From Bacteriovoracaceae bacterium (lineage in GTDB: Bacteria > Bdellovibrionota > Bacteriovoracia > Bacteriovoracales > Bacteriovoracaceae): a stretch of DNA of 49,234 nt. The notes under the pieces were generated by a model. It searched no databases. It was not told the origin of the DNA and saw nothing but the letters and a program-made list of their open reading frames with translations. The DNA lies in contig JADHTQ010000031.1 in NCBI GenBank assembly GCA_016784965.1, forward strand, positions 1-49,234, given 5' to 3'. Every line of letters starts with the position of its first letter. The stretch's first letter is position 1. The translations under genes and the position numbers were made by a program. Positions 1-49,234 of this stretch are shown piece by piece.

Positions 1-300
1 AAGATACAGGTTTCTCTCCAAATTGGATGCATCAATCACTTGAACGATTAGATCTGGTTTTTGTTCAAAGATGTAATCTCTGGCAACTTTTTCTTCAACT
101 GAAAACGGAGACAGAGAGTAAGTTCCAGGCAGGTCTGTAATGTGAATGGTCTTATCCTTATAGTGAATGGTTCCACTTTTTTTCTCAACTGTGACCCCAG
201 CGTAATTGGCAACTTGATGGTTGGTGCCCGCTAGGGCATTAAACAGAGTCGTTTTCCCACTATTTGGATTTCCAGCAATTGCTATTTTAAACTCATTCAT
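1..300 (-). CDS. feoB: Ferrous iron transporter FeoB, N-terminal 100 residues (partial)
   Basis: FeoB is the inner-membrane Fe(II) transporter with an N-terminal GTPase domain. The gene runs off the left edge of the window, so only the first 100 residues of the G domain are present. Reading the minus strand gives MNEFKIAIAGNPNSGKTTLF at the start, which contains the G1/P-loop (GNPNSGKT). GVTVE (switch I/G2) and DLPGTYSL (G3) follow, in the order typical of FeoB. The ATG at 300-298 overlaps the feoA stop (TAATG on the minus strand), so the two are translationally coupled. I see no frameshift in the visible part. The membrane domain lies outside the window. Confidence 0.95.
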   Translation of the reverse strand, partial: MNEFKIAIAGNPNSGKTTLFNALAGTNHQVANYAGVTVEKKSGTIHYKDKTIHITDLPGTYSLSPFSVEEKVARDYIFEQKPDLIVQVIDASNLERNLYL

Positions 301-539
301 TACTGCCCCCTTCCAGTATTGACAATAATACTGTCGGCTTCATTGTTTCTTAGAGTTAAAACAGTGTCTTTATACTTCACCATAACCGGGTCAAATAAGG
401 GTGCCTCTCCTACCATTTTTATGGAGGTACCAGGCACAATACCCATATCTCTTATTCTTCTTCCCAGCTCTCCTGTTGCAATAATTTTACTAATTTGATA
501 CTTTTGATTCTTCTTGGTTTTTCTGAGTGACATTTCCAT
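300..539 (-). CDS. feoA: FeoA, SH3-like partner of FeoB
   Basis: FeoA is a small cytoplasmic protein with an SH3-like fold that acts with FeoB in Fe(II) uptake. The 79-residue protein has the usual FeoA length and a recognisable core: GELGRRIRDMGIVPGT, then a basic/hydrophobic strand region and the VTLTLRNNEA-type end (here VLTLRNNEADSI). The start is ATG at 539, seven bases after GGAGG. The stop overlaps the feoB start by one base, and the gene follows the outer-membrane-type gene at 575-1393 by about 35 bp. The three genes therefore probably form one operon controlled from the dyad at 1431-1467. Confidence 0.93.
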   Translation of the reverse strand: MEMSLRKTKKNQKYQISKIIATGELGRRIRDMGIVPGTSIKMVGEAPLFDPVMVKYKDTVLTLRNNEADSIIVNTGRGQ

Positions 540-574
540 CCTTATTCCTCCCCGGTATGAACGTCGTCTAAGTT

Positions 575-1393
575 CTATAAAACACTTAAAATAAATGTGG
601 CCCCTGTAGTAAATTCATTATGAAAATTTGAGGCAAAAGTTTGTCCATCATAAGAAGAAAGTGGAACTAACTCTAAATAGATTTCAAATTCAAAGCTATC
701 ATTAACTGCATATCCAAAGGTTGGAGCGATAGCAAGGCTAGAAAATCCTCCGCCGCCACCTTTGGTAAACTCAAATGAAGAAGCGATGGGCATTTTGACG
801 GAAGCGTTATTGCCAAAGCTATATACGGGATTTACTTGAAACTCTAGCCCACTATCAACCACATCATCTTCGTCTGAAGAGGTTAAAAATTTAGAAACTA
901 CCATTTCTGTCTCTAGTGCAAACGCAGGAGTAATTTCAGTTGCCGTTTCAAGCCGCAAATATACCAAACCGTCTTGACCGGACTCCTTTCTGGCGTCTTT
1001 ATTTGCAATACCCTGCAAAAGTAATGAAGGTGCAATAGTGGTTCCTATTGCCTCAATATTAAACTCTCTAGAATAGCCAACCTCGACTGCTTCTAAATTG
1101 GCAGCTGCATCCTCATCTGCTACTTTTAAAAAAGACATTTCAGCATTTAAAAGAAGATTGTGAACTTCATTAAAGTTGTAACCATTACTGACAGCAAGTG
1201 CACTGCTAATACCGTTTAGGTCATTGGTCTCCTCATTTCTTGAAATTTGATTGTCCAGCTCAAGCTCCATACTAAAAGAGGCGAGTGCCCCCTCACTGGT
1301 GCCGCTGCTCTTTGTTGTGGAAGACTTTACATCTTCGGCGCAATGTGCAAATTGGATGCTAAATACGATAATTGTTAATACTAGATACTTCAC
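575..1393 (-). CDS. Predicted outer-membrane beta-barrel protein, first gene of the feoAB operon
   Basis: Family not recognised by name. The 272-residue protein opens with a signal peptide (MKYLVLTIIVFSIQFAHC, then AEDV). The rest is made of alternating, moderately polar stretches rich in Ser, Glu, Phe and Tyr, as in small porin-like barrels, with a glycine-rich turn (KGGGGGF) near residue 210. It starts at GTG (1393-1391), preceded by AAAAGGAGA. It lies 35 bp upstream of feoA on the same strand, behind a strong inverted repeat, so I infer expression with the ferrous iron genes. A role as an outer-membrane channel for iron is plausible but not shown by any motif. It could equally be a general porin-like or transporter-type barrel protein. 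Confidence 0.6.
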   Translation of the reverse strand: MKYLVLTIIVFSIQFAHCAEDVKSSTTKSSGTSEGALASFSMELELDNQISRNEETNDLNGISSALAVSNGYNFNEVHNLLLNAEMSFLKVADEDAAANLEAVEVGYSREFNIEAIGTTIAPSLLLQGIANKDARKESGQDGLVYLRLETATEITPAFALETEMVVSKFLTSSDEDDVVDSGLEFQVNPVYSFGNNASVKMPIASSFEFTKGGGGGFSSLAIAPTFGYAVNDSFEFEIYLELVPLSSYDGQTFASNFHNEFTTGATFILSVL

Positions 1394-1430
1394 TTTGATC
1401 TCCTTTTAGGTTCGCCCAGCTTTCAGCAAC

Positions 1431-1467
1431 TGAGACTTTGTCTCATAAATAATGAGATAAAGTCTCA
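1431..1467. promoter_or_regulatory. Double dyad upstream of the OMP-feoA-feoB operon (Fur-type operator candidate)
   Basis: Positions 1431-1446 read TGAGACTTTGTCTCAT. Positions 1452-1467 read ATGAGATAAAGTCTCA. They are inverted copies with 15 of 16 bases matching across a 5-base spacer. Each half is itself a near-palindrome of the form TGAGAY-AAA-GTCTCA, which resembles the 7-1-7 TGAnnnn-n-nnnnTCA layout of Fur/PerR-family sites. A TTGACA lies on the minus strand at 1489-1484, so the dyad sits between it and the GTG start. The iron-transport context supports a Fur-like regulator, but no regulator gene is in the window. Confidence 0.6.
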
Positions 1468-1563
1468 GTTAGTTCAGCTGTTTTGTCAATGACTTTTTTT
1501 TTATTTTATTTTTTTATGCTGGTAGAAATTGTTAGGAGCTTCTAGTTTGGAGTTTGGACTAGA

Positions 1564-2050
1564 TTATTTGATATATTGGTATAGATATCTTTTTTTAAAA
1601 TCCATTTCCAGGTACGGGCTTGTTGCAAAAAAATTATCTTTAGAAACTATCCAATACTTATCTTTTTTCACCGGGTGATGATATTTTTGATTCCTATGAT
1701 CAGCTTCAATAATGTTGCTCAGGTAAAATTACATGTCTGATTTTTTTGATACAGTCTTTGACTGTTATATTATCAATTCCACCATTGTTAGTATCTGATT
1801 TAGTGCTATGGCGAAATGGTTTTAATATAAGTTTAACAATAGCGTGATCAACACGATTATAATAGTTTTCTTTATATTTTTCTTTAAAGAAGAACAGGAT
1901 ATCATTTAATGTAGGGGTATCACCAATTTTAGTTGTACTAGCTAAATAGCTTGGAAATTACATCATTAGTTTCCCGTGTATCATAACACTGATTCAAATA
2001 ATACATCTATATAGTCGATAATTGTGGATAGCATAAATGTTATAACGAGA
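1564..2050 (-). pseudogene. Decayed open reading frame of unknown family
   Basis: This lies in the gene-poor stretch 1394-2308, which has no intact gene. The minus strand carries consecutive protein-like frames that change register. An 83-codon frame (1957-1706) contains DTPTLNDILFFFKEKYKENY and ends at TGA. It is followed in another frame by EADHRNQKYHHPVKKDKYW and continues to a TAA at 1566-1564. A third short frame upstream (to about 2050) reads MLSTIIDYIDVLFESVL. Composition is coding-like but no frame has a start plus a ribosome binding site. I read this as one gene broken by frameshifts, family unknown. It could also be chance in AT-rich DNA. Confidence 0.35.
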
Positions 2051-2308
2051 GAGTGCAACATTATATAGATGACAGTTTTTTTTAAAAAAAATAAAGACGT
2101 CTATATTACGTCTTAGAAGCTGCCAAAATCAAAAAGATAACAACTTTTTCACTTCTTAAAGTAATGATAAATCTAGAGGTGATTCAGCTACTCACAAGGG
2201 CCTTTGTGTGGGCCATGCCCGGCATTTGAAGGGGGATTTGGCGTTTTCTTACATTAGCCATTTGACCCAAATTGTGTTAGTTTTTTTTATGAAACTTCGG
2301 AGGAAAAA

Positions 2309-3220
2309 ATGATTAATACACTTAGTGATAGAGAGCTTATTGTTCAGGTAGTAAAAAAAGTTCAAGAGGAAAAACTTATCGTTACAGAGGTTTTAAATTA
2401 CCTAGAGGAGATAGATCGACGAAAAGTATTTATCGATTATGGTGTGCCATCTCTATTTAAATTTTGTACGAGAATTCTTAAATATTCAGACTGTGAAGCG
2501 GCAATTCGTGTAAAGGTTGTTCGGGCATTTAAGGCCGCCCCCATTATTAAAGAAAAGATTAAAGATGGTAGTCTGAAGCTCACAACTGCAGCATCTTTAT
2601 ATTCATTTTTTAAAAATAATAAAAAACAAAACAAAGAAGATGTTGTAAAAAAGATTTGTGGTAAATCTACTAAGCAGGCAAAAGATATTTTAAATTTATT
2701 GGCCGATAATCCTCTGCCTAGATTATTGAACATTACCCTGCCTGAACACCTCTTAAGAAAGCTTGAAAGTTTAAGTAGTGACTTTGAAGGTTGTAGTGAA
2801 CTAGAGATTATCGAGTCTTTGATAGACCGACATATTGAACAAAACAAACAGGCCAAAGATAAGCGAAGATCAAATAAACAATCAAAAAATCAGAGGTATA
2901 TCACCAGAGTTGTGAAAGAGCATGTAGACAAAAGGGCCCAAAATCGATGCGAAGGAATTTCGCCTATTTCTGGGAAGCGATGTGAAAGTAGAACTAATTT
3001 GCAGTACGAGCATGTACGCCCAATTTCCAAAGGTGGTGATAGCTCTAAAGAAAATATCCGAAAATTATGCTTCGGGTGCAACGCTAGAGCAGGTGTTAAA
3101 GCATTGGGGGTGCAAAAAATGTTGCAAAGAGACAGTGTTAAATTGCCAAAAAGCACAAATTATTATTTAGAAGACACGAATGCTGGCCCACAATATTCAT
3201 TTATTGCGCCGGGGGGATAA
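2309..3220 (+). CDS. HNH endonuclease-type protein
   Basis: 303 residues. The N-terminal two thirds is helical, with no named domain I can assign (TLSDRELIVQVVKKVQEEK at the start). A Lys-rich linker (about 177-195) leads to a C-terminal HNH-type zinc-finger nuclease domain. There, RCEGISPISGKRCES supplies two Cys, YEHVRPISKGGDSSKENIRKL supplies the HNH core His and Asn, and LCFGCNARAG supplies the last Cys pair and Asn. This suggests metal-dependent DNA cleavage. The start follows CGGAGGAAAAA. It stands alone between a decayed region and a hexamer repeat. Similar stand-alone HNH proteins occur in several copies in Bdellovibrio relatives (from memory). The biological role is unknown. Confidence 0.75.
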   Translation: MINTLSDRELIVQVVKKVQEEKLIVTEVLNYLEEIDRRKVFIDYGVPSLFKFCTRILKYSDCEAAIRVKVVRAFKAAPIIKEKIKDGSLKLTTAASLYSFFKNNKKQNKEDVVKKICGKSTKQAKDILNLLADNPLPRLLNITLPEHLLRKLESLSSDFEGCSELEIIESLIDRHIEQNKQAKDKRRSNKQSKNQRYITRVVKEHVDKRAQNRCEGISPISGKRCESRTNLQYEHVRPISKGGDSSKENIRKLCFGCNARAGVKALGVQKMLQRDSVKLPKSTNYYLEDTNAGPQYSFIAPGG

Positions 3221-3322
3221 TAAAGCTTAATATGATTTGCATTCTTCACCAGTTCTAAATAGATCTCTGCCAAGTCCATTACGACAGGCATTCGCGCAGT
3301 GGTCCCAAACCAAACTGAACAT

Positions 3323-3358
3323 GGAAACAGGAACAGGAACAGGAACAGGAACAGGAAC
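3323..3358. repeat. GGAACA hexamer tandem repeat
   Basis: Four perfect GGAACA units (3330-3353) are flanked by an imperfect unit on each side (GGAAACA before, GGAAC then GG after). The repeat lies in the 286-bp intergenic space between the HNH gene and the metalloprotease. It produces meaningless LFLF and SCSC translations on the other strand, so I do not treat it as coding. Its length could vary by replication slippage. Confidence 0.85.
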
Positions 3359-3506
3359 GGCAATGTGTCGGTTTCGATTTCAGTTTCAGTGTGGAGTTTG
3401 GTAGTTTTAACAATTTCACACAGTTACCCTGGTGCAAAGCGCTAGATGTTTGCGAATGCATAAGTTGTATGTTATGCAATTATAAAATATTAGATATGGG
3501 GGCATA

Positions 3507-5483
3507 ATGATGTATATAAAGCGATTGCTATTTTTTTTTGTTTTTATATTAACAAGTGCAGGGAGTGCTTATGGCCTACCACTACACGAATACTTTGAAG
3601 ATCAGTATGTGGGGCATGATCACAGAGAAATTGCACCTCTTATTGCCAAAAGAATTACTCCAGAATTAGATTTATCGCAACTAACAGATAGATTTACAGA
3701 AAACATACAATCCAAATATACCCAAATATTAAAAGCGCTAACTTCTCCTTTAAATAATTGTACTGACACTTTCAAGGCCTACAAGTACGTTCAAGCATTA
3801 CAAGTTAAGGGCGAATTTGAAGATTGTTTTGATTTTGTAGGTCTTTGTGAACAAGAGCAGACGCATGGAGCACAAGGGCTTGATAGGATTTTGATGGTCG
3901 GGGCCCAATGTTTGAAGCAATCTTATAATTATGATTTGGCCTATAAATATTATGATAGGGCGACAAGTTCAAGTTATGCAAATTCAGCTCACTTTGAAAA
4001 AAACCTTTACCTGTTTGCTCAGTTTGCAGAATTTACTCAATATTCACAATTTACAAAATCTATCCTTAGTAGAAAGCAAAACTGGTTTGGATTTTCTCCT
4101 GCTACAGTTTTTAACACCATTAAGTGGTTTTCTCTTGGCACTGTGAACTCTGAAGAAGAGTTAGAACAGGTGCTGGCCTTTGAGACAAAAGTTCTAGGTA
4201 GCAAAGGGCAACCGCTCAAACAGGTTTTAATCAGTAATAGAATTTCGTATTTAGCATATAAAAAATATGAGTTTAAAAAAGCTTTAGAATTGATAGACAA
4301 GCATATAGACGGTTTTGAAACCCCTAGGTCTTGGCAATCAGTAGCATTTCGTATCCTTTATCGCAAGTCACCTGTGGATGACTTTAGTCTGGTACGAAAG
4401 CTTTATGATGCATATGTTGTCTATTTACATAAGACTTCATATTTTCCAATGGAAAACAATGTTTTTAATTACACCCAATTATATAGTGATGTTTGCAAAG
4501 ATTCATTGTTGCAAGATGAGGACTTTGATGCTTATCAAAAGATATCTGGGCAGTGGTTGTCGGGAGAGCTATCTTTAGATGATTCTTTAGCTGCCACTTT
4601 AGAGATGAGTGAACGTTTGGGCAAAAAGGCAGATCTTTTAACTTTTATTGGATCGATGTATGTAATGAAACAAGATGATGATTTGGCCCAAAAGTATTAC
4701 TGGCAAGCCCATAACCAATGTCGCTACTATAATCGGGCCCATCGCGGTCTCTATAATATAAGGCGAAGAAATAAAAACAGAGCATATAGTGATTATGAAG
4801 TGCTTCATGCCAAATATCTTGAGCGAGTGTTGGAGTTAAATTTTTCCAGTGAATTATCTAATTATGTTTTAAATTGGAACTCTTTAACTGGGGAGGCCAA
4901 AGCGCGGGTTAAGTTTTCACTGCGTTTTTGGGAAGGACTAATGGACGACATCTATTTGGCCCCACAACTTTGTTATGAGGGAAATTGTTGGCCTCGAAAG
5001 AATCGTTTGTATATCAAGCCATCATATCAACTAATGAGTGAGTGCCCCAATAAAGCTTCTCAGCGAGACAAAAGGACTAACTATGACAATAGATTGCGCG
5101 ATGATATCAGGGGGCAAGGTGGTGCTACTGTGATCTCTGAGTATGATGAAACTATAGAAAATCCTTGGGGAGCTTATAATTTGGCCGGACATGAAGTGGC
5201 CCATCAGGCGCATTTTTCATTTCCCCAAAATTTACAAAACTGTATTTCAAAGTTGTATGCCAGAGCACTTGAGGTTGATAAGTTTCCAGAGGCCTACGCA
5301 AAAAGAAATGATAAGGAATATTTTGCTCAAGGTGTAACCTATTTTATGGTTACGGCCGATTCACCGACTCGCTTTGGGCTTGATAGAAGTTGGTATGAAG
5401 CAAATGACCCCGATCTGCTTAAATTTTTATACAGCATCAAATGGGCAAATAGTTTTTCAGATATTGTTTGCCCAATAGAGTAA
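3507..5483 (+). CDS. Secreted TPR-containing zinc metalloprotease (gluzincin type)
   Basis: 658 residues with a signal peptide (KRLLFFFVFILTSAGSAYG). The central part (about 130-420) has helical, TPR-like repeats (for example YDLAYKYYDRATSSSYANSA and DDDLAQKYYWQAHNQCRYYN). The C-terminal part carries HEVAH at residues 562-566 and a candidate third zinc ligand, Glu604, in NDKEYFAQG. HExxH plus a downstream E-F/Y-F-A pattern is typical of gluzincins such as the M34-like group. It is therefore probably an exported peptidase whose repeats bind a partner or substrate. It starts at ATG-ATG after GGGGGCATA. Its stop directly abuts the stop of the convergent S1 protease. The exact family is uncertain. 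Confidence 0.65.
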   Translation: MMYIKRLLFFFVFILTSAGSAYGLPLHEYFEDQYVGHDHREIAPLIAKRITPELDLSQLTDRFTENIQSKYTQILKALTSPLNNCTDTFKAYKYVQALQVKGEFEDCFDFVGLCEQEQTHGAQGLDRILMVGAQCLKQSYNYDLAYKYYDRATSSSYANSAHFEKNLYLFAQFAEFTQYSQFTKSILSRKQNWFGFSPATVFNTIKWFSLGTVNSEEELEQVLAFETKVLGSKGQPLKQVLISNRISYLAYKKYEFKKALELIDKHIDGFETPRSWQSVAFRILYRKSPVDDFSLVRKLYDAYVVYLHKTSYFPMENNVFNYTQLYSDVCKDSLLQDEDFDAYQKISGQWLSGELSLDDSLAATLEMSERLGKKADLLTFIGSMYVMKQDDDLAQKYYWQAHNQCRYYNRAHRGLYNIRRRNKNRAYSDYEVLHAKYLERVLELNFSSELSNYVLNWNSLTGEAKARVKFSLRFWEGLMDDIYLAPQLCYEGNCWPRKNRLYIKPSYQLMSECPNKASQRDKRTNYDNRLRDDIRGQGGATVISEYDETIENPWGAYNLAGHEVAHQAHFSFPQNLQNCISKLYARALEVDKFPEAYAKRNDKEYFAQGVTYFMVTADSPTRFGLDRSWYEANDPDLLKFLYSIKWANSFSDIVCPIE

Positions 5484-7142
5484 TTATTCACAAGTGTATT
5501 TTAATTCACCAATACCCCATGAAATTAATTTTCCAATATCATCTTCTTCAGAGTCTACCACCGATAGCGTCCAGGTGCCTTGGTAGTTGGAAATATCTAA
5601 GTTAGCCAAATCTTCAAAAGGTACTAAATCATCACCAAAGGTTCCTTTTATGAAATCATTTTCTACATTAACTTGATTGTGTAACACCGCTGATTTACCA
5701 TTTGGTGCATGGATACTTATTTTTAAATCAAAAAAAGCAGAATGGGCAAGTTCTAGTGATACAGTTGCAACTCCATTTACTTGTTGACTTGAATTAACTT
5801 CAATTTTTGATAGAAGACCTGTGGTATCTTCGTCAGGAATTTCTAAGTTGAGATCCTGACTTTGCTGGATCATTCTGGTGACTTTTTTACCTAGGTAAAA
5901 AGAAAATTCTTTTGTCACTTCTTTGGTGCGCGCATCATATGTGTCGAGGTATTTTATCTCTAGGGTCAATTTTACATGGGTACCACAGGCAAGCTCTGAG
6001 GCAATTAATAAATTAAGATCTTGCTCATACACCTTACTTGAAAGAGCATCAATTTGGCCTAAAGGCAGTTGTTTGTTTGTAAATGTGATATTTGGATTGT
6101 CACTTTTTAAAGTAAGGACAATATCTTTGGCGCTTTTAAATCCAATATTATCGAGCATAAACTTTAAGTTTATCAACTCCCCTGGTTCAAAAGAACCGTT
6201 GCCATTAGCATTTTGAGTTTGATCAGAAAGTGTTATATTTTCAATATTAATTAGTGGTCTATTCCAAGAGTACATGAAGGATGAATTGCTTGTAACGTCT
6301 GAGCCGCGACATTCATCTTCTTGGCAAGTCTTACTAACTAGACAATCTCCATGAGGCACAAAACTCAAATCACCCCTAACTAATATTCCTTCAACTTCTT
6401 GGGTTTGCTTATTAAAAACAGGTGAGCCGGAATTTCCACCCCAGGAGTCTAAATTAGTCACAAAAAAGCTAAGTCCACGTGTACTTCTAACTTTTGCGTT
6501 GGAGGTCATCATCATGGGAAGGCCTGAGGGGTGGCCAATCATAAATACTTCTTCATCTTTTGTGATGTCACCTGCTGCTAATTTTAAGGGGACTCGGTTT
6601 GAGACTTTGCGGTCAAGCTCTACTAAGGCCCAGTCAGGAGCAGTAGTATCCATATACTCTATGATGCGTTTACAAAAGTAGACGTCATCTTGGTCAAATG
6701 TTGTGAGGGGAGTAAGGGGGCCTTGCATTTTAAATCCAAATACAAAACTTGTACTTTTGCAGCTATGGTAATGGCCAGTTACACAATGCCCGGCGGTTAG
6801 CATGAGCTTGGGGGCGATTAAAAAGGCAGTGCAGGTGCCAGGAGCTGGTCTTGTGGCATATGGCTCGCTAGGACATAGACCAAAGATTTCTTGCGCACTT
6901 GTTTGGGGCACACTAAAACTTTGTGGGGAGTTTTGTGAGCTGTTTATAATTAAATTACTTTTTTGAACAATTGCTGCCACAGAAGATGCCAGAAGCTTAT
7001 GCCCAGGATTAGTAAGTTTAAAAATATCTTGGCGATCGTCATTACCGTAAATAGATTTTAAAACACTAGCATAAGTAGCTGTAGGTTGGAGCAAGGCGTT
7101 AATGCATGCCACAAATAAAATAAGGCCCGTTAGTCTCATCAT
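5484..7142 (-). CDS. Secreted trypsin/V8-like serine protease with C-terminal P-domain
   Basis: 552 residues from the ATG at 7142, chosen because GGGGGAA lies about seven bases upstream and a signal peptide follows at once (MMRLTGLILFVACINALLQP). The S1-type catalytic triad is visible: His119 in TAGHCV, Asp170 in APDWALVELD and Ser238 in GGNSGSP. A CARDB-like immunoglobulin region (GNGSFEPGELINLKFMLDNI) is followed by a proprotein-convertase P-domain (about 440-550; ISIHAPNGKSA and YQGTWTLSVVDSE). The architecture is that of an exported glutamyl-endopeptidase-like enzyme with a targeting or stabilising tail. It is convergent with the metalloprotease, with no space for a separate terminator. 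Confidence 0.85.
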   Translation of the reverse strand: MMRLTGLILFVACINALLQPTATYASVLKSIYGNDDRQDIFKLTNPGHKLLASSVAAIVQKSNLIINSSQNSPQSFSVPQTSAQEIFGLCPSEPYATRPAPGTCTAFLIAPKLMLTAGHCVTGHYHSCKSTSFVFGFKMQGPLTPLTTFDQDDVYFCKRIIEYMDTTAPDWALVELDRKVSNRVPLKLAAGDITKDEEVFMIGHPSGLPMMMTSNAKVRSTRGLSFFVTNLDSWGGNSGSPVFNKQTQEVEGILVRGDLSFVPHGDCLVSKTCQEDECRGSDVTSNSSFMYSWNRPLINIENITLSDQTQNANGNGSFEPGELINLKFMLDNIGFKSAKDIVLTLKSDNPNITFTNKQLPLGQIDALSSKVYEQDLNLLIASELACGTHVKLTLEIKYLDTYDARTKEVTKEFSFYLGKKVTRMIQQSQDLNLEIPDEDTTGLLSKIEVNSSQQVNGVATVSLELAHSAFFDLKISIHAPNGKSAVLHNQVNVENDFIKGTFGDDLVPFEDLANLDISNYQGTWTLSVVDSEEDDIGKLISWGIGELKYTCE

Positions 7143-7313
7143 CTTAAAGTTCCCCCAGTCAATTTTTTGCTCAAAAAGGCGAAACATAACACAATTTTTT
7201 CACATTGCATCTAAAATAATTTCCGACAATGACGCTTTGGATTGGCAAAGTTTACATGTAGACATAAATTGGTTTTACATGAGTAACGCTTTAATGCTAA
7301 TCCCTTTAGTACT

Positions 7314-8378
7314 ATGAACATTACTGTGTCCCTAAAACTGTTATTTATCTTTTTAATTTTTGCAACTGCGGAAGCTGCACTTCCTAGTCATTGCTACGAC
7401 TTCAATAGTCGTATCTCTGACCAATCTCTTGAAATCAAGCTTCCAAAAGTTACCCAACTTTTCTGTCAAGCACAAAACGAACCATTGCTTGTAGGGATAA
7501 GAACAATTGAGTCAAGTGCAGGTGAATATCTTTTGGTCTTAAATCCTCAAACATTTAAAACCAATGTTATCAAAAGGAAATGTTTGAAGTGCTTTAGTGA
7601 AGACAGTCCAGATTTTGAAGACTCGCAAGGGGCCATCTTACAGTCAGACTATCAAGACTCGCCATTTTATCATATGCTAGAAACCTATACACAACTGCCA
7701 GGCCCCATGGTCGAGCGCTTAAGTGCTACTGCCGACCAAAATGACGGGATGGTAAGGACTGTAGCACCTACTGATGGTTATGTGTTGACTATTGATATGT
7801 GTCCATCTTCCAAGCACGGTTATGAGAGGGATCTATTTCGGCTCTTTCCAGACGATCCACAGGTCAATCAAAAAATTGTTAAAAAAGTTGGAGGGATTCC
7901 AATCGGGGTGGCGATCACCGGACTTTGGATTAAACGTCATAAAGCACAACTTGCAGAGATAAAACAATTACAAAAAGATGGAGTAGTGCAGATTACTTGG
8001 ATTAATCACTCTTATTCACATCCTTACTATCGCAACAGGCCTATGTCAGAAAACTTCCTTGTAAAACAGCAGAGTAAATTTCCTCGAGAGGTTTTGTTAA
8101 ATGAATATGCAATGCTTACAAATGGTTTAATCCCATCTGTGTTTTTTAGGTACCCCGGTCTGGTTTCAAGTAGAAATTTACAGCAAAAACTTTTTGAGTT
8201 TTCACTAATTCCTGTCGGTAGTGATGCTTGGATTGCCAAGGGGCAAAGACCTCACCCTGGAAGTATTATTTTAACTCATGGCAATCTCAATGAGCATGCT
8301 GGTGTTGTCAGGCTAAAAAAATTTCTGCGACGTGTGCGGGGATCTGTTAATCTAGTGGATATTACGCAAACATTTTAA
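7314..8378 (+). CDS. Secreted divergent NodB-type polysaccharide deacetylase
   Basis: 354 residues with an N-terminal signal peptide ending near EAALPSH. The NodB fold is recognised from YVLTIDMCPSS (residues 157-166), WINHSYSHPYY (His232 and His236, the H-x3-H metal motif), FFRYPG and a late IILTHGN block. In classical family-4 carbohydrate esterases the first motif is T-x-D-D-G. Here Asp161 is followed by Met-Cys, so the second (metal-ligand) Asp is missing, as in DxC variants of the family. Substrate is unknown; a periplasmic or prey peptidoglycan sugar is plausible. No clear Shine-Dalgarno precedes the ATG. The stop overlaps the stop of the convergent 3D-domain gene by three to four bases. 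Confidence 0.75.
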   Translation: MNITVSLKLLFIFLIFATAEAALPSHCYDFNSRISDQSLEIKLPKVTQLFCQAQNEPLLVGIRTIESSAGEYLLVLNPQTFKTNVIKRKCLKCFSEDSPDFEDSQGAILQSDYQDSPFYHMLETYTQLPGPMVERLSATADQNDGMVRTVAPTDGYVLTIDMCPSSKHGYERDLFRLFPDDPQVNQKIVKKVGGIPIGVAITGLWIKRHKAQLAEIKQLQKDGVVQITWINHSYSHPYYRNRPMSENFLVKQQSKFPREVLLNEYAMLTNGLIPSVFFRYPGLVSSRNLQQKLFEFSLIPVGSDAWIAKGQRPHPGSIILTHGNLNEHAGVVRLKKFLRRVRGSVNLVDITQTF

Positions 8379-9685
8379 AGATCGTTATGTTTGCTCATAA
8401 GTCTATCGATTATTTCTGAATCATTGATAATTTTAGCATCAAATTTATTGCTGCTACTACTTGTAACCCAAGAGAACGGATTTTGAGTAGAAATGCCAAT
8501 GAAGACATCAATATGAGAATTTTTAATAACACCGCCAGTATCACCTGCAAAGAAATATCCATCATGGGTTACATTGCTACCGTTTGGCAGAGTAATGACA
8601 GTACCTCTCGCTGCAGGAATATAGACCACACTTCCATAGGCGATGTTATTTTTGTCAACGGCAATTGTGCGATATGGGACTAGTTTATATTGACCGATCC
8701 CATCACCGTAAGGGCCCAAGGCATGGCGAAACTTGGTTCTGCTGACATTGTGGGAAAAGTAGGCAGAGCAATTTACTTCATATCCCGATGAAGTTCCTGC
8801 ATAGTTATAAGTCACAGGTTCATTGTCCCCCATGGTGATGTTTACAGAACCCTCCATGGCGGCCATACACCACTCTCTATTTGTAAGCATTGGCCCAAGA
8901 GAGTCTCCTTGCAGGTCGCGCAGAGGTATACCAAAGTCTCTACTTTCATAGCGGGGTAAGTAATAATATGTGGCCCAAAGTGATAAGTTCCTTGAGATTT
9001 GATCGCTTGTTGGTGCTGCTATATCAAATTCATCGGTGATATCTTGTAAGTCTACAACACTAATGTTGTAGCTGACTTTTTTAACAATATGGCCATAATT
9101 GTTGTAGGCCCTGACAGCTAAAGAAAGATTGTCTCCAAGAGAATCGAAGGTATGATTAAATGAGAAGTTATAGGCATCTGTTGATCTAGGAATCTCTATT
9201 TCACCAATACTGGCTCCACTGAGCACTAGCTCGACACTGGCAAGTGTCGGGTCTGCAGTGCCGGTTATTACAACGGATTCATTTATACTAAATTTTTGAT
9301 TTGCCTCTACATTGGTCAAAGACAAAAGAGGTTCCAAAATGGCGTTGATTAAATAGTTTTTAGCAGCGATAACCCTGCCTTCATCATTATAGGCAATAAG
9401 CTCAAGGTTTAGCATATATCCAACTTCAATAAATTCAATATTGATAACAAAGTCTCCGCTTTTGGGGATACTTTGGGCCATCTGCTTTCCATCTATCCAC
9501 AGTTGAACCTCTTTAATATCCAAACTGACGACTCCCGTTAGAACCAGTGGTTGATTGACAAAAACAAAGCTTCCATTTTTAATCGTGTCAAACTGTACAA
9601 AACTTTGTTCTTCAGACACACAGGAAAATATTACAAATATAGTGAAAACAAAAAGAGCTGTATTAATTTTTTTTAGAAGATACAT
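8375..9685 (-). CDS. Lipoprotein with Ig-like repeats and C-terminal 3D (MltA-type) domain
   Basis: 436 residues with a lipoprotein signal (FTIFVIFSC, Cys22). Residues about 35-210 hold two bacterial-Ig-like beta modules (QPLVLTGVVSLDIKEVQLWI; ESVVITGTADPTLASVELVL). The C-terminal part has the 3D, double-psi beta-barrel signature of MltA/Rpf-like peptidoglycan enzymes: YRTIAVDKNNIAYGSVVYIP, then GYFFAGDTGG and HIDVFIG, giving the three Asp. It is probably a lytic-transglycosylase-like enzyme acting on glycan strands and anchored in the outer membrane. It lies between the two deacetylase genes, in line with a wall-modifying set. Confidence 0.8.
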   Translation of the reverse strand: MYLLKKINTALFVFTIFVIFSCVSEEQSFVQFDTIKNGSFVFVNQPLVLTGVVSLDIKEVQLWIDGKQMAQSIPKSGDFVINIEFIEVGYMLNLELIAYNDEGRVIAAKNYLINAILEPLLSLTNVEANQKFSINESVVITGTADPTLASVELVLSGASIGEIEIPRSTDAYNFSFNHTFDSLGDNLSLAVRAYNNYGHIVKKVSYNISVVDLQDITDEFDIAAPTSDQISRNLSLWATYYYLPRYESRDFGIPLRDLQGDSLGPMLTNREWCMAAMEGSVNITMGDNEPVTYNYAGTSSGYEVNCSAYFSHNVSRTKFRHALGPYGDGIGQYKLVPYRTIAVDKNNIAYGSVVYIPAARGTVITLPNGSNVTHDGYFFAGDTGGVIKNSHIDVFIGISTQNPFSWVTSSSSNKFDAKIINDSEIIDRLMSKHNDL

Positions 9686-9961
9686 TTAATTACCTCATCT
9701 GCTTGCTTGTGGACAAAAATTCGTCTTTCAAGGTACTTATCGGTAATTTTTTATATATATTTAGGTTGTTGGAGTTTTTGAAATTGTCAAATATGCAGGT
9801 GAGCTTGTCCCATTTTTACATTGCTTCATGGAGTTAATATACTTGCATAGCGTCATTCATATGCCTAATTAGAATGTTGACGCAATGCGGATTTCCAATC
9901 TGTTTTTCATCTTGCTATCGGTCAAAGTAGTTTAACAACCGCGTATTGTGAGGGTAGCGCA

Positions 9962-10888
9962 ATGAAAAAGAAATTAGTCAGTTTAAAACTATTATTAGTT
10001 TTGTTGTTTGTCACTTCTTGTGGCAAAAATGATGTCGAAGGCCTTGCTGAAAGTCCAATAGTTGTACCAGGATATCAGTTTATAGAGGAGGGGAAAACCT
10101 ATGTTCCAAAAAGAGATGTTGGGTTTTCAAAATATGGCACAAAGTCTTTAAGAGGAAGTAGAAAAGTTGTTTTAACTTATGATGATGGACCTGACCGGGT
10201 CAAAACCCCTAAGCTTTTAGACATATTAAAACGCTACGGTGTCAAGGCCACTTTTTTTGTCTTGGGGAGTAAAATTAACAGTCGCAATAGGCATATCGTA
10301 GAAAGAATTCTAAAGGAGGGGCATCACCTGGCCTCCCATGATTGGACTCATAAAAATAATAACAAAGAAAGTGAAAGTGTGCATAAGCGAGATCTGGCAC
10401 GCTCTATCTTAAAACTTGAGCAAATTGAGAAGGAAATTGGGGTACAAAATAGTGAAATCTATTATCGTTATCCCTATGGGGCATATGGTAGAAGCTCCTA
10501 TTATCACCATCTGAATGTGGCAAAAGAGGTGTCCCAGGAAATTTATAATGAGAATTGTTTAAATTTTGTATTTTGGGATATTGATACTGCTGATTGGGTA
10601 AAAAGTATGACTGCAACTGATGTTGCTCAAAATATAATTTCAAATATTGATGGCGGAATTGCATATCGGCACAAAAAGCGGGGAAGAAGATTTGTTAAAG
10701 ATCCCTATAGAATTCGTCGCCCCATTGGTGGAGGGATTGTGTTAATGCATGATATCCACAACCGGTCAGTAGAGGCGACTGAAATCTTTTTAGAGTATGC
10801 ACTTTCTAATAATATCGAAGTCATTCCGCTAAATGAAGTGCAGGGATTTTCATTTGAGTATAAAAGGTGTTATCCACAAGTACTTTAA
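9962..10888 (+). CDS. Lipoprotein polysaccharide (peptidoglycan-type) deacetylase, NodB family
   Basis: 308 residues with a lipobox (LLFVTSC, Cys20). The complete CE4/NodB motif set is present: LTYDDGPD (Asp74 base, Asp75 metal), ASHDWTH (His126 and His130 metal), YYRYPYGAYG, FVFWDIDTADW and GIVLMHDIH. It should therefore be an active zinc-dependent N-deacetylase of acetylated sugars, facing the periplasm or cell surface. The best-known targets of this architecture are peptidoglycan GlcNAc/MurNAc. The start follows GTGAGGGTAGC. Its stop abuts that of the convergent glutamine synthetase homologue. Predatory bacteria use such deacetylases to mark prey wall; a similar role here is inference. Confidence 0.88.
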   Translation: MKKKLVSLKLLLVLLFVTSCGKNDVEGLAESPIVVPGYQFIEEGKTYVPKRDVGFSKYGTKSLRGSRKVVLTYDDGPDRVKTPKLLDILKRYGVKATFFVLGSKINSRNRHIVERILKEGHHLASHDWTHKNNNKESESVHKRDLARSILKLEQIEKEIGVQNSEIYYRYPYGAYGRSSYYHHLNVAKEVSQEIYNENCLNFVFWDIDTADWVKSMTATDVAQNIISNIDGGIAYRHKKRGRRFVKDPYRIRRPIGGGIVLMHDIHNRSVEATEIFLEYALSNNIEVIPLNEVQGFSFEYKRCYPQVL

Positions 10889-12436
10889 TTAGTGCTTGTG
10901 AAGATCCTTATGCATCAACTTTCTCGTTTCAAAAAGTCGCTCATCTGCAGAAAGGTGTGAGAACCTATCGTTGATGTTGCGATCATCTTCTTTGTAAAGT
11001 TGCTTTGTCACATAGTCGATCATTTCCTTGGGAAAAATGTCGAATTTTTCATATTGCTCTCTCTGTTGTAATAAAATATCAGCAGACTCAGCACATGATT
11101 TGGGCAAAGTTTCTAAATGAGAAGGCAACACTTTGGTATCAAAAATGTTTTTAGAAACATTTCTTTTTTGTGCATATTCTAAACTCTCTGTTGAGGTCAG
11201 ACCATATTCTGCTGCCATGGTAACTGCTGCCAATAATAAATTAATATATGCAGAACCATCAGGGCTTCGAAGCTCTATGGTTTGGCGGGTGCCACAGGAG
11301 TTTTTATAGTCATTTTCTTGTATAGGATTAACCGTTTTTGCCATATTTCCGGTATTGTTCCATCCCAAAGGAACTCTAATTAAAGCTGAGCGGTTAAACA
11401 GAGACCAACAAATTTTGGTAGGTGCCTCTTGATTTAAAACAAGTCGCAAGTAAGCACTCGAAACTGAGTTTCCAAAAGCACTAATGCTGCCAGCATATTT
11501 GCATAGCCCCCCAATTAATTTTTGGGCATCAACGCTTAAAGCGCCACTGTGATCAGTCATCTGGTTTTTGCCATTTTTACTTAGCTCTAAATGAAGATGT
11601 AGGCCATTGCCTGCAATTCCTTCTTCTAACTTAGGTGCAAAGGTAACAGAGCAGCCCCAACGATGGGCCACGTTGCGCACAATCCACTTGGCAAGTGTTA
11701 AATGTGCTCCCATTTCATCTATTGATCTTGGTAAAAATTCAATTTCAAATTGCTCACAGCTTTTTCCTGCAATTTCTGGATTGTGAGATTTTAAACACTC
11801 AATGAAACCGACTTCTGCATGGGAGTATTTAACCGCTCCAGTTAGAGCAGAAATAATTCTCATGATCTCATTTAACATGTCTTTGCGTTTAACAAATGGA
11901 GCTGATTGGTGGTAGGATCCTTGCTTTGCTCCTTTAAAAAGCTCTTCTTCTTTGTTGTAAATTATGTAAAACTCTAGCTCTCCCAAAGCGTTTAAAGAGT
12001 AACCAGTTTTGTTCTTAAAATGTTCATGGGCCCGCAATAGGATACTATCAGGTGTAAAGCTTGCGATGTTCCCATCTTTATCTAGAAAGCGACACATAAT
12101 ACCCAGGGTTTTATGTTCAAAAGGGGACAAAAATGCAGTTTTGTAAATTGGTAGAATGTATAGATCACTGTGAGAGCTATCTACAATTTGTTTAAAAATA
12201 CTGCTGCCATCAATTCTTTCTCCTTCTGCCAGGATTAGTTCAGCATAGGGCAAATCATTAATGGGAACTTTAAGCTCTTTTAATCTGCCATCAAGACCAC
12301 TGTAGTGCAGATTGAGCTGCTTAATATCGTGTTCACTAATAGCTTTTAAAAGATCTTCTCTTTGAAACATTTCAGGCGATTTGCCTATAATATCTGATAG
12401 CTTTGTAATATTGAGTTCACTTTTTGGCATATTCAT
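10889..12436 (-). CDS. Glutamine synthetase family protein
   Basis: 515 residues from the ATG at 12436, chosen because GGAGG lies eight bases upstream; a longer frame to 12460 lacks such support. The catalytic GS fold is visible: the N-terminal beta-grasp region, ELEFYIIYN, AEVGFIECL, the NGLHLHLEL block (metal and substrate), NRSALIRVPLG and ELRSPDGSAYINLLLAAVTMA. The family makes amide or gamma-glutamyl bonds with ATP. The divergent NGLHLHLEL and SPDGSA blocks and the length (longer than the roughly 470 of GlnA) argue against calling it the main ammonia-assimilating GlnA. A gamma-glutamyl-amine ligase is possible. It lies 33 bp downstream of the MltD-like gene on the same strand. Confidence 0.78.
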   Translation of the reverse strand: MNMPKSELNITKLSDIIGKSPEMFQREDLLKAISEHDIKQLNLHYSGLDGRLKELKVPINDLPYAELILAEGERIDGSSIFKQIVDSSHSDLYILPIYKTAFLSPFEHKTLGIMCRFLDKDGNIASFTPDSILLRAHEHFKNKTGYSLNALGELEFYIIYNKEEELFKGAKQGSYHQSAPFVKRKDMLNEIMRIISALTGAVKYSHAEVGFIECLKSHNPEIAGKSCEQFEIEFLPRSIDEMGAHLTLAKWIVRNVAHRWGCSVTFAPKLEEGIAGNGLHLHLELSKNGKNQMTDHSGALSVDAQKLIGGLCKYAGSISAFGNSVSSAYLRLVLNQEAPTKICWSLFNRSALIRVPLGWNNTGNMAKTVNPIQENDYKNSCGTRQTIELRSPDGSAYINLLLAAVTMAAEYGLTSTESLEYAQKRNVSKNIFDTKVLPSHLETLPKSCAESADILLQQREQYEKFDIFPKEMIDYVTKQLYKEDDRNINDRFSHLSADERLFETRKLMHKDLHKH

Positions 12437-12469
12437 TACATTAACCTCCGCTAGATGCATATATAAATG

Positions 12470-13909
12470 TTAAGAACGTTCACTACAATTTTTTTTTGCG
12501 CATTTTAAACGCATGCCAGGATAGATTCTACTAGAATGTAATCGATTTATTCTTTTTAGTTTTTTAAGCGACATCTTTAGCTTTATTGCAATAGCGCTTA
12601 GAGTGTCGCCCTTTTTAACCTTGTAATAACCACTTTTGGTATTATTTAGTTTCTTTTTCTCAGGTCTATAGGAGCGAGTTGAAATTCGCAGTTTTTTATT
12701 TGGAAAAATTTTATTTGATTTTAATCCATTCAAACGCTTTAAATGGGCAATAGAAATTTTATACATTTTGGCGATCAAGTAGAGGCTTTGACCTTTTTTA
12801 ACCCGGTGGTAGTAGCGGTTATCAACACCGACATAGTGTTTTTTAATCTTTTTGATTTTATAGCGAGATAGCTTCTTTTTGGCATTTTTAAATAACTTGC
12901 TTTTTTCTTCAGGCACCCAAATTTCATACGTGGCATGGTGTGGAGGTGTAATTCTTCGCTTGATATGGGGATTAATCTTTTTAAGCAGCTTCAAACTTAC
13001 TTTAGAAAATTTTGCAATATTTTTTAGAGAAATCGGAGAAGGTACTTCCACTGCACTAATATCTGGGTACGCTTCAGTTTCTTTCACTGTAAAGCCGTAT
13101 TTTTCTGGGTTTTGACCAATGGTAACAGCGGCCATGAACTTGGGGATATAGCTTCTAGTCTCTCTTGGTATTTTTTTTGCTTTGATTAGTTCCCAATAGC
13201 TTCTTGTTTTTCCCCTTATGATCGATGTTAAAATGCCATATTCTCCCGCATTATAAGCAGCTAAGGCCAGCTCCCACGATTGAAATGCTAAATATAAGTC
13301 GCGAAGATATTTTGCGGCAGACTCTGTTGCCCTGATTGGATCTCTTCTTTCATCGACATAATAGTTTACCTCAAGGCCGTACTTTCTGCCTGTTCCCCTC
13401 ATAAATTGCCAAAGACCTACGGCCTTAGCACGAGAATATGCACGAATGGAGTAGCCACTTTCAATCATGGCCAAGTAATAAAGCTCAGGAGGAAGATCAT
13501 TTTCTTTTAGAATTGCTTGGACCACACTTTTGTATTTGTTGCCACGATTTAAAAAGCGTTGGAACCTTTTTTTTGCTTTGGTTGAATAGTAGTTGATCCA
13601 TTTTTGTGTTTGTGAATTGACAAAGATATTAATCCCTTCGATCTTGGGATCTTCAGTATTTGCTTCCTCTGGATCGGTTTTATCCACGAAAGCAAGAGGA
13701 GGAAGAACATCAAAGTCGTCAATTATTGTAATAGTGGCGTCTGTGTCAACATCTGCTGTATCAGTTGTGATGGAGTCAGTTTGTACGTCAATTGTGGTCA
13801 CCTGATCGGAGTTTGGATCTTCATCTCCACAGTGCAGGACTTTAACTGAAGTACAGCTGTTTAGTGTTAGTAACGTTAGTATTAATAGCAGGTTGAACCT
13901 AAAGGTCAT
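12470..13909 (-). CDS. MltD-like membrane-bound lytic transglycosylase lipoprotein with LysM repeats
   Basis: 479 residues. The lipobox is LLTLNSC (Cys19), followed by an acidic Thr/Asp-rich linker (about 30-90). The goose-lysozyme/SLT catalytic domain (about 125-270) has Glu150 in LAMIESGYSIRAYS, then AVGLWQFMRGTGRKYGL and ALAAYNAGEYG. A basic linker leads to LysM repeats: RVKKGQSLYLIAKMYKIS and KVKKGDTLSAIAIKLKMS, with a weaker one near residue 290 (ISLKNIAKFSKVSLKLLKKI). It cleaves peptidoglycan glycan strands to 1,6-anhydro ends and is anchored in the outer membrane. The start follows AAGGGGATACT. Family length is typical for MltD. Confidence 0.92.
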   Translation of the reverse strand: MTFRFNLLLILTLLTLNSCTSVKVLHCGDEDPNSDQVTTIDVQTDSITTDTADVDTDATITIIDDFDVLPPLAFVDKTDPEEANTEDPKIEGINIFVNSQTQKWINYYSTKAKKRFQRFLNRGNKYKSVVQAILKENDLPPELYYLAMIESGYSIRAYSRAKAVGLWQFMRGTGRKYGLEVNYYVDERRDPIRATESAAKYLRDLYLAFQSWELALAAYNAGEYGILTSIIRGKTRSYWELIKAKKIPRETRSYIPKFMAAVTIGQNPEKYGFTVKETEAYPDISAVEVPSPISLKNIAKFSKVSLKLLKKINPHIKRRITPPHHATYEIWVPEEKSKLFKNAKKKLSRYKIKKIKKHYVGVDNRYYHRVKKGQSLYLIAKMYKISIAHLKRLNGLKSNKIFPNKKLRISTRSYRPEKKKLNNTKSGYYKVKKGDTLSAIAIKLKMSLKKLKRINRLHSSRIYPGMRLKCAKKNCSERS

Positions 13910-14070
13910 AGTATCCCCTTGTTAAAATTGTGTGATACTACAAACTGACACATTATTGCAAGAAATTACTTCTGGGGTGTTGAAACAGTTATCTTGAAAT
14001 AGAGACCTTTATCTGATAATAGTGTAGGGTGGTAACGAGTATAAAAATTGTTTAATTGGGAGTTTTTAAA

Positions 14071-14559
14071 ATGCCGTCATTTGATATTGTATCTAAAATT
14101 GATATGGGGGAATTAAAAAATGCTGTAAATCAAGCAAATCGTGAAATTTCGGGACGTTTTGACTTTAAGGGGTCAAGTACATCATTGGATTTACATCCAG
14201 AGTATATTGAACTTAAGGCCGAAGACGAATACAAGATGAGAGCTGCACTTGATATTCTTCGCACCAAAATGGGAAAAAGAAATATTGGAATGAATGCCAT
14301 GGAACCCGGAGATGTGCAACCGTCTGGAAACCAGATGTTTAAGCAAATACTGCAATTAAAACAAGGAATTAACAAAGAAGATGGCAAAAAAATTAACAAA
14401 CTGGTCAAATCATATGGCCTAAAAGTATCTTCTTCAGTTATGGATGAAAAAATTCGGGTGACTGGTAAAAAAATTGATGATTTACAGAAGACATGGACGA
14501 TGCTGCAAGATGACAAAAATGTTAAGTTAGAGCTGCAGATGGAAAATATGAAACGGTAA
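14071..14559 (+). CDS. yajQ: YajQ family nucleotide (c-di-GMP)-binding protein
   Basis: 162 residues. The start at 14071 gives MPSFDIVSKIDMGELKNAVN, the canonical YajQ N-terminus, with GGGAG about nine bases upstream; the frame extends five codons further but without support. The family is two RRM-like/ferredoxin-type folds. The conserved GRFDFKGS motif is at about residue 30, and the C-terminal half has VRVTGKKxDDLQ-type residues (IRVTGKKIDDLQKTW). Some members bind cyclic di-GMP and act as transcription co-regulators; others are described as tRNA- or nucleotide-binding. The downstream charged membrane protein begins two bases after the stop, so the two are probably co-transcribed. Confidence 0.93.
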   Translation: MPSFDIVSKIDMGELKNAVNQANREISGRFDFKGSSTSLDLHPEYIELKAEDEYKMRAALDILRTKMGKRNIGMNAMEPGDVQPSGNQMFKQILQLKQGINKEDGKKINKLVKSYGLKVSSSVMDEKIRVTGKKIDDLQKTWTMLQDDKNVKLELQMENMKR

Positions 14560-14561
14560 AT

Positions 14562-15251
14562 ATGCGTAATTTTAAAAAGATTATTCTGCTCACGGTAGTA
14601 ACACTAATAATTGCCTTTTTATTTAGGTGGTTAACCAGTGGGCACGACAGACCATACGATGGTGAACAAGTTGATGCCGCCCAACTCGTTAAAAAAAGTA
14701 AAAAGGTGAAAAAAAGATTACCCAGGCCAAGGATAAGGCGGACTCGTCAAGTAGAAGACGAGGATGAAGACGCGCGGGAAAAAAAGAAAAAGCAAAAGCT
14801 TGCAAAATCTAAAAAGAAAAAAGTAAGTGATGAGGCAGAGGTTCTAAAAGGCACAGAAGAGGGTTTTGAGGAGTTTGACGACTACTTTGATCAGGTTGAA
14901 ACAAAATGGATTAGAAGTGCCAAGCAGTTTTTACAAAAGGATTTAAAGTTAGATAACTCAACTTGGAAAGAGTATCAGCGCATTCGAGAATCATATCAAG
15001 AAGACAAAATTGACGCATACCAGGAATTTCACGAGTATATGCAAGAAAAGCATGGGGATTCATATGCCTATGATCCCGAGGATCCCGAAGAGTTTTTTGG
15101 CCGAGAGATGAGACAGGGGTATCTTGAGCGCATCAGAGGCCTATTTGGCGAGGAAAACTATAGTCGCTACGTAGACTTAAAAGAACAGTACAATAACTCC
15201 ATTCAAGATGAGTGGGGTGATGAATATGGTGCTGTCACCATAGACCTTTAA
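14562..15251 (+). CDS. Unknown highly charged protein with N-terminal membrane anchor
   Basis: 229 residues, not recognised. An uncleaved-looking anchor (FKKIILLTVVTLIIAFLFRWL, about 4-24) is followed by a long basic and acidic low-complexity stretch (about 40-100) rich in Lys, Arg, Asp and Glu. The C-terminal half is helical and acidic, with Tyr and Glu (YQRIRESYQEDKIDAYQEFH; YVDLKEQYNNSIQDEWGDEYG) and looks coiled-coil-like. It begins two bases after yajQ, so translation may be coupled, and it is convergent with the TctC-like gene five bases away. The charge pattern would suit a scaffold between membrane and cytoplasm or periplasm; orientation is not clear. Confidence 0.7.
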   Translation: MRNFKKIILLTVVTLIIAFLFRWLTSGHDRPYDGEQVDAAQLVKKSKKVKKRLPRPRIRRTRQVEDEDEDAREKKKKQKLAKSKKKKVSDEAEVLKGTEEGFEEFDDYFDQVETKWIRSAKQFLQKDLKLDNSTWKEYQRIRESYQEDKIDAYQEFHEYMQEKHGDSYAYDPEDPEEFFGREMRQGYLERIRGLFGEENYSRYVDLKEQYNNSIQDEWGDEYGAVTIDL

Positions 15252-15255
15252 TTTC

Positions 15256-16206
15256 CTAGATAATTTTTAACTCTTTTAATAAAACTTCAAATTCTTCCCA
15301 ATCTTTTTTAACAATCTTTGAAAACTTATCTTGAGCATAATAAATGGACCTGGCACCTCTATCTTCAATATATTTGATCCATTCGGGGTCACTGCCAACT
15401 TTTGCAAAAAGGTCGTTGTAAAAGTTTATAACTTCAGGAGGCATACCTTTTTTGCCCATGAAACCTCGCCACATTATTTCACTATCAAAATTTTTAATCC
15501 CCAACTCACTAAATGTTGGAACATTACTAAATTGCCCCGGTAGGCGACTCTTGCTCGAAATGGCCGCAACTTTCAAAGATGGTTTGCCTAAAACATCTCC
15601 GGGGTTGCCGACATAAACTATTCCATGGCCACCCATCAGTGCTGCCATGGCCTTGCCTCCACCTGCGTAGGGAATCCATTTGGCCTTAATACCAGTTTTA
15701 TTCCAAGTTCTAATCGCCATTATGTGATCATTGCCACCAGTAGCTGGCCCCACCCATAGCTGCTTTCCATTTTTTGCTTTACTATCTGCTAAAATTTGCT
15801 GCCAAGAAGTCACCGCTGATTTTTTATTAACAATTATTGCCTCGGGATCAGATGCCAGCATTGCTAGCCAATCATACTTATCTATGGTGAGCCTTTTATT
15901 TTTTGATGAAATCAGTTTTCCTATATTGGATTTTGTCACTGCCGCAATAGTATAACCATCTGCTTTTGATTTTAAAATATACTTCAAAGCGATAACACCA
16001 CCGGCACCTGGTTTGTTGACAACTACAAAGGTGTTGTTTGTATATTTTTTAGCAATTGCTTGAAACTTTCTGGTAAAGACATCTATTGCACCTCCGGGTC
16101 TGGTGTAAACTATAAGTTTGATCGGCCTTTTGGGGAAGCTTTTGGCCTGTGCAATATTGGCAGTAATAAATAATAGTAGAATAAAAATTAATCGTTTCGT
16201 GGACAT
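15256..16206 (-). CDS. Tripartite tricarboxylate transporter (TctC/Bug) family substrate-binding protein
   Basis: 316 residues from the ATG at 16206, which has AAGGAA upstream and leads directly into a signal peptide ending AQA (MSTKRLIFILLLFITANIAQ). The longer frame to 16275 overlaps the upstream gene and is not supported. The TctC fold is recognised from FPKRPIKLIVYTRPGGAIDV, VVVNKPGAGGVIAL, a central GPATGGNDHIMA block and PTFSELGIKNFDSEIMWRGF. It would bind a small carboxylate in the periplasm. No TctA or TctB membrane partner is adjacent, so it is an orphan here; the upstream membrane gene is YciB-like instead. The ligand cannot be predicted. Confidence 0.85.
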   Translation of the reverse strand: MSTKRLIFILLLFITANIAQAKSFPKRPIKLIVYTRPGGAIDVFTRKFQAIAKKYTNNTFVVVNKPGAGGVIALKYILKSKADGYTIAAVTKSNIGKLISSKNKRLTIDKYDWLAMLASDPEAIIVNKKSAVTSWQQILADSKAKNGKQLWVGPATGGNDHIMAIRTWNKTGIKAKWIPYAGGGKAMAALMGGHGIVYVGNPGDVLGKPSLKVAAISSKSRLPGQFSNVPTFSELGIKNFDSEIMWRGFMGKKGMPPEVINFYNDLFAKVGSDPEWIKYIEDRGARSIYYAQDKFSKIVKKDWEEFEVLLKELKII

Positions 16207-16249
16207 ATGTGGTTCCTTAGTTAATTTTTGTTTATTTGGAGGTAGTAAC

Positions 16250-16810
16250 TTAGAGACTAATTTGGACTCTGGCAACCATCATTGCCAAAAATATTAAAAA
16301 ATAAAATCCAAAGCCGCGAATTGCCAGCCACCACCAATTGGAAAGTTTGATTGCTGCCCAGGCGGTGATGAGGCCATGTAGCAACATTGAGTAGCCTAAA
16401 TAGTGAGAGGTGAGTTTCATTAATTGAGCAAATTCTTCGTGTTGCAGCAGTATTTGCATCTGTCCTGGCATTTGATCCTTGTATTTCATCATCATGACAT
16501 AAATTAAAGGTCTGCCCAAAAAGTATGATACTAAAAGAAATATGCCCAGCACACCACTGATAATTGCTGGTGACAATTTAAAATGCAAAGGTGTTTTTTT
16601 GATATAAGAAACAGCAGCAAAAATAGCAATGAGTAGCATGGAGGCGATGCTTACGTAATCTATTTCGCCAAATTGATAAATTGAAAAAATGCATTCGGCC
16701 GCAGATGCTAAAACTGCTACAATCAGAGCAATTTCCATAGAAGCAAAGCTATCAATCACAACAAATACAAGCAGTGGTACAATACCAAATAGAATTAAAG
16801 TGAGATCCAA
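16250..16810 (-). CDS. YciB/IspZ-like inner-membrane protein
   Basis: 186 residues with about five to six hydrophobic segments. The middle reads KTPLHFKLSPAIISGVLGIF followed by a FLGRPLIYVM-type block. This resembles the SP-I-x-xG-L-x-(A/G)-LLxS-x-x-x-x-G-(R/K)-PL pattern of YciB (intracellular septation protein A). YciB proteins are polytopic envelope proteins linked to cell division and envelope synthesis. The start is TTG at 16810 with AGGAG nine bases upstream. It is 43 bp upstream of the TctC-like gene. I considered TctB because of that neighbour but the sequence pattern fits YciB better. Moderate confidence. Confidence 0.5.
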   Translation of the reverse strand: MDLTLILFGIVPLLVFVVIDSFASMEIALIVAVLASAAECIFSIYQFGEIDYVSIASMLLIAIFAAVSYIKKTPLHFKLSPAIISGVLGIFLLVSYFLGRPLIYVMMMKYKDQMPGQMQILLQHEEFAQLMKLTSHYLGYSMLLHGLITAWAAIKLSNWWWLAIRGFGFYFLIFLAMMVARVQISL

Positions 16811-16847
16811 GGAACTTTTCTCCTGCTATTTTTTTTCAATGTTTTTT

Positions 16848-17111
16848 TTAAGATTTTTGCAATTTTTTTACAAGGTCTACATAATTTTGTTGGGCAACTT
16901 TTGTTTCCATACCAGCTATTTTTGCCCAGGAATCATATTTTTTTCGACCTTTGATATCAATCATACCGGGCCTTTTGCCCTTGACGTCACCATCGGTTCC
17001 TTGTTTGTAAAGGGAGTATAATTCTAGTAACGTATCATTTGATGGTCTAGTTTCTAATTCTTTGACATCTTCTGAGGCCTTTTTGAATTCACTTTTTAAA
17101 CTTTTGGCCAT
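16848..17111 (-). CDS. Acyl-CoA-binding protein (ACBP)
   Basis: 87 residues from the ATG at 17111 (AAGGAGCTAAAA upstream); the longer frame adds 22 hydrophobic residues that do not belong to the family. ACBP motifs are present in order: LLELYSLYKQGTDGDV (the YxxYKQxTxG signature), RPGMIDIKGRKKYDSW (the KxxxW pair that contacts the CoA) and a C-terminal helix. ACBP is a small cytosolic four-helix carrier for long-chain acyl-CoA esters. It lies about 0.8 kb from the acyl-CoA dehydrogenase operon on the same strand, with the gene at 17199-17705 between them. Confidence 0.9.
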   Translation of the reverse strand: MAKSLKSEFKKASEDVKELETRPSNDTLLELYSLYKQGTDGDVKGKRPGMIDIKGRKKYDSWAKIAGMETKVAQQNYVDLVKKLQKS

Positions 17112-17198
17112 TTTTAGCTCCTTAAATAGAGGTAATGAATGTACCAAAAAATGTAACACAAAATAGATTAAAAACAAATTGAATTAATGGTAAGGATT

Positions 17199-17705
17199 TT
17201 ACAAACGAATCTCTTTGAGACCACTTGTTGCATATTCTTTGTATGGCAAGTAGGCCGTTTTTTGGCACTCAGAAGTAATTTCATCAATGGTGGTTCCATA
17301 TAATCTTCCAGGAGTTGCTTGATCATAATTAAAGTTTATATCATCATCAATGTGACAAACGGCACTTTTTAGGCCCTTTGCACTGGAGATTAGTTTAATG
17401 TTTGATATTCCTGCGCTGCTGTCTTCACCATGGATGGATTGAGCTAGCTTATAGCACTCATACCTGATTTGGCTAAGAGTACCAGTTAACTGGCCCATAT
17501 CGGTTTGGTCATAATCAAATTGGTTGTCATTATCAATTTGGCAGGTTGCTTGGTAGGTAATTAGTTTTGGGGCAGATTGGTGAGTGTTACTGATATTATG
17601 ATTTAAAAGTGCAATCCTTCGACCTAAGTTGGCATTGGCTTTTTGGGGTAGGGATACTAAAATCATGACAATAAAAATCAAGCTATTTATAGTTGCAGTA
17701 CTCAC
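17199..17705 (-). CDS. Secreted protein with a duplicated Cys/Asp motif, family unknown
   Basis: 168 residues, not recognised. It starts at GTG (17705) with GGAGG eight bases upstream. The signal peptide ends near QKANA. Two about 34-residue units repeat. Residues 55-88 begin CQIDNDNQFDYDQTDMGQLT and residues 117-150 begin CHIDDDINFNYDQATPGRLY. Each opens with a Cys and carries a second Cys before the end (84 and 147), so one disulfide per unit is plausible. The repeated D-N-D-x-x-F-x-Y-D pattern is acidic and could bind a divalent cation, but that is a guess. It lies between the ACBP gene and the acyl-CoA operon. Confidence 0.6.
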   Translation of the reverse strand: MSTATINSLIFIVMILVSLPQKANANLGRRIALLNHNISNTHQSAPKLITYQATCQIDNDNQFDYDQTDMGQLTGTLSQIRYECYKLAQSIHGEDSSAGISNIKLISSAKGLKSAVCHIDDDINFNYDQATPGRLYGTTIDEITSECQKTAYLPYKEYATSGLKEIRL

Positions 17706-17889
17706 GTATCAGGCCTCCAATGTTTGGGCCAAAACTTCAGTGTGTGGGCCCAATTCATATCTTCAGTCTAATTATAGCAACTAACGTGCCAAGAAAAAAA
17801 GGGAAATTAAAGACAATTTATGTAGCACTGTGACACTTTGGTGCATTATGTACCCTGGGGGTGGACGCAGTTCGTCACCAGTTAACTTA

Positions 17890-19023
17890 TTATTCATACT
17901 CTTTTTTAAGGTTTCTAGATATTACAAGTCGTTGAATTTGGTTAGTACCCTCTACTATTTGCAATACCTTAGCATCTCTCATGAAACGCTCTACGGGAAA
18001 TTCTTTGGTATAACCAACGCCACCTAAGATCTGGACAGCATCAGTGGTTACCTTCATCGCCGTATCGGTGGCCTTAAGTTTTGCCATGGATGCAAGTTTT
18101 TGGTTGTTCTTTTTTCTATCATAGAGGTTTGCCGCCTGATAAACCAATAACTTAGAGGCCTCAATCTCCGTTGCCATATCTGCTAACATAAAGCTAATTC
18201 CTTCAAAATTGAAGATGCTTTTGTTAAATTGTTTGCGCTCGAGGGCAAATTTTAACGAGTGCTCCAGTGCAGCTGTTGCCAGTCCGGTGGCAATGGCACC
18301 AATAGTGATTCGGCCTCGATCTAGAGCGGACAGTGCAATTTTTAAGCCCTTGCCCTCTTTCCACAGTAAGTTTTCGTGAGGAATTGTGCAATTTTCAAAA
18401 ATTAGCTCGGTGGTTGGTGATGAGCGCCAACCCATCTTTTTTTCTTTTTTGCCATAGCTAAAGCCTGGTGTCCCATCTTCTACGATAAATGCTGAGATAC
18501 CAGTTTTGTTGGAATCAGCTGTTTTGGCCATGACGATATAGGTTTTGGCAATACCACCAGAAGTTACAAACATTTTACAACCGTTAAGGATATAGCCCTC
18601 ATCAGTTTTTTTGGCGGTAGTTCGCAGTGCCGCTGCATCAGAGCCTGCTTGTGACTCTGTAAGCGAAAATGCCCCAATCGCCTCTCCACTGGTCAGCGGT
18701 GGGAGATATTTTTCTTTTTGCGATTTATTGCCATATTCGTTGATTATGGATTGAACCATAGTTGAAACAGAAATTGTTACCGCATAGGCAACAGATGACT
18801 GGGCAATTTCACAAAGTATTACACATAAAGTTTGATAGGAGAGTCCGACTCCTCCATACTGCTCAGGAAGTGTGACGCCGGCAAATCCCAATTGTCCCAA
18901 TTGTGAAAAAATCTCCATGCGAAAATGTGAGTTTTCATCATCTTCTAGAGCATAGGGCTCAATTTGTTCTAGCCTAAAGCGCTTTAGTTGTTGTTGAAGT
19001 TCTTGCTCCAAGTCGTCCATCAT
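17890..19023 (-). CDS. Acyl-CoA dehydrogenase (last gene of the butyrate-type operon)
   Basis: 377 residues, the normal length for a short/medium-chain acyl-CoA dehydrogenase. The FAD-binding and catalytic blocks are visible: FSLTESQAGSDAAALRT, TKTGISAFIVE-type loop, SALDRGRITIGAIATGLA, DAVQILGGVGYTKEFPVERF and the catalytic Glu in QIVEGTNQIQ. It would abstract the alpha proton and form a 2,3-enoyl-CoA, passing electrons to an electron-transfer flavoprotein (not in the window). It lies 23 bp after the HBD gene and is probably the last cistron. Substrate is likely a branched or short chain, by context. Confidence 0.92.
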   Translation of the reverse strand: MMDDLEQELQQQLKRFRLEQIEPYALEDDENSHFRMEIFSQLGQLGFAGVTLPEQYGGVGLSYQTLCVILCEIAQSSVAYAVTISVSTMVQSIINEYGNKSQKEKYLPPLTSGEAIGAFSLTESQAGSDAAALRTTAKKTDEGYILNGCKMFVTSGGIAKTYIVMAKTADSNKTGISAFIVEDGTPGFSYGKKEKKMGWRSSPTTELIFENCTIPHENLLWKEGKGLKIALSALDRGRITIGAIATGLATAALEHSLKFALERKQFNKSIFNFEGISFMLADMATEIEASKLLVYQAANLYDRKKNNQKLASMAKLKATDTAMKVTTDAVQILGGVGYTKEFPVERFMRDAKVLQIVEGTNQIQRLVISRNLKKEYE

Positions 19024-19046
19024 AAATCTCTTTGAAAAAATTTTGC

Positions 19047-19898
19047 TTAGTATTCGAAGAAGCCACGGCCTGATTTTCGGCCTAAACGTCCAGCTTGAAC
19101 ATATTTTTTAAGAAGTGGGCATGGGCGATATTTGGTGTCTCCTAGGCCATCAAGTAGTACATTCATGATTGCAAGGCAAGTATCTAGCCCTATAAAGTCG
19201 GCAAGCTCCAAAGGTCCCATGGGTTGGTTAGTTCCAAGCTTCATAGCTTGATCGATATCTGCAGCACTGGCAACACCTTCGTAGAGCGCGTATACCGCTT
19301 CGTTAATCATAGGCATTAATATTCTGTTTACGGCAAAGCCTGCCACATCGTTAGCACGTACAAAGACTTTCCCCATTTTTTTGGCAACGGCATCAACGGC
19401 ATCAAAGGTCTCTTCGCTGGTTTCAAGGCCTCGAATTCCTTCAATTAATTTCATAACGGGGACAGGATTCATAAAGTGCATACCTGCAACCTGTTGAGCA
19501 CGTCCTGTTACTGCTGCAATTTCGGTAATGGAGATAGAAGAGGTATTAGTTGCAAGGATTGCAGAATCTTTTGCTACCTCATCCATCTTTTTAAAGATAT
19601 CAAATTTAATTTTTTTGTTTTCAGTTGCAGCTTCTATGATTAAGTCGCAGTCACTCATGGCCTCAAGCTCAGCAGCTGGCCTAATTGCACTACAGGTAGT
19701 TTGTACAAAGTTTGAGTCCCACTTTCCCTTAGTGACACCTTTATCTAGCATCTTTTGGATGAAGGCCAAGCCGTCATTGATAATTTTTTCAGAGATATCA
19801 AATACCACAACTTGATAACCAGACATGGCAGCAACCTGGGCGATCCCTCGACCCATTTGGCCCATACCAACTACGCCAATTTTTTTTATCTCTAACAT
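19047..19898 (-). CDS. hbd: 3-hydroxybutyryl-CoA dehydrogenase
   Basis: 283 residues, the length of the short-chain HBD/PaaH type. An N-terminal NAD(H)-binding Rossmann fold (IGVVGMGQMGRGIAQVAAM) is followed by the active-site blocks ATNTSSISI and GMHFMNPVPVMKLIEG, which holds the catalytic His. The C-terminal dimerisation domain includes NRILMPMINEAVYALYEGVA and LGRKSGRGFFEY at the end. It oxidises 3-hydroxybutyryl-CoA to acetoacetyl-CoA. It is two bases downstream of the DUF6125-type gene and in one operon with two acyl-CoA dehydrogenases and a crotonase. No thiolase is present in the operon. Confidence 0.95.
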   Translation of the reverse strand: MLEIKKIGVVGMGQMGRGIAQVAAMSGYQVVVFDISEKIINDGLAFIQKMLDKGVTKGKWDSNFVQTTCSAIRPAAELEAMSDCDLIIEAATENKKIKFDIFKKMDEVAKDSAILATNTSSISITEIAAVTGRAQQVAGMHFMNPVPVMKLIEGIRGLETSEETFDAVDAVAKKMGKVFVRANDVAGFAVNRILMPMINEAVYALYEGVASAADIDQAMKLGTNQPMGPLELADFIGLDTCLAIMNVLLDGLGDTKYRPCPLLKKYVQAGRLGRKSGRGFFEY

Positions 19899-19900
19899 AC

Positions 19901-20647
19901 TTATTCTCCAGTTTTAATAGAAAATTTCCAAGCACAGTACCAATTGTCGGGATGCTTATCTGGAGGGCATCCAATACACTCAGTAGTTATCCTTGAATCT
20001 ATTGTTTCAGCAAAGGTACTATACTCTGCAACTCCTGCAGACTTACAGGGGTAGTCATCAAGATTTTTACGCTTTCTGGCCGCCTGTACTCGACAGGTGT
20101 TCATTTGAAACACAAAACTGTTCTGGGTTTCATCGACAATACTTTGTTCATTAATTGAAGCATATATTCTCTGTCCTAAGGCCAACTTTAGGCCTTCAAG
20201 CCCACAATCTTTTTTAAGCTTCAATAATTCTTTGATTGATGAGGCTTCTACAGGCGAGAATTGGGCCCAGCAGGAATCATTACAGCGCTTGGCCTCGATC
20301 ATACTTTTGGCCTTTTCTACCTCTTGAAACCAAACGCCATCATTGGCCAGCCAGTTGACGGCCAAACTATCCTTTAGCTCGTCGAGCTTATCTTGAGGCA
20401 TGGAGAGCAGAAATTTTGGGATGCTATTTTCTACTTCAAAATCTAAAGTTTGGGCCAATCTATTGATCTGTAGGTTGATACTTTTTTTCGATACTTTTTG
20501 CAAAATATCTTGAGCCTTTTGTGGACCTAGTTGGTGAGTAGCTTCTGCATACCACAAACCGTGATGCACGATAGTTCGATGAACAAAATCAATAATCAAG
20601 TTTGCAGTTTCAACCTTATCACTTGGTAAAGTCTGTGTGTTTTGCAT
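19901..20647 (-). CDS. Cysteine-rich DUF6125-type protein
   Basis: 248 residues. The pattern NDGVWFQEVEKAKSM, NDSCWAQFSPVEA, FQMNTCRVQAARKRKNLDDY and TECIGCPPDKHPDNWYCAW matches a conserved uncharacterised family that I know as DUF6125 (name from memory). Cys pairs (C-x2-C in CIGCP, plus Cys in NTC, YPC and YCAW) suggest a metal or iron-sulfur site. It is a cytoplasmic protein with no signal peptide. It sits inside the fatty-acid operon, 18 bp after the acyl-CoA dehydrogenase and two bases before hbd, and is therefore very likely co-expressed. Function is unknown; a role in acyl-CoA chemistry is guilt by association only. Confidence 0.6.
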   Translation of the reverse strand: MQNTQTLPSDKVETANLIIDFVHRTIVHHGLWYAEATHQLGPQKAQDILQKVSKKSINLQINRLAQTLDFEVENSIPKFLLSMPQDKLDELKDSLAVNWLANDGVWFQEVEKAKSMIEAKRCNDSCWAQFSPVEASSIKELLKLKKDCGLEGLKLALGQRIYASINEQSIVDETQNSFVFQMNTCRVQAARKRKNLDDYPCKSAGVAEYSTFAETIDSRITTECIGCPPDKHPDNWYCAWKFSIKTGE

Positions 20648-20665
20648 ATTACCCCTTTTATAATT

Positions 20666-21808
20666 TTAATTCGTTTCTTTTAACTCTAACCCGGCAATTA
20701 CTATTTTTTGTACTTCAGAGGTTCCTTCATAGATCTCTGTAATTTTTGCATCTCTAAAGTGTCGTTCCACAGGGAATTCTTTGGAATAGCCATTTCCTCC
20801 GCAAACTTGGATCGCCTTAGTGGTAACCCACATGGCGGCTTCAGATGCCATTAATTTGGCCTGAGCACTTGATTTGCTGTAGAATTCATTATTAGTTTTT
20901 TTCTCACTGCTGTCTAAAATTAGTAGACGAGAAGCTTGAAGTTTGGTGCTCATGTCTGCCAAAATAAATTGGATTCCTTGTAAGTTAGCTATTGGTGCTC
21001 CAAATTGGATTCTCTCTTTAGAGTATTTTTTAGCAAAACGAAATGCCGCTTCACCGATACCAAGAGCTTGTGCAGCAATACCGAGTCTTCCTCCGTCCAA
21101 GGTGGCCATTGCAATCCGAAATCCTTTTTGGGCCTGACCAAGTAGGTTTTCTTTTGGTACTCTCACTTTGTCAAAAGTGATTTGAGCGGTGGAAGAACCC
21201 TTGATACCCATCTTTTCTTCCAATTTGGCCACACTATAGCCTGGAGTATTTGCCTCTACAATAAATGCTGAGATCCCTTTGTAATTTGCAGTTTTTTCAG
21301 TTTTGGCAAACACTATTGCTACGGTTGCCTCTTTGCCATTGCTGATAAAATTTTTGTTACCAGTTATTTCATAGTAGTCGCCTTTATCTTCAGCAAAGGT
21401 GGTTAGAGAGCCTGCATCTGAGCCTGCATCTGGTTCTGTGAGACAAAAACAACCAATATGTTCTCCGCTAGCTAGTTTTGGTAGATACTTTTTCTTTTGC
21501 TCTTCGGTGCCAAACTGCAAAATTGGCCAGCTACTAAGAGATGCTTGTACTGAAACTACAACTCCAGTTGAAGCGCAGCCTCTGGAGAGTTCTTCCATAA
21601 TTATGGCGTAAGCTGTGTAGTCCATACCTGAGCCACCATATTCTTCGGGAATAAAAATTCCCATGAAGCCATTTTCACTTAGTTTTTTTATAACGCTTGG
21701 AGGAATAGCTGCCTCTTTATCAATTTGAGCGGCCAAGGGAGCAAGCTCCTTGTCGGCAAATTTAGCGGCCATCTCTCTAATGTCTTTGTAGTTACTTTCA
21801 ATGCTCAT
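20666..21808 (-). CDS. Butyryl-CoA-type acyl-CoA dehydrogenase
   Basis: 380 residues. The blocks are typical of short-chain acyl-CoA dehydrogenases: FCLTEPDAGSDAGSLTT, EKMGIKGSSTAQITFDKVRV, ATLDGGRLGIAAQALGI, QVCGGNGYSKEFPVER and the catalytic Glu in EIYEGTSEVQ. It is close in pattern to Bcd of anaerobes and proteobacteria. It would oxidise butyryl-CoA to crotonyl-CoA, the step before the adjacent crotonase and hbd gene products. It lies 20 bp downstream of the crotonase gene and 18 bp upstream of the DUF6125-type gene. No ETF genes are in the window, so electrons must go to an ETF encoded elsewhere. Confidence 0.93.
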   Translation of the reverse strand: MSIESNYKDIREMAAKFADKELAPLAAQIDKEAAIPPSVIKKLSENGFMGIFIPEEYGGSGMDYTAYAIIMEELSRGCASTGVVVSVQASLSSWPILQFGTEEQKKKYLPKLASGEHIGCFCLTEPDAGSDAGSLTTFAEDKGDYYEITGNKNFISNGKEATVAIVFAKTEKTANYKGISAFIVEANTPGYSVAKLEEKMGIKGSSTAQITFDKVRVPKENLLGQAQKGFRIAMATLDGGRLGIAAQALGIGEAAFRFAKKYSKERIQFGAPIANLQGIQFILADMSTKLQASRLLILDSSEKKTNNEFYSKSSAQAKLMASEAAMWVTTKAIQVCGGNGYSKEFPVERHFRDAKITEIYEGTSEVQKIVIAGLELKETN

Positions 21809-21828
21809 ACTGGTGTCCTTTTTTACAT

Positions 21829-22638
21829 TTATCTAAAATTAGCTTTTCTTTTTTCTAAAAATGCCTTAGTGCCCTCTTGCATATCAGTTGTGGCAAAGCA
21901 CAATCCAAACTGTTTGCTCTCTAGCTGTAGGCCATCTTGAACAGTTAAGTCCACTCCACGGTTTAGAGTTTTCTTACAAGCGGCAATTGCCTGGGGAGAG
22001 TTTTGAGAAATTTTTGAAATGATGGTAATCGCTGTATCCATCATCTCCTCTTTGGTCTCAAAGAGTTGTAATACCAATCCGATCTGTTGTGCCTCTTGTG
22101 CCGAAACATTTCGGCCAGTGTAGAGAATTTCTTTTGCTCTGCTGCGACCAACTAATTTAGCAAGGCGTTGTGTGCCTCCAAATCCTGGTATTAGGCCCAA
22201 TTTTGCTTCTGGTTGACCAAAAATTGACTTGTTGGTCGCCAAAATAAAATCACATCCCATGGCCATTTCGCAGCCTCCACCTAAAGCAAATCCATCAACG
22301 GTAGCTATAATTGGAACTGACAGCTCTTCCATGGCCAGGGTTGCCTCTTGACCCAAGGTACTCATTTTGGAGGCCTGCTCTGGAGAAATATCTGCCATCT
22401 CCTTAATATCTGCACCGGCAACAAAAGCACGATCTCCTGCACCGGTCAGGATGACTCCGGCAAGTGAGCTGCTTTTACTTTCTTGGATGTTGTTTTCAAG
22501 TTTGGTTAAAATATCTTTAAGTTCGCTTAACACTTTTGTGTTTAAGGCATTTAGGTTTTTTGGTCGATTGATGGTAATGGTTCCAATATTGCCATCTTCG
22601 CTGTAGACTATGCACTCGTAGTTAGTATTCATATCCAT
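21829..22638 (-). CDS. Enoyl-CoA hydratase (crotonase)
   Basis: 269 residues from the ATG at 22638 (AGAGGG upstream); the extra 14 residues of the open frame are unlike the family. The crotonase fold is clear: INRPKNLNALNTKVLSEL, AGDRAFVAGADIKEM, FALGGGCEMAMGCDF (first catalytic Glu) and FGQPEAKLGLIPGFGGTQRL (second catalytic Glu). It hydrates crotonyl-CoA to 3-hydroxybutyryl-CoA. It is the first gene of the leftward operon, so the region 22681-22810 upstream should hold its promoter together with that of the divergent IcmF gene. Confidence 0.94.
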   Translation of the reverse strand: MDMNTNYECIVYSEDGNIGTITINRPKNLNALNTKVLSELKDILTKLENNIQESKSSSLAGVILTGAGDRAFVAGADIKEMADISPEQASKMSTLGQEATLAMEELSVPIIATVDGFALGGGCEMAMGCDFILATNKSIFGQPEAKLGLIPGFGGTQRLAKLVGRSRAKEILYTGRNVSAQEAQQIGLVLQLFETKEEMMDTAITIISKISQNSPQAIAACKKTLNRGVDLTVQDGLQLESKQFGLCFATTDMQEGTKAFLEKRKANFR

Positions 22639-22733
22639 AATCTTGCACCCTCTTTGGTCCATTGGTTGTACTGATCTCACTAAAGGCGTCGATTGTAGGC
22701 CTAAGGTGACAAGTGGTCAAGCAGATTTCAAAG

Positions 22734-22750
22734 ATTATGGTGGCCATAAT
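22734..22750. promoter_or_regulatory. ATTATGGTGGCCATAAT palindrome
   Basis: A perfect 7+7 dyad around a 3-base centre, lying inside the outer GACAAGTGGT pair and closer to the crotonase side of the divergent promoter region. The length and symmetry fit an operator for a dimeric helix-turn-helix repressor. It is too far from either start for a simple terminator role. Confidence 0.5.
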
Positions 22751-22760
22751 TGTAATTTCT

Positions 22761-22775
22761 GGTTAAAAATTAACC
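22761..22775. promoter_or_regulatory. GGTTAAAAATTAACC palindrome
   Basis: A perfect 6+6 dyad with an AAA centre. It is 36 bases ahead of the icmF GTG start and directly precedes TAATAT (22776-22781), a possible -10 box, so a bound protein would block icmF transcription. The bases do not match the ATTATGG dyad, so a second regulator or a DNA-structure role is possible. Confidence 0.45.
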
Positions 22776-22810
22776 TAATATTTAAAACCACTTGTCCATA
22801 GGAGTTAATC

Positions 22811-25800
22811 GTGAGTAAGGCCCCCGTACTCTATGCACCACAGTATAAAATTAGGATTGTAACTGCAACATCATTGTTTGATGGCCATGATGTTGCGATA
22901 AATATTATGCGTCGAATTCTACAAGACTTTGGCTGTGAAGTAATCCATTTAGGTCATAACCGTTCAGTGCAAGAAATTGTTGAATGTGCTATCCAGGAAG
23001 ATGCACAGGGCATCGCAATAACGTCATATCAGGGCGGGCACATTGAGTACCTCAAATACATGTACGATTTATTGGAAGAGTATGATGCAGGATACATTCG
23101 CATTTTTGCAGGTGGTGGGGGAGTCATTCTTCCCAGCGAAATAGAGCAGCTGCAAAACTATGGTATTGAGCGCATATACTCTCCGGACGATGGAAGACAG
23201 ATGGGTCTTCAAGGAATGATTAGTGATCTGCTGTCGCGATGTGATTTTGCTACGGGCGATAATGCTTCGGAGTTAAATGTCTCAAGATTTAATAAAAGAA
23301 ATCATAAATTAATTGCTAAACTTATTAGCGCCAGCGAAAACTATCCTCAACAATTTGGGGAAGTTCTTACCAAAATAAATGCACAAGACAAAAGCGAAGA
23401 CAAAAAAATTCCAATACTGGGCATTACAGGCACAGGAGGAGCGGGAAAATCCTCTTTGGTAGATGAGTTAGTGAATCGCTTTTTAACAGACTTTCCAGAC
23501 AAGGATTTAGCAATTATTTCAGTTGATCCCTCAAAGCGAAAAACGGGGGGAGCACTCCTCGGCGATAGAATCAGAATGAATTCTATTAACAGTGAGCGGG
23601 TTTATATGCGCTCAATGGCAACTAGACAATCCAATTTGGCACTTTCTAAACACGTCAATGATGCAGTTGCGGTGGCCAAGGCCGCCAAATTTGATCTCAT
23701 CATTTTGGAGACCTCTGGAATTGGCCAATCAGATACTGAAGTCACTGAATACTCAGATGTTTGTCTCTATGTGATGACACCAGAATATGGTGCCCGCACG
23801 CAATTAGAGAAAATTGATATGTTGGACTTTGCCGACCTGGTTGCTTTGAATAAGTTTGACAAAAGGGGAGCAGAGGACGCTTTGCGCGACATTAAAAAGC
23901 AATTCAAACAAAATAAGAAACTGTTTCAAGTAGATGATAGCGTACTTCCCATCTTCGGCACTATGGCCTCAAAATTTAATGATCCAGGGGTCAATCAACT
24001 ATACAAATTTCTTTTAGTAGAGTTGGTTGCAAAAACCGGGGTGGATTTAAGTTCTGATTTTGAAGCAAGCCAGGATGTCGCGCCAACAAGTTACATAATT
24101 CCACCCAGCAGAACCAGATACCTCTCAGAAATTGTGGACACAATTTCCAACTATGACAATTGGGTCAATCAACAAGCAAAGACCGCCCATAAATTATATT
24201 CGCTGCTTGAGTCCATGGAGGTTGCCAAGCACAAAAATGAACTATCATCTGGCCTTGCAGAATTAGCAAAAGAGGTAGCAGTGGATCTCGATGGCCAAAG
24301 TAAAAAGATTCTTGATGGCTGGGAGGACAAAGTTAAAGCTTATCAAGGTGATTATTACCACTACAAAGTGCGCAACAATGAACTAAAAATTGCCACTAGT
24401 ACTGAAACAATTTCTGGCAGCAAAATACCTAAAATTTCATTTCCCAAATATAAAGGATGGGGCGATATTTTGCGTTGGAACTTGCAAGAAAATGTACCCG
24501 GCGAATTTCCCTATACGGCGGGAGTTTTTCCCTTTAAACGAGAGGGCGAAGATCCAACTAGAATGTTTGCCGGCGAGGGCGGACCAGAGCGCACCAACCG
24601 GCGCTTTCACTACGTATCAAAAGGGATGGCCGCCAAGCGTTTATCCACTGCTTTTGATTCGGTCACTCTCTACGGTGAAGATCCATCAACTAGACCTGAT
24701 ATTTATGGAAAAATTGGCAATGCAGGTGTCTCCATTTGCTGCCTAGATGATGCTAAAAAGCTTTACTCGGGATTTCACCTCACTGACCCCAAAACTTCTG
24801 TCTCTATGACAATTAATGGTCCTGCTATTATTTTGGTGGGGTTTTATTTAAATGTGGCTATAGATCAAGAGTGCGAAAAATATATTATTGAAAACAACTT
24901 GCAAGAGAAAGTTAAGGCAAATATAGCTCAAATTTTTCAGGCAAAAGGGATATCAGCTCCTTGTTATAATGGAGATCTACCAGAAGGCAATGATGGCCTG
25001 GGCCTTATGCTTTTAGGTGTGACCGGCGATCAAGTGTTAGATCAAGCAGTTTATCAAAAAATTATGGCAGAAACGATTACCAAAGTTAGAGCAACTGTGC
25101 AGGCGGATATTTTAAAAGAAGATCAAGCACAAAATACTTGTATTTTTTCCACTGAGTTTGCCCTAAAACTGATGGGTGATGTTCAAGAATATTTTATTGA
25201 CCACAAGATTAAAAATTTCTACTCAGTGTCTATCTCTGGCTATCACATAGCAGAGGCGGGGGCCAATCCAATAACTCAACTGGCACTTACATTATCCAAC
25301 GGCTTTACACTTGTGGAGTATTATTTGTCGCGAGGAATGGATATCAACAAGTTTGCTCCAAGTCTTTCATTTTTCTTCTCAAATGGCATTGATCCAGAGT
25401 ATGCAGTCATCGGACGTGTTGCCCGGCGAATTTGGGCCAAGGCCATGAAACTAAAGTACGGCGCCAATGAACGCTCTCAGATGCTTAAATATCACATTCA
25501 AACCTCAGGTCGCTCACTACACGCCCAAGAAATTGACTTTAATGATATTAGAACTACTCTGCAGGGATTGTACGCAATTTATGATAACTGCAACTCACTT
25601 CACACCAATGCCTACGATGAAGCGATTACGACACCCACTGAGGAGTCAGTAAGAAGGGCGATGGCCATCCAGCTAATTATCAACAAAGAGTTGGGGCTTG
25701 CTAAAAATCAAAATCCAATGCAGGGATCATTCATTATCGAAGAGCTAACTGATTTAGTAGAGCAAGCAGTGCTGATGGAGTTTGAGCGCATCTCCCAACG

Positions 25801-26188
25801 TGGTGGAGTTTTAGGTGCCATGGAGACTATGTATCAGCGAAGTAAAATTCAAGAAGAGTCTATGCACTACGAACACTTAAAGCACACCGGTGAGTATCCC
25901 ATAATTGGTGTTAATACCTTTTTATCCTCTAAGGGCTCCCCAACAATCATCCCAGGGGAGGTAATTCGTGCTACAACAGAGGAAAAAGAAGCGCAAATTA
26001 GAACGATAGCAAATCTCCATAAAAAAAATGAGGCCAACGCCAAAAATCAACTAAAAAAGCTACAACAGGTGGCCAAGGAGAACCTCAATATTTTTGAAAA
26101 TATTATGGAGGCCAGCAAGTACTGTTCTATTGGCCAAATTTCTTCTGCTCTTTATGAGGTGGGTGGCAAATATCGCAGGAATATGTAG
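22811..26188 (+). CDS. icmF: IcmF-type fused isobutyryl-CoA mutase (B12 domain, GTPase chaperone, mutase)
   Basis: 1125 residues. Three parts follow in the order of IcmF. First is a B12-binding domain (about 10-150) with FDGHDVAIN, His26 as the likely cobalt ligand, and [11 protein letters not shown]. Next is a MeaB-like G-domain chaperone (about 200-420) with GTGGAGKS at 207-214 and NKFDKRG. Last is the TIM-barrel mutase (about 540-1125) with [13 protein letters not shown] at about 567 and [13 protein letters not shown]. These lines fit isobutyryl-CoA rather than methylmalonyl-CoA mutase, whose first motif reads YPFTVFRGPYPTMY. It would interconvert isobutyryl-CoA and butyryl-CoA (possibly other branched acyl-CoAs). 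The start is GTG at 22811, with AGGAG six bases before it. It is divergent from the beta-oxidation operon. Confidence 0.92.
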
Positions 26189-26206
26189 GTGAAAAGGAGA
26201 AGGTCC

Positions 26207-27028
26207 ATGAAGCAGCTTTTGTATTTGAATGTTTTTTACTTTATGAGCAGTAATGTCCATGCCCATGGAATTACTGAATCAGCAAAGCAGGCTATGATTG
26301 AAGGAGGTTACTTAAAGTATATAGGCCTTGGGGCATCACATATGCTTACAGGATATGACCATTTATTGTTTTTGTTTGGAGTAATCTTTTTTCTAACAAC
26401 TTTCAAAGATATTATAAAATTTATCAGTGTTTTTACACTGGGACATAGTATTACCTTAATTTTTGCAACATTTATGGGGATATCAGCAAATTATTGGCTC
26501 GTCGATGCAGTGATCGCTGTTAGTGTTTGCTATAAAGGGTTTGATAACAATGGTGGTTTTCAACGATACCTTGGGTTTAAAAAAGCACCTAATCTGTTAA
26601 TAATGGTTTTTCTATTTGGGCTCATTCATGGATTTGGACTATCGACCAGGCTGCAGCAGTTACCTCTGGGGACCAAAGGTATGGGGATGTTTTTTAGAAT
26701 CATCTCTTTTAATATTGGCGTTGAGGTTGGTCAAATTATTGGCCTATCTGTTATGCTAATCATTTTAAATGTGTGGAGAAAAAGAGCATCGTTTGAGAGA
26801 TTTAGCAAAGTAACAAATGATGTAATTATTTTTTGTGGTTTTATGCTTTTTTTGATGCAGCTACATGGATATCAACATAACTCACATCCCGATGATTATA
26901 GTTTCAGCAAAGACAGTCATATTCATCATCATGAAGAGATTTATCAGCGTCGTCAAAACCAGGCCCAGCAACAGCTAAACGATCACGGACATGGAGATGG
27001 AGATGGAGATGGAGAACATAAGCACTAA
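26207..27028 (+). CDS. HupE/UreJ-like membrane metal permease with His-rich C-terminus
   Basis: 273 residues from the ATG at 26207 (AAGGAGAAGG upstream) rather than the GTG at 26189. A signal-like first segment ends near VHAHG. HupE/UreJ hallmarks follow: GASHMLTGYDHLLFLFGVI, FTLGHSITLI and LIHGFGLSTRL, with conserved His and Asp in membrane segments. About seven hydrophobic segments end near residue 220. The cytoplasmic or periplasmic tail is His-rich (SHIHHHEE, then H-G-D repeats) and ends in a GGAGAT-encoded run. The family carries Ni2+ or Co2+. Lying 18 bp after icmF, it may supply cobalt for its B12 cofactor; that link is inference. Confidence 0.78.
   Translation: MKQLLYLNVFYFMSSNVHAHGITESAKQAMIEGGYLKYIGLGASHMLTGYDHLLFLFGVIFFLTTFKDIIKFISVFTLGHSITLIFATFMGISANYWLVDAVIAVSVCYKGFDNNGGFQRYLGFKKAPNLLIMVFLFGLIHGFGLSTRLQQLPLGTKGMGMFFRIISFNIGVEVGQIIGLSVMLIILNVWRKRASFERFSKVTNDVIIFCGFMLFLMQLHGYQHNSHPDDYSFSKDSHIHHHEEIYQRRQNQAQQQLNDHGHGDGDGDGEHKH
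26993..27016. repeat. GGAGAT hexamer repeat coding for Gly-Asp
   Basis: Three GGAGAT units plus a GGAGAA variant encode the (Gly-Asp)n and Gly-Glu run in the tail of the HupE-like protein (HGDGDGDGEH). It is the second purine-rich hexamer repeat in the window, the other being GGAACA at 3323-3358. Unit number may vary by slippage, changing the length of the acidic tail without breaking the frame. Confidence 0.75.
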
Positions 27029-27073
27029 TTGTTGTACCAACAGATAGTCGTAACGAGTTTATTGGAGCAAAGT

Positions 27074-27853
27074 ATGATTGAGCAAATTAAAGAAAATTTT
27101 TTAATCAAGCACATTAGAAAAATAAAATATGAAAAGAAGTTTAAAAATAATAATGACCTGAATCTATTTAAAGGAGTGTATTCAAGCTTTAACGAGGCTC
27201 AAGCAGCAATTCCTAAAGAAGTTAATCAAGGGTATGATAATGAAAAATCTGCAATGATGTATAAAGATGTTTGCAGCACAATCGTGACAACAGATTATCC
27301 AAATCTTTTTTGGCTGTCCAAAATATTAAAAAACGGCATGAGATTGTTTGACTTAGGTGGACACATCGGTGTCAAATATTATAGCTATCAAAAATACATC
27401 AACTTCCCTAAAGACCTCTCTTGGACTGTCTATGATCTACCCGCAGTTGTGGAAGAAGGAAAAAAGTGGGCAAAACAGCAAAACGCGACAGCTTTAAATT
27501 TTGCACAACGAATTGATGATTTTGATGGAGCTGACATTTTATTTGCCTCAGGTTCTCTTCAATATGTTGAATTTGACTTAGCAGCTACTTTGAAAAACAT
27601 GAAATCTAGTCCAAAACATATAATTATCTCTATCCCACTTACACCGCTACCAACCTTTTATAGCGTCAACAACATAATTACCGCCTATTGTGTATATATC
27701 CTAAGAAATGAACAAGAGTTTATAAGTGGTATTGTTGATGCTGGCTATAGCCTTGTGGATAAGTGGGTAAACGAAGGTAAAAGGTGTGAGATTCCATTTT
27801 ACCCAGAGCATTCCATAGAAGGATATCGCGGGCTTTATTTTACAAAAATTTAA
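27074..27853 (+). CDS. TIGR04325-type putative methyltransferase
   Basis: 259 residues from the ATG at 27074 (TTGGAGCAAAG upstream). The pattern GVYSSFNEAQAAIPKEVNQGYDN in the first 60 residues, LFDLGGHIGVKYYSY (a methyltransferase-I-like glycine loop), LSWTVYDLPAVVEEG and DILFASGSLQYVE matches a family usually found in polysaccharide or O-antigen clusters (name from memory). It would methylate a sugar or lipid with SAM. It sits alone between the HupE-like gene and a toxin-antitoxin-like pair, not in a polysaccharide cluster, so the substrate is unknown. Confidence 0.65.
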   Translation: MIEQIKENFLIKHIRKIKYEKKFKNNNDLNLFKGVYSSFNEAQAAIPKEVNQGYDNEKSAMMYKDVCSTIVTTDYPNLFWLSKILKNGMRLFDLGGHIGVKYYSYQKYINFPKDLSWTVYDLPAVVEEGKKWAKQQNATALNFAQRIDDFDGADILFASGSLQYVEFDLAATLKNMKSSPKHIIISIPLTPLPTFYSVNNIITAYCVYILRNEQEFISGIVDAGYSLVDKWVNEGKRCEIPFYPEHSIEGYRGLYFTKI

Positions 27854-27938
27854 TTAACCAAGTGAGATAAGAACCTAGTATCACAAAATTCATGCCTTAA
27901 AAAGTTTTTAAACTTTCAATATATCATCCTTGATAAAA

Positions 27939-27956
27939 CGTAACATATATGTTACG
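27939..27956. promoter_or_regulatory. CGTAACATATATGTTACG palindrome before the DUF4160 pair
   Basis: A perfect 18-bp palindrome ending seven bases before the ATG at 27964, preceded by TTGATA (27930-27935). It leaves almost no 5' leader, so the first gene may be translated from a nearly leaderless mRNA. The downstream partner has a helix-turn-helix domain, which points to autorepression at this site. Confidence 0.7.
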
Positions 27957-27963
27957 GTAAGAT

Positions 27964-28158
27964 ATGGGCAAGTTCAAAAAAGCAGGTTATATTTTTAAAA
28001 CATGGACAGGAGATCATTTACCAAAACACGTACATGTTTATAGTAACGGAAAACTTGTGTTGAAATGGGACCTTCAAAATGACTTATCTCTAGAAGGAAG
28101 ACCATCAAAAAAGATTCTTAAAGCAATCAATGAATTGAGAAAGGAAGGAAAACTATGA
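27964..28158 (+). CDS. DUF4160-type small protein (toxin candidate)
   Basis: 64 residues. TWTGDHLPKHVHVYSNG matches the short H-x-P-x-H-V-H-V signature of the DUF4160 family, a small protein group often paired with a small DNA-binding or DUF2442 partner. The histidine cluster suggests a catalytic or metal site. No Shine-Dalgarno is evident; the start lies just after an 18-bp palindrome. The stop overlaps the next start (ATGA at 28155-28158), so translation is coupled to the partner. Toxin activity is inference from the gene order. Confidence 0.65.
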   Translation: MGKFKKAGYIFKTWTGDHLPKHVHVYSNGKLVLKWDLQNDLSLEGRPSKKILKAINELRKEGKL

Positions 28159-28634
28159 AAATAAAAAAAGTTTCTTTCAATAATAAAAATAAATCATTTG
28201 AAATTATGACTTTTAACAAAAATGTCTTTCAATATCCGTATTCAAAATGTGAATTAGTGCCTAAAAAAGGTAACTATGTTATCGATGCTTATCCAGATAA
28301 GGAACTAGGAGGTAATGGTCTTGAATATGTCCTAGAAGACGGAAAAAAGGATTCCATTCTATTGGATCAAGTGCTTGATTATAACAAAGATCCTGCCTAT
28401 ATTAAGAAAGCAAGACTTTACAATCTTACAGTTGAGGCGATCAAGGTTTTTGAGAAAAAAAACATTTCAAAAAGTGAGCTTTGTAGAAGAATGGGTATAT
28501 CAAGGATACAGCTTAATCGACTATTGGATACAACCTGCTATTCCAAATCAACAGACAAAATGCTTGAATTGCTCAATGCTCTTGACTATAAAGTAGAGTT
28601 TACTTTTATTCCGAAACTAAAGTTTGGACTCTAA
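28155..28634 (+). CDS. Antitoxin-like partner with DUF2442-like N-part and HTH C-part
   Basis: 159 residues. Residues 1-85 form a beta-rich part (VSFNNKNKSFEIMTFNKNVF; YPDKELGGNGLEYVLEDGKK) that resembles the small DUF2442 proteins usually next to DUF4160. Residues about 98-150 form an XRE-like helix-turn-helix (NISKSELCRRMGISRIQLNR; TDKMLELLNALDYKVEF). It probably binds the palindrome at 27939-27956 and represses its own operon. The start has AAGGAAGG seven bases upstream and overlaps the DUF4160 stop. If this is one protein, it fuses functions usually split between two genes. Confidence 0.6.
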   Translation: MKIKKVSFNNKNKSFEIMTFNKNVFQYPYSKCELVPKKGNYVIDAYPDKELGGNGLEYVLEDGKKDSILLDQVLDYNKDPAYIKKARLYNLTVEAIKVFEKKNISKSELCRRMGISRIQLNRLLDTTCYSKSTDKMLELLNALDYKVEFTFIPKLKFGL

Positions 28635-28835
28635 CTTAGGTTTGTAAATGTGGCCGTTTAATTTTTTTAAACTAATTCACAAAGCATTCCTTGTATTTCT
28701 TTAAATATTTGCTCTACCTGCCAAGAAAGACTGAAATATGCATTATAGGCAATTGATTAATGCCCGCTCTGAATGTAAAATTATACATGAATACAATTCG
28801 TATTAGATTTTTGACCTCTCAAGGAGACAAAATAG

Positions 28836-29852
28836 ATGTGCTATTTAAAAAAAATGATTTTTGTTTTTATAATAATTTTGATCTCCTCCCAACAATCTTA
28901 TGGTAGACAAGCAAATGGTGGATTTTTTGGTAGTCTTTTTTCCCCAAAATCTTCTAAAAAGCAAAGAGCTAGATCTAAGGGATATCTTCGCGGATGGGTC
29001 TATGGTAAGTTTGTTGAAGATGGCCGCATTATCTCTGATACCGGTCTCAAACTCAGGGCCAGAGGGAATTTGACTGGTGAAGTATTGATGGTTATTCCAT
29101 ACGACACTGAGGTTGAGGTGTTACAAACAAGAGGAGATTGGAAATTTGTTAAAGTCTCCTCAGCTAGTGTGGCCCGCAAAAAAAGGTCAAGGAGAGGTAA
29201 ATCTAAACTTGTGTTTAATTATGGTGTATTTTATCGACTGTCTGGAGGCAACATTGATGGAAATGCCGACAATCAGGATTTATTGAAACTTTCGATGAAA
29301 TCCTTTATTGGTGGCGGTGTTTTGATCACTGCTCATAATATTGGCCGTCGTCAATTCAGGTACTCCCTCGGCTTTGACTACTATCAGAATGCTAAAATTG
29401 ATAACTTAAAAATGCCTGCAGGATACAACGCTTCTTTAGGAGTGAGCTACGCCAATCTTTACAAAAGACTCTCACCCTTTTTAACAATCAGTTACGAGTC
29501 CCATGCTGCTCCTGGACAAGTTATTGATCCAACCACCGGCCAATGGAAAGATATTGCATTTTCGATCAATACTCTCTGGGCAGAAATTGGAATATCTACT
29601 TACTTCAAACTTTCAAGGTCCATAAAATTTGTTTTTGCACCATCTTTTTCTTTGAGCTTGGTAGCTTCCCCAGATTCAGATGACTTTGACCTTTCTGGAT
29701 CATCTAGTTCTGGAACTAAAATCAAAGGTTTGCTAAAGCTTATTTATAAGGATAAATACCTGATTAAGGGTGGGGTCATCCACACTTCACTTTCCGGGGA
29801 CTCAGCGATTACCCATACCGACATCATGTTGAAAATTGGAGTAATATTTTAG
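28836..29852 (+). CDS. Secreted SH3b-domain protein with C-terminal beta-barrel-like domain
   Basis: 338 residues with a signal peptide (KKMIFVFIIILISSQQSYG). After a basic linker (KSSKKQRARSKG), residues about 60-112 form a bacterial SH3 domain (ISDTGLKLRARGNLTGEVLM; IPYDTEVEVLQTRGDWKFVK). Residues about 130-338 are beta-rich with alternating hydrophobics and end in LMLKIGVIF, like an outer-membrane barrel. This C-part is similar to that of the gene at 41265-42317: RLSPFLTISYES, LWAEIGISTYFKLS, FAPSFSLSL and SLSGDSA all have counterparts. SH3b domains often bind peptidoglycan, so the protein may anchor the barrel to the wall. The start follows AAGGAGACAAAA. Confidence 0.65.
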   Translation: MCYLKKMIFVFIIILISSQQSYGRQANGGFFGSLFSPKSSKKQRARSKGYLRGWVYGKFVEDGRIISDTGLKLRARGNLTGEVLMVIPYDTEVEVLQTRGDWKFVKVSSASVARKKRSRRGKSKLVFNYGVFYRLSGGNIDGNADNQDLLKLSMKSFIGGGVLITAHNIGRRQFRYSLGFDYYQNAKIDNLKMPAGYNASLGVSYANLYKRLSPFLTISYESHAAPGQVIDPTTGQWKDIAFSINTLWAEIGISTYFKLSRSIKFVFAPSFSLSLVASPDSDDFDLSGSSSSGTKIKGLLKLIYKDKYLIKGGVIHTSLSGDSAITHTDIMLKIGVIF

Positions 29853-29873
29853 ACCGGTGATTATTACAAGAAA

Positions 29874-29889
29874 ATTTTATATATAAAAT
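29874..29889. repeat. ATTTTATATATAAAAT palindrome
   Basis: A perfect 16-bp AT-only palindrome just before the promoter of the HigB-like pair. It has no T-run on either side, so it is a poor terminator; in AT-rich DNA it may be chance. Confidence 0.35.
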
Positions 29890-29900
29890 GCAAAAACTGC

Positions 29901-29927
29901 TTGACAGTATAACCAAATGGGTATATT
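29901..29927 (+). promoter_or_regulatory. Promoter with an embedded dyad upstream of the higBA-like pair
   Basis: TTGACA (29901-29906) is a perfect -35 box. TATATT at 29922-29927 (15-base spacing) or TATTTG at 29924 (17) can serve as -10. Between and over them lies TATAACC-AAAT-GGGTATA (29908-29925), an inverted repeat with one mismatch. Repressor binding there would block RNA polymerase, as expected for autoregulation by the antitoxin at 30263-30568. The ATG follows within ten bases, so the leader is very short. Confidence 0.6.
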
Positions 29928-29936
29928 TGTTTTAGG

Positions 29937-30266
29937 ATGGATATCGAGTTTTATGAGACTTCTAGCGGAAGAAGTCCAGTTACAGATTTTATTGATAAAC
30001 AACCCAAGAGAGATCAAGCTGTTATTTTGGCGGTATTAAATGATATTTCTGAAGAAGGGTATGGGGCCAAAGGATGTCAATTCAGGCAACTCGAAGGAAA
30101 ATTATGGGAAATTAAGATAAAGTCGCCCTCAGGAGGTTATCGGTTACTTTATGTAACTTTAGAGCGTAACTTATTATTTGTACTTCACTCATTTAAAAAG
30201 AAGACGCAGAAAACTCCAAAGAGAGAACTTGATATTGCAAGAAAACGACTTAAGGAGGTTTTATGA
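29937..30266 (+). CDS. RelE/HigB-like toxin (phage Gp49/DUF891 type)
   Basis: 109 residues, typical for this toxin family. It has DIEFYETSSGRSPVTDFIDK, FRQLEGKLWEIKIKSPSGGYR (the L-x-x-G-L-W-E-x-R core) and LLYVTLERNLLFVLHSFKKK, ending in KTPKRELDIARKRLKEVL. These ribosome-dependent or mRNA-cleaving RNases are neutralised by an XRE antitoxin. The stop overlaps the antitoxin start (ATGA at 30263-30266). The toxin-first order is the higBA arrangement. Confidence 0.85.
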   Translation: MDIEFYETSSGRSPVTDFIDKQPKRDQAVILAVLNDISEEGYGAKGCQFRQLEGKLWEIKIKSPSGGYRLLYVTLERNLLFVLHSFKKKTQKTPKRELDIARKRLKEVL

Positions 30267-30568
30267 GTAAAAAAAGTAAAGGGAGATCTTTCGATAAATA
30301 TCTTAAATCCAAAATGAAAGATAGTGAAATTTCTTTGGCATTTGAAGAAGTTTCAATTCATTTAAAGATTGCTAAACTGATTGAGACTTTACGCCTCAAA
30401 GAAGGGTTAACACAGACGCAACTTGCGAAAAAGGCCAACGTTAGCCAACCTATGATTGCTCGCCTGGAAAAGGGCGATCAAGATAGGGTTCCTACTCTTG
30501 CAACAATTAATAAAGTTCTATTTGCTCTTGGTTATGAGGCCGACCTTATTATTAAAAAAGCTGCCTAA
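30263..30568 (+). CDS. HigA-like XRE antitoxin
   Basis: 101 residues. A Cro/CI-type helix-turn-helix occupies about residues 35-90 (KLIETLRLKEGLTQTQLAKK; ANVSQPMIARLEKGDQDRVP; TLATINKVLFALGYEADLII). The basic N-terminus (KKSKGRSFDKYLKSKMKD) is likely the flexible part that contacts the toxin. The start follows AAGGAGG seven bases upstream and overlaps the toxin stop, so both are made from one mRNA. A hairpin terminator follows at 30585-30624. It probably represses its own promoter through the dyad at 29908-29925. Confidence 0.88.
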   Translation: MSKKSKGRSFDKYLKSKMKDSEISLAFEEVSIHLKIAKLIETLRLKEGLTQTQLAKKANVSQPMIARLEKGDQDRVPTLATINKVLFALGYEADLIIKKAA

Positions 30569-30584
30569 ATACCTGACTTCAGTG

Positions 30585-30624
30585 ATCTAATGGTTAATTG
30601 AACATTAATCAATTAGATTGTTTT
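30585..30624 (+). terminator. Rho-independent terminator after the higBA-like pair
   Basis: ATCTAAT plus GGTTAAT (30585-30598) pairs with ATTAATC plus ATTAGAT (30604-30618) in a 14-bp stem with one G-U pair and one bulged A; the loop is TGAAC. TGTTTT follows. Confidence 0.6.
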
Positions 30625-30800
30625 CATCCAGGGCCCCTTGCTGCTTTAGGACAAGGTATTCCTTCTTCATTTTCTTTTAAGTTTGTTAGCATTCCCTGTT
30701 TTAGCTATAACCCACCACCATAACTATCTTTAAAGAAATCTGACCAATGTTCCGATACTGATTGTGAAATGCCATTTTTTGTTAATGCAAGAGGTAAACA

Positions 30801-31640
30801 ATGAAAAAGATAATACTTTTTGGTGTACTACTTATCATCTTGGTGTCATGCAGAGATGACAAGTTTCCAGATAAACCCATTATCTCAGCTTTCTCTTGTC
30901 CCACAGGCTTCATCGCGGTTTTAGGAAATGGAACCCTTGGCACCTCTGACTTTTGTGTAGCAAAATATGAGATGAAAGGAACCTCAGGTAATATTAGCTC
31001 TGTGGAGGCGGGCACGCCGTACGTTTCGATTAATGCCAATAATTCTTTTACAGAGTGTTCTGGCATGAGCGAAGCTGACTTTGATGGAGGAACCTTTGCC
31101 CTTATCAGCAATCCCGAGTGGATGACTGTTGCCAGAGACATAGAGGGCGTTGCCGCTAACTGGTCTGGATCTGCTGTCGGTTCGGGGTGTGTTTTTAAAG
31201 GAAACTCTGGAACAAATGCTACCTGTGAATACGATGGAGATGAAACAGAAGGAGGATCAGGAAGAGATACTAAGGCGAGATTATTTCTTTCAAGCGGTGA
31301 AGAGATCTGGGATTTTGCTGGAAATGCTGGGGAGTGGGTTGATTGGGATAGTGGTGATGCGGTTTTTACGATTGGCCCAACCGATGCAGATGGGGCTTCA
31401 TGGAGAGAGATCACCTCACTGGATGGCTCAGTGACAGCAGACGATCTTCAAAGCTCGGGAGGATATTCATCGACACAAGGTATGGGACTATGGATTGGTG
31501 GTGCCGGAGGTACTGCTCAACGGGGTGGTGAGTCTCTTGGTTCAAATAATTCTGGCGTGTATATGCTCACATTGGGAAATACTCCAAACGCCGCAAGTCC
31601 AAGCCCGAGATCTGGGTTTCGTTGCGTATGGCGCCCCTAA
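30801..31640 (+). CDS. Lipoprotein with formylglycine-generating-enzyme-like (FGE/SUMF) fold
   Basis: 279 residues. The lipobox is LLIILVSC (Cys17). The body follows the FGE/C-type-lectin-like pattern: FCVAKYEMKGTSG, NPEWMTVARDIEG, ARLFLSSGEEIWDFAGNAGE (W-D-x-x-G-N-x-x-E-W) and the C-terminal SPRSGFRCVWRP. In true FGE enzymes an active-site Cys pair makes formylglycine in sulfatases. Here there are no obvious paired active-site cysteines in the last motif, so a binding or structural role is more likely. Such lipoproteins occur in many copies in Bdellovibrio-like genomes (from memory). RBS is AGAGGTAAAC. Confidence 0.72.
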   Translation: MKKIILFGVLLIILVSCRDDKFPDKPIISAFSCPTGFIAVLGNGTLGTSDFCVAKYEMKGTSGNISSVEAGTPYVSINANNSFTECSGMSEADFDGGTFALISNPEWMTVARDIEGVAANWSGSAVGSGCVFKGNSGTNATCEYDGDETEGGSGRDTKARLFLSSGEEIWDFAGNAGEWVDWDSGDAVFTIGPTDADGASWREITSLDGSVTADDLQSSGGYSSTQGMGLWIGGAGGTAQRGGESLGSNNSGVYMLTLGNTPNAASPSPRSGFRCVWRP

Positions 31641-31793
31641 TTGTATTTTAGATAAGTCGCCGAAACTACTGCGCTCATAAATAACAAAACTTGATGTAAT
31701 CTAAATTTCTACGATAGCTGCACAACACTCTCAATAAACGATGTCTATAGTATTAAGTGAAAGATTTACAATTAATGCTTAATTGATTGTGCT

Positions 31794-34385
31794 GTGCGCA
31801 TATCGCTGTTAAAAGTTGTGTTCATGACGTACTTTGAAAATGTGAATATTGCCCATGTTTTTCTAGGAATTAAAAAAAGTAGCATCTGTTGTTACTTAGT
31901 AGTTCTTGCCTTGATCTACGCAACACCTGGTCTTGCCAAAAAATGTAAACCACCCCTTCCTTTTTCAGTTCAGATTTCAAAAGGGATACCAAATGATGGC
32001 CATTTGGATAATCACCATAAAATTGTTAAAAATGATACTCATTCATATCTATATGCCATGCGTACTGTGGCCATTATGGAGCTTCTGGAGACTCGCAAAG
32101 CTCTGCAAAAGTTGATGGGGGCCCCAGAGCATTTGATGAACAACCACAAAAATCCTGGAGATTTAAACTTTGAGGTTCCTGCAGAGGTTAAAAGGCTGTA
32201 CTCAAAGCAACACGGACATGGGGTAGTAGAGATTGAGAGCTTGATTAACCAGGTGGAAAACACTTGTTATCCCTATAAGCCAGAGAGTAGGGAAGTGGAC
32301 GTATTGGTACTTGCCAATCAAGCCGCTAGTTTAGTTAATATTGATAGAAATATAAAGTTTTTGGCCGATGATTTGTGGCACAGTGAAGACCATCTGCTAC
32401 TGGATACAATAAGGCGTAGGCTGACAGATAAGTATAAGTTAGATACGCTGCTGGCAAGACATATTGGTCAAAGGGCACATATTTTAAATCGCTATCACAT
32501 TTTGTGGGTTAGCATTATAAAGTCTCCACTATATAAACAGTTCTATGGTATTTTAACCAAGTATGGGCTGCCCTCGCCCGCTAGCTTTGCTTTCAAAGTA
32601 ACTCCAAGAATCAGCAGTTTTCCCGACACCTTTGAAATTCCGGCCCAATTTGCAAATTCTATAGATAGAGGTATCCAAAAAATATTGAGTGATAAACTGT
32701 TGCGCCAAAAGGTTTTTGCTGAATTAAATCCAATTTTAGAAAAAGCAGCAAGGGCCATGTTAAAAGAAAATACTAAGTCCTTAGAGCTTCTAGCAACTGC
32801 GATAAATTTTGAAGATGATAAAGCACTTTTTTTAGAGCTGGCAAAATATTCAAAGCTTTGGAGAAATACTAGAAGACACTACCAGGATTTTTTAGGTAGC
32901 AAACTTGAATATGCTAAGCAGCAAGAGATTCTTCAAGCAAAAAATCAAAAGCGATCAAGTGTGAAGAGTCGCCTATATTGGGGGACGATCATTGGCAGTA
33001 CTGCCTTAGGTGTGGCCTCTTATCTTGTACCAAAAAAGATCAAGCAAGTGAGCTCATCCAATGTGTGTATAAGCTCAGCGACTAATATATTAAATAGTGG
33101 GCTTGTAGCAATAAAGAAACAAGTGGCCAGCAATATGCTTAGTACCTCAATTTTAGCGGGTACAGGGGCACTTATTTTTAATTCAATTGATAAAAATCAA
33201 CTAGCAGAATTTAGTAAGAATTTATTTTTGGCATCTAAAAATCTTGGCGATGTAAGGTATGTAGAGCAGACGTCACTTGTGGCAAAAGAGTCATTTCAAT
33301 CCATGATTTTGGGTTTAATTTTTCTGGGAGCTCCCGGTAAACTTATTAACGTTATGTCAAAAGTTTCTGAAGTTGTCATGATTAAGGGAAAACCCTTTAT
33401 CCAGCTTGCTAGCTCTCACATGCAAAGAGTAAAAGAGATATTGCCCAGCTTGGGCCCAAGAGCGCAGCTACTTGGTGCTATTGGATCAACTTATTTTGGA
33501 AATATAACTGCTCTGCTTGTAACTTTTAGGCAGAGGCTTCAAAACTTTGAAATGCTTACCAATCTTTATCAGCAGATGGTAAGGGCCAAAACGTACAATC
33601 CTAAAAAATTCTTAGATAGATTGGCAGAAGTTCCCTGGATTAAAAATAAACTTAAGATCTACGTTGAACCTTTAAAAAATGCTGAAACCAAGCGAGTTGT
33701 AACTCGAGAAATCTTGGTTAATGAGAGTATCCTACTATTGGGAGAGTCTTTTATTAGAGGGGATGAGTTTTTTGACGAGGGAGTATATGTTATTACCAAC
33801 GTAGTATCGATGTTTATCCTTACCTATGGAATTGTTTTAAAGTCTTTGGCCAATGTAAAAGTACAAGAGATGGTTTTTGATGCGGGCCTGAGTATGAAGC
33901 AAAGAAGTAACGTATTTTTCAAAAAGGGAAAGGATCTTTTTGAGATGAGCTTTTGGTCACAACTGGTCGCCTCGGGAATTGTCGAAGGGTATGATCATAT
34001 GCAAAACCCACAGTGGGAGACCCTTGGAGAGCGCGCTGTGCGTGCTATTGTCGGTAGTGTTTATTGTGGTCTCTATATTGGAACTATGACCAACATCAGG
34101 TCTCAGTTCTTTTTTGGTTGGATGGAGCCAAAACTTTTGGCCCAATATGCAACGAAAACTAAAACGGTGCAGGAGCTTATGCTGTCAGTGAGTATAGCAA
34201 ATAATGCCATTGGAACGACACTGTGGTCTTATATGATGAAGTATGCGCCTGGTGGACAGAGCATGGGCGTAGATGATGTTCAGAGGTTATTTACTCCATC
34301 TTCAAAAGTGCAACAGACTAGTGATGAAGAAGATGGTGAAAAGTTATATCTGCGCATTCAAAATGGCACTATGTCTTTATTTTAA
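31794..34385 (+). CDS. Large membrane protein of unknown function (863 residues)
   Basis: Not recognised. The frame opens at GTG 31794. An ATG at 31824 is equally possible, and neither has a clear Shine-Dalgarno. A signal-like segment (SSICCYLVVLALIYATPGLA) precedes a soluble helical region (about 60-390). The rest alternates hydrophobic stretches (TIIGSTALGVASYLVPKK; MLSTSILAGTGALIFNSI; SMILGLIFLGAPGKLINV; VVSMFILTYGIVLKSL; SVYCGLYIGTMTN) with charged helices, giving about five to seven possible membrane segments. Its last 17 bases overlap the 3' end of queC on the other strand. Exported helical scaffolds of this size are common in predatory bacteria, but nothing here proves a role. Confidence 0.6.
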   Translation: MRISLLKVVFMTYFENVNIAHVFLGIKKSSICCYLVVLALIYATPGLAKKCKPPLPFSVQISKGIPNDGHLDNHHKIVKNDTHSYLYAMRTVAIMELLETRKALQKLMGAPEHLMNNHKNPGDLNFEVPAEVKRLYSKQHGHGVVEIESLINQVENTCYPYKPESREVDVLVLANQAASLVNIDRNIKFLADDLWHSEDHLLLDTIRRRLTDKYKLDTLLARHIGQRAHILNRYHILWVSIIKSPLYKQFYGILTKYGLPSPASFAFKVTPRISSFPDTFEIPAQFANSIDRGIQKILSDKLLRQKVFAELNPILEKAARAMLKENTKSLELLATAINFEDDKALFLELAKYSKLWRNTRRHYQDFLGSKLEYAKQQEILQAKNQKRSSVKSRLYWGTIIGSTALGVASYLVPKKIKQVSSSNVCISSATNILNSGLVAIKKQVASNMLSTSILAGTGALIFNSIDKNQLAEFSKNLFLASKNLGDVRYVEQTSLVAKESFQSMILGLIFLGAPGKLINVMSKVSEVVMIKGKPFIQLASSHMQRVKEILPSLGPRAQLLGAIGSTYFGNITALLVTFRQRLQNFEMLTNLYQQMVRAKTYNPKKFLDRLAEVPWIKNKLKIYVEPLKNAETKRVVTREILVNESILLLGESFIRGDEFFDEGVYVITNVVSMFILTYGIVLKSLANVKVQEMVFDAGLSMKQRSNVFFKKGKDLFEMSFWSQLVASGIVEGYDHMQNPQWETLGERAVRAIVGSVYCGLYIGTMTNIRSQFFFGWMEPKLLAQYATKTKTVQELMLSVSIANNAIGTTLWSYMMKYAPGGQSMGVDDVQRLFTPSSKVQQTSDEEDGEKLYLRIQNGTMSLF

Positions 34386-35064
34386 TTGCGTATTCGATAG
34401 GGTCTTCTATATTGGCCGCTTTAAATCCATTGAGTCTAAGCACACAGGAGTCGCAAACTCCGCAAGCTTTATCTTCATTTTTATAGCAGGACCAACTCAT
34501 TGCAAGTGGGGCCTTTAATTCGATAGCTTTTTTTACGATTTCTTTTTTTTTAAGATACAGCACAGGGGTGATAATTTCGATGTTACCTTCTTTTGTACCT
34601 TCTTTAATCAAGTTGTTCATCGCCTTATAATAGGATGGGCGACAATCTGGATATCCACTGGAGTCTTCTGAAACGGCACCGATGTAAATTTTCAAAGCGC
34701 CGATTACCTCCGCCCAAGAAACGGCCATAGCGATAATGTGTGTATTTCTAAAGGGAACATAGCTATTTGGAATTTGATGGGAGTCGCCGCTGTAGGCCTG
34801 CACATCAATGGAGTCATCAGTCAGAGAGCTTCCTCCGATCTGTTTTAAAAAAGAGATGTCGATAACTTTTCGCTGATCATTGCCGATGCCGTAGTGATCA
34901 GCAATTTGATGAAAGCTACCTAGCTCTTTTTGCTCAGTATTTTGTCCATAGTTTAGATGTAAAAAATAGACATTGGAGTGATTTTTACAGGCAATGGCAG
35001 CAGTAACAAGGGAGTCCATACCACCACTGACTAGTACTATAACGGGGGAGACAGTTGCATTCAT
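34369..35064 (-). CDS. queC: 7-cyano-7-deazaguanine synthase QueC
   Basis: 231 residues. The N-type ATP pyrophosphatase loop is VLVSGGMDSLVTAAIA, and the zinc site is SWSCYKNEDKACGVCDSC, the four-Cys signature of QueC near the C-terminus. It converts 7-carboxy-7-deazaguanine to preQ0 with ATP and ammonia, on the way to queuosine in tRNA. It lies five bases downstream of the phosphoglucomutase gene. No queD, queE or queF is in the window. The gene is convergent with, and overlaps by 17 bp, the 863-residue membrane protein. Confidence 0.95.
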   Translation of the reverse strand: MNATVSPVIVLVSGGMDSLVTAAIACKNHSNVYFLHLNYGQNTEQKELGSFHQIADHYGIGNDQRKVIDISFLKQIGGSSLTDDSIDVQAYSGDSHQIPNSYVPFRNTHIIAMAVSWAEVIGALKIYIGAVSEDSSGYPDCRPSYYKAMNNLIKEGTKEGNIEIITPVLYLKKKEIVKKAIELKAPLAMSWSCYKNEDKACGVCDSCVLRLNGFKAANIEDPIEYAIKIKT

Positions 35065-35069
35065 AGATT

Positions 35070-36827
35070 TTAGGCCTTATCGGATTCCTCTGTAAGGTAC
35101 TTAAAAAATGCATCTGACTTATTCTTGGCAGTTAATTTTTGTTTTTTTAGATCTCCCTCTTTTTCTCTGATCATCAGGTAAAATTTTATCTTGGGCTCTG
35201 TTCCTGAAGGCCTAAGATATAACTTTGTATCCCCGGTAAAATAAAATCCTAGGACATTACTTTTTGGTAGAGTTAGTTGGGAGGTGGTACCATCGGTTAA
35301 ATTTTTTCTAACACCTGTTTGGTAATCCTCAATGGCAACGATTTTTTCGCTGCAAAAGGTATCACCTGAAAATTCTCTAAATTTAGACATGATTCTAATA
35401 ATCTTTGCTGCCCCTTCTTGGCCATAGTAATTTAAATTAAGCAGTGCCTCATGGGCGAAGCCAAATTGTTCATAAATCTGCTCGAGAGCATCAATTAAGG
35501 TCATGTCTTTTAGTTTGTACCATAAGCTCATCTCGGCCAATAAAGTTATGGGAGCGACGCCATCTTTATCTCTGACGTGAGCGTGGTTTAGATAGCCAAA
35601 TGATTCTTCAGTACCAAATACAAAATTGCGATCAGGTTCGTTTTGTTCTAGCTCTCTCATTTTACCGCAAATCCATTTAAAGCCGGTGAGGGTATCAATG
35701 GTGTCAACTCCAAAATGGTCGGCAATAGTTCTTTGCAGCTCAGTTGTGACAATTGTTTTAACAAAGTAGGGGGAGCTGGGCATTCTATTTTGTTCTTTCA
35801 AATTAAAGAGAATATAGTGCAGCAGCAAGGTTCCGATTTGATTGCCATTAATAAAGCGCACGTCTCCGTGGTGGTTAATGGCAACTCCCAGCCTGTCAGC
35901 ATCGGGATCAGAAGCAAAGGCCACATCGGCATTATTTTTTTTCATTAAGTCGACCGCCAGCTGCATTGCTTCGGGGTTTTCGGGGTTGGGGCTTTTCACT
36001 GTTGGGAAGTTGCCATCTGGCTTTGATTGTTGCTCGACAACTTCATAGTTTGAAACACCCAACTCATTAAGAGCTTTCGTGCAGGGGATGAGACCCGCCC
36101 CGTGGATTGGTGTATAAACAAATTTTAGCTCTGTCCCTTTTTGCTTACATAGTTTTGGATTGATGGAAAACTCTTTGATGGTATTTAGGTATGCATTTTC
36201 AACATCCTCTCCAACCCAGTGTATCAACCCTTTTTCAACACCCTCATCAAATGGGATAAATTCCACGTGAGAATAATCAGAAATTGCATTGTAAGCATCT
36301 ATGATATTTTTATCATTGGGGGCGGTGACCTGACAGCCATCGCTCCAGTAGACTTTATAACCGTTGTACTCTGGCGGGTTGTGGCTGGCGGTAATCATAA
36401 TACCTGCTTGGGCCTTGTGATAGCGCACAGAAAATGACAACAGACATACTGGATTTAGTCTTTTATAAATATAGGCATGAATGCCGTTTGCGGCCAGAAC
36501 CGATGCTGCTTCTTTGGCAAACTCAAATGATTTCCTGCGCGAATCGTAGGAAATTGCCACCTTGGGATCTGCTGTTTGCGCTTTTTTAACTTCAGAGGCC
36601 AAAGCCTGGGTGGCCTTTCTGATCGTATAAATATTGATCATGTTGTTGCCCATTCCGATGGTACTTCTGATGCCTCCCGTTCCAAATTCCAGATCTTTAT
36701 AGAAGCGTTCGATTATTTCTTTCGTGTCGTTTTTGTCGATTAGGTTTTGAATTTCTTGTCTAGAATCTGTGTCAAAATAAGTGTTACTTGCCCATGCTTG
36801 GGCCTTTTTAAGCGCTTCTTGTTCCAT
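35070..36827 (-). CDS. pgcA: Phosphoglucomutase/phosphomannomutase (PgcA type)
   Basis: 585 residues, the length of the alpha-phosphohexomutases with the PgcA layout. Domain 1 has GTGGIRSTIGMGNNMINIYT; the active-site Ser is in GIMITASHNPPEYNGYKVYW. The metal loop is DPDADRLGVA, the sugar-specificity loop GTEESFGYL, and the phosphate-binding C-terminal loop RPSGTEPKIKFYLM. It interconverts glucose 1- and 6-phosphate or mannose phosphates for envelope sugar synthesis. It is followed directly by queC, probably one transcript. It is divergent from the ferredoxin gene across an AT-rich region. Confidence 0.93.
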   Translation of the reverse strand: MEQEALKKAQAWASNTYFDTDSRQEIQNLIDKNDTKEIIERFYKDLEFGTGGIRSTIGMGNNMINIYTIRKATQALASEVKKAQTADPKVAISYDSRRKSFEFAKEAASVLAANGIHAYIYKRLNPVCLLSFSVRYHKAQAGIMITASHNPPEYNGYKVYWSDGCQVTAPNDKNIIDAYNAISDYSHVEFIPFDEGVEKGLIHWVGEDVENAYLNTIKEFSINPKLCKQKGTELKFVYTPIHGAGLIPCTKALNELGVSNYEVVEQQSKPDGNFPTVKSPNPENPEAMQLAVDLMKKNNADVAFASDPDADRLGVAINHHGDVRFINGNQIGTLLLHYILFNLKEQNRMPSSPYFVKTIVTTELQRTIADHFGVDTIDTLTGFKWICGKMRELEQNEPDRNFVFGTEESFGYLNHAHVRDKDGVAPITLLAEMSLWYKLKDMTLIDALEQIYEQFGFAHEALLNLNYYGQEGAAKIIRIMSKFREFSGDTFCSEKIVAIEDYQTGVRKNLTDGTTSQLTLPKSNVLGFYFTGDTKLYLRPSGTEPKIKFYLMIREKEGDLKKQKLTAKNKSDAFFKYLTEESDKA

Positions 36828-37017
36828 GAAAGAACCCTCATAATTTAAGTTTAATTAATAATTAATTAGCATAACATGCTCCCTGTGAGGTAGACAAATG
36901 CAAACGATTTTTTTACAAAAAAAAGAATTTTTAATTGTAAAATAGAGTTTTTCAGTGCTAAACTACGTTACTTTCGAGATAGTGACAGATAATTTTTGAT
37001 AAACAAGGAGCTAAAAA
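36828..37017. promoter_or_regulatory. Divergent promoter region between phosphoglucomutase and ferredoxin
   Basis: 190 bases of very AT-rich DNA. The palindromic TTAATTAATAATTAATTA (36851-36868) lies near the phosphoglucomutase side. The ferredoxin start at 37018 follows AAGGAGCTAAAAA. I see no further motif. Confidence 0.4.
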
Positions 37018-37266
37018 ATGGCAAATTCAGGCGCAAAACATTCTCAAAATGTTGAAGGTGCATGGTACTGTACAAGTCCAGATGATGATGGTGGTGAAGG
37101 ATGTATTGCTTGCAATGTATGTTACGGGGCAGCAGATGATTTCTTTGGTGAAGATGATGATGGTAATGCATTTGTAAAAAAACAACCAAGCTCAGACGAT
37201 GAGGTTGAAGCTTGCCAAGAGCAGCTAGAAGCATGTCCAGTTGCAGCAATTGGAAATGACGGATAG
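37018..37266 (+). CDS. Small acidic [4Fe-4S] ferredoxin
   Basis: 82 residues. The cluster ligands are GCIACNVCYG (C-x2-C-x2-C) and EACPVAAI (the C-P fourth ligand), giving a single-cluster ferredoxin. Extra Cys in YCTSPD and ACQEQ could support a disulfide or a second site. The protein is very acidic (DDDGGEG; DDDGNAF). It carries electrons for redox enzymes; partners are unknown. AAGGAGCTAAAAA supports the start. Confidence 0.9.
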   Translation: MANSGAKHSQNVEGAWYCTSPDDDGGEGCIACNVCYGAADDFFGEDDDGNAFVKKQPSSDDEVEACQEQLEACPVAAIGNDG

Positions 37267-37280
37267 TAGCAGATAATTTA

Positions 37281-37312
37281 TTACCTTGTGCCATATTTGT
37301 GGCGCAAGGTAA
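37281..37312. terminator. Bidirectional stem-loop between ferredoxin and histidine kinase genes
   Basis: TTACCTTGTGCCA (37281-37293) pairs with TGGCGCAAGGTAA (37300-37312), 13 bp with one G-U pair, loop TATTTG. It sits 15 bases after the ferredoxin stop and 27 bases from the convergent kinase stop, so it could end both transcripts. No strong T-run follows on either strand. Confidence 0.55.
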
Positions 37313-37338
37313 GCTTTGAAGAAATAATCCACTACAAT

Positions 37339-38424
37339 TTATTTTTTGATCGGAAACTTAATAATGAAGGTGGTGCCTTTTTCTTGCTCTGTTGTAAAAT
37401 CCAACTCACCGTCATGATAGCGCATAATGTGATGGGCAACGCTCATCCCAATGCCTCTGCCAGCACCTTTGGTACTTTTTGATGCTGAGAATAGTTTTTC
37501 CGCTATTGCTGGATGAATACCTCCTGCATTGTCTGTAATTTCCACAGTTATGAACTTGTCTTTTTGATATGTCTTAAAGGCTATTTCGCGAGCTTTTTGC
37601 TGCTTTTGTTCCCACTCCTCCCAAATGTTCTTTAAAATATTATATAGCACTTCTTCTCTAATAGCATTTTCATCACATCTGACCATTAGATTGGAGCTTA
37701 GATCTTTTGTAATTTTCACCTTAAATTTATTTAATTTGGCCATTTTTGACAGTTTGGCGATTGTGTTGAGTAAAATCTCATTGACGTCGTAGTTTTGCAG
37801 ATCAAACTTGATGGCCGTGAACTTGATAAAGTCTTCACACAGAGATGAGGTGTCCTCGAAAGATTCCATTAGAACTTCTTCTCTTTTTTTTGCATCCATA
37901 TCAACGCAATGTAGCGTCATCGTCCCAATAAACGCTTTATTTTTTATCGCATGAGTTGTACGCCTTGCAGTATCGTACCACTCATTGAGATAAATTATGG
38001 GATTTAAATAATTGGCCAAGTCACAAAAAAGCTTTTGCTCCACTTCAGTGGGTTTGGCCTTGGTTAAAAATTCAAAGCAACCAAAGGTATGATTTAAAAA
38101 GTGAAGCGGTTGTGCCTGTATGTATTTTATATCATAACCGGTAATTTGAGCAGGTCTGAGGTATGTAAGCTTAGAGTCAGGTCCAGCTAGGATCTGCTCG
38201 TTTTGCCTCATACATACACCGGCTATACTTTGCCAAGGAACGCTTAAATTGAGCAGTACTTTGCGGTTGTTGGCAGTATATCTAAACGTTGGGTTGCCTC
38301 GGTCGATAAAAATGCTCATGGTTTGGAAGTTTGGCAAGTTGCTTTTTAAATATTTATCAGTATTGTGAAATATATCTTCCAGGGTAGAGGTAGTCTGTGA
38401 AAGCTTAATTAGATCATCCAACAT
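37339..38424 (-). CDS. Histidine kinase-like protein with GAF-like sensor domain
   Basis: 361 residues from the ATG at 38424 (GGAAGAAG upstream) rather than the TTG of the longer frame. Residues about 10-135 form a GAF/PAS-like sensor part (TLEDIFHNTDKYLKSNLPNF; PAQITGYDIKYIQAQPLHFL). The H-box candidate is TTHAIKNKAF (His158). A C-terminal HATPase domain has EEVLYNILKNIWEEW (N-box), VEITDNAGGIHPAIAEKLF (G1), SKSTKGAGRGIGMSVAHHIM (G2) and GTTFIIKFP. It is a soluble two-component kinase without membrane segments. No response regulator is adjacent, so the partner is elsewhere. Confidence 0.8.
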   Translation of the reverse strand: MLDDLIKLSQTTSTLEDIFHNTDKYLKSNLPNFQTMSIFIDRGNPTFRYTANNRKVLLNLSVPWQSIAGVCMRQNEQILAGPDSKLTYLRPAQITGYDIKYIQAQPLHFLNHTFGCFEFLTKAKPTEVEQKLFCDLANYLNPIIYLNEWYDTARRTTHAIKNKAFIGTMTLHCVDMDAKKREEVLMESFEDTSSLCEDFIKFTAIKFDLQNYDVNEILLNTIAKLSKMAKLNKFKVKITKDLSSNLMVRCDENAIREEVLYNILKNIWEEWEQKQQKAREIAFKTYQKDKFITVEITDNAGGIHPAIAEKLFSASKSTKGAGRGIGMSVAHHIMRYHDGELDFTTEQEKGTTFIIKFPIKK

Positions 38425-38492
38425 AACTTCTTCCAAGGTTTAACTAAAAAATTTTTATCGCATAAGTATTACAGATTACATGATACTTGTAT

Positions 38493-39560
38493 TTAAAATG
38501 AGTGTCCATAGTTGAGTGCAACTGAGAACTCACCGCCTCTAGACATACCAAAATCAACTAGAACGACTAAGGCCTCTTTGTGAATGTATCTAAGACCTAC
38601 GCCGTACCCAAAGTGCAGATCATCGGTGAAACTTTCTTTGGAGCTTTGAATAACTTTGCCCATATCTACAAAAGGAGCAAATACCCAATTGGTACTGGCA
38701 TAGATACGTGTTTCATTTTTTAATACAACTGAAACGCAGTTGTTATGTCTGGTATCGCTAATTCCTCTTACCAAGATTTCTGGATATCGAAAAAAGGGGA
38801 CGCTACATGAGATAGAATTAAAGGAGGCATTAATTCCGTGAGAAACATTACTGCTGATTGGTAGATAGAGTGATGCTTTGGCCTTATGAAATCTATATGA
38901 TTGGATATTATTAAATAATGAACGGCTGACAAGGCCAAGCTCGTAATCAATCAAAAGCCCAGACTTGGGTCTAATGGTGCTATCAAATAAATAAATTTCG
39001 ACTCCAAAGGTCACACCATACTGATCATCTTCTTTGGGGGAGACCTGTGCCCAAAAAGCGTCGTAATTACCATCAGTGCTGTCAAATTGATAGGCCTTGT
39101 CTGAGCGAAAAAATGCGGAAGTATAAAGTCTTATTTGGCGAATCAGATAAATTCCCAGGCGGGCCTTTATTTGCTGACTTTTGTAGCGGTATTGTGCCAG
39201 CTCATCTTCGGGTAGATTATTTCCAACGCCCCAGTAGTCTTTAAATAGCTTTTTATTTTGAAAGGAAATATTCCAAAATAACCTGGGGGTAAAGCTTAAA
39301 TTTTTTTGGCCAAGATTGATATAGTTTCCATACTGTCCATCAAAGGTAAAAAAGGTATTTAAGTCGGCAAAAAAAGTGTCTCCGAGATTTGTATGTAGCA
39401 TCTTTATGGCCACAACAGTACCTGTAGATGGGGAGTAAAAGGGCAGAGGTAAAAATACAAAGCGCCCTTGATCTTTGTTGATGAGGTCACTAGCATTTGT
39501 TACACTAAAATAGGTGTTGACCACAAATGCTATGAATATAACAAAGTATACCAGTCTCAT
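38493..39560 (-). CDS. BamA/TamA-type (surface antigen) outer-membrane barrel without POTRA domains
   Basis: 355 residues from the ATG at 39560 (AGAGGAAATA upstream), which leads into a signal peptide (RLVYFVIFIAFVVNTYFSV). The Omp85 barrel pattern follows: GVGNNLPED, FNSISCSVPFFRYPEILVRG with the conserved V-R-G tip, WVFAPFVDMGKVIQSS and FGYGVGLRYIH, ending in NYGHSF with a terminal Phe. The protein starts the barrel almost directly after the signal peptide, so the POTRA domains of BamA and TamA are absent. It is probably an outer-membrane porin or lipase-like D15 protein. It is separate from the histidine kinase by about 70 bp. Confidence 0.75.
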   Translation of the reverse strand: MRLVYFVIFIAFVVNTYFSVTNASDLINKDQGRFVFLPLPFYSPSTGTVVAIKMLHTNLGDTFFADLNTFFTFDGQYGNYINLGQKNLSFTPRLFWNISFQNKKLFKDYWGVGNNLPEDELAQYRYKSQQIKARLGIYLIRQIRLYTSAFFRSDKAYQFDSTDGNYDAFWAQVSPKEDDQYGVTFGVEIYLFDSTIRPKSGLLIDYELGLVSRSLFNNIQSYRFHKAKASLYLPISSNVSHGINASFNSISCSVPFFRYPEILVRGISDTRHNNCVSVVLKNETRIYASTNWVFAPFVDMGKVIQSSKESFTDDLHFGYGVGLRYIHKEALVVLVDFGMSRGGEFSVALNYGHSF

Positions 39561-39659
39561 CAGATAATTATTTCCTCTTGTGAGTCTCACGTCAATCGGG
39601 TAAAATTTCACTCACAACTTGTTTAAATTATAACAAATGTAACATTGGGAGATTAATAA

Positions 39660-40439
39660 ATGAAAGACCTGAATTTTGTGTTGAGTCTCATCGTGCTTTT
39701 TTTGTTTTCTCCACCACTATTTTGTAAAACTCGCAATTTTGAGTTGAGCTATCCAGAATTAAATGTAACACCCAGGGCATCTGAGAGATTGCGACTTGAA
39801 GCAATTAATGAGCGAAGAAAGTCCATGGGAGTCTATCGACCAATCCAAATTTCGGCACTAATGACTATGATTGCAGGGATTTCTACCCTCGGAAATACTA
39901 AAGTGGACCCAGATTGGGACAAAAACAATCCAGGTAAAAGCAATCCCAATAAAATTTTTCCCTATGTTGGAATTGGTGTGGGCCTGACTTGGATTGCAGG
40001 TACCTACCTGATGGGTAAAAGCTACTATAGGCCGTACCAAAGACGATATGGCCAAATTAAGAACAACACCAAACTGAAGGGAAAAAGTGTATTGAGTAAA
40101 AGGCTAATGTTACTAAAAGAGAGAATGGCCGAAGAGGCCATCTCTGATGCGGCTTCTGTGGGAGTTAGATTAGTGTGGATGTCAATTATCTCAAATGCAG
40201 TTGCATCTGGGCTGATGGCCTCTGCTGCAGAAAAAGATAGCGTGGGCCAAATTCTAAGTGGCCTAAGTGTTGCCATATCTTTTGCCCCTTTGATTTTTTC
40301 TAATCGCTGGAGAAAAGTGTACTGGAACCATCAAAAATACAAAAAACGAATATATGCCCCAGTTGCTTCTGGAACCATTTTGTTTGATCCGGTTACTAAA
40401 AAGACCTATCCGGGAGTTATGGTAGCTTGGAATTTTTAA
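39660..40439 (+). CDS. Unknown envelope protein with three to four membrane segments
   Basis: 259 residues, not recognised. A signal peptide (FVLSLIVLFLFSPPLFC) is followed by a basic stretch (ASERLRLEAINERRKSMGVY) and hydrophobic segments ISALMTMIAGISTLG, VGIGVGLTWIAGTYLMG, MSIISNAVASGLMASAA and LSGLSVAISFAPLIF. The C-terminus carries a beta-like end (SGTILFDPVTKKTYPGVMVA). GGGAGATTAATAA supports the ATG at 39660. The last 23 bases overlap the convergent gene at 40417-41244. Confidence 0.6.
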   Translation: MKDLNFVLSLIVLFLFSPPLFCKTRNFELSYPELNVTPRASERLRLEAINERRKSMGVYRPIQISALMTMIAGISTLGNTKVDPDWDKNNPGKSNPNKIFPYVGIGVGLTWIAGTYLMGKSYYRPYQRRYGQIKNNTKLKGKSVLSKRLMLLKERMAEEAISDAASVGVRLVWMSIISNAVASGLMASAAEKDSVGQILSGLSVAISFAPLIFSNRWRKVYWNHQKYKKRIYAPVASGTILFDPVTKKTYPGVMVAWNF

Positions 40440-41244
40440 TAGTATTTGCCGCCATCTTTTGAGCAAACTTAACAGCTTGCTTTGCCTCAAGCCCTAGACC
40501 GCCTTTAGAAGTAGCATACTTAAATGCCTGAATAAAATTATCACTGGCAGCAGGTCCATTTTGAAGTACGTCTTGAGCAACTTTGATAGCATCAAACAGC
40601 GGTAGTCCAGGCCCTTTTTTTGAGCGGTTGAAGTGGTATAGTTTGATAAATGGGCCACTGATTGGATCTTTAAAGTTTTCTCCAAGTTTAGAAATACTCT
40701 CAGCAAGTAGTGCACATTTGGGTACAGGCAATCCCAATCCCTTCTCTTGCATGCAAAACTCAACCAGTGCAGTAAAGTCAGGCAATATTTTTTTGGTGTG
40801 TCCGCTAAAGCGCACTGAAAGCCCTTGAGCAATGTCTAGAGATGTTTTAACATCTAAATCTAAAACATCTGACAGATAAGACAAGCGAAAAATAGCAATA
40901 AAAGCGTCAGTTGTGGTGTCGTCACTAATGGCAAATTCTCTAGCAAGGTTCAAAGCGGAGACAATGCTTAAACGGGCCTTGGTCAAAAGATTTACCACTT
41001 TAATAAAGCGAGCAGATGCCCCTGTGCACCCAGTTGTTACAAAATGGGCTATTTTTTTGGCATCGGATTCATGCACTGAAAACTCTTTATGGGCCCTTAA
41101 AAATTCCAAAGTGGTTACAAATTCTCTTGTGGAGGTACAGGTTTGGATAAACTCTTCTTTGGGAGGAGTTGTAGCGGTCAGTTGTGGGATAAACATTAAA
41201 AGCACTAAATTTATCACCACTAATTTTTTGATAATGGAGCTCAT
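40417..41244 (-). CDS. Secreted protein of six helical repeats, family unknown
   Basis: 275 residues, not recognised. A signal peptide (IIKKLVVINLVLLMFIPQLT) is followed by about six helical units of 34-43 residues with a loose consensus F-I-x-x-(I/F)-x-x-x-x-x-x-G-L-(S/G)-L-x-x-x-x-A-x-x-x-A. Examples are CTSTREFVTTLEFLRAHKEF, GASARFIKVVNLLTKARLSI, GHTKKILPDFTALVEFCMQE, GLPVPKCALLAESISKLGEN and AASDNFIQAFKYATSKGGLG. Cys occur early and in the middle. Such solenoids usually bind proteins. RBS is GCAGGAGATA. It is 20 bp downstream of the LysM-barrel gene, so the two may form an operon. Confidence 0.6.
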   Translation of the reverse strand: MSSIIKKLVVINLVLLMFIPQLTATTPPKEEFIQTCTSTREFVTTLEFLRAHKEFSVHESDAKKIAHFVTTGCTGASARFIKVVNLLTKARLSIVSALNLAREFAISDDTTTDAFIAIFRLSYLSDVLDLDVKTSLDIAQGLSVRFSGHTKKILPDFTALVEFCMQEKGLGLPVPKCALLAESISKLGENFKDPISGPFIKLYHFNRSKKGPGLPLFDAIKVAQDVLQNGPAASDNFIQAFKYATSKGGLGLEAKQAVKFAQKMAANTIKNSKLP

Positions 41245-41264
41245 AAGAAGTATCTCCTGCTTGC

Positions 41265-42317
41265 TTAGAAGTTCATTCCAAGATTTAACTCTAAGGCCTT
41301 ATAATCAACGCCAGCATCACCAGAAAGTGATGTAGTGACTAGGCCACCTTGGGCAAAATATCTAGTTTTATATGTCAATGTTCCCATAAAAGTTATTTTT
41401 GTGCCACTACTTGCGCCTGTAATGAGTTCATTTTCTTCGGAGCTGGCGGAGCCACCTACAGAGAGAGCAATAGAAGGGGCGAAGGTCATCTTGGTAAATT
41501 TTGATAGCTGCAGGTGATATTTGGCCCCAATTTCAAGCCAGAGCACATATAGCTTAAACATTGAAGGATTTGTTGCGTTAAAATTGCTATCAACTAATGG
41601 GGCAAGGGCAGAAAGCGATTCATATTGCAAACAAACAAAAGGAGATAAGCGCCAAAAAAAGTTGGGGATACTCAGTTGTGAGCTTACATTAAAATTATGG
41701 GAAGCGGGCATCTGCTTTATAGAACCATTAACAGAATAGATAAACCCAAAGGTGTATTGCATGGGAGGTGATGCATTGTGAAGTATGTGCAGCTTCATTC
41801 CACCTCCCATTAGGGAGCTTAATGTGGAGTTTGCTGACAACTTTTCGCCTTTGGCATTATCTATTTGATATGAGCCGGTAATGGGCCCTGTGTATATTTT
41901 ATAAAAGGCGCTATACCAGTAGCTAAATGGTTCTTTGGCAGCTCCTAGTTGATCTTTTTTTGTACTGAGTTTTTTTTCTTCACTTCCTTGTTTGCTTTTT
42001 TGGGTTATAAAGTATTGCTTTAAGTTTTGTTCATTGGCGATGTGATGGGGTAAAAATAAAATTATTTTGGTTTGTGGTTGTATTTGTTTCCAGTTTTTTA
42101 TATGGGGATTGTGGGATAATATTTTTTTAATCATTTGAGGATGAGCGTTTAGTGGAACCTCTTCTTTAATAAATTGGCGCAAAACGGTAGATAGTTTAAT
42201 GATTTCATCTTCTGTAAAATAGGAAAATTTGTAGTATTTGGCTTCGCAGGTGTCGCTGTATAGTAAGAGAAGAGCAAACACGAGTGAGTTGGATATTAAA
42301 GCAAAAAGTTGTTTCAT
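41265..42317 (-). CDS. LysM-like plus beta-barrel-like secreted protein (paralogue of 28836-29852)
   Basis: 350 residues with a signal peptide (LFALISNSLVFALLLLYSDT). Residues about 33-95 look like a LysM-type unit (TVLRQFIKEEVPLNAHPQMI; KKILSHNPHIKNWKQIQPQT). A Lys-rich linker precedes a beta-rich C-part (about 130-350) ending in LELNLGMNF. That part shares RLSPFVCLQYES, LWLEIGAKYHLQLS, FAPSIALSV, SSGTKI and TSLSGDAG with the SH3b protein at 28836-29852. Two differing wall-binding N-domains on one barrel type suggests a common envelope function. A strong hairpin lies upstream at 42334-42377. Confidence 0.65.
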   Translation of the reverse strand: MKQLFALISNSLVFALLLLYSDTCEAKYYKFSYFTEDEIIKLSTVLRQFIKEEVPLNAHPQMIKKILSHNPHIKNWKQIQPQTKIILFLPHHIANEQNLKQYFITQKSKQGSEEKKLSTKKDQLGAAKEPFSYWYSAFYKIYTGPITGSYQIDNAKGEKLSANSTLSSLMGGGMKLHILHNASPPMQYTFGFIYSVNGSIKQMPASHNFNVSSQLSIPNFFWRLSPFVCLQYESLSALAPLVDSNFNATNPSMFKLYVLWLEIGAKYHLQLSKFTKMTFAPSIALSVGGSASSEENELITGASSGTKITFMGTLTYKTRYFAQGGLVTTSLSGDAGVDYKALELNLGMNF

Positions 42318-42333
42318 CTTCTACTTAAATGAA

Positions 42334-42377
42334 CAATTACCCCGTTAAAATACTGGTGTATATTAACGGGGTAGTTG
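42334..42377 (-). terminator. Long hairpin between the subtilase and the LysM-barrel gene
   Basis: CAATTACCCCGTTAA (42334-42348) pairs with TTAACGGGGTAGTTG (42363-42377), 15 bp with one G-U pair and a 14-base loop. It lies six bases after the subtilase stop at 42383 and 17 bases before the next start. It probably ends the subtilase transcript, though no strong T-run follows. Confidence 0.6.
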
Positions 42378-42382
42378 AAACT

Positions 42383-43723
42383 CTACATTTTAAAAGGACT
42401 TGGCAGTGGTAAGACAAGTTCTCTACTAAATGGATTTATGGATCTGAAGCTTTTTTGGATTAGCTTGTTATCCACAATTTCCTCTTTAGAAAGAGCAATT
42501 GCCTCATCTAAGTCATAATGCTTACTTTGCTCTGCCGCCAAGACTGCACGCTCTTTATTGACCATACCAGAGGACGCAACCTTGCCTCGCAAGTAATCGC
42601 GCACATCAACAGTTTTAATGAGGATGGCCTTGATCTGAGCGGGAGTTAGATTTGGATTTCTATCTTTAATTTCAGATGCAACATTAGCAACATAAGGAGC
42701 GGCTTGGCTGGTACCACTTACTTTGAGATACTCATTTCCTGGGACCGCAGATAAAATGTTAACTCCTGGAGCTGCCACATCTACTTTGTTACCGTAGTTG
42801 GAAAATGGTGCAATACTGTGAGTATCAAAAGTTGCCGCAACTGAAATTGCATTGTCGGCTTCAACGTTTGCTGGGGATGTTGGATACTCATCATTATTAG
42901 TTCCATCGTTTCCTGCAGCAAAGACAAATAGGGTCTTAGGTGCTGCTCCGACAAATTTTTTGCTACCCTCAACAAGAGCACTTAAAAAATGGATTGAGAC
43001 TTCCTTTAATTCAGCTTCAGTTGGAGGTCTTTTGACAACTGATTCAAAGAGAGATTTTACAATTTGGGATGCTTGCTTATAACCCGTGCCAAAGGAGCCG
43101 TTGGCAATATCGGCCTTGTGCCCGTGGATGTATTCTCCTACCTTTTGTAGGCTTTCCATTTGTTTGTTTGCTAAGCTTGTCAGTAGCATTTTTAAAATGA
43201 TGACACCAAAGTCTTTATTATTCTTTGTGATTCCTGGCAATGAAACTTCAGTAGGAATGAGTTTAACTGCAAGCACTTTTCCGACGTTGTTGTCTTTTAA
43301 GGTGATACCAGAGACATGTGTTCCGTGCATAAAGTTAGCATAGGCCATGAGTTTTTTAACGAATGCTTGATCAGACAGTTTTGCCTTGGCCCACTGTCTG
43401 TCTTCTTCAGTAATGGTACCTAAAAAACTTTTTGATTGAATTTCAAAAAAGCGTTTAATGTCATCGTCAAGATAGCTTAAGTATTTGTAGTCAATTACCT
43501 GGTTGTTATTTTCGGCGAAATTCCATCCAAAAAAATCATCGAGAAACCCATTGTTATCTTCATCGATGTTATTATCACGAATGTCTACCGGATTCTCCCA
43601 TCTGGAAGCCACGATGTCCTGGTGCTCCATATCGGTTCCGGAGTCAATGACTGCTATTATTGAACTCATCGCAATTTGAGGCCCCAGTAAAAATATAAAA
43701 ATTATCACTAACATTTTATTCAT
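42383..43723 (-). CDS. Secreted subtilisin-like serine protease (S8)
   Basis: 446 residues. The signal peptide (MLVIIFIFLLGPQIAMS) is followed at once by the catalytic core: Asp27 in IAVIDSGTDMEHQD, His133 in FMHGTHVSGI, Asn272 in FVFAAGNDGTNNDE and Ser339 in VSGTSQAAPYVA. The triad is complete, so it is predicted active. No I9-type propeptide precedes Asp27, unlike most secreted subtilases. An extra C-terminal tail (about 390-446) follows. The start has AAGGAGAAG upstream. It likely degrades proteins outside the cell or in the periplasm. A hairpin terminator follows at 42334-42377. Confidence 0.9.
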   Translation of the reverse strand: MNKMLVIIFIFLLGPQIAMSSIIAVIDSGTDMEHQDIVASRWENPVDIRDNNIDEDNNGFLDDFFGWNFAENNNQVIDYKYLSYLDDDIKRFFEIQSKSFLGTITEEDRQWAKAKLSDQAFVKKLMAYANFMHGTHVSGITLKDNNVGKVLAVKLIPTEVSLPGITKNNKDFGVIILKMLLTSLANKQMESLQKVGEYIHGHKADIANGSFGTGYKQASQIVKSLFESVVKRPPTEAELKEVSIHFLSALVEGSKKFVGAAPKTLFVFAAGNDGTNNDEYPTSPANVEADNAISVAATFDTHSIAPFSNYGNKVDVAAPGVNILSAVPGNEYLKVSGTSQAAPYVANVASEIKDRNPNLTPAQIKAILIKTVDVRDYLRGKVASSGMVNKERAVLAAEQSKHYDLDEAIALSKEEIVDNKLIQKSFRSINPFSRELVLPLPSPFKM

Positions 43724-43974
43724 GTTTTTCTTCTCCTTGAAAATCGCGGGTGCGATGGTTGTTAGTAAATTTAAAAAAGATTAAATAATTATTTAACCTT
43801 TTTTACGAAATGTCCAATTTGGGGCTTGATTTTAACAATCTTTATTCTGACAAATTCTTACATTTTGCGGGGAATTTGTGTGAAAAATGTGCTCTCTATG
43901 CAAATAGATTTGCAACTTTGCTATAATGGAGAGAAAATTAACGATGTTTAAAAAACCGACAAGTGGGGTCTGGT

Positions 43975-44424
43975 ATGTTGCTCTATTTAGTGAGGCACGG
44001 TGAGGCAGGATCTGCTTTCGATGATTTTCAAAGAAGATTAACCGATCACGGTAAAATGCAAGTGATGAGTGTTTGTGAAAAATTAAAAAATAGCAATTTA
44101 AAAATTGATAACATTTTCCACAGTGGCCTAGTTCGTGCTCAGCAAACTTCAGAAATTATTTCTCAAAATCTTTTTAATAGTGAAATTACTCCAGAGCGTG
44201 CTCCCAACTTATCGCCCGAAGATGATGTGACCATTTGGGGAAAAAAAGTTGGCGAGACTAACAAAAATATTATGTTAGTAGGGCACATGCCATTTATGGG
44301 CAATTTGGCAGAGTATCTTTTAAATTTTAGTGAAGAGGTGGTCTTTAAAACCGCCAATGTCGCCTGTTTAAAAAGAAGTGATCTGATTAGCTCCTGGAAG
44401 CTACTTTGGAAGTTCACTCCTTAA
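43975..44424 (+). CDS. sixA: Phosphohistidine phosphatase SixA-like
   Basis: 149 residues from ATG 43975 (GTGGGGTCTGG upstream). The histidine-phosphatase signature LYLVRHGEAGS is at the N-terminus, with FHSGLVRAQQTSEII and the second catalytic His in IMLVGHMPFMGNLAEYL. SixA removes phosphate from His residues of phosphotransfer proteins (HPt or PTS Npr). The length is typical (about 160). It is isolated by 240 bp upstream and 137 bp downstream and shares no operon with the histidine kinase 5.5 kb away. Confidence 0.87.
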   Translation: MLLYLVRHGEAGSAFDDFQRRLTDHGKMQVMSVCEKLKNSNLKIDNIFHSGLVRAQQTSEIISQNLFNSEITPERAPNLSPEDDVTIWGKKVGETNKNIMLVGHMPFMGNLAEYLLNFSEEVVFKTANVACLKRSDLISSWKLLWKFTP

Positions 44425-44561
44425 TTCATTTTACATAAAATAAAGCGCACTAATATTTTACACCAGAAGAATATCCGTTTATTATTTAATGAGAACTAAA
44501 TATAACAGTATGTTAACTACAGTATATTAAATAATCCAGTGTTAAAATCAAGGAGGATCAC

Positions 44562-44756
44562 ATGGATGATCGTTGGTTTACTTTCTTCTACCAATACGGC
44601 ATAGGCAGCGCAATTTTTTGTGCACTCATGTTCTTGTTACTCAAGACCAAGGCGATAAAATTAAAGAGGACGTATGACAGGCGCATATTCTATCTATTGA
44701 TCGCCGGTCTGGTAAGTTTCATGTTCATTCATGGCACTTGGTCTTTAATCGTGTAA
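44562..44756 (+). CDS. Small two-helix membrane protein paired with the symporter
   Basis: 64 residues. Two hydrophobic segments (GIGSAIFCALMFLLLKTKAI and YLLIAGLVSFMFIHGTWSLI) flank a basic loop (KLKRTYDRR). The start has CAAGGAGGATCAC upstream. It ends 20 bases before the sodium:solute symporter ATG. Small two-helix partners of solute:sodium symporters (the DUF4212 / small-subunit type) are known in such positions; sequence similarity to them is not provable by eye. Confidence 0.6.
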   Translation: MDDRWFTFFYQYGIGSAIFCALMFLLLKTKAIKLKRTYDRRIFYLLIAGLVSFMFIHGTWSLIV

Positions 44757-44776
44757 TTAAAACGGGAGAGTTACTC

Positions 44777-46672
44777 ATGTTAGATGCAATAGTTGTGTTG
44801 CTATACTTTACACTCATAGTGGGTGTCGGTGTTTGGGTCGGAAAATTTAGTAAAACGACCTCAGATTTTTTCTTTGGCGGTAGGCGTTTTTCTTGGTGGC
44901 TTGTTGGTATGTCTTGTGTCGCCACACTGGTTGGCTCCTATAGCTTCATTCAATATTCTCAGCTGGGAGTAAACTACGGCATGAGTTCCATGGCCGCTTA
45001 CACCAACGACTGGTATATGCTACCAATTTTTATTTTGGCTTGGCTGCCCATTATTTATTACAACAATATCAAATCTGTTCCAGAATACTTTGAGCGACGA
45101 TTCAATAGAACTGTTCGCCAAATGGTTATAGTGATGCTTTTAATTTATTTAATTGGCTACATTGGCATCAATTTATTGACTATCGGAGTGGCGATGAAAA
45201 GTATTGTTGCCGGCAATCCTTTGTTGCAGACGATTTTTGGGGTTAGAGTTTTTGAAAAGATGTGGAGTATGGGGGGACTTCTGGATTGGAATTTACTAGT
45301 TCCTGCCATCGTAATTGCCATATTGTCGGGTTTATACCTGCACGCTGGCGGACAGACATCAGTTATCATTACAGACTTACTACAGGGTTTTTTACTGCTA
45401 GCTGTGGGGCTTTCTGTAGTGGTTATCGGTATTTATTACGTAGGTGGTTTTAGTACCTTTTGGAGTGGGCTACCTACTGCTCATAAATTACCATTTTCTG
45501 GTTTTAATGAACCGGCCAAATATAGTGCAGTTGGTGTTTTTTGGGCAGACGGCATTATTGGTAGTGTAAGTTTTTACTGCATAAATCAGGGAATGTTGAT
45601 GAGGTTTTTATCTGCTCGCTCAGTTCACGACGGCAGAAAGGCAATTATCTTCGTTATCGCTTTACTCATGCCCTTTGCCGCCATTGCAGTCGGCGGTGTT
45701 GGTTGGGTCGGCAAGATACTCGTTGATACGGGAGCGCTTGAGATCGCCTCAAGTAAAGAAGTATTTATTAGAGTTGCCCAGCTGATTTGTGCCCCTGGTA
45801 TATACGGATTTGTCGTCGCCGCTGTAATTGCAGCATTAATGAGTACGCTTGATACTCTCATCGCCGCAGCTTCTGCTATTGTGGTCAATGATATCGTAAG
45901 GCCGGCATTTCCTGGAAAAGAAGATGGCTACTACTTAAAGCAAGCAAAACGCATCTCTTTAGTAATCACTGCATTTGGCATCTTCTTAATACCGGTTTTT
46001 GACCAGTTTAACTCGATTTTTAGGGCCTTAACCCATTTCACAGCAATGGTGATGCCCCCGCTGGTAGTTGTTACTCTCGTGAGCATCTTTTTTAAAAAGT
46101 TCTCATCGAGGGGAGCATTTTGGACTTTAATTATTGGTTCAGCAGCCCTACTACTTTCAGTCTTTTTTCCCGTATTGGTCAAACCGATTGCCCAGGGCAT
46201 ACAATCAGAAAGCTTCAGTATGATGAGGTCACTATTTGGCGCCATAGTTTCTGCCATAGTTGCCATGATCTTTTTAATTTTCAACCAAGACAAAGATACT
46301 CTCGAAAAGGACTTGACCGGTCTCACAATGCATACCATCGATGAAGCGGCAATTCAGTACAGTGGTGGAAGTGCAAAGAGTGTTGATAAATTAGCATTTT
46401 CTTCAGATGCCCTAAGCTATGAAGTCGATTGGAAAGATGCGTACAAAGATATTCACTTATCGAATTCGGTAATGGAAAAATTAGGGGTAGAAACTGGAGA
46501 CTTAGTGTTTATTACCGATGAGAGATGGTGGCTAGGTGGCCTGCGCTCTACTCATGCAATTTTAAGTGATCCTCATGACCAGGCAGATAACATGGTAATT
46601 ATCTCCAAGGAAATTTTTGATAGAGGTAATTTTTTACCAGATTGTAAACTTAAAATTGAAAATGCGATTTAG
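44777..46672 (+). CDS. Sodium:solute symporter (SSF family)
   Basis: 631 residues from the ATG at 44777 (GGGAGAGTTAC upstream); the longer frame overlaps the small gene. The SSF pattern is clear: KTTSDFFFGGRRFSWWLVGM in the first helix region, GINLLTIGVAMKSIV, LHAGGQTSVIITDLLQGFLL, ADGIIGSVSFYCINQGMLMR, AALMSTLDTLIAAASAIVVN and about 13 hydrophobic segments up to residue 515. A soluble C-terminal tail of about 115 residues (VDWKDAYKDIHLSNSVMEKL; ERWWLGGLRSTHAILSDPHD) is unusual and could be regulatory. It imports an organic solute with Na+. The substrate cannot be deduced from sequence alone. Confidence 0.88.
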   Translation: MLDAIVVLLYFTLIVGVGVWVGKFSKTTSDFFFGGRRFSWWLVGMSCVATLVGSYSFIQYSQLGVNYGMSSMAAYTNDWYMLPIFILAWLPIIYYNNIKSVPEYFERRFNRTVRQMVIVMLLIYLIGYIGINLLTIGVAMKSIVAGNPLLQTIFGVRVFEKMWSMGGLLDWNLLVPAIVIAILSGLYLHAGGQTSVIITDLLQGFLLLAVGLSVVVIGIYYVGGFSTFWSGLPTAHKLPFSGFNEPAKYSAVGVFWADGIIGSVSFYCINQGMLMRFLSARSVHDGRKAIIFVIALLMPFAAIAVGGVGWVGKILVDTGALEIASSKEVFIRVAQLICAPGIYGFVVAAVIAALMSTLDTLIAAASAIVVNDIVRPAFPGKEDGYYLKQAKRISLVITAFGIFLIPVFDQFNSIFRALTHFTAMVMPPLVVVTLVSIFFKKFSSRGAFWTLIIGSAALLLSVFFPVLVKPIAQGIQSESFSMMRSLFGAIVSAIVAMIFLIFNQDKDTLEKDLTGLTMHTIDEAAIQYSGGSAKSVDKLAFSSDALSYEVDWKDAYKDIHLSNSVMEKLGVETGDLVFITDERWWLGGLRSTHAILSDPHDQADNMVIISKEIFDRGNFLPDCKLKIENAI

Positions 46673-46693
46673 GTAGCACCAAAATTTACTACA

Positions 46694-46726
46694 CCGTGGT
46701 GATTTTACATTGTATTTTCACCACGG
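46694..46726 (+). terminator. Hairpin after the symporter gene
   Basis: CCGTGGTGA (46694-46702) pairs with TCACCACGG (46718-46726) around a 15-base AT-rich loop. It lies 22 bases after the symporter stop. No T-run follows, so termination may be weak or factor-assisted. Confidence 0.5.
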
Positions 46727-46824
46727 CTACTACAAATTGCATATAGCTCATTTCGCCTAAGTGCTTATATTTATTGAGTAATCTTCTATCCATCACCATT
46801 ACTTAGATATAAAGGAATTAAATC

Positions 46825-48351
46825 ATGTCAGACATTCAACCTCTCATAGATATGGCCCATAAATTAGAACAAAAAGGCATACAATACTCAGAAAAAAACT
46901 GGGCCAGCTATACCACTGGAATTAATTTTGGACTAGAAGACGCCTATAAAGAATTTATGAAAATCTTTAAAGACCCCAAAAACTTTGAGCAAATTAAAGC
47001 ACATCAAAACAGGGATCTATCGCCTGAAGATCAAAGAAGAGTAGAGCTGATGCATAATGCATTTGAGCCGTATCATTTATCTAAGGAGTTAAATGAACTG
47101 GATGAGCAGATTTTTAAGTTGAAAACAAAGCTGTCAAAAGTTTTAAATACTTTTCGCTTTGAGATTGATGGTAAAGAGACTCCAGGCCCCAAAATTGCTC
47201 AAATTCTTTCAAAATCAAGTGATCAAGCTCTTAGAAAGAAGGCGTATCTTGCGCGCAACCAGATAAATCGGCCATTGGTCGAATCTGGTTTCATAGAGCT
47301 TTTGGATTTGCGAAAAAAATATGCCTTGCTTTATGGTGCTAACGATTTTGTTGATTTTAGTTTAGCGCGACAAGAGCTAAGCAAAAATGTCTTTACTGGC
47401 TGGACCGATGAGGTGCAGGCCAAACTGCCGGATATAAGAAGTGTGAGGTCCGAATTTGCACAAACTTATTTAAATCAAGATAAATTAATGCCATGGGATG
47501 GCGGCCACTTGATGACTAAAATTGCCCCAATGCAAAACCATGAAGTTAATATGCTCAATTACTTTGCGCCCATCTGTGAACTCTTTAACAAATTTGGGCT
47601 TAAACTGGCCGGGAAAAATATCACCTACGATGTGTTTCCTAGAAAAAATAAATCTGAGTGGGGGTATCACTTTCGCATAAAGAGTGGAGCTGATTCTAGG
47701 ATTTTAGCGAGCATCTCAAATGAGTATTACAATTTTAAAGTACTCCTGCACGAAACGGGACATGCTATGCACTATTATAGCGTTGATCCCAATGATTTAA
47801 TTATGAACATGGGTATTAGTGGCATTACTTCAGAAGGGTTTGCCAATCTCTTTGGCAACATGGCCTATGAACAAATTTTTTATGAACAATTTTTTGGGGG
47901 TAAACTTGATGATGTCTCCAAGCAGTTTGAAGATCACAAAAAGTGGAATCAAATAAATAGAATCAGCGCAGTAAGTACCATTTTATTTGACCAAGCACTA
48001 TATTTAGAAAATATCCAAACCCTAGATGATATCAACCAACTAAAATGGCAGATGATTAAAAAATATAGTGCGCAACAAGAGCATGAGGGAGAACCTCCCT
48101 GGGCACACTTAATTCATCACACCACCCACCCGATCTATCTGCACAATTACTTCATGGGAGACGTAACTTGTGAAATGTTAAAGCAAGTTTTTTGCCACAA
48201 AAATGACCTCGATAATATCCACAGGGCCCCTAAAGAATTTGGCACTTTTTTAATGAATGGAGTGATTAAACCTTCTGGGCGCTACAAGTATGAAGAGCTA
48301 TTTAGCAGGATTGCACAAGATGAGTTTTCACTAAAATATTTAGCAAATTAA
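46825..48351 (+). CDS. M2/M3-type zinc peptidase (gluzincin)
   Basis: 508 residues, no signal peptide. The HETGH motif (residues 309-313) in KVLLHETGHAMHYYS is the zinc site, and Glu337 in GITSEGFANLF is a candidate third ligand, 24 residues later as in M2 (angiotensin-converting enzyme-like) enzymes; M3 enzymes have a similar layout. The N-terminal half is helical. A C-terminal region has PPWAHLIHHTTHPIYLHNYF, in which His and Tyr probably line the substrate cleft. It is a cytoplasmic oligopeptidase or dipeptidyl carboxypeptidase that would process short peptides. RBS is AAAGGAATTAA. Family assignment between M2 and M3 is unsure. Confidence 0.72.
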   Translation: MSDIQPLIDMAHKLEQKGIQYSEKNWASYTTGINFGLEDAYKEFMKIFKDPKNFEQIKAHQNRDLSPEDQRRVELMHNAFEPYHLSKELNELDEQIFKLKTKLSKVLNTFRFEIDGKETPGPKIAQILSKSSDQALRKKAYLARNQINRPLVESGFIELLDLRKKYALLYGANDFVDFSLARQELSKNVFTGWTDEVQAKLPDIRSVRSEFAQTYLNQDKLMPWDGGHLMTKIAPMQNHEVNMLNYFAPICELFNKFGLKLAGKNITYDVFPRKNKSEWGYHFRIKSGADSRILASISNEYYNFKVLLHETGHAMHYYSVDPNDLIMNMGISGITSEGFANLFGNMAYEQIFYEQFFGGKLDDVSKQFEDHKKWNQINRISAVSTILFDQALYLENIQTLDDINQLKWQMIKKYSAQQEHEGEPPWAHLIHHTTHPIYLHNYFMGDVTCEMLKQVFCHKNDLDNIHRAPKEFGTFLMNGVIKPSGRYKYEELFSRIAQDEFSLKYLAN

Positions 48352-48367
48352 TTTGAAGGAGTTTTTC

Positions 48368-49126
48368 TTGGAACGTTTACTTAAAATTTTATTGGGATTA
48401 TTTATCGCATCTTTTATCTTACTCGCAATAGGCATTTACAGCTTGTACACGTCATCTATTCCTTTGAAGGCGATGCTTGGTATAGTTGAAAGATTTGATT
48501 CTAGGTGGAGCTTTGTAGGCATTGAGGGATCTCTTCCCGAGGGATTTTCCCTCAAGCAGGCAAGCTATCGCCATAGTGAAATCGACAAGGTATCCAGGAT
48601 GCAAAATTTGGATTTGGCCTATGAAAGAACACAAGGTGACTTGGCAATTACCAATGTGTCCTTAGGGAGTGCTCATTTATATTTTAAAGAAGATGCTTTA
48701 GAAAAAGACGACGTTGTAGGGGAGGGGGGCCATACCAAAAAAGAGTCAATTGCTGAACAAACAGAGGAGTTTGCAAGTGCGGTGGGAGCTTCAAAGTTAT
48801 TGATTAAAAAAGTGGATATCAATGATGTGACTTTAGAAAGTGTCGAGACAGGGGAAAAGATTTTTATTAAAAAAATTCTCTCTAGTGGCATATTGGTTGA
48901 AGATGGGAAGCTCAAAATGGGTCCACTATCAATAAACTCCAGCAATTTATTAGTATCTGTAAAACCAATAGAAGTTGATCAAGACACTGGCATGGGATCT
49001 TCTGTCTTAGTAGAAGGCAAAATTGGTCAGAAGCTGCACAAGTCTATCAAACAGGATATTAAATTTTCTGGTGTAGTGGATTTAGACAATCTTGGATTTA
49101 CCCTGAACTTTTCACCTATCGCATAG
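48368..49126 (+). CDS. AsmA/TamB-like membrane-anchored protein
   Basis: 252 residues from a TTG at 48368, chosen because AAGGAG is six bases upstream and inside the longer frame from 48353. One N-terminal anchor (LLKILLGLFIASFILLAIGI) is followed by a beta-rich periplasmic domain with FDSRWSFVGIEGSLPEGFSL, NVSLGSAHLYFKED and LLIKKVDINDVTLESVETG. This pattern resembles AsmA-like lipid-transport or repeat beta-groove proteins, whose members are usually much longer. The frame ends at 49126 with a normal TAG. The remaining 108 bases hold no clear gene. Confidence 0.55.
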   Translation: MERLLKILLGLFIASFILLAIGIYSLYTSSIPLKAMLGIVERFDSRWSFVGIEGSLPEGFSLKQASYRHSEIDKVSRMQNLDLAYERTQGDLAITNVSLGSAHLYFKEDALEKDDVVGEGGHTKKESIAEQTEEFASAVGASKLLIKKVDINDVTLESVETGEKIFIKKILSSGILVEDGKLKMGPLSINSSNLLVSVKPIEVDQDTGMGSSVLVEGKIGQKLHKSIKQDIKFSGVVDLDNLGFTLNFSPIA

Positions 49127-49234
49127 CATCCATTAAATATTGATAACCATTTAAAATGATCAATAAAAATCATAATAATTTTCTTATTTTTGTACCCAAA
49201 TGGCCGAGATTAGGCCCAAAACTCCTCAGAAATC

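Follow-up and report, generated by a model that had tools for sequence, protein, structure and literature searches.

According to the accessible parts of Lambert et al., 2016 (PMC4876506), the prey wall is deacetylated in Bdellovibrio by Bd0468 and Bd3279, the tagged forms of which were located in the bdelloplast; Figure 1 indicates a lipobox in the aligned Bdellovibrio deacetylases, and one homologue is reported in Halobacteriovorax. Prey invasion is the stage at which Bd3459/Bd3460 act, as given in the available text of Lambert et al., 2015 (PMC4686830). For MdaA of Agrobacterium tumefaciens, the available sections of the published description (PMC10838918) report a CE4 fold in which Cys replaces the metal-binding Asp while the HxxxH pair is intact, specificity for anhydroMurNAc ends, and inhibition by NEM and EDTA. 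An uncharacterized CE4 branch is mentioned in the accessible part of a Legionella paper (PMC12239567). Here we analysed a gene region of a Bacteriovoracaceae bacterium, a putative predator, within a window (the whole stretch of DNA under analysis) of 49,234 nucleotides.

Results

The region from 7314 to 13909 has the following content.

7314-8378, + strand: NodB1, exported protein with a modelled CE4 fold, from a divergent family (354 aa)
8375-9685, - strand: 3D-domain lipoprotein with an Ig-like N-terminal part (weak matches) and a C-terminal 3D domain (436 aa)
9686-9961, no strand: intergenic spacer of the divergent 3D-NodB2 pair (276 bp)
9962-10888, + strand: NodB2, canonical NodB/PgdA-type deacetylase lipoprotein (308 aa)
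10889-12460, - strand: glutamine-synthetase-like gene, not a wall enzyme, between NodB2 and MltD
12470-13909, - strand: MltD-type SLT lytic transglycosylase with two LysM domains (479 aa)

All four open reading frames for wall enzymes claimed in a sequence-only reading of this region were present at their coordinates, and the remark that the genes are not in one operon agrees with the alternating strands. The glutamine-synthetase-like gene, absent from that reading, lies 9 bp downstream of the MltD gene on the same strand and is probably cotranscribed with it. Three of the proteins had been called lipoproteins or anchored: the 3D protein (Cys22) and NodB2 (Cys20) matched a PROSITE-type lipobox pattern. 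MltD, with its near-lipobox LTLNSC, did not, and neither did NodB1, whose signal peptide looks plain by eye. The region is made up of three parts, the pair of NodB2 and 3D genes, NodB1, and MltD; the pair is probably meaningful and the other two are probable bystanders. The 276-bp gap within the pair could contain a shared control region, and the two genes may be co-regulated; neither promoter-like nor terminator-like sites of the region rose above those in shuffled sequences.

Two NodB-type deacetylases had been proposed. NodB2 is a clear case, with 94.5 bits against PF01522 (cut-off 23.1), whereas NodB1, at 18.5 bits, stayed below the same cut-off and its fold was taken from an AlphaFold2 model. 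NodB2 carries the motifs TYDDGP, HDWTH, RYPYG, DTADW and LMHDIH, and its residues D74, D75, H126, H130, R169 and H263 (the catalytic Asp, the metal-binding Asp-His-His, the motif-3 Arg and the final His) were invariant in all 18 aligned rows. Its best PDB match was pneumococcal PgdA (82.5 bits). By these features it should be an exported metal-dependent enzyme, predicted to strip N-acetyl groups from peptidoglycan GlcNAc. The only PF01522 gene of genome G002 is a NodB2 homologue. The nearest NodB2 among those compared was that of G102 (60%), from which 509 bp separate an L,D-transpeptidase-like gene.

The description of the neighbouring protein as a 3D-domain (MltA-like) lipoprotein was right as to the domain (PF06725, 44.9 bits, cut-off 23.8; GDTGG...HIDVF) and the lipobox, but the likeness to MltA was less close than supposed. 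At E 0.05 the window's protein gave no match to PF03562, the insert domain of MltA, which the MltA proteins adjoining NodB2 in G007 and G085 do have. With a 7-row profile the nearest PDB relative was YuiC (E 8e-4), and MltA followed at no better than E 0.1. In a fold search with the model of the protein (mean pLDDT 72.2, pTM 0.41), MltA and YuiC were absent among the best 50 matches listed, which were mostly Ig- or fibronectin-like parts. The 3D lipoprotein is probably a lytic enzyme cutting glycan strands.

The designation of the fourth protein as an MltD-like LysM transglycosylase held, with an SLT domain (PF01464, 90.2 bits) followed by LysM (PF01476, 102.8 bits). It shares this composition with MltD (PRK10783), to which it scored 207.7 bits, below the equivalog cut-off of 508. 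It is one of four matches in the window's genome, and MltD-type matches were found in all 59 genomes searched. By sequence, it is an ordinary, multicopy enzyme of general wall turnover.

NodB1 has the NodB (CE4) fold according to its model (mean pLDDT 87.5), which aligned with BA0150 (4m1b) at Z 19.3 and rmsd 2.3 over 181 residues. PF01522 was matched by 11 of 59 members of its family at E 0.01; NodB1 itself matched no NCBIfam family at E 0.05 and nothing in phage records or PDB sequences. With hhalign the NodB1 family showed no profile-level homology to that of NodB2 (probability 5%, only the final-His stretch aligned). The motif of NodB1 is T-I-D-M-C-P-S, and its key residues are D161, C163, H232, H236 and H322. 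Among its relatives (85 rows; 84 of 91 input loci passed the ORF filter, L196 and L199-L204 being left out), T-x-D-[LM]-C-P-S replaces DDGP in 84 rows and HxxxH is kept in all 85. The usual metal Asp is therefore missing and a Cys follows: the Asp position holds Leu in 68 rows, Met in 16 and Arg in one, and the next residue is Cys in 84 of 85, in a register read from the motif, as hhalign left this part of the two families unaligned. D and C are missing from the motif in a single row, L189, which is without conserved residues nearby as well and could be a misalignment. Alignment A4 of this family comprised the window's sequence and 58 of the loci.

The NodB1 family is broad (Geobacteraceae, Bacteroidota, Rickettsia and others) and its patchy distribution suggests horizontal spread. 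PdxJ adjoins NodB1 in 29 loci of other phyla, where the neighbours look like lineage synteny, and wall enzymes were not found among the ten families of NodB1 neighbours scanned. NodB1 is a CE4-fold protein with an altered metal site, unrelated to the NodB2-3D pair. Loss of the metal Asp together with an invariant Cys is a feature for which the literature found, as far as its accessible parts extend, gives MdaA as the only described case.

A conserved neighbourhood in relatives was seen for part of the region. Within the family, probably Bacteriovoracaceae, a 3D-domain gene lies at most 3 kb from 11 of 81 NodB2 matches in 129 genomes (11 genomes, 8 genera), against a random expectation of 0.21 for uniform placement in a 3.4-Mb genome, uncorrected for shared ancestry or contig ends. 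These matches are not independent, because genomes of one genus share ancestry. For the other 70 matches, including that of G102, any 3D gene is more than 3 kb away. An earlier impression from 59 genomes and 17 loci, that little is conserved around NodB2, was overturned by this larger count. In 10 relatives the 3D gene beside NodB2 belongs to the MltA cluster, a type other than the window's. The window's type was found at most 9 kb from NodB2 only in G000, G059, G082 and G085 among 37 loci; the distance is 276 bp in the window and 4.1-6.7 kb in the last three. NodB2 is present in 36 of these 37 relatives' loci (absent from L235), several of which end early at contig ends. Their count of 18 in 37 is enriched, as eight of 20 regions (L227-L234) were picked for a 3D gene near NodB2, and the unselected count is 11/81. 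NodB1, MltD and the glutamine-synthetase-like gene had no match in the 37 loci at E 1e-6, and we rejected the idea of a single conserved unit of all four wall-enzyme genes.

The largest arrangement was a block of about 12 kb in two genomes of genus g61 (G082 and G085), where the homologues of NodB2 and of the 3D lipoprotein share the locus with genes for MltA, for an L,D-transpeptidase-like and a GAF-HisKA protein, and for an S13 peptidase with an ankyrin gene behind it; the Pfam search covered the G085 proteins. The 3D proteins of G085 and G082 were the two best matches to the window's (301 and 284 bits; nine relatives' proteins compared), with NodB2 6.7 and 6.6 kb away, respectively. The YkuD-like protein of G085 scored 22.6 bits, just under the cut-off of 23.4, and has the motif SHGCMR. 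Against PDB, the S13 protein of G085 (the one of the two S13 proteins that was compared) scored 95.5 bits with Bd0816 and 92.8 with Bd3459, the enzymes by which Bdellovibrio rounds its prey, and 24.1 with the best ordinary PBP4. Such an endopeptidase-ankyrin pair adjoins NodB2 in one genus only. A tblastn search of the window's 49 kb at E 1e-4 gave no match to the other families of the block, this pair included.

Two further, undescribed families, F4 and F7, occur in the relatives' loci, at most 60 bp apart or overlapping in the eight loci that have both. F4 looks exported and shows by eye a lysozyme/SLT-like E...MQ...YNxG pattern; no credible Pfam family was found for it. F4 as a homologue of DslA, the lysozyme of deacetylated walls, was rejected, as neither one F4 protein nor the F4 profile matched DslA in PDB searches. 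F7 has no known domain.

Discussion

We favour, with modest confidence, the view that the NodB2-3D pair is a reduced form of a family neighbourhood, that its most likely job is the editing of the prey (bdelloplast) wall, and that NodB1 and MltD are bystanders. NodB2 would mark the prey wall by deacetylation, and lytic enzymes would later open the deacetylated wall. The pair in the window would descend from a larger block that includes MltA and L,D-transpeptidase-like proteins, joined in a single genus by a DD-endopeptidase of prey type and its ankyrin partner. Gene association is what makes prey-wall editing by the pair plausible in this putative predator. The suggestion of a prey-wall or self-wall remodelling group is thereby narrowed to two genes, because a recurring neighbourhood was found for NodB2 and 3D, joined in g61 by the S13 and ankyrin genes, and none for NodB1 and MltD.

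If the genome is simply rich in exported wall enzymes, the four could have come together within about 5.3 kb by chance and serve separate self-wall tasks. The alternating strands without a common operon and the lack of NodB1, MltD and glutamine-synthetase-like matches in the relatives' loci would agree with this. The counts for G000 were 10 SLT-domain matches, one 3D gene and three PF01522 genes, the last from four match rows, of which two belong to a single ORF. In a post hoc random-placement test, with assumed numbers of wall-enzyme genes per genome, four midpoints fell within 5.6 kb in none of 20,000 trials with 15 genes, in a fraction of 0.0104 with 80 and in 0.0527, or 5% of random genomes, with 120. 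For the pair, however, the link between NodB2 and 3D recurs in eight genera above random expectation, and we consider a purely accidental gathering unlikely, though not far-fetched. That NodB2 and the 3D protein instead serve the wall of the predator itself, such as in filament growth or septation, seems to us slightly less credible still. Their lipobox signals would anchor both in the producer's envelope, and MltD-type enzymes are universal in the genomes searched; yet the Bdellovibrio deacetylases are lipobox-marked too and were found in the bdelloplast when tagged (accessible parts of PMC4876506), and enzymes of the self-wall would not need the neighbours seen in g61, where a prey-type DD-endopeptidase stands with an ankyrin gene in the manner of the self-protection pair.

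The most improbable reading, in our opinion, joins NodB1 to the lytic transglycosylases in a functional chain, where the latter leave 1,6-anhydroMurNAc ends that an MdaA-like, Cys-site NodB1 then deacetylates. The D-[LM]-C replacement of D-D-G with retention of HxxxH, and the Cys, end specificity and inhibition by NEM and EDTA described for MdaA, speak for it. NodB1 resembles MdaA, by its published description, in the CE4 fold, the Cys and the intact HxxxH, but differs in having Leu or Met at the metal-Asp position and the Cys one residue later. The spacing from Cys to the first His is also 69 in NodB1 and 50 in MdaA by the residue numbers in the available text (PMC10838918), and a neighbourhood link between NodB1 and transglycosylases was not found. 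Inspection of motifs in the 12 PF01522 matches of G368 did not reveal an MdaA sequence. MdaA orthologues are reported in Rhizobiales, whereas at E 0.01 the NodB1 profile had matches in 8 of the 297 genomes from the order that includes L169 (Methylocapsa); only two of these matches were strong, with E below 1e-80, and the next best reached 6.9e-6. Methylocapsa belongs to the Rhizobiales.

Returning to prey-wall editing by the NodB2-3D pair, a bolder extension, speculative and in our view unlikely, would be a single bdelloplast wall locus whose order shifts between genera and which includes NodB2, two 3D/MltA kinds, L,D-transpeptidases, the DD-endopeptidase with ankyrin, F4 and F7. The F4-F7 pair would then supply a new lytic effector together with the partner that gives self-protection, both working on the deacetylated wall, and the window would carry the locus in stripped form. 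If predators keep their prey-wall enzymes in one block, its neighbourhood would reveal unknown ones, the candidates being the 3D lipoprotein, two L,D-transpeptidase-like families, F4 and F7.

Compared with the described systems, the window's 3D protein has the 3D domain with conserved Asp residues in common with MltA and YuiC, but lacks the insert domain of MltA and has an N-terminal Ig-like region, and the model search did not bear out its 3D fold. NodB2 is like Bd0468 and Bd3279, the CE4 deacetylases of prey-wall GlcNAc, in domain, canonical CE4 motifs and lipobox, and its genome probably comes from Bacteriovoracaceae, likewise a family of predators. Its sequence is nevertheless closer to PgdA than to Bd3279 (45 bits), and its 308 aa fall short of the 383 residues of the Bd3279 chain 5jp6, which carries an N-terminal capping domain. 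The S13 enzyme of G085, closest in PDB to Bd0816 and Bd3459 and with an ankyrin gene directly behind it, recalls the bd3459/bd3460 pair, and the same two families are found in G082. In Bdellovibrio, the locus numbers of the deacetylase genes bd0468 and bd3279 lie well away from those of bd3459/bd3460, whereas in the g61 block the deacetylase, MltA, 3D and transpeptidase-like genes stand together.

Organization of the wall-enzyme region

The window is one entire contig (C83, 49,234 bp); the draft genome to which it belongs measures 4.59 Mb. The sequence-only reading had proposed four exported wall-enzyme genes (NodB1, 3D protein, NodB2 and MltD), and all four ORFs were present where it had placed them.

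Genes of the wall-enzyme region in the window
5484-7187, - strand, trypsin-type protease with P-domain (proprotein-convertase), divergent from NodB1
7314-8378, + strand, NodB1
8375-9685, - strand, 3D lipoprotein
9962-10888, + strand, NodB2
10889-12460, - strand, glutamine-synthetase (GS)-like gene, 191 bits to GlnA vs a cut-off of 429
12470-13909, - strand, MltD
14056-14559, + strand, YajQ-family gene

The gaps from the protease to the YajQ-family gene are, in order, 126, -4, 276, 0, 9 and 146 bp. As the strands alternate, MltD and the GS-like gene form the only likely operon. Two of the wall genes, 3D and NodB2, share an upstream region, the 276 bp that separate them; no other two do. Protease homologues lie near NodB2 homologues in two relatives: in G024 (L093) the two genes are on one strand and the protease homologue overlaps the end of the NodB2 homologue, and in G007 (L086) they are 7 kb apart. 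Elsewhere in the window, a single 1125-aa protein (22811-26188, + strand) carries B12-binding, MeaB and methylmalonyl-CoA mutase domains, the set of fused isobutyryl-CoA mutase, with acyl-CoA dehydrogenase genes close by on the opposite strand.

NodB2 and the 3D protein

Based on its PF01522 score (94.5 bits), its top PDB match (pneumococcal PgdA, 82.5 bits) and catalytic and metal residues that were invariant in 18/18 aligned homologues, NodB2 is a plausible peptidoglycan GlcNAc deacetylase. The Bdellovibrio prey-wall deacetylase Bd3279 reached 45 bits and is not its closest match. NodB2 profile matches at E 1e-40 were found in 64 of 129 family genomes. In G002, of the same family, the single PF01522 gene is the NodB2 homologue, which fits the report of Lambert et al. 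2016 (PMC4876506) of one bd0468/bd3279 homologue in Halobacteriovorax. Among those compared, the closest NodB2 (60%) was that of G102, with a YkuD-type gene 509 bp away and no 3D gene found near it.

In Pfam, the 3D protein matched the 3D domain but not the MltA insert domain, and its Ig-like matches fell short of their cut-offs; the 3D-motif aspartates were kept in the seven proteins aligned. In a PDB search with its profile, YuiC was found at E 8e-4, while MltA came no better than E 0.1; that this protein cleaves glycan strands is therefore an inference. The structural model was poor (mean pLDDT 72.2) and the fold search with it uninformative. Compared with nine relatives' 3D proteins, the best BLAST scores were to G085 and G082, both of genus g61, and the tree gave no strongly supported clade containing the window protein.

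A shared NodB2 block was not obvious with 59 genomes. The linkage comparison covered 81 NodB2 and 139 3D matches in 129 family genomes, in which a 3D gene lay no more than 3 kb from 11 of the NodB2 matches and no more than 10 kb from 12 (11 genomes, 8 genera), against 0.21 and 0.69 expected under uniform placement; the remaining 70/81 lacked one at the shorter distance. The 3D genes near NodB2 are of two kinds. One, the MltA cluster, was near NodB2 in 10 of 37 relatives' loci, a sample enriched by choosing some for a nearby 3D gene; it was convergent with NodB2 in 9 of these 10, and PF03562 was confirmed in its proteins from G007 and G085. The other, the window's kind, lies 276 bp from NodB2 in the window's own genome, 4.1 kb in G059, 6.6 kb in G082 and 6.7 kb in G085.

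In genera other than g61, in the same enriched sample, NodB2 occurred together with families F4 and F7 in 8/37 loci and with the YkuD-type family F11 in 7/37, one F11 protein scoring 34.6 bits, above the cut-off. The order F4-F7-NodB2 on one strand was found in G014, G061 and G064 with gaps of at most 15 bp or overlaps; F4-F7 gaps reached up to 60 bp. F4 (L228:16397-17521, L229:10145-11119, L244:9314-10300 and relatives) is apparently exported and had no credible Pfam match; one E never varies in its 10 aligned rows, which also show an MQ...YNxG pattern, lysozyme/SLT-like by eye, and in several loci it forms a single-strand run with F7 and NodB2. Family F3 (L083:5124-7118, L228:1629-3659; about 660-680 aa), without a Pfam match, lay less than 9 kb from NodB2 in 9/37 loci, two of them without MltA.

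NodB1 and MltD

MltD is a normal SLT-LysM protein matched in 59/59 genomes, with four matches in its own. Among its nearest homologues, the six loci read held no gene that clustered with the window's NodB1, NodB2, 3D or GS-like genes.

NodB1 is a protein distinct from NodB2. It was found in 2/59 genomes, and a three-row profile matched 18/368 phylum genomes, the window's own included in both counts. A GTDB genome scan gave 352 confirmed stretches, and the 80 kept came from Geobacteraceae and other Deltaproteobacteria, Bacteroidota, Rickettsia, Methylocapsa and others; no wall theme was seen among NodB1 neighbours in the ten families scanned. Rickettsia members (L139, L145, L157) were 34, 34 and 33% identical to NodB1 of the window. 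The one occurrence in plasmid records, on the conjugative plasmid paPv5 of Arsenophonus nasoniae (L003:2917-3834), is flanked by PilN-type and PilM-type type IVB pilus genes and has the opposite orientation to them.

The NodB1 model has a NodB fold at residues about 144-354. In canonical CE4 enzymes the second Asp of DDGP binds the metal. Across the 85 aligned rows of NodB1, Asp occupies position 161 in 84, position 162 is Leu in 68, Met in 16 and Arg in 1, and position 163 is Cys in 84, while His232, His236, Arg279, Gly282 and His322 are present in all. Read against DDGP, the alignment indicates that the metal Asp is missing and that the position after it holds an invariant Cys. In Agrobacterium MdaA, as described in PMC10838918, a Cys replaces the metal Asp, and the enzyme, inhibited by NEM and EDTA, deacetylates 1,6-anhydroMurNAc ends made by lytic transglycosylases. 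The two metal-site changes are of a similar kind; we do not equate NodB1 with MdaA, because the NodB1 profile at E 0.01 matched 8/297 genomes of Methylocapsa's order, only two strongly.

The observation made in the sequence-only reading was right in substance and its interpretation, a wall-remodelling group, half right, because the NodB2 and 3D families have genes that recur side by side, which that reader could not see. The conserved neighbourhood that it asked for was found for NodB2 with 3D genes, in 8 genera; no such link was found for NodB1 and MltD, which are, on this evidence, mere neighbours.

A wall-gene block in one genus

In g61, NodB2 and 3D genes share a block of about 12 kb with genes for a prey-type endopeptidase and an ankyrin protein, with identical families in identical order in G085 (L228) and G082 (L227).

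Block genes in G085 (L228)
4406-5368, + strand, NodB2
5353-6537, + strand, GAF-HisKA protein
6534-7724, - strand, MltA
between MltA and the YkuD-like gene, GNAT, PolyA_pol-type and LysR genes, named from same-cluster members in G007
10802-12034, + strand, YkuD-like protein, 22.6 bits vs a cut-off of 23.4, SHGCMR motif
12101-13111, - strand, 3D protein
13851-14729, - strand, ankyrin protein
14726-16102, - strand, S13 peptidase
16397-17521, + strand, F4

The other block families had no tblastn match in the 49-kb window, and no description of the combined block was found in the portions of the literature searched. The S13 protein of G085 retains the SVSK, SNN and KTG motifs and matched Bd0816 (95.5 bits) and Bd3459 (92.8 bits) in the PDB, against 24.1 for the best ordinary PBP4. 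The repeats of the ankyrin protein match too many PDB chains for a sequence-based assignment. Its gene directly follows the S13 gene, as bd3460 follows bd3459 in Bdellovibrio, an endopeptidase-ankyrin synteny that Lambert et al. 2015 (PMC4686830) report also for other periplasmic predators but not for epibiotic predators, which lack it.
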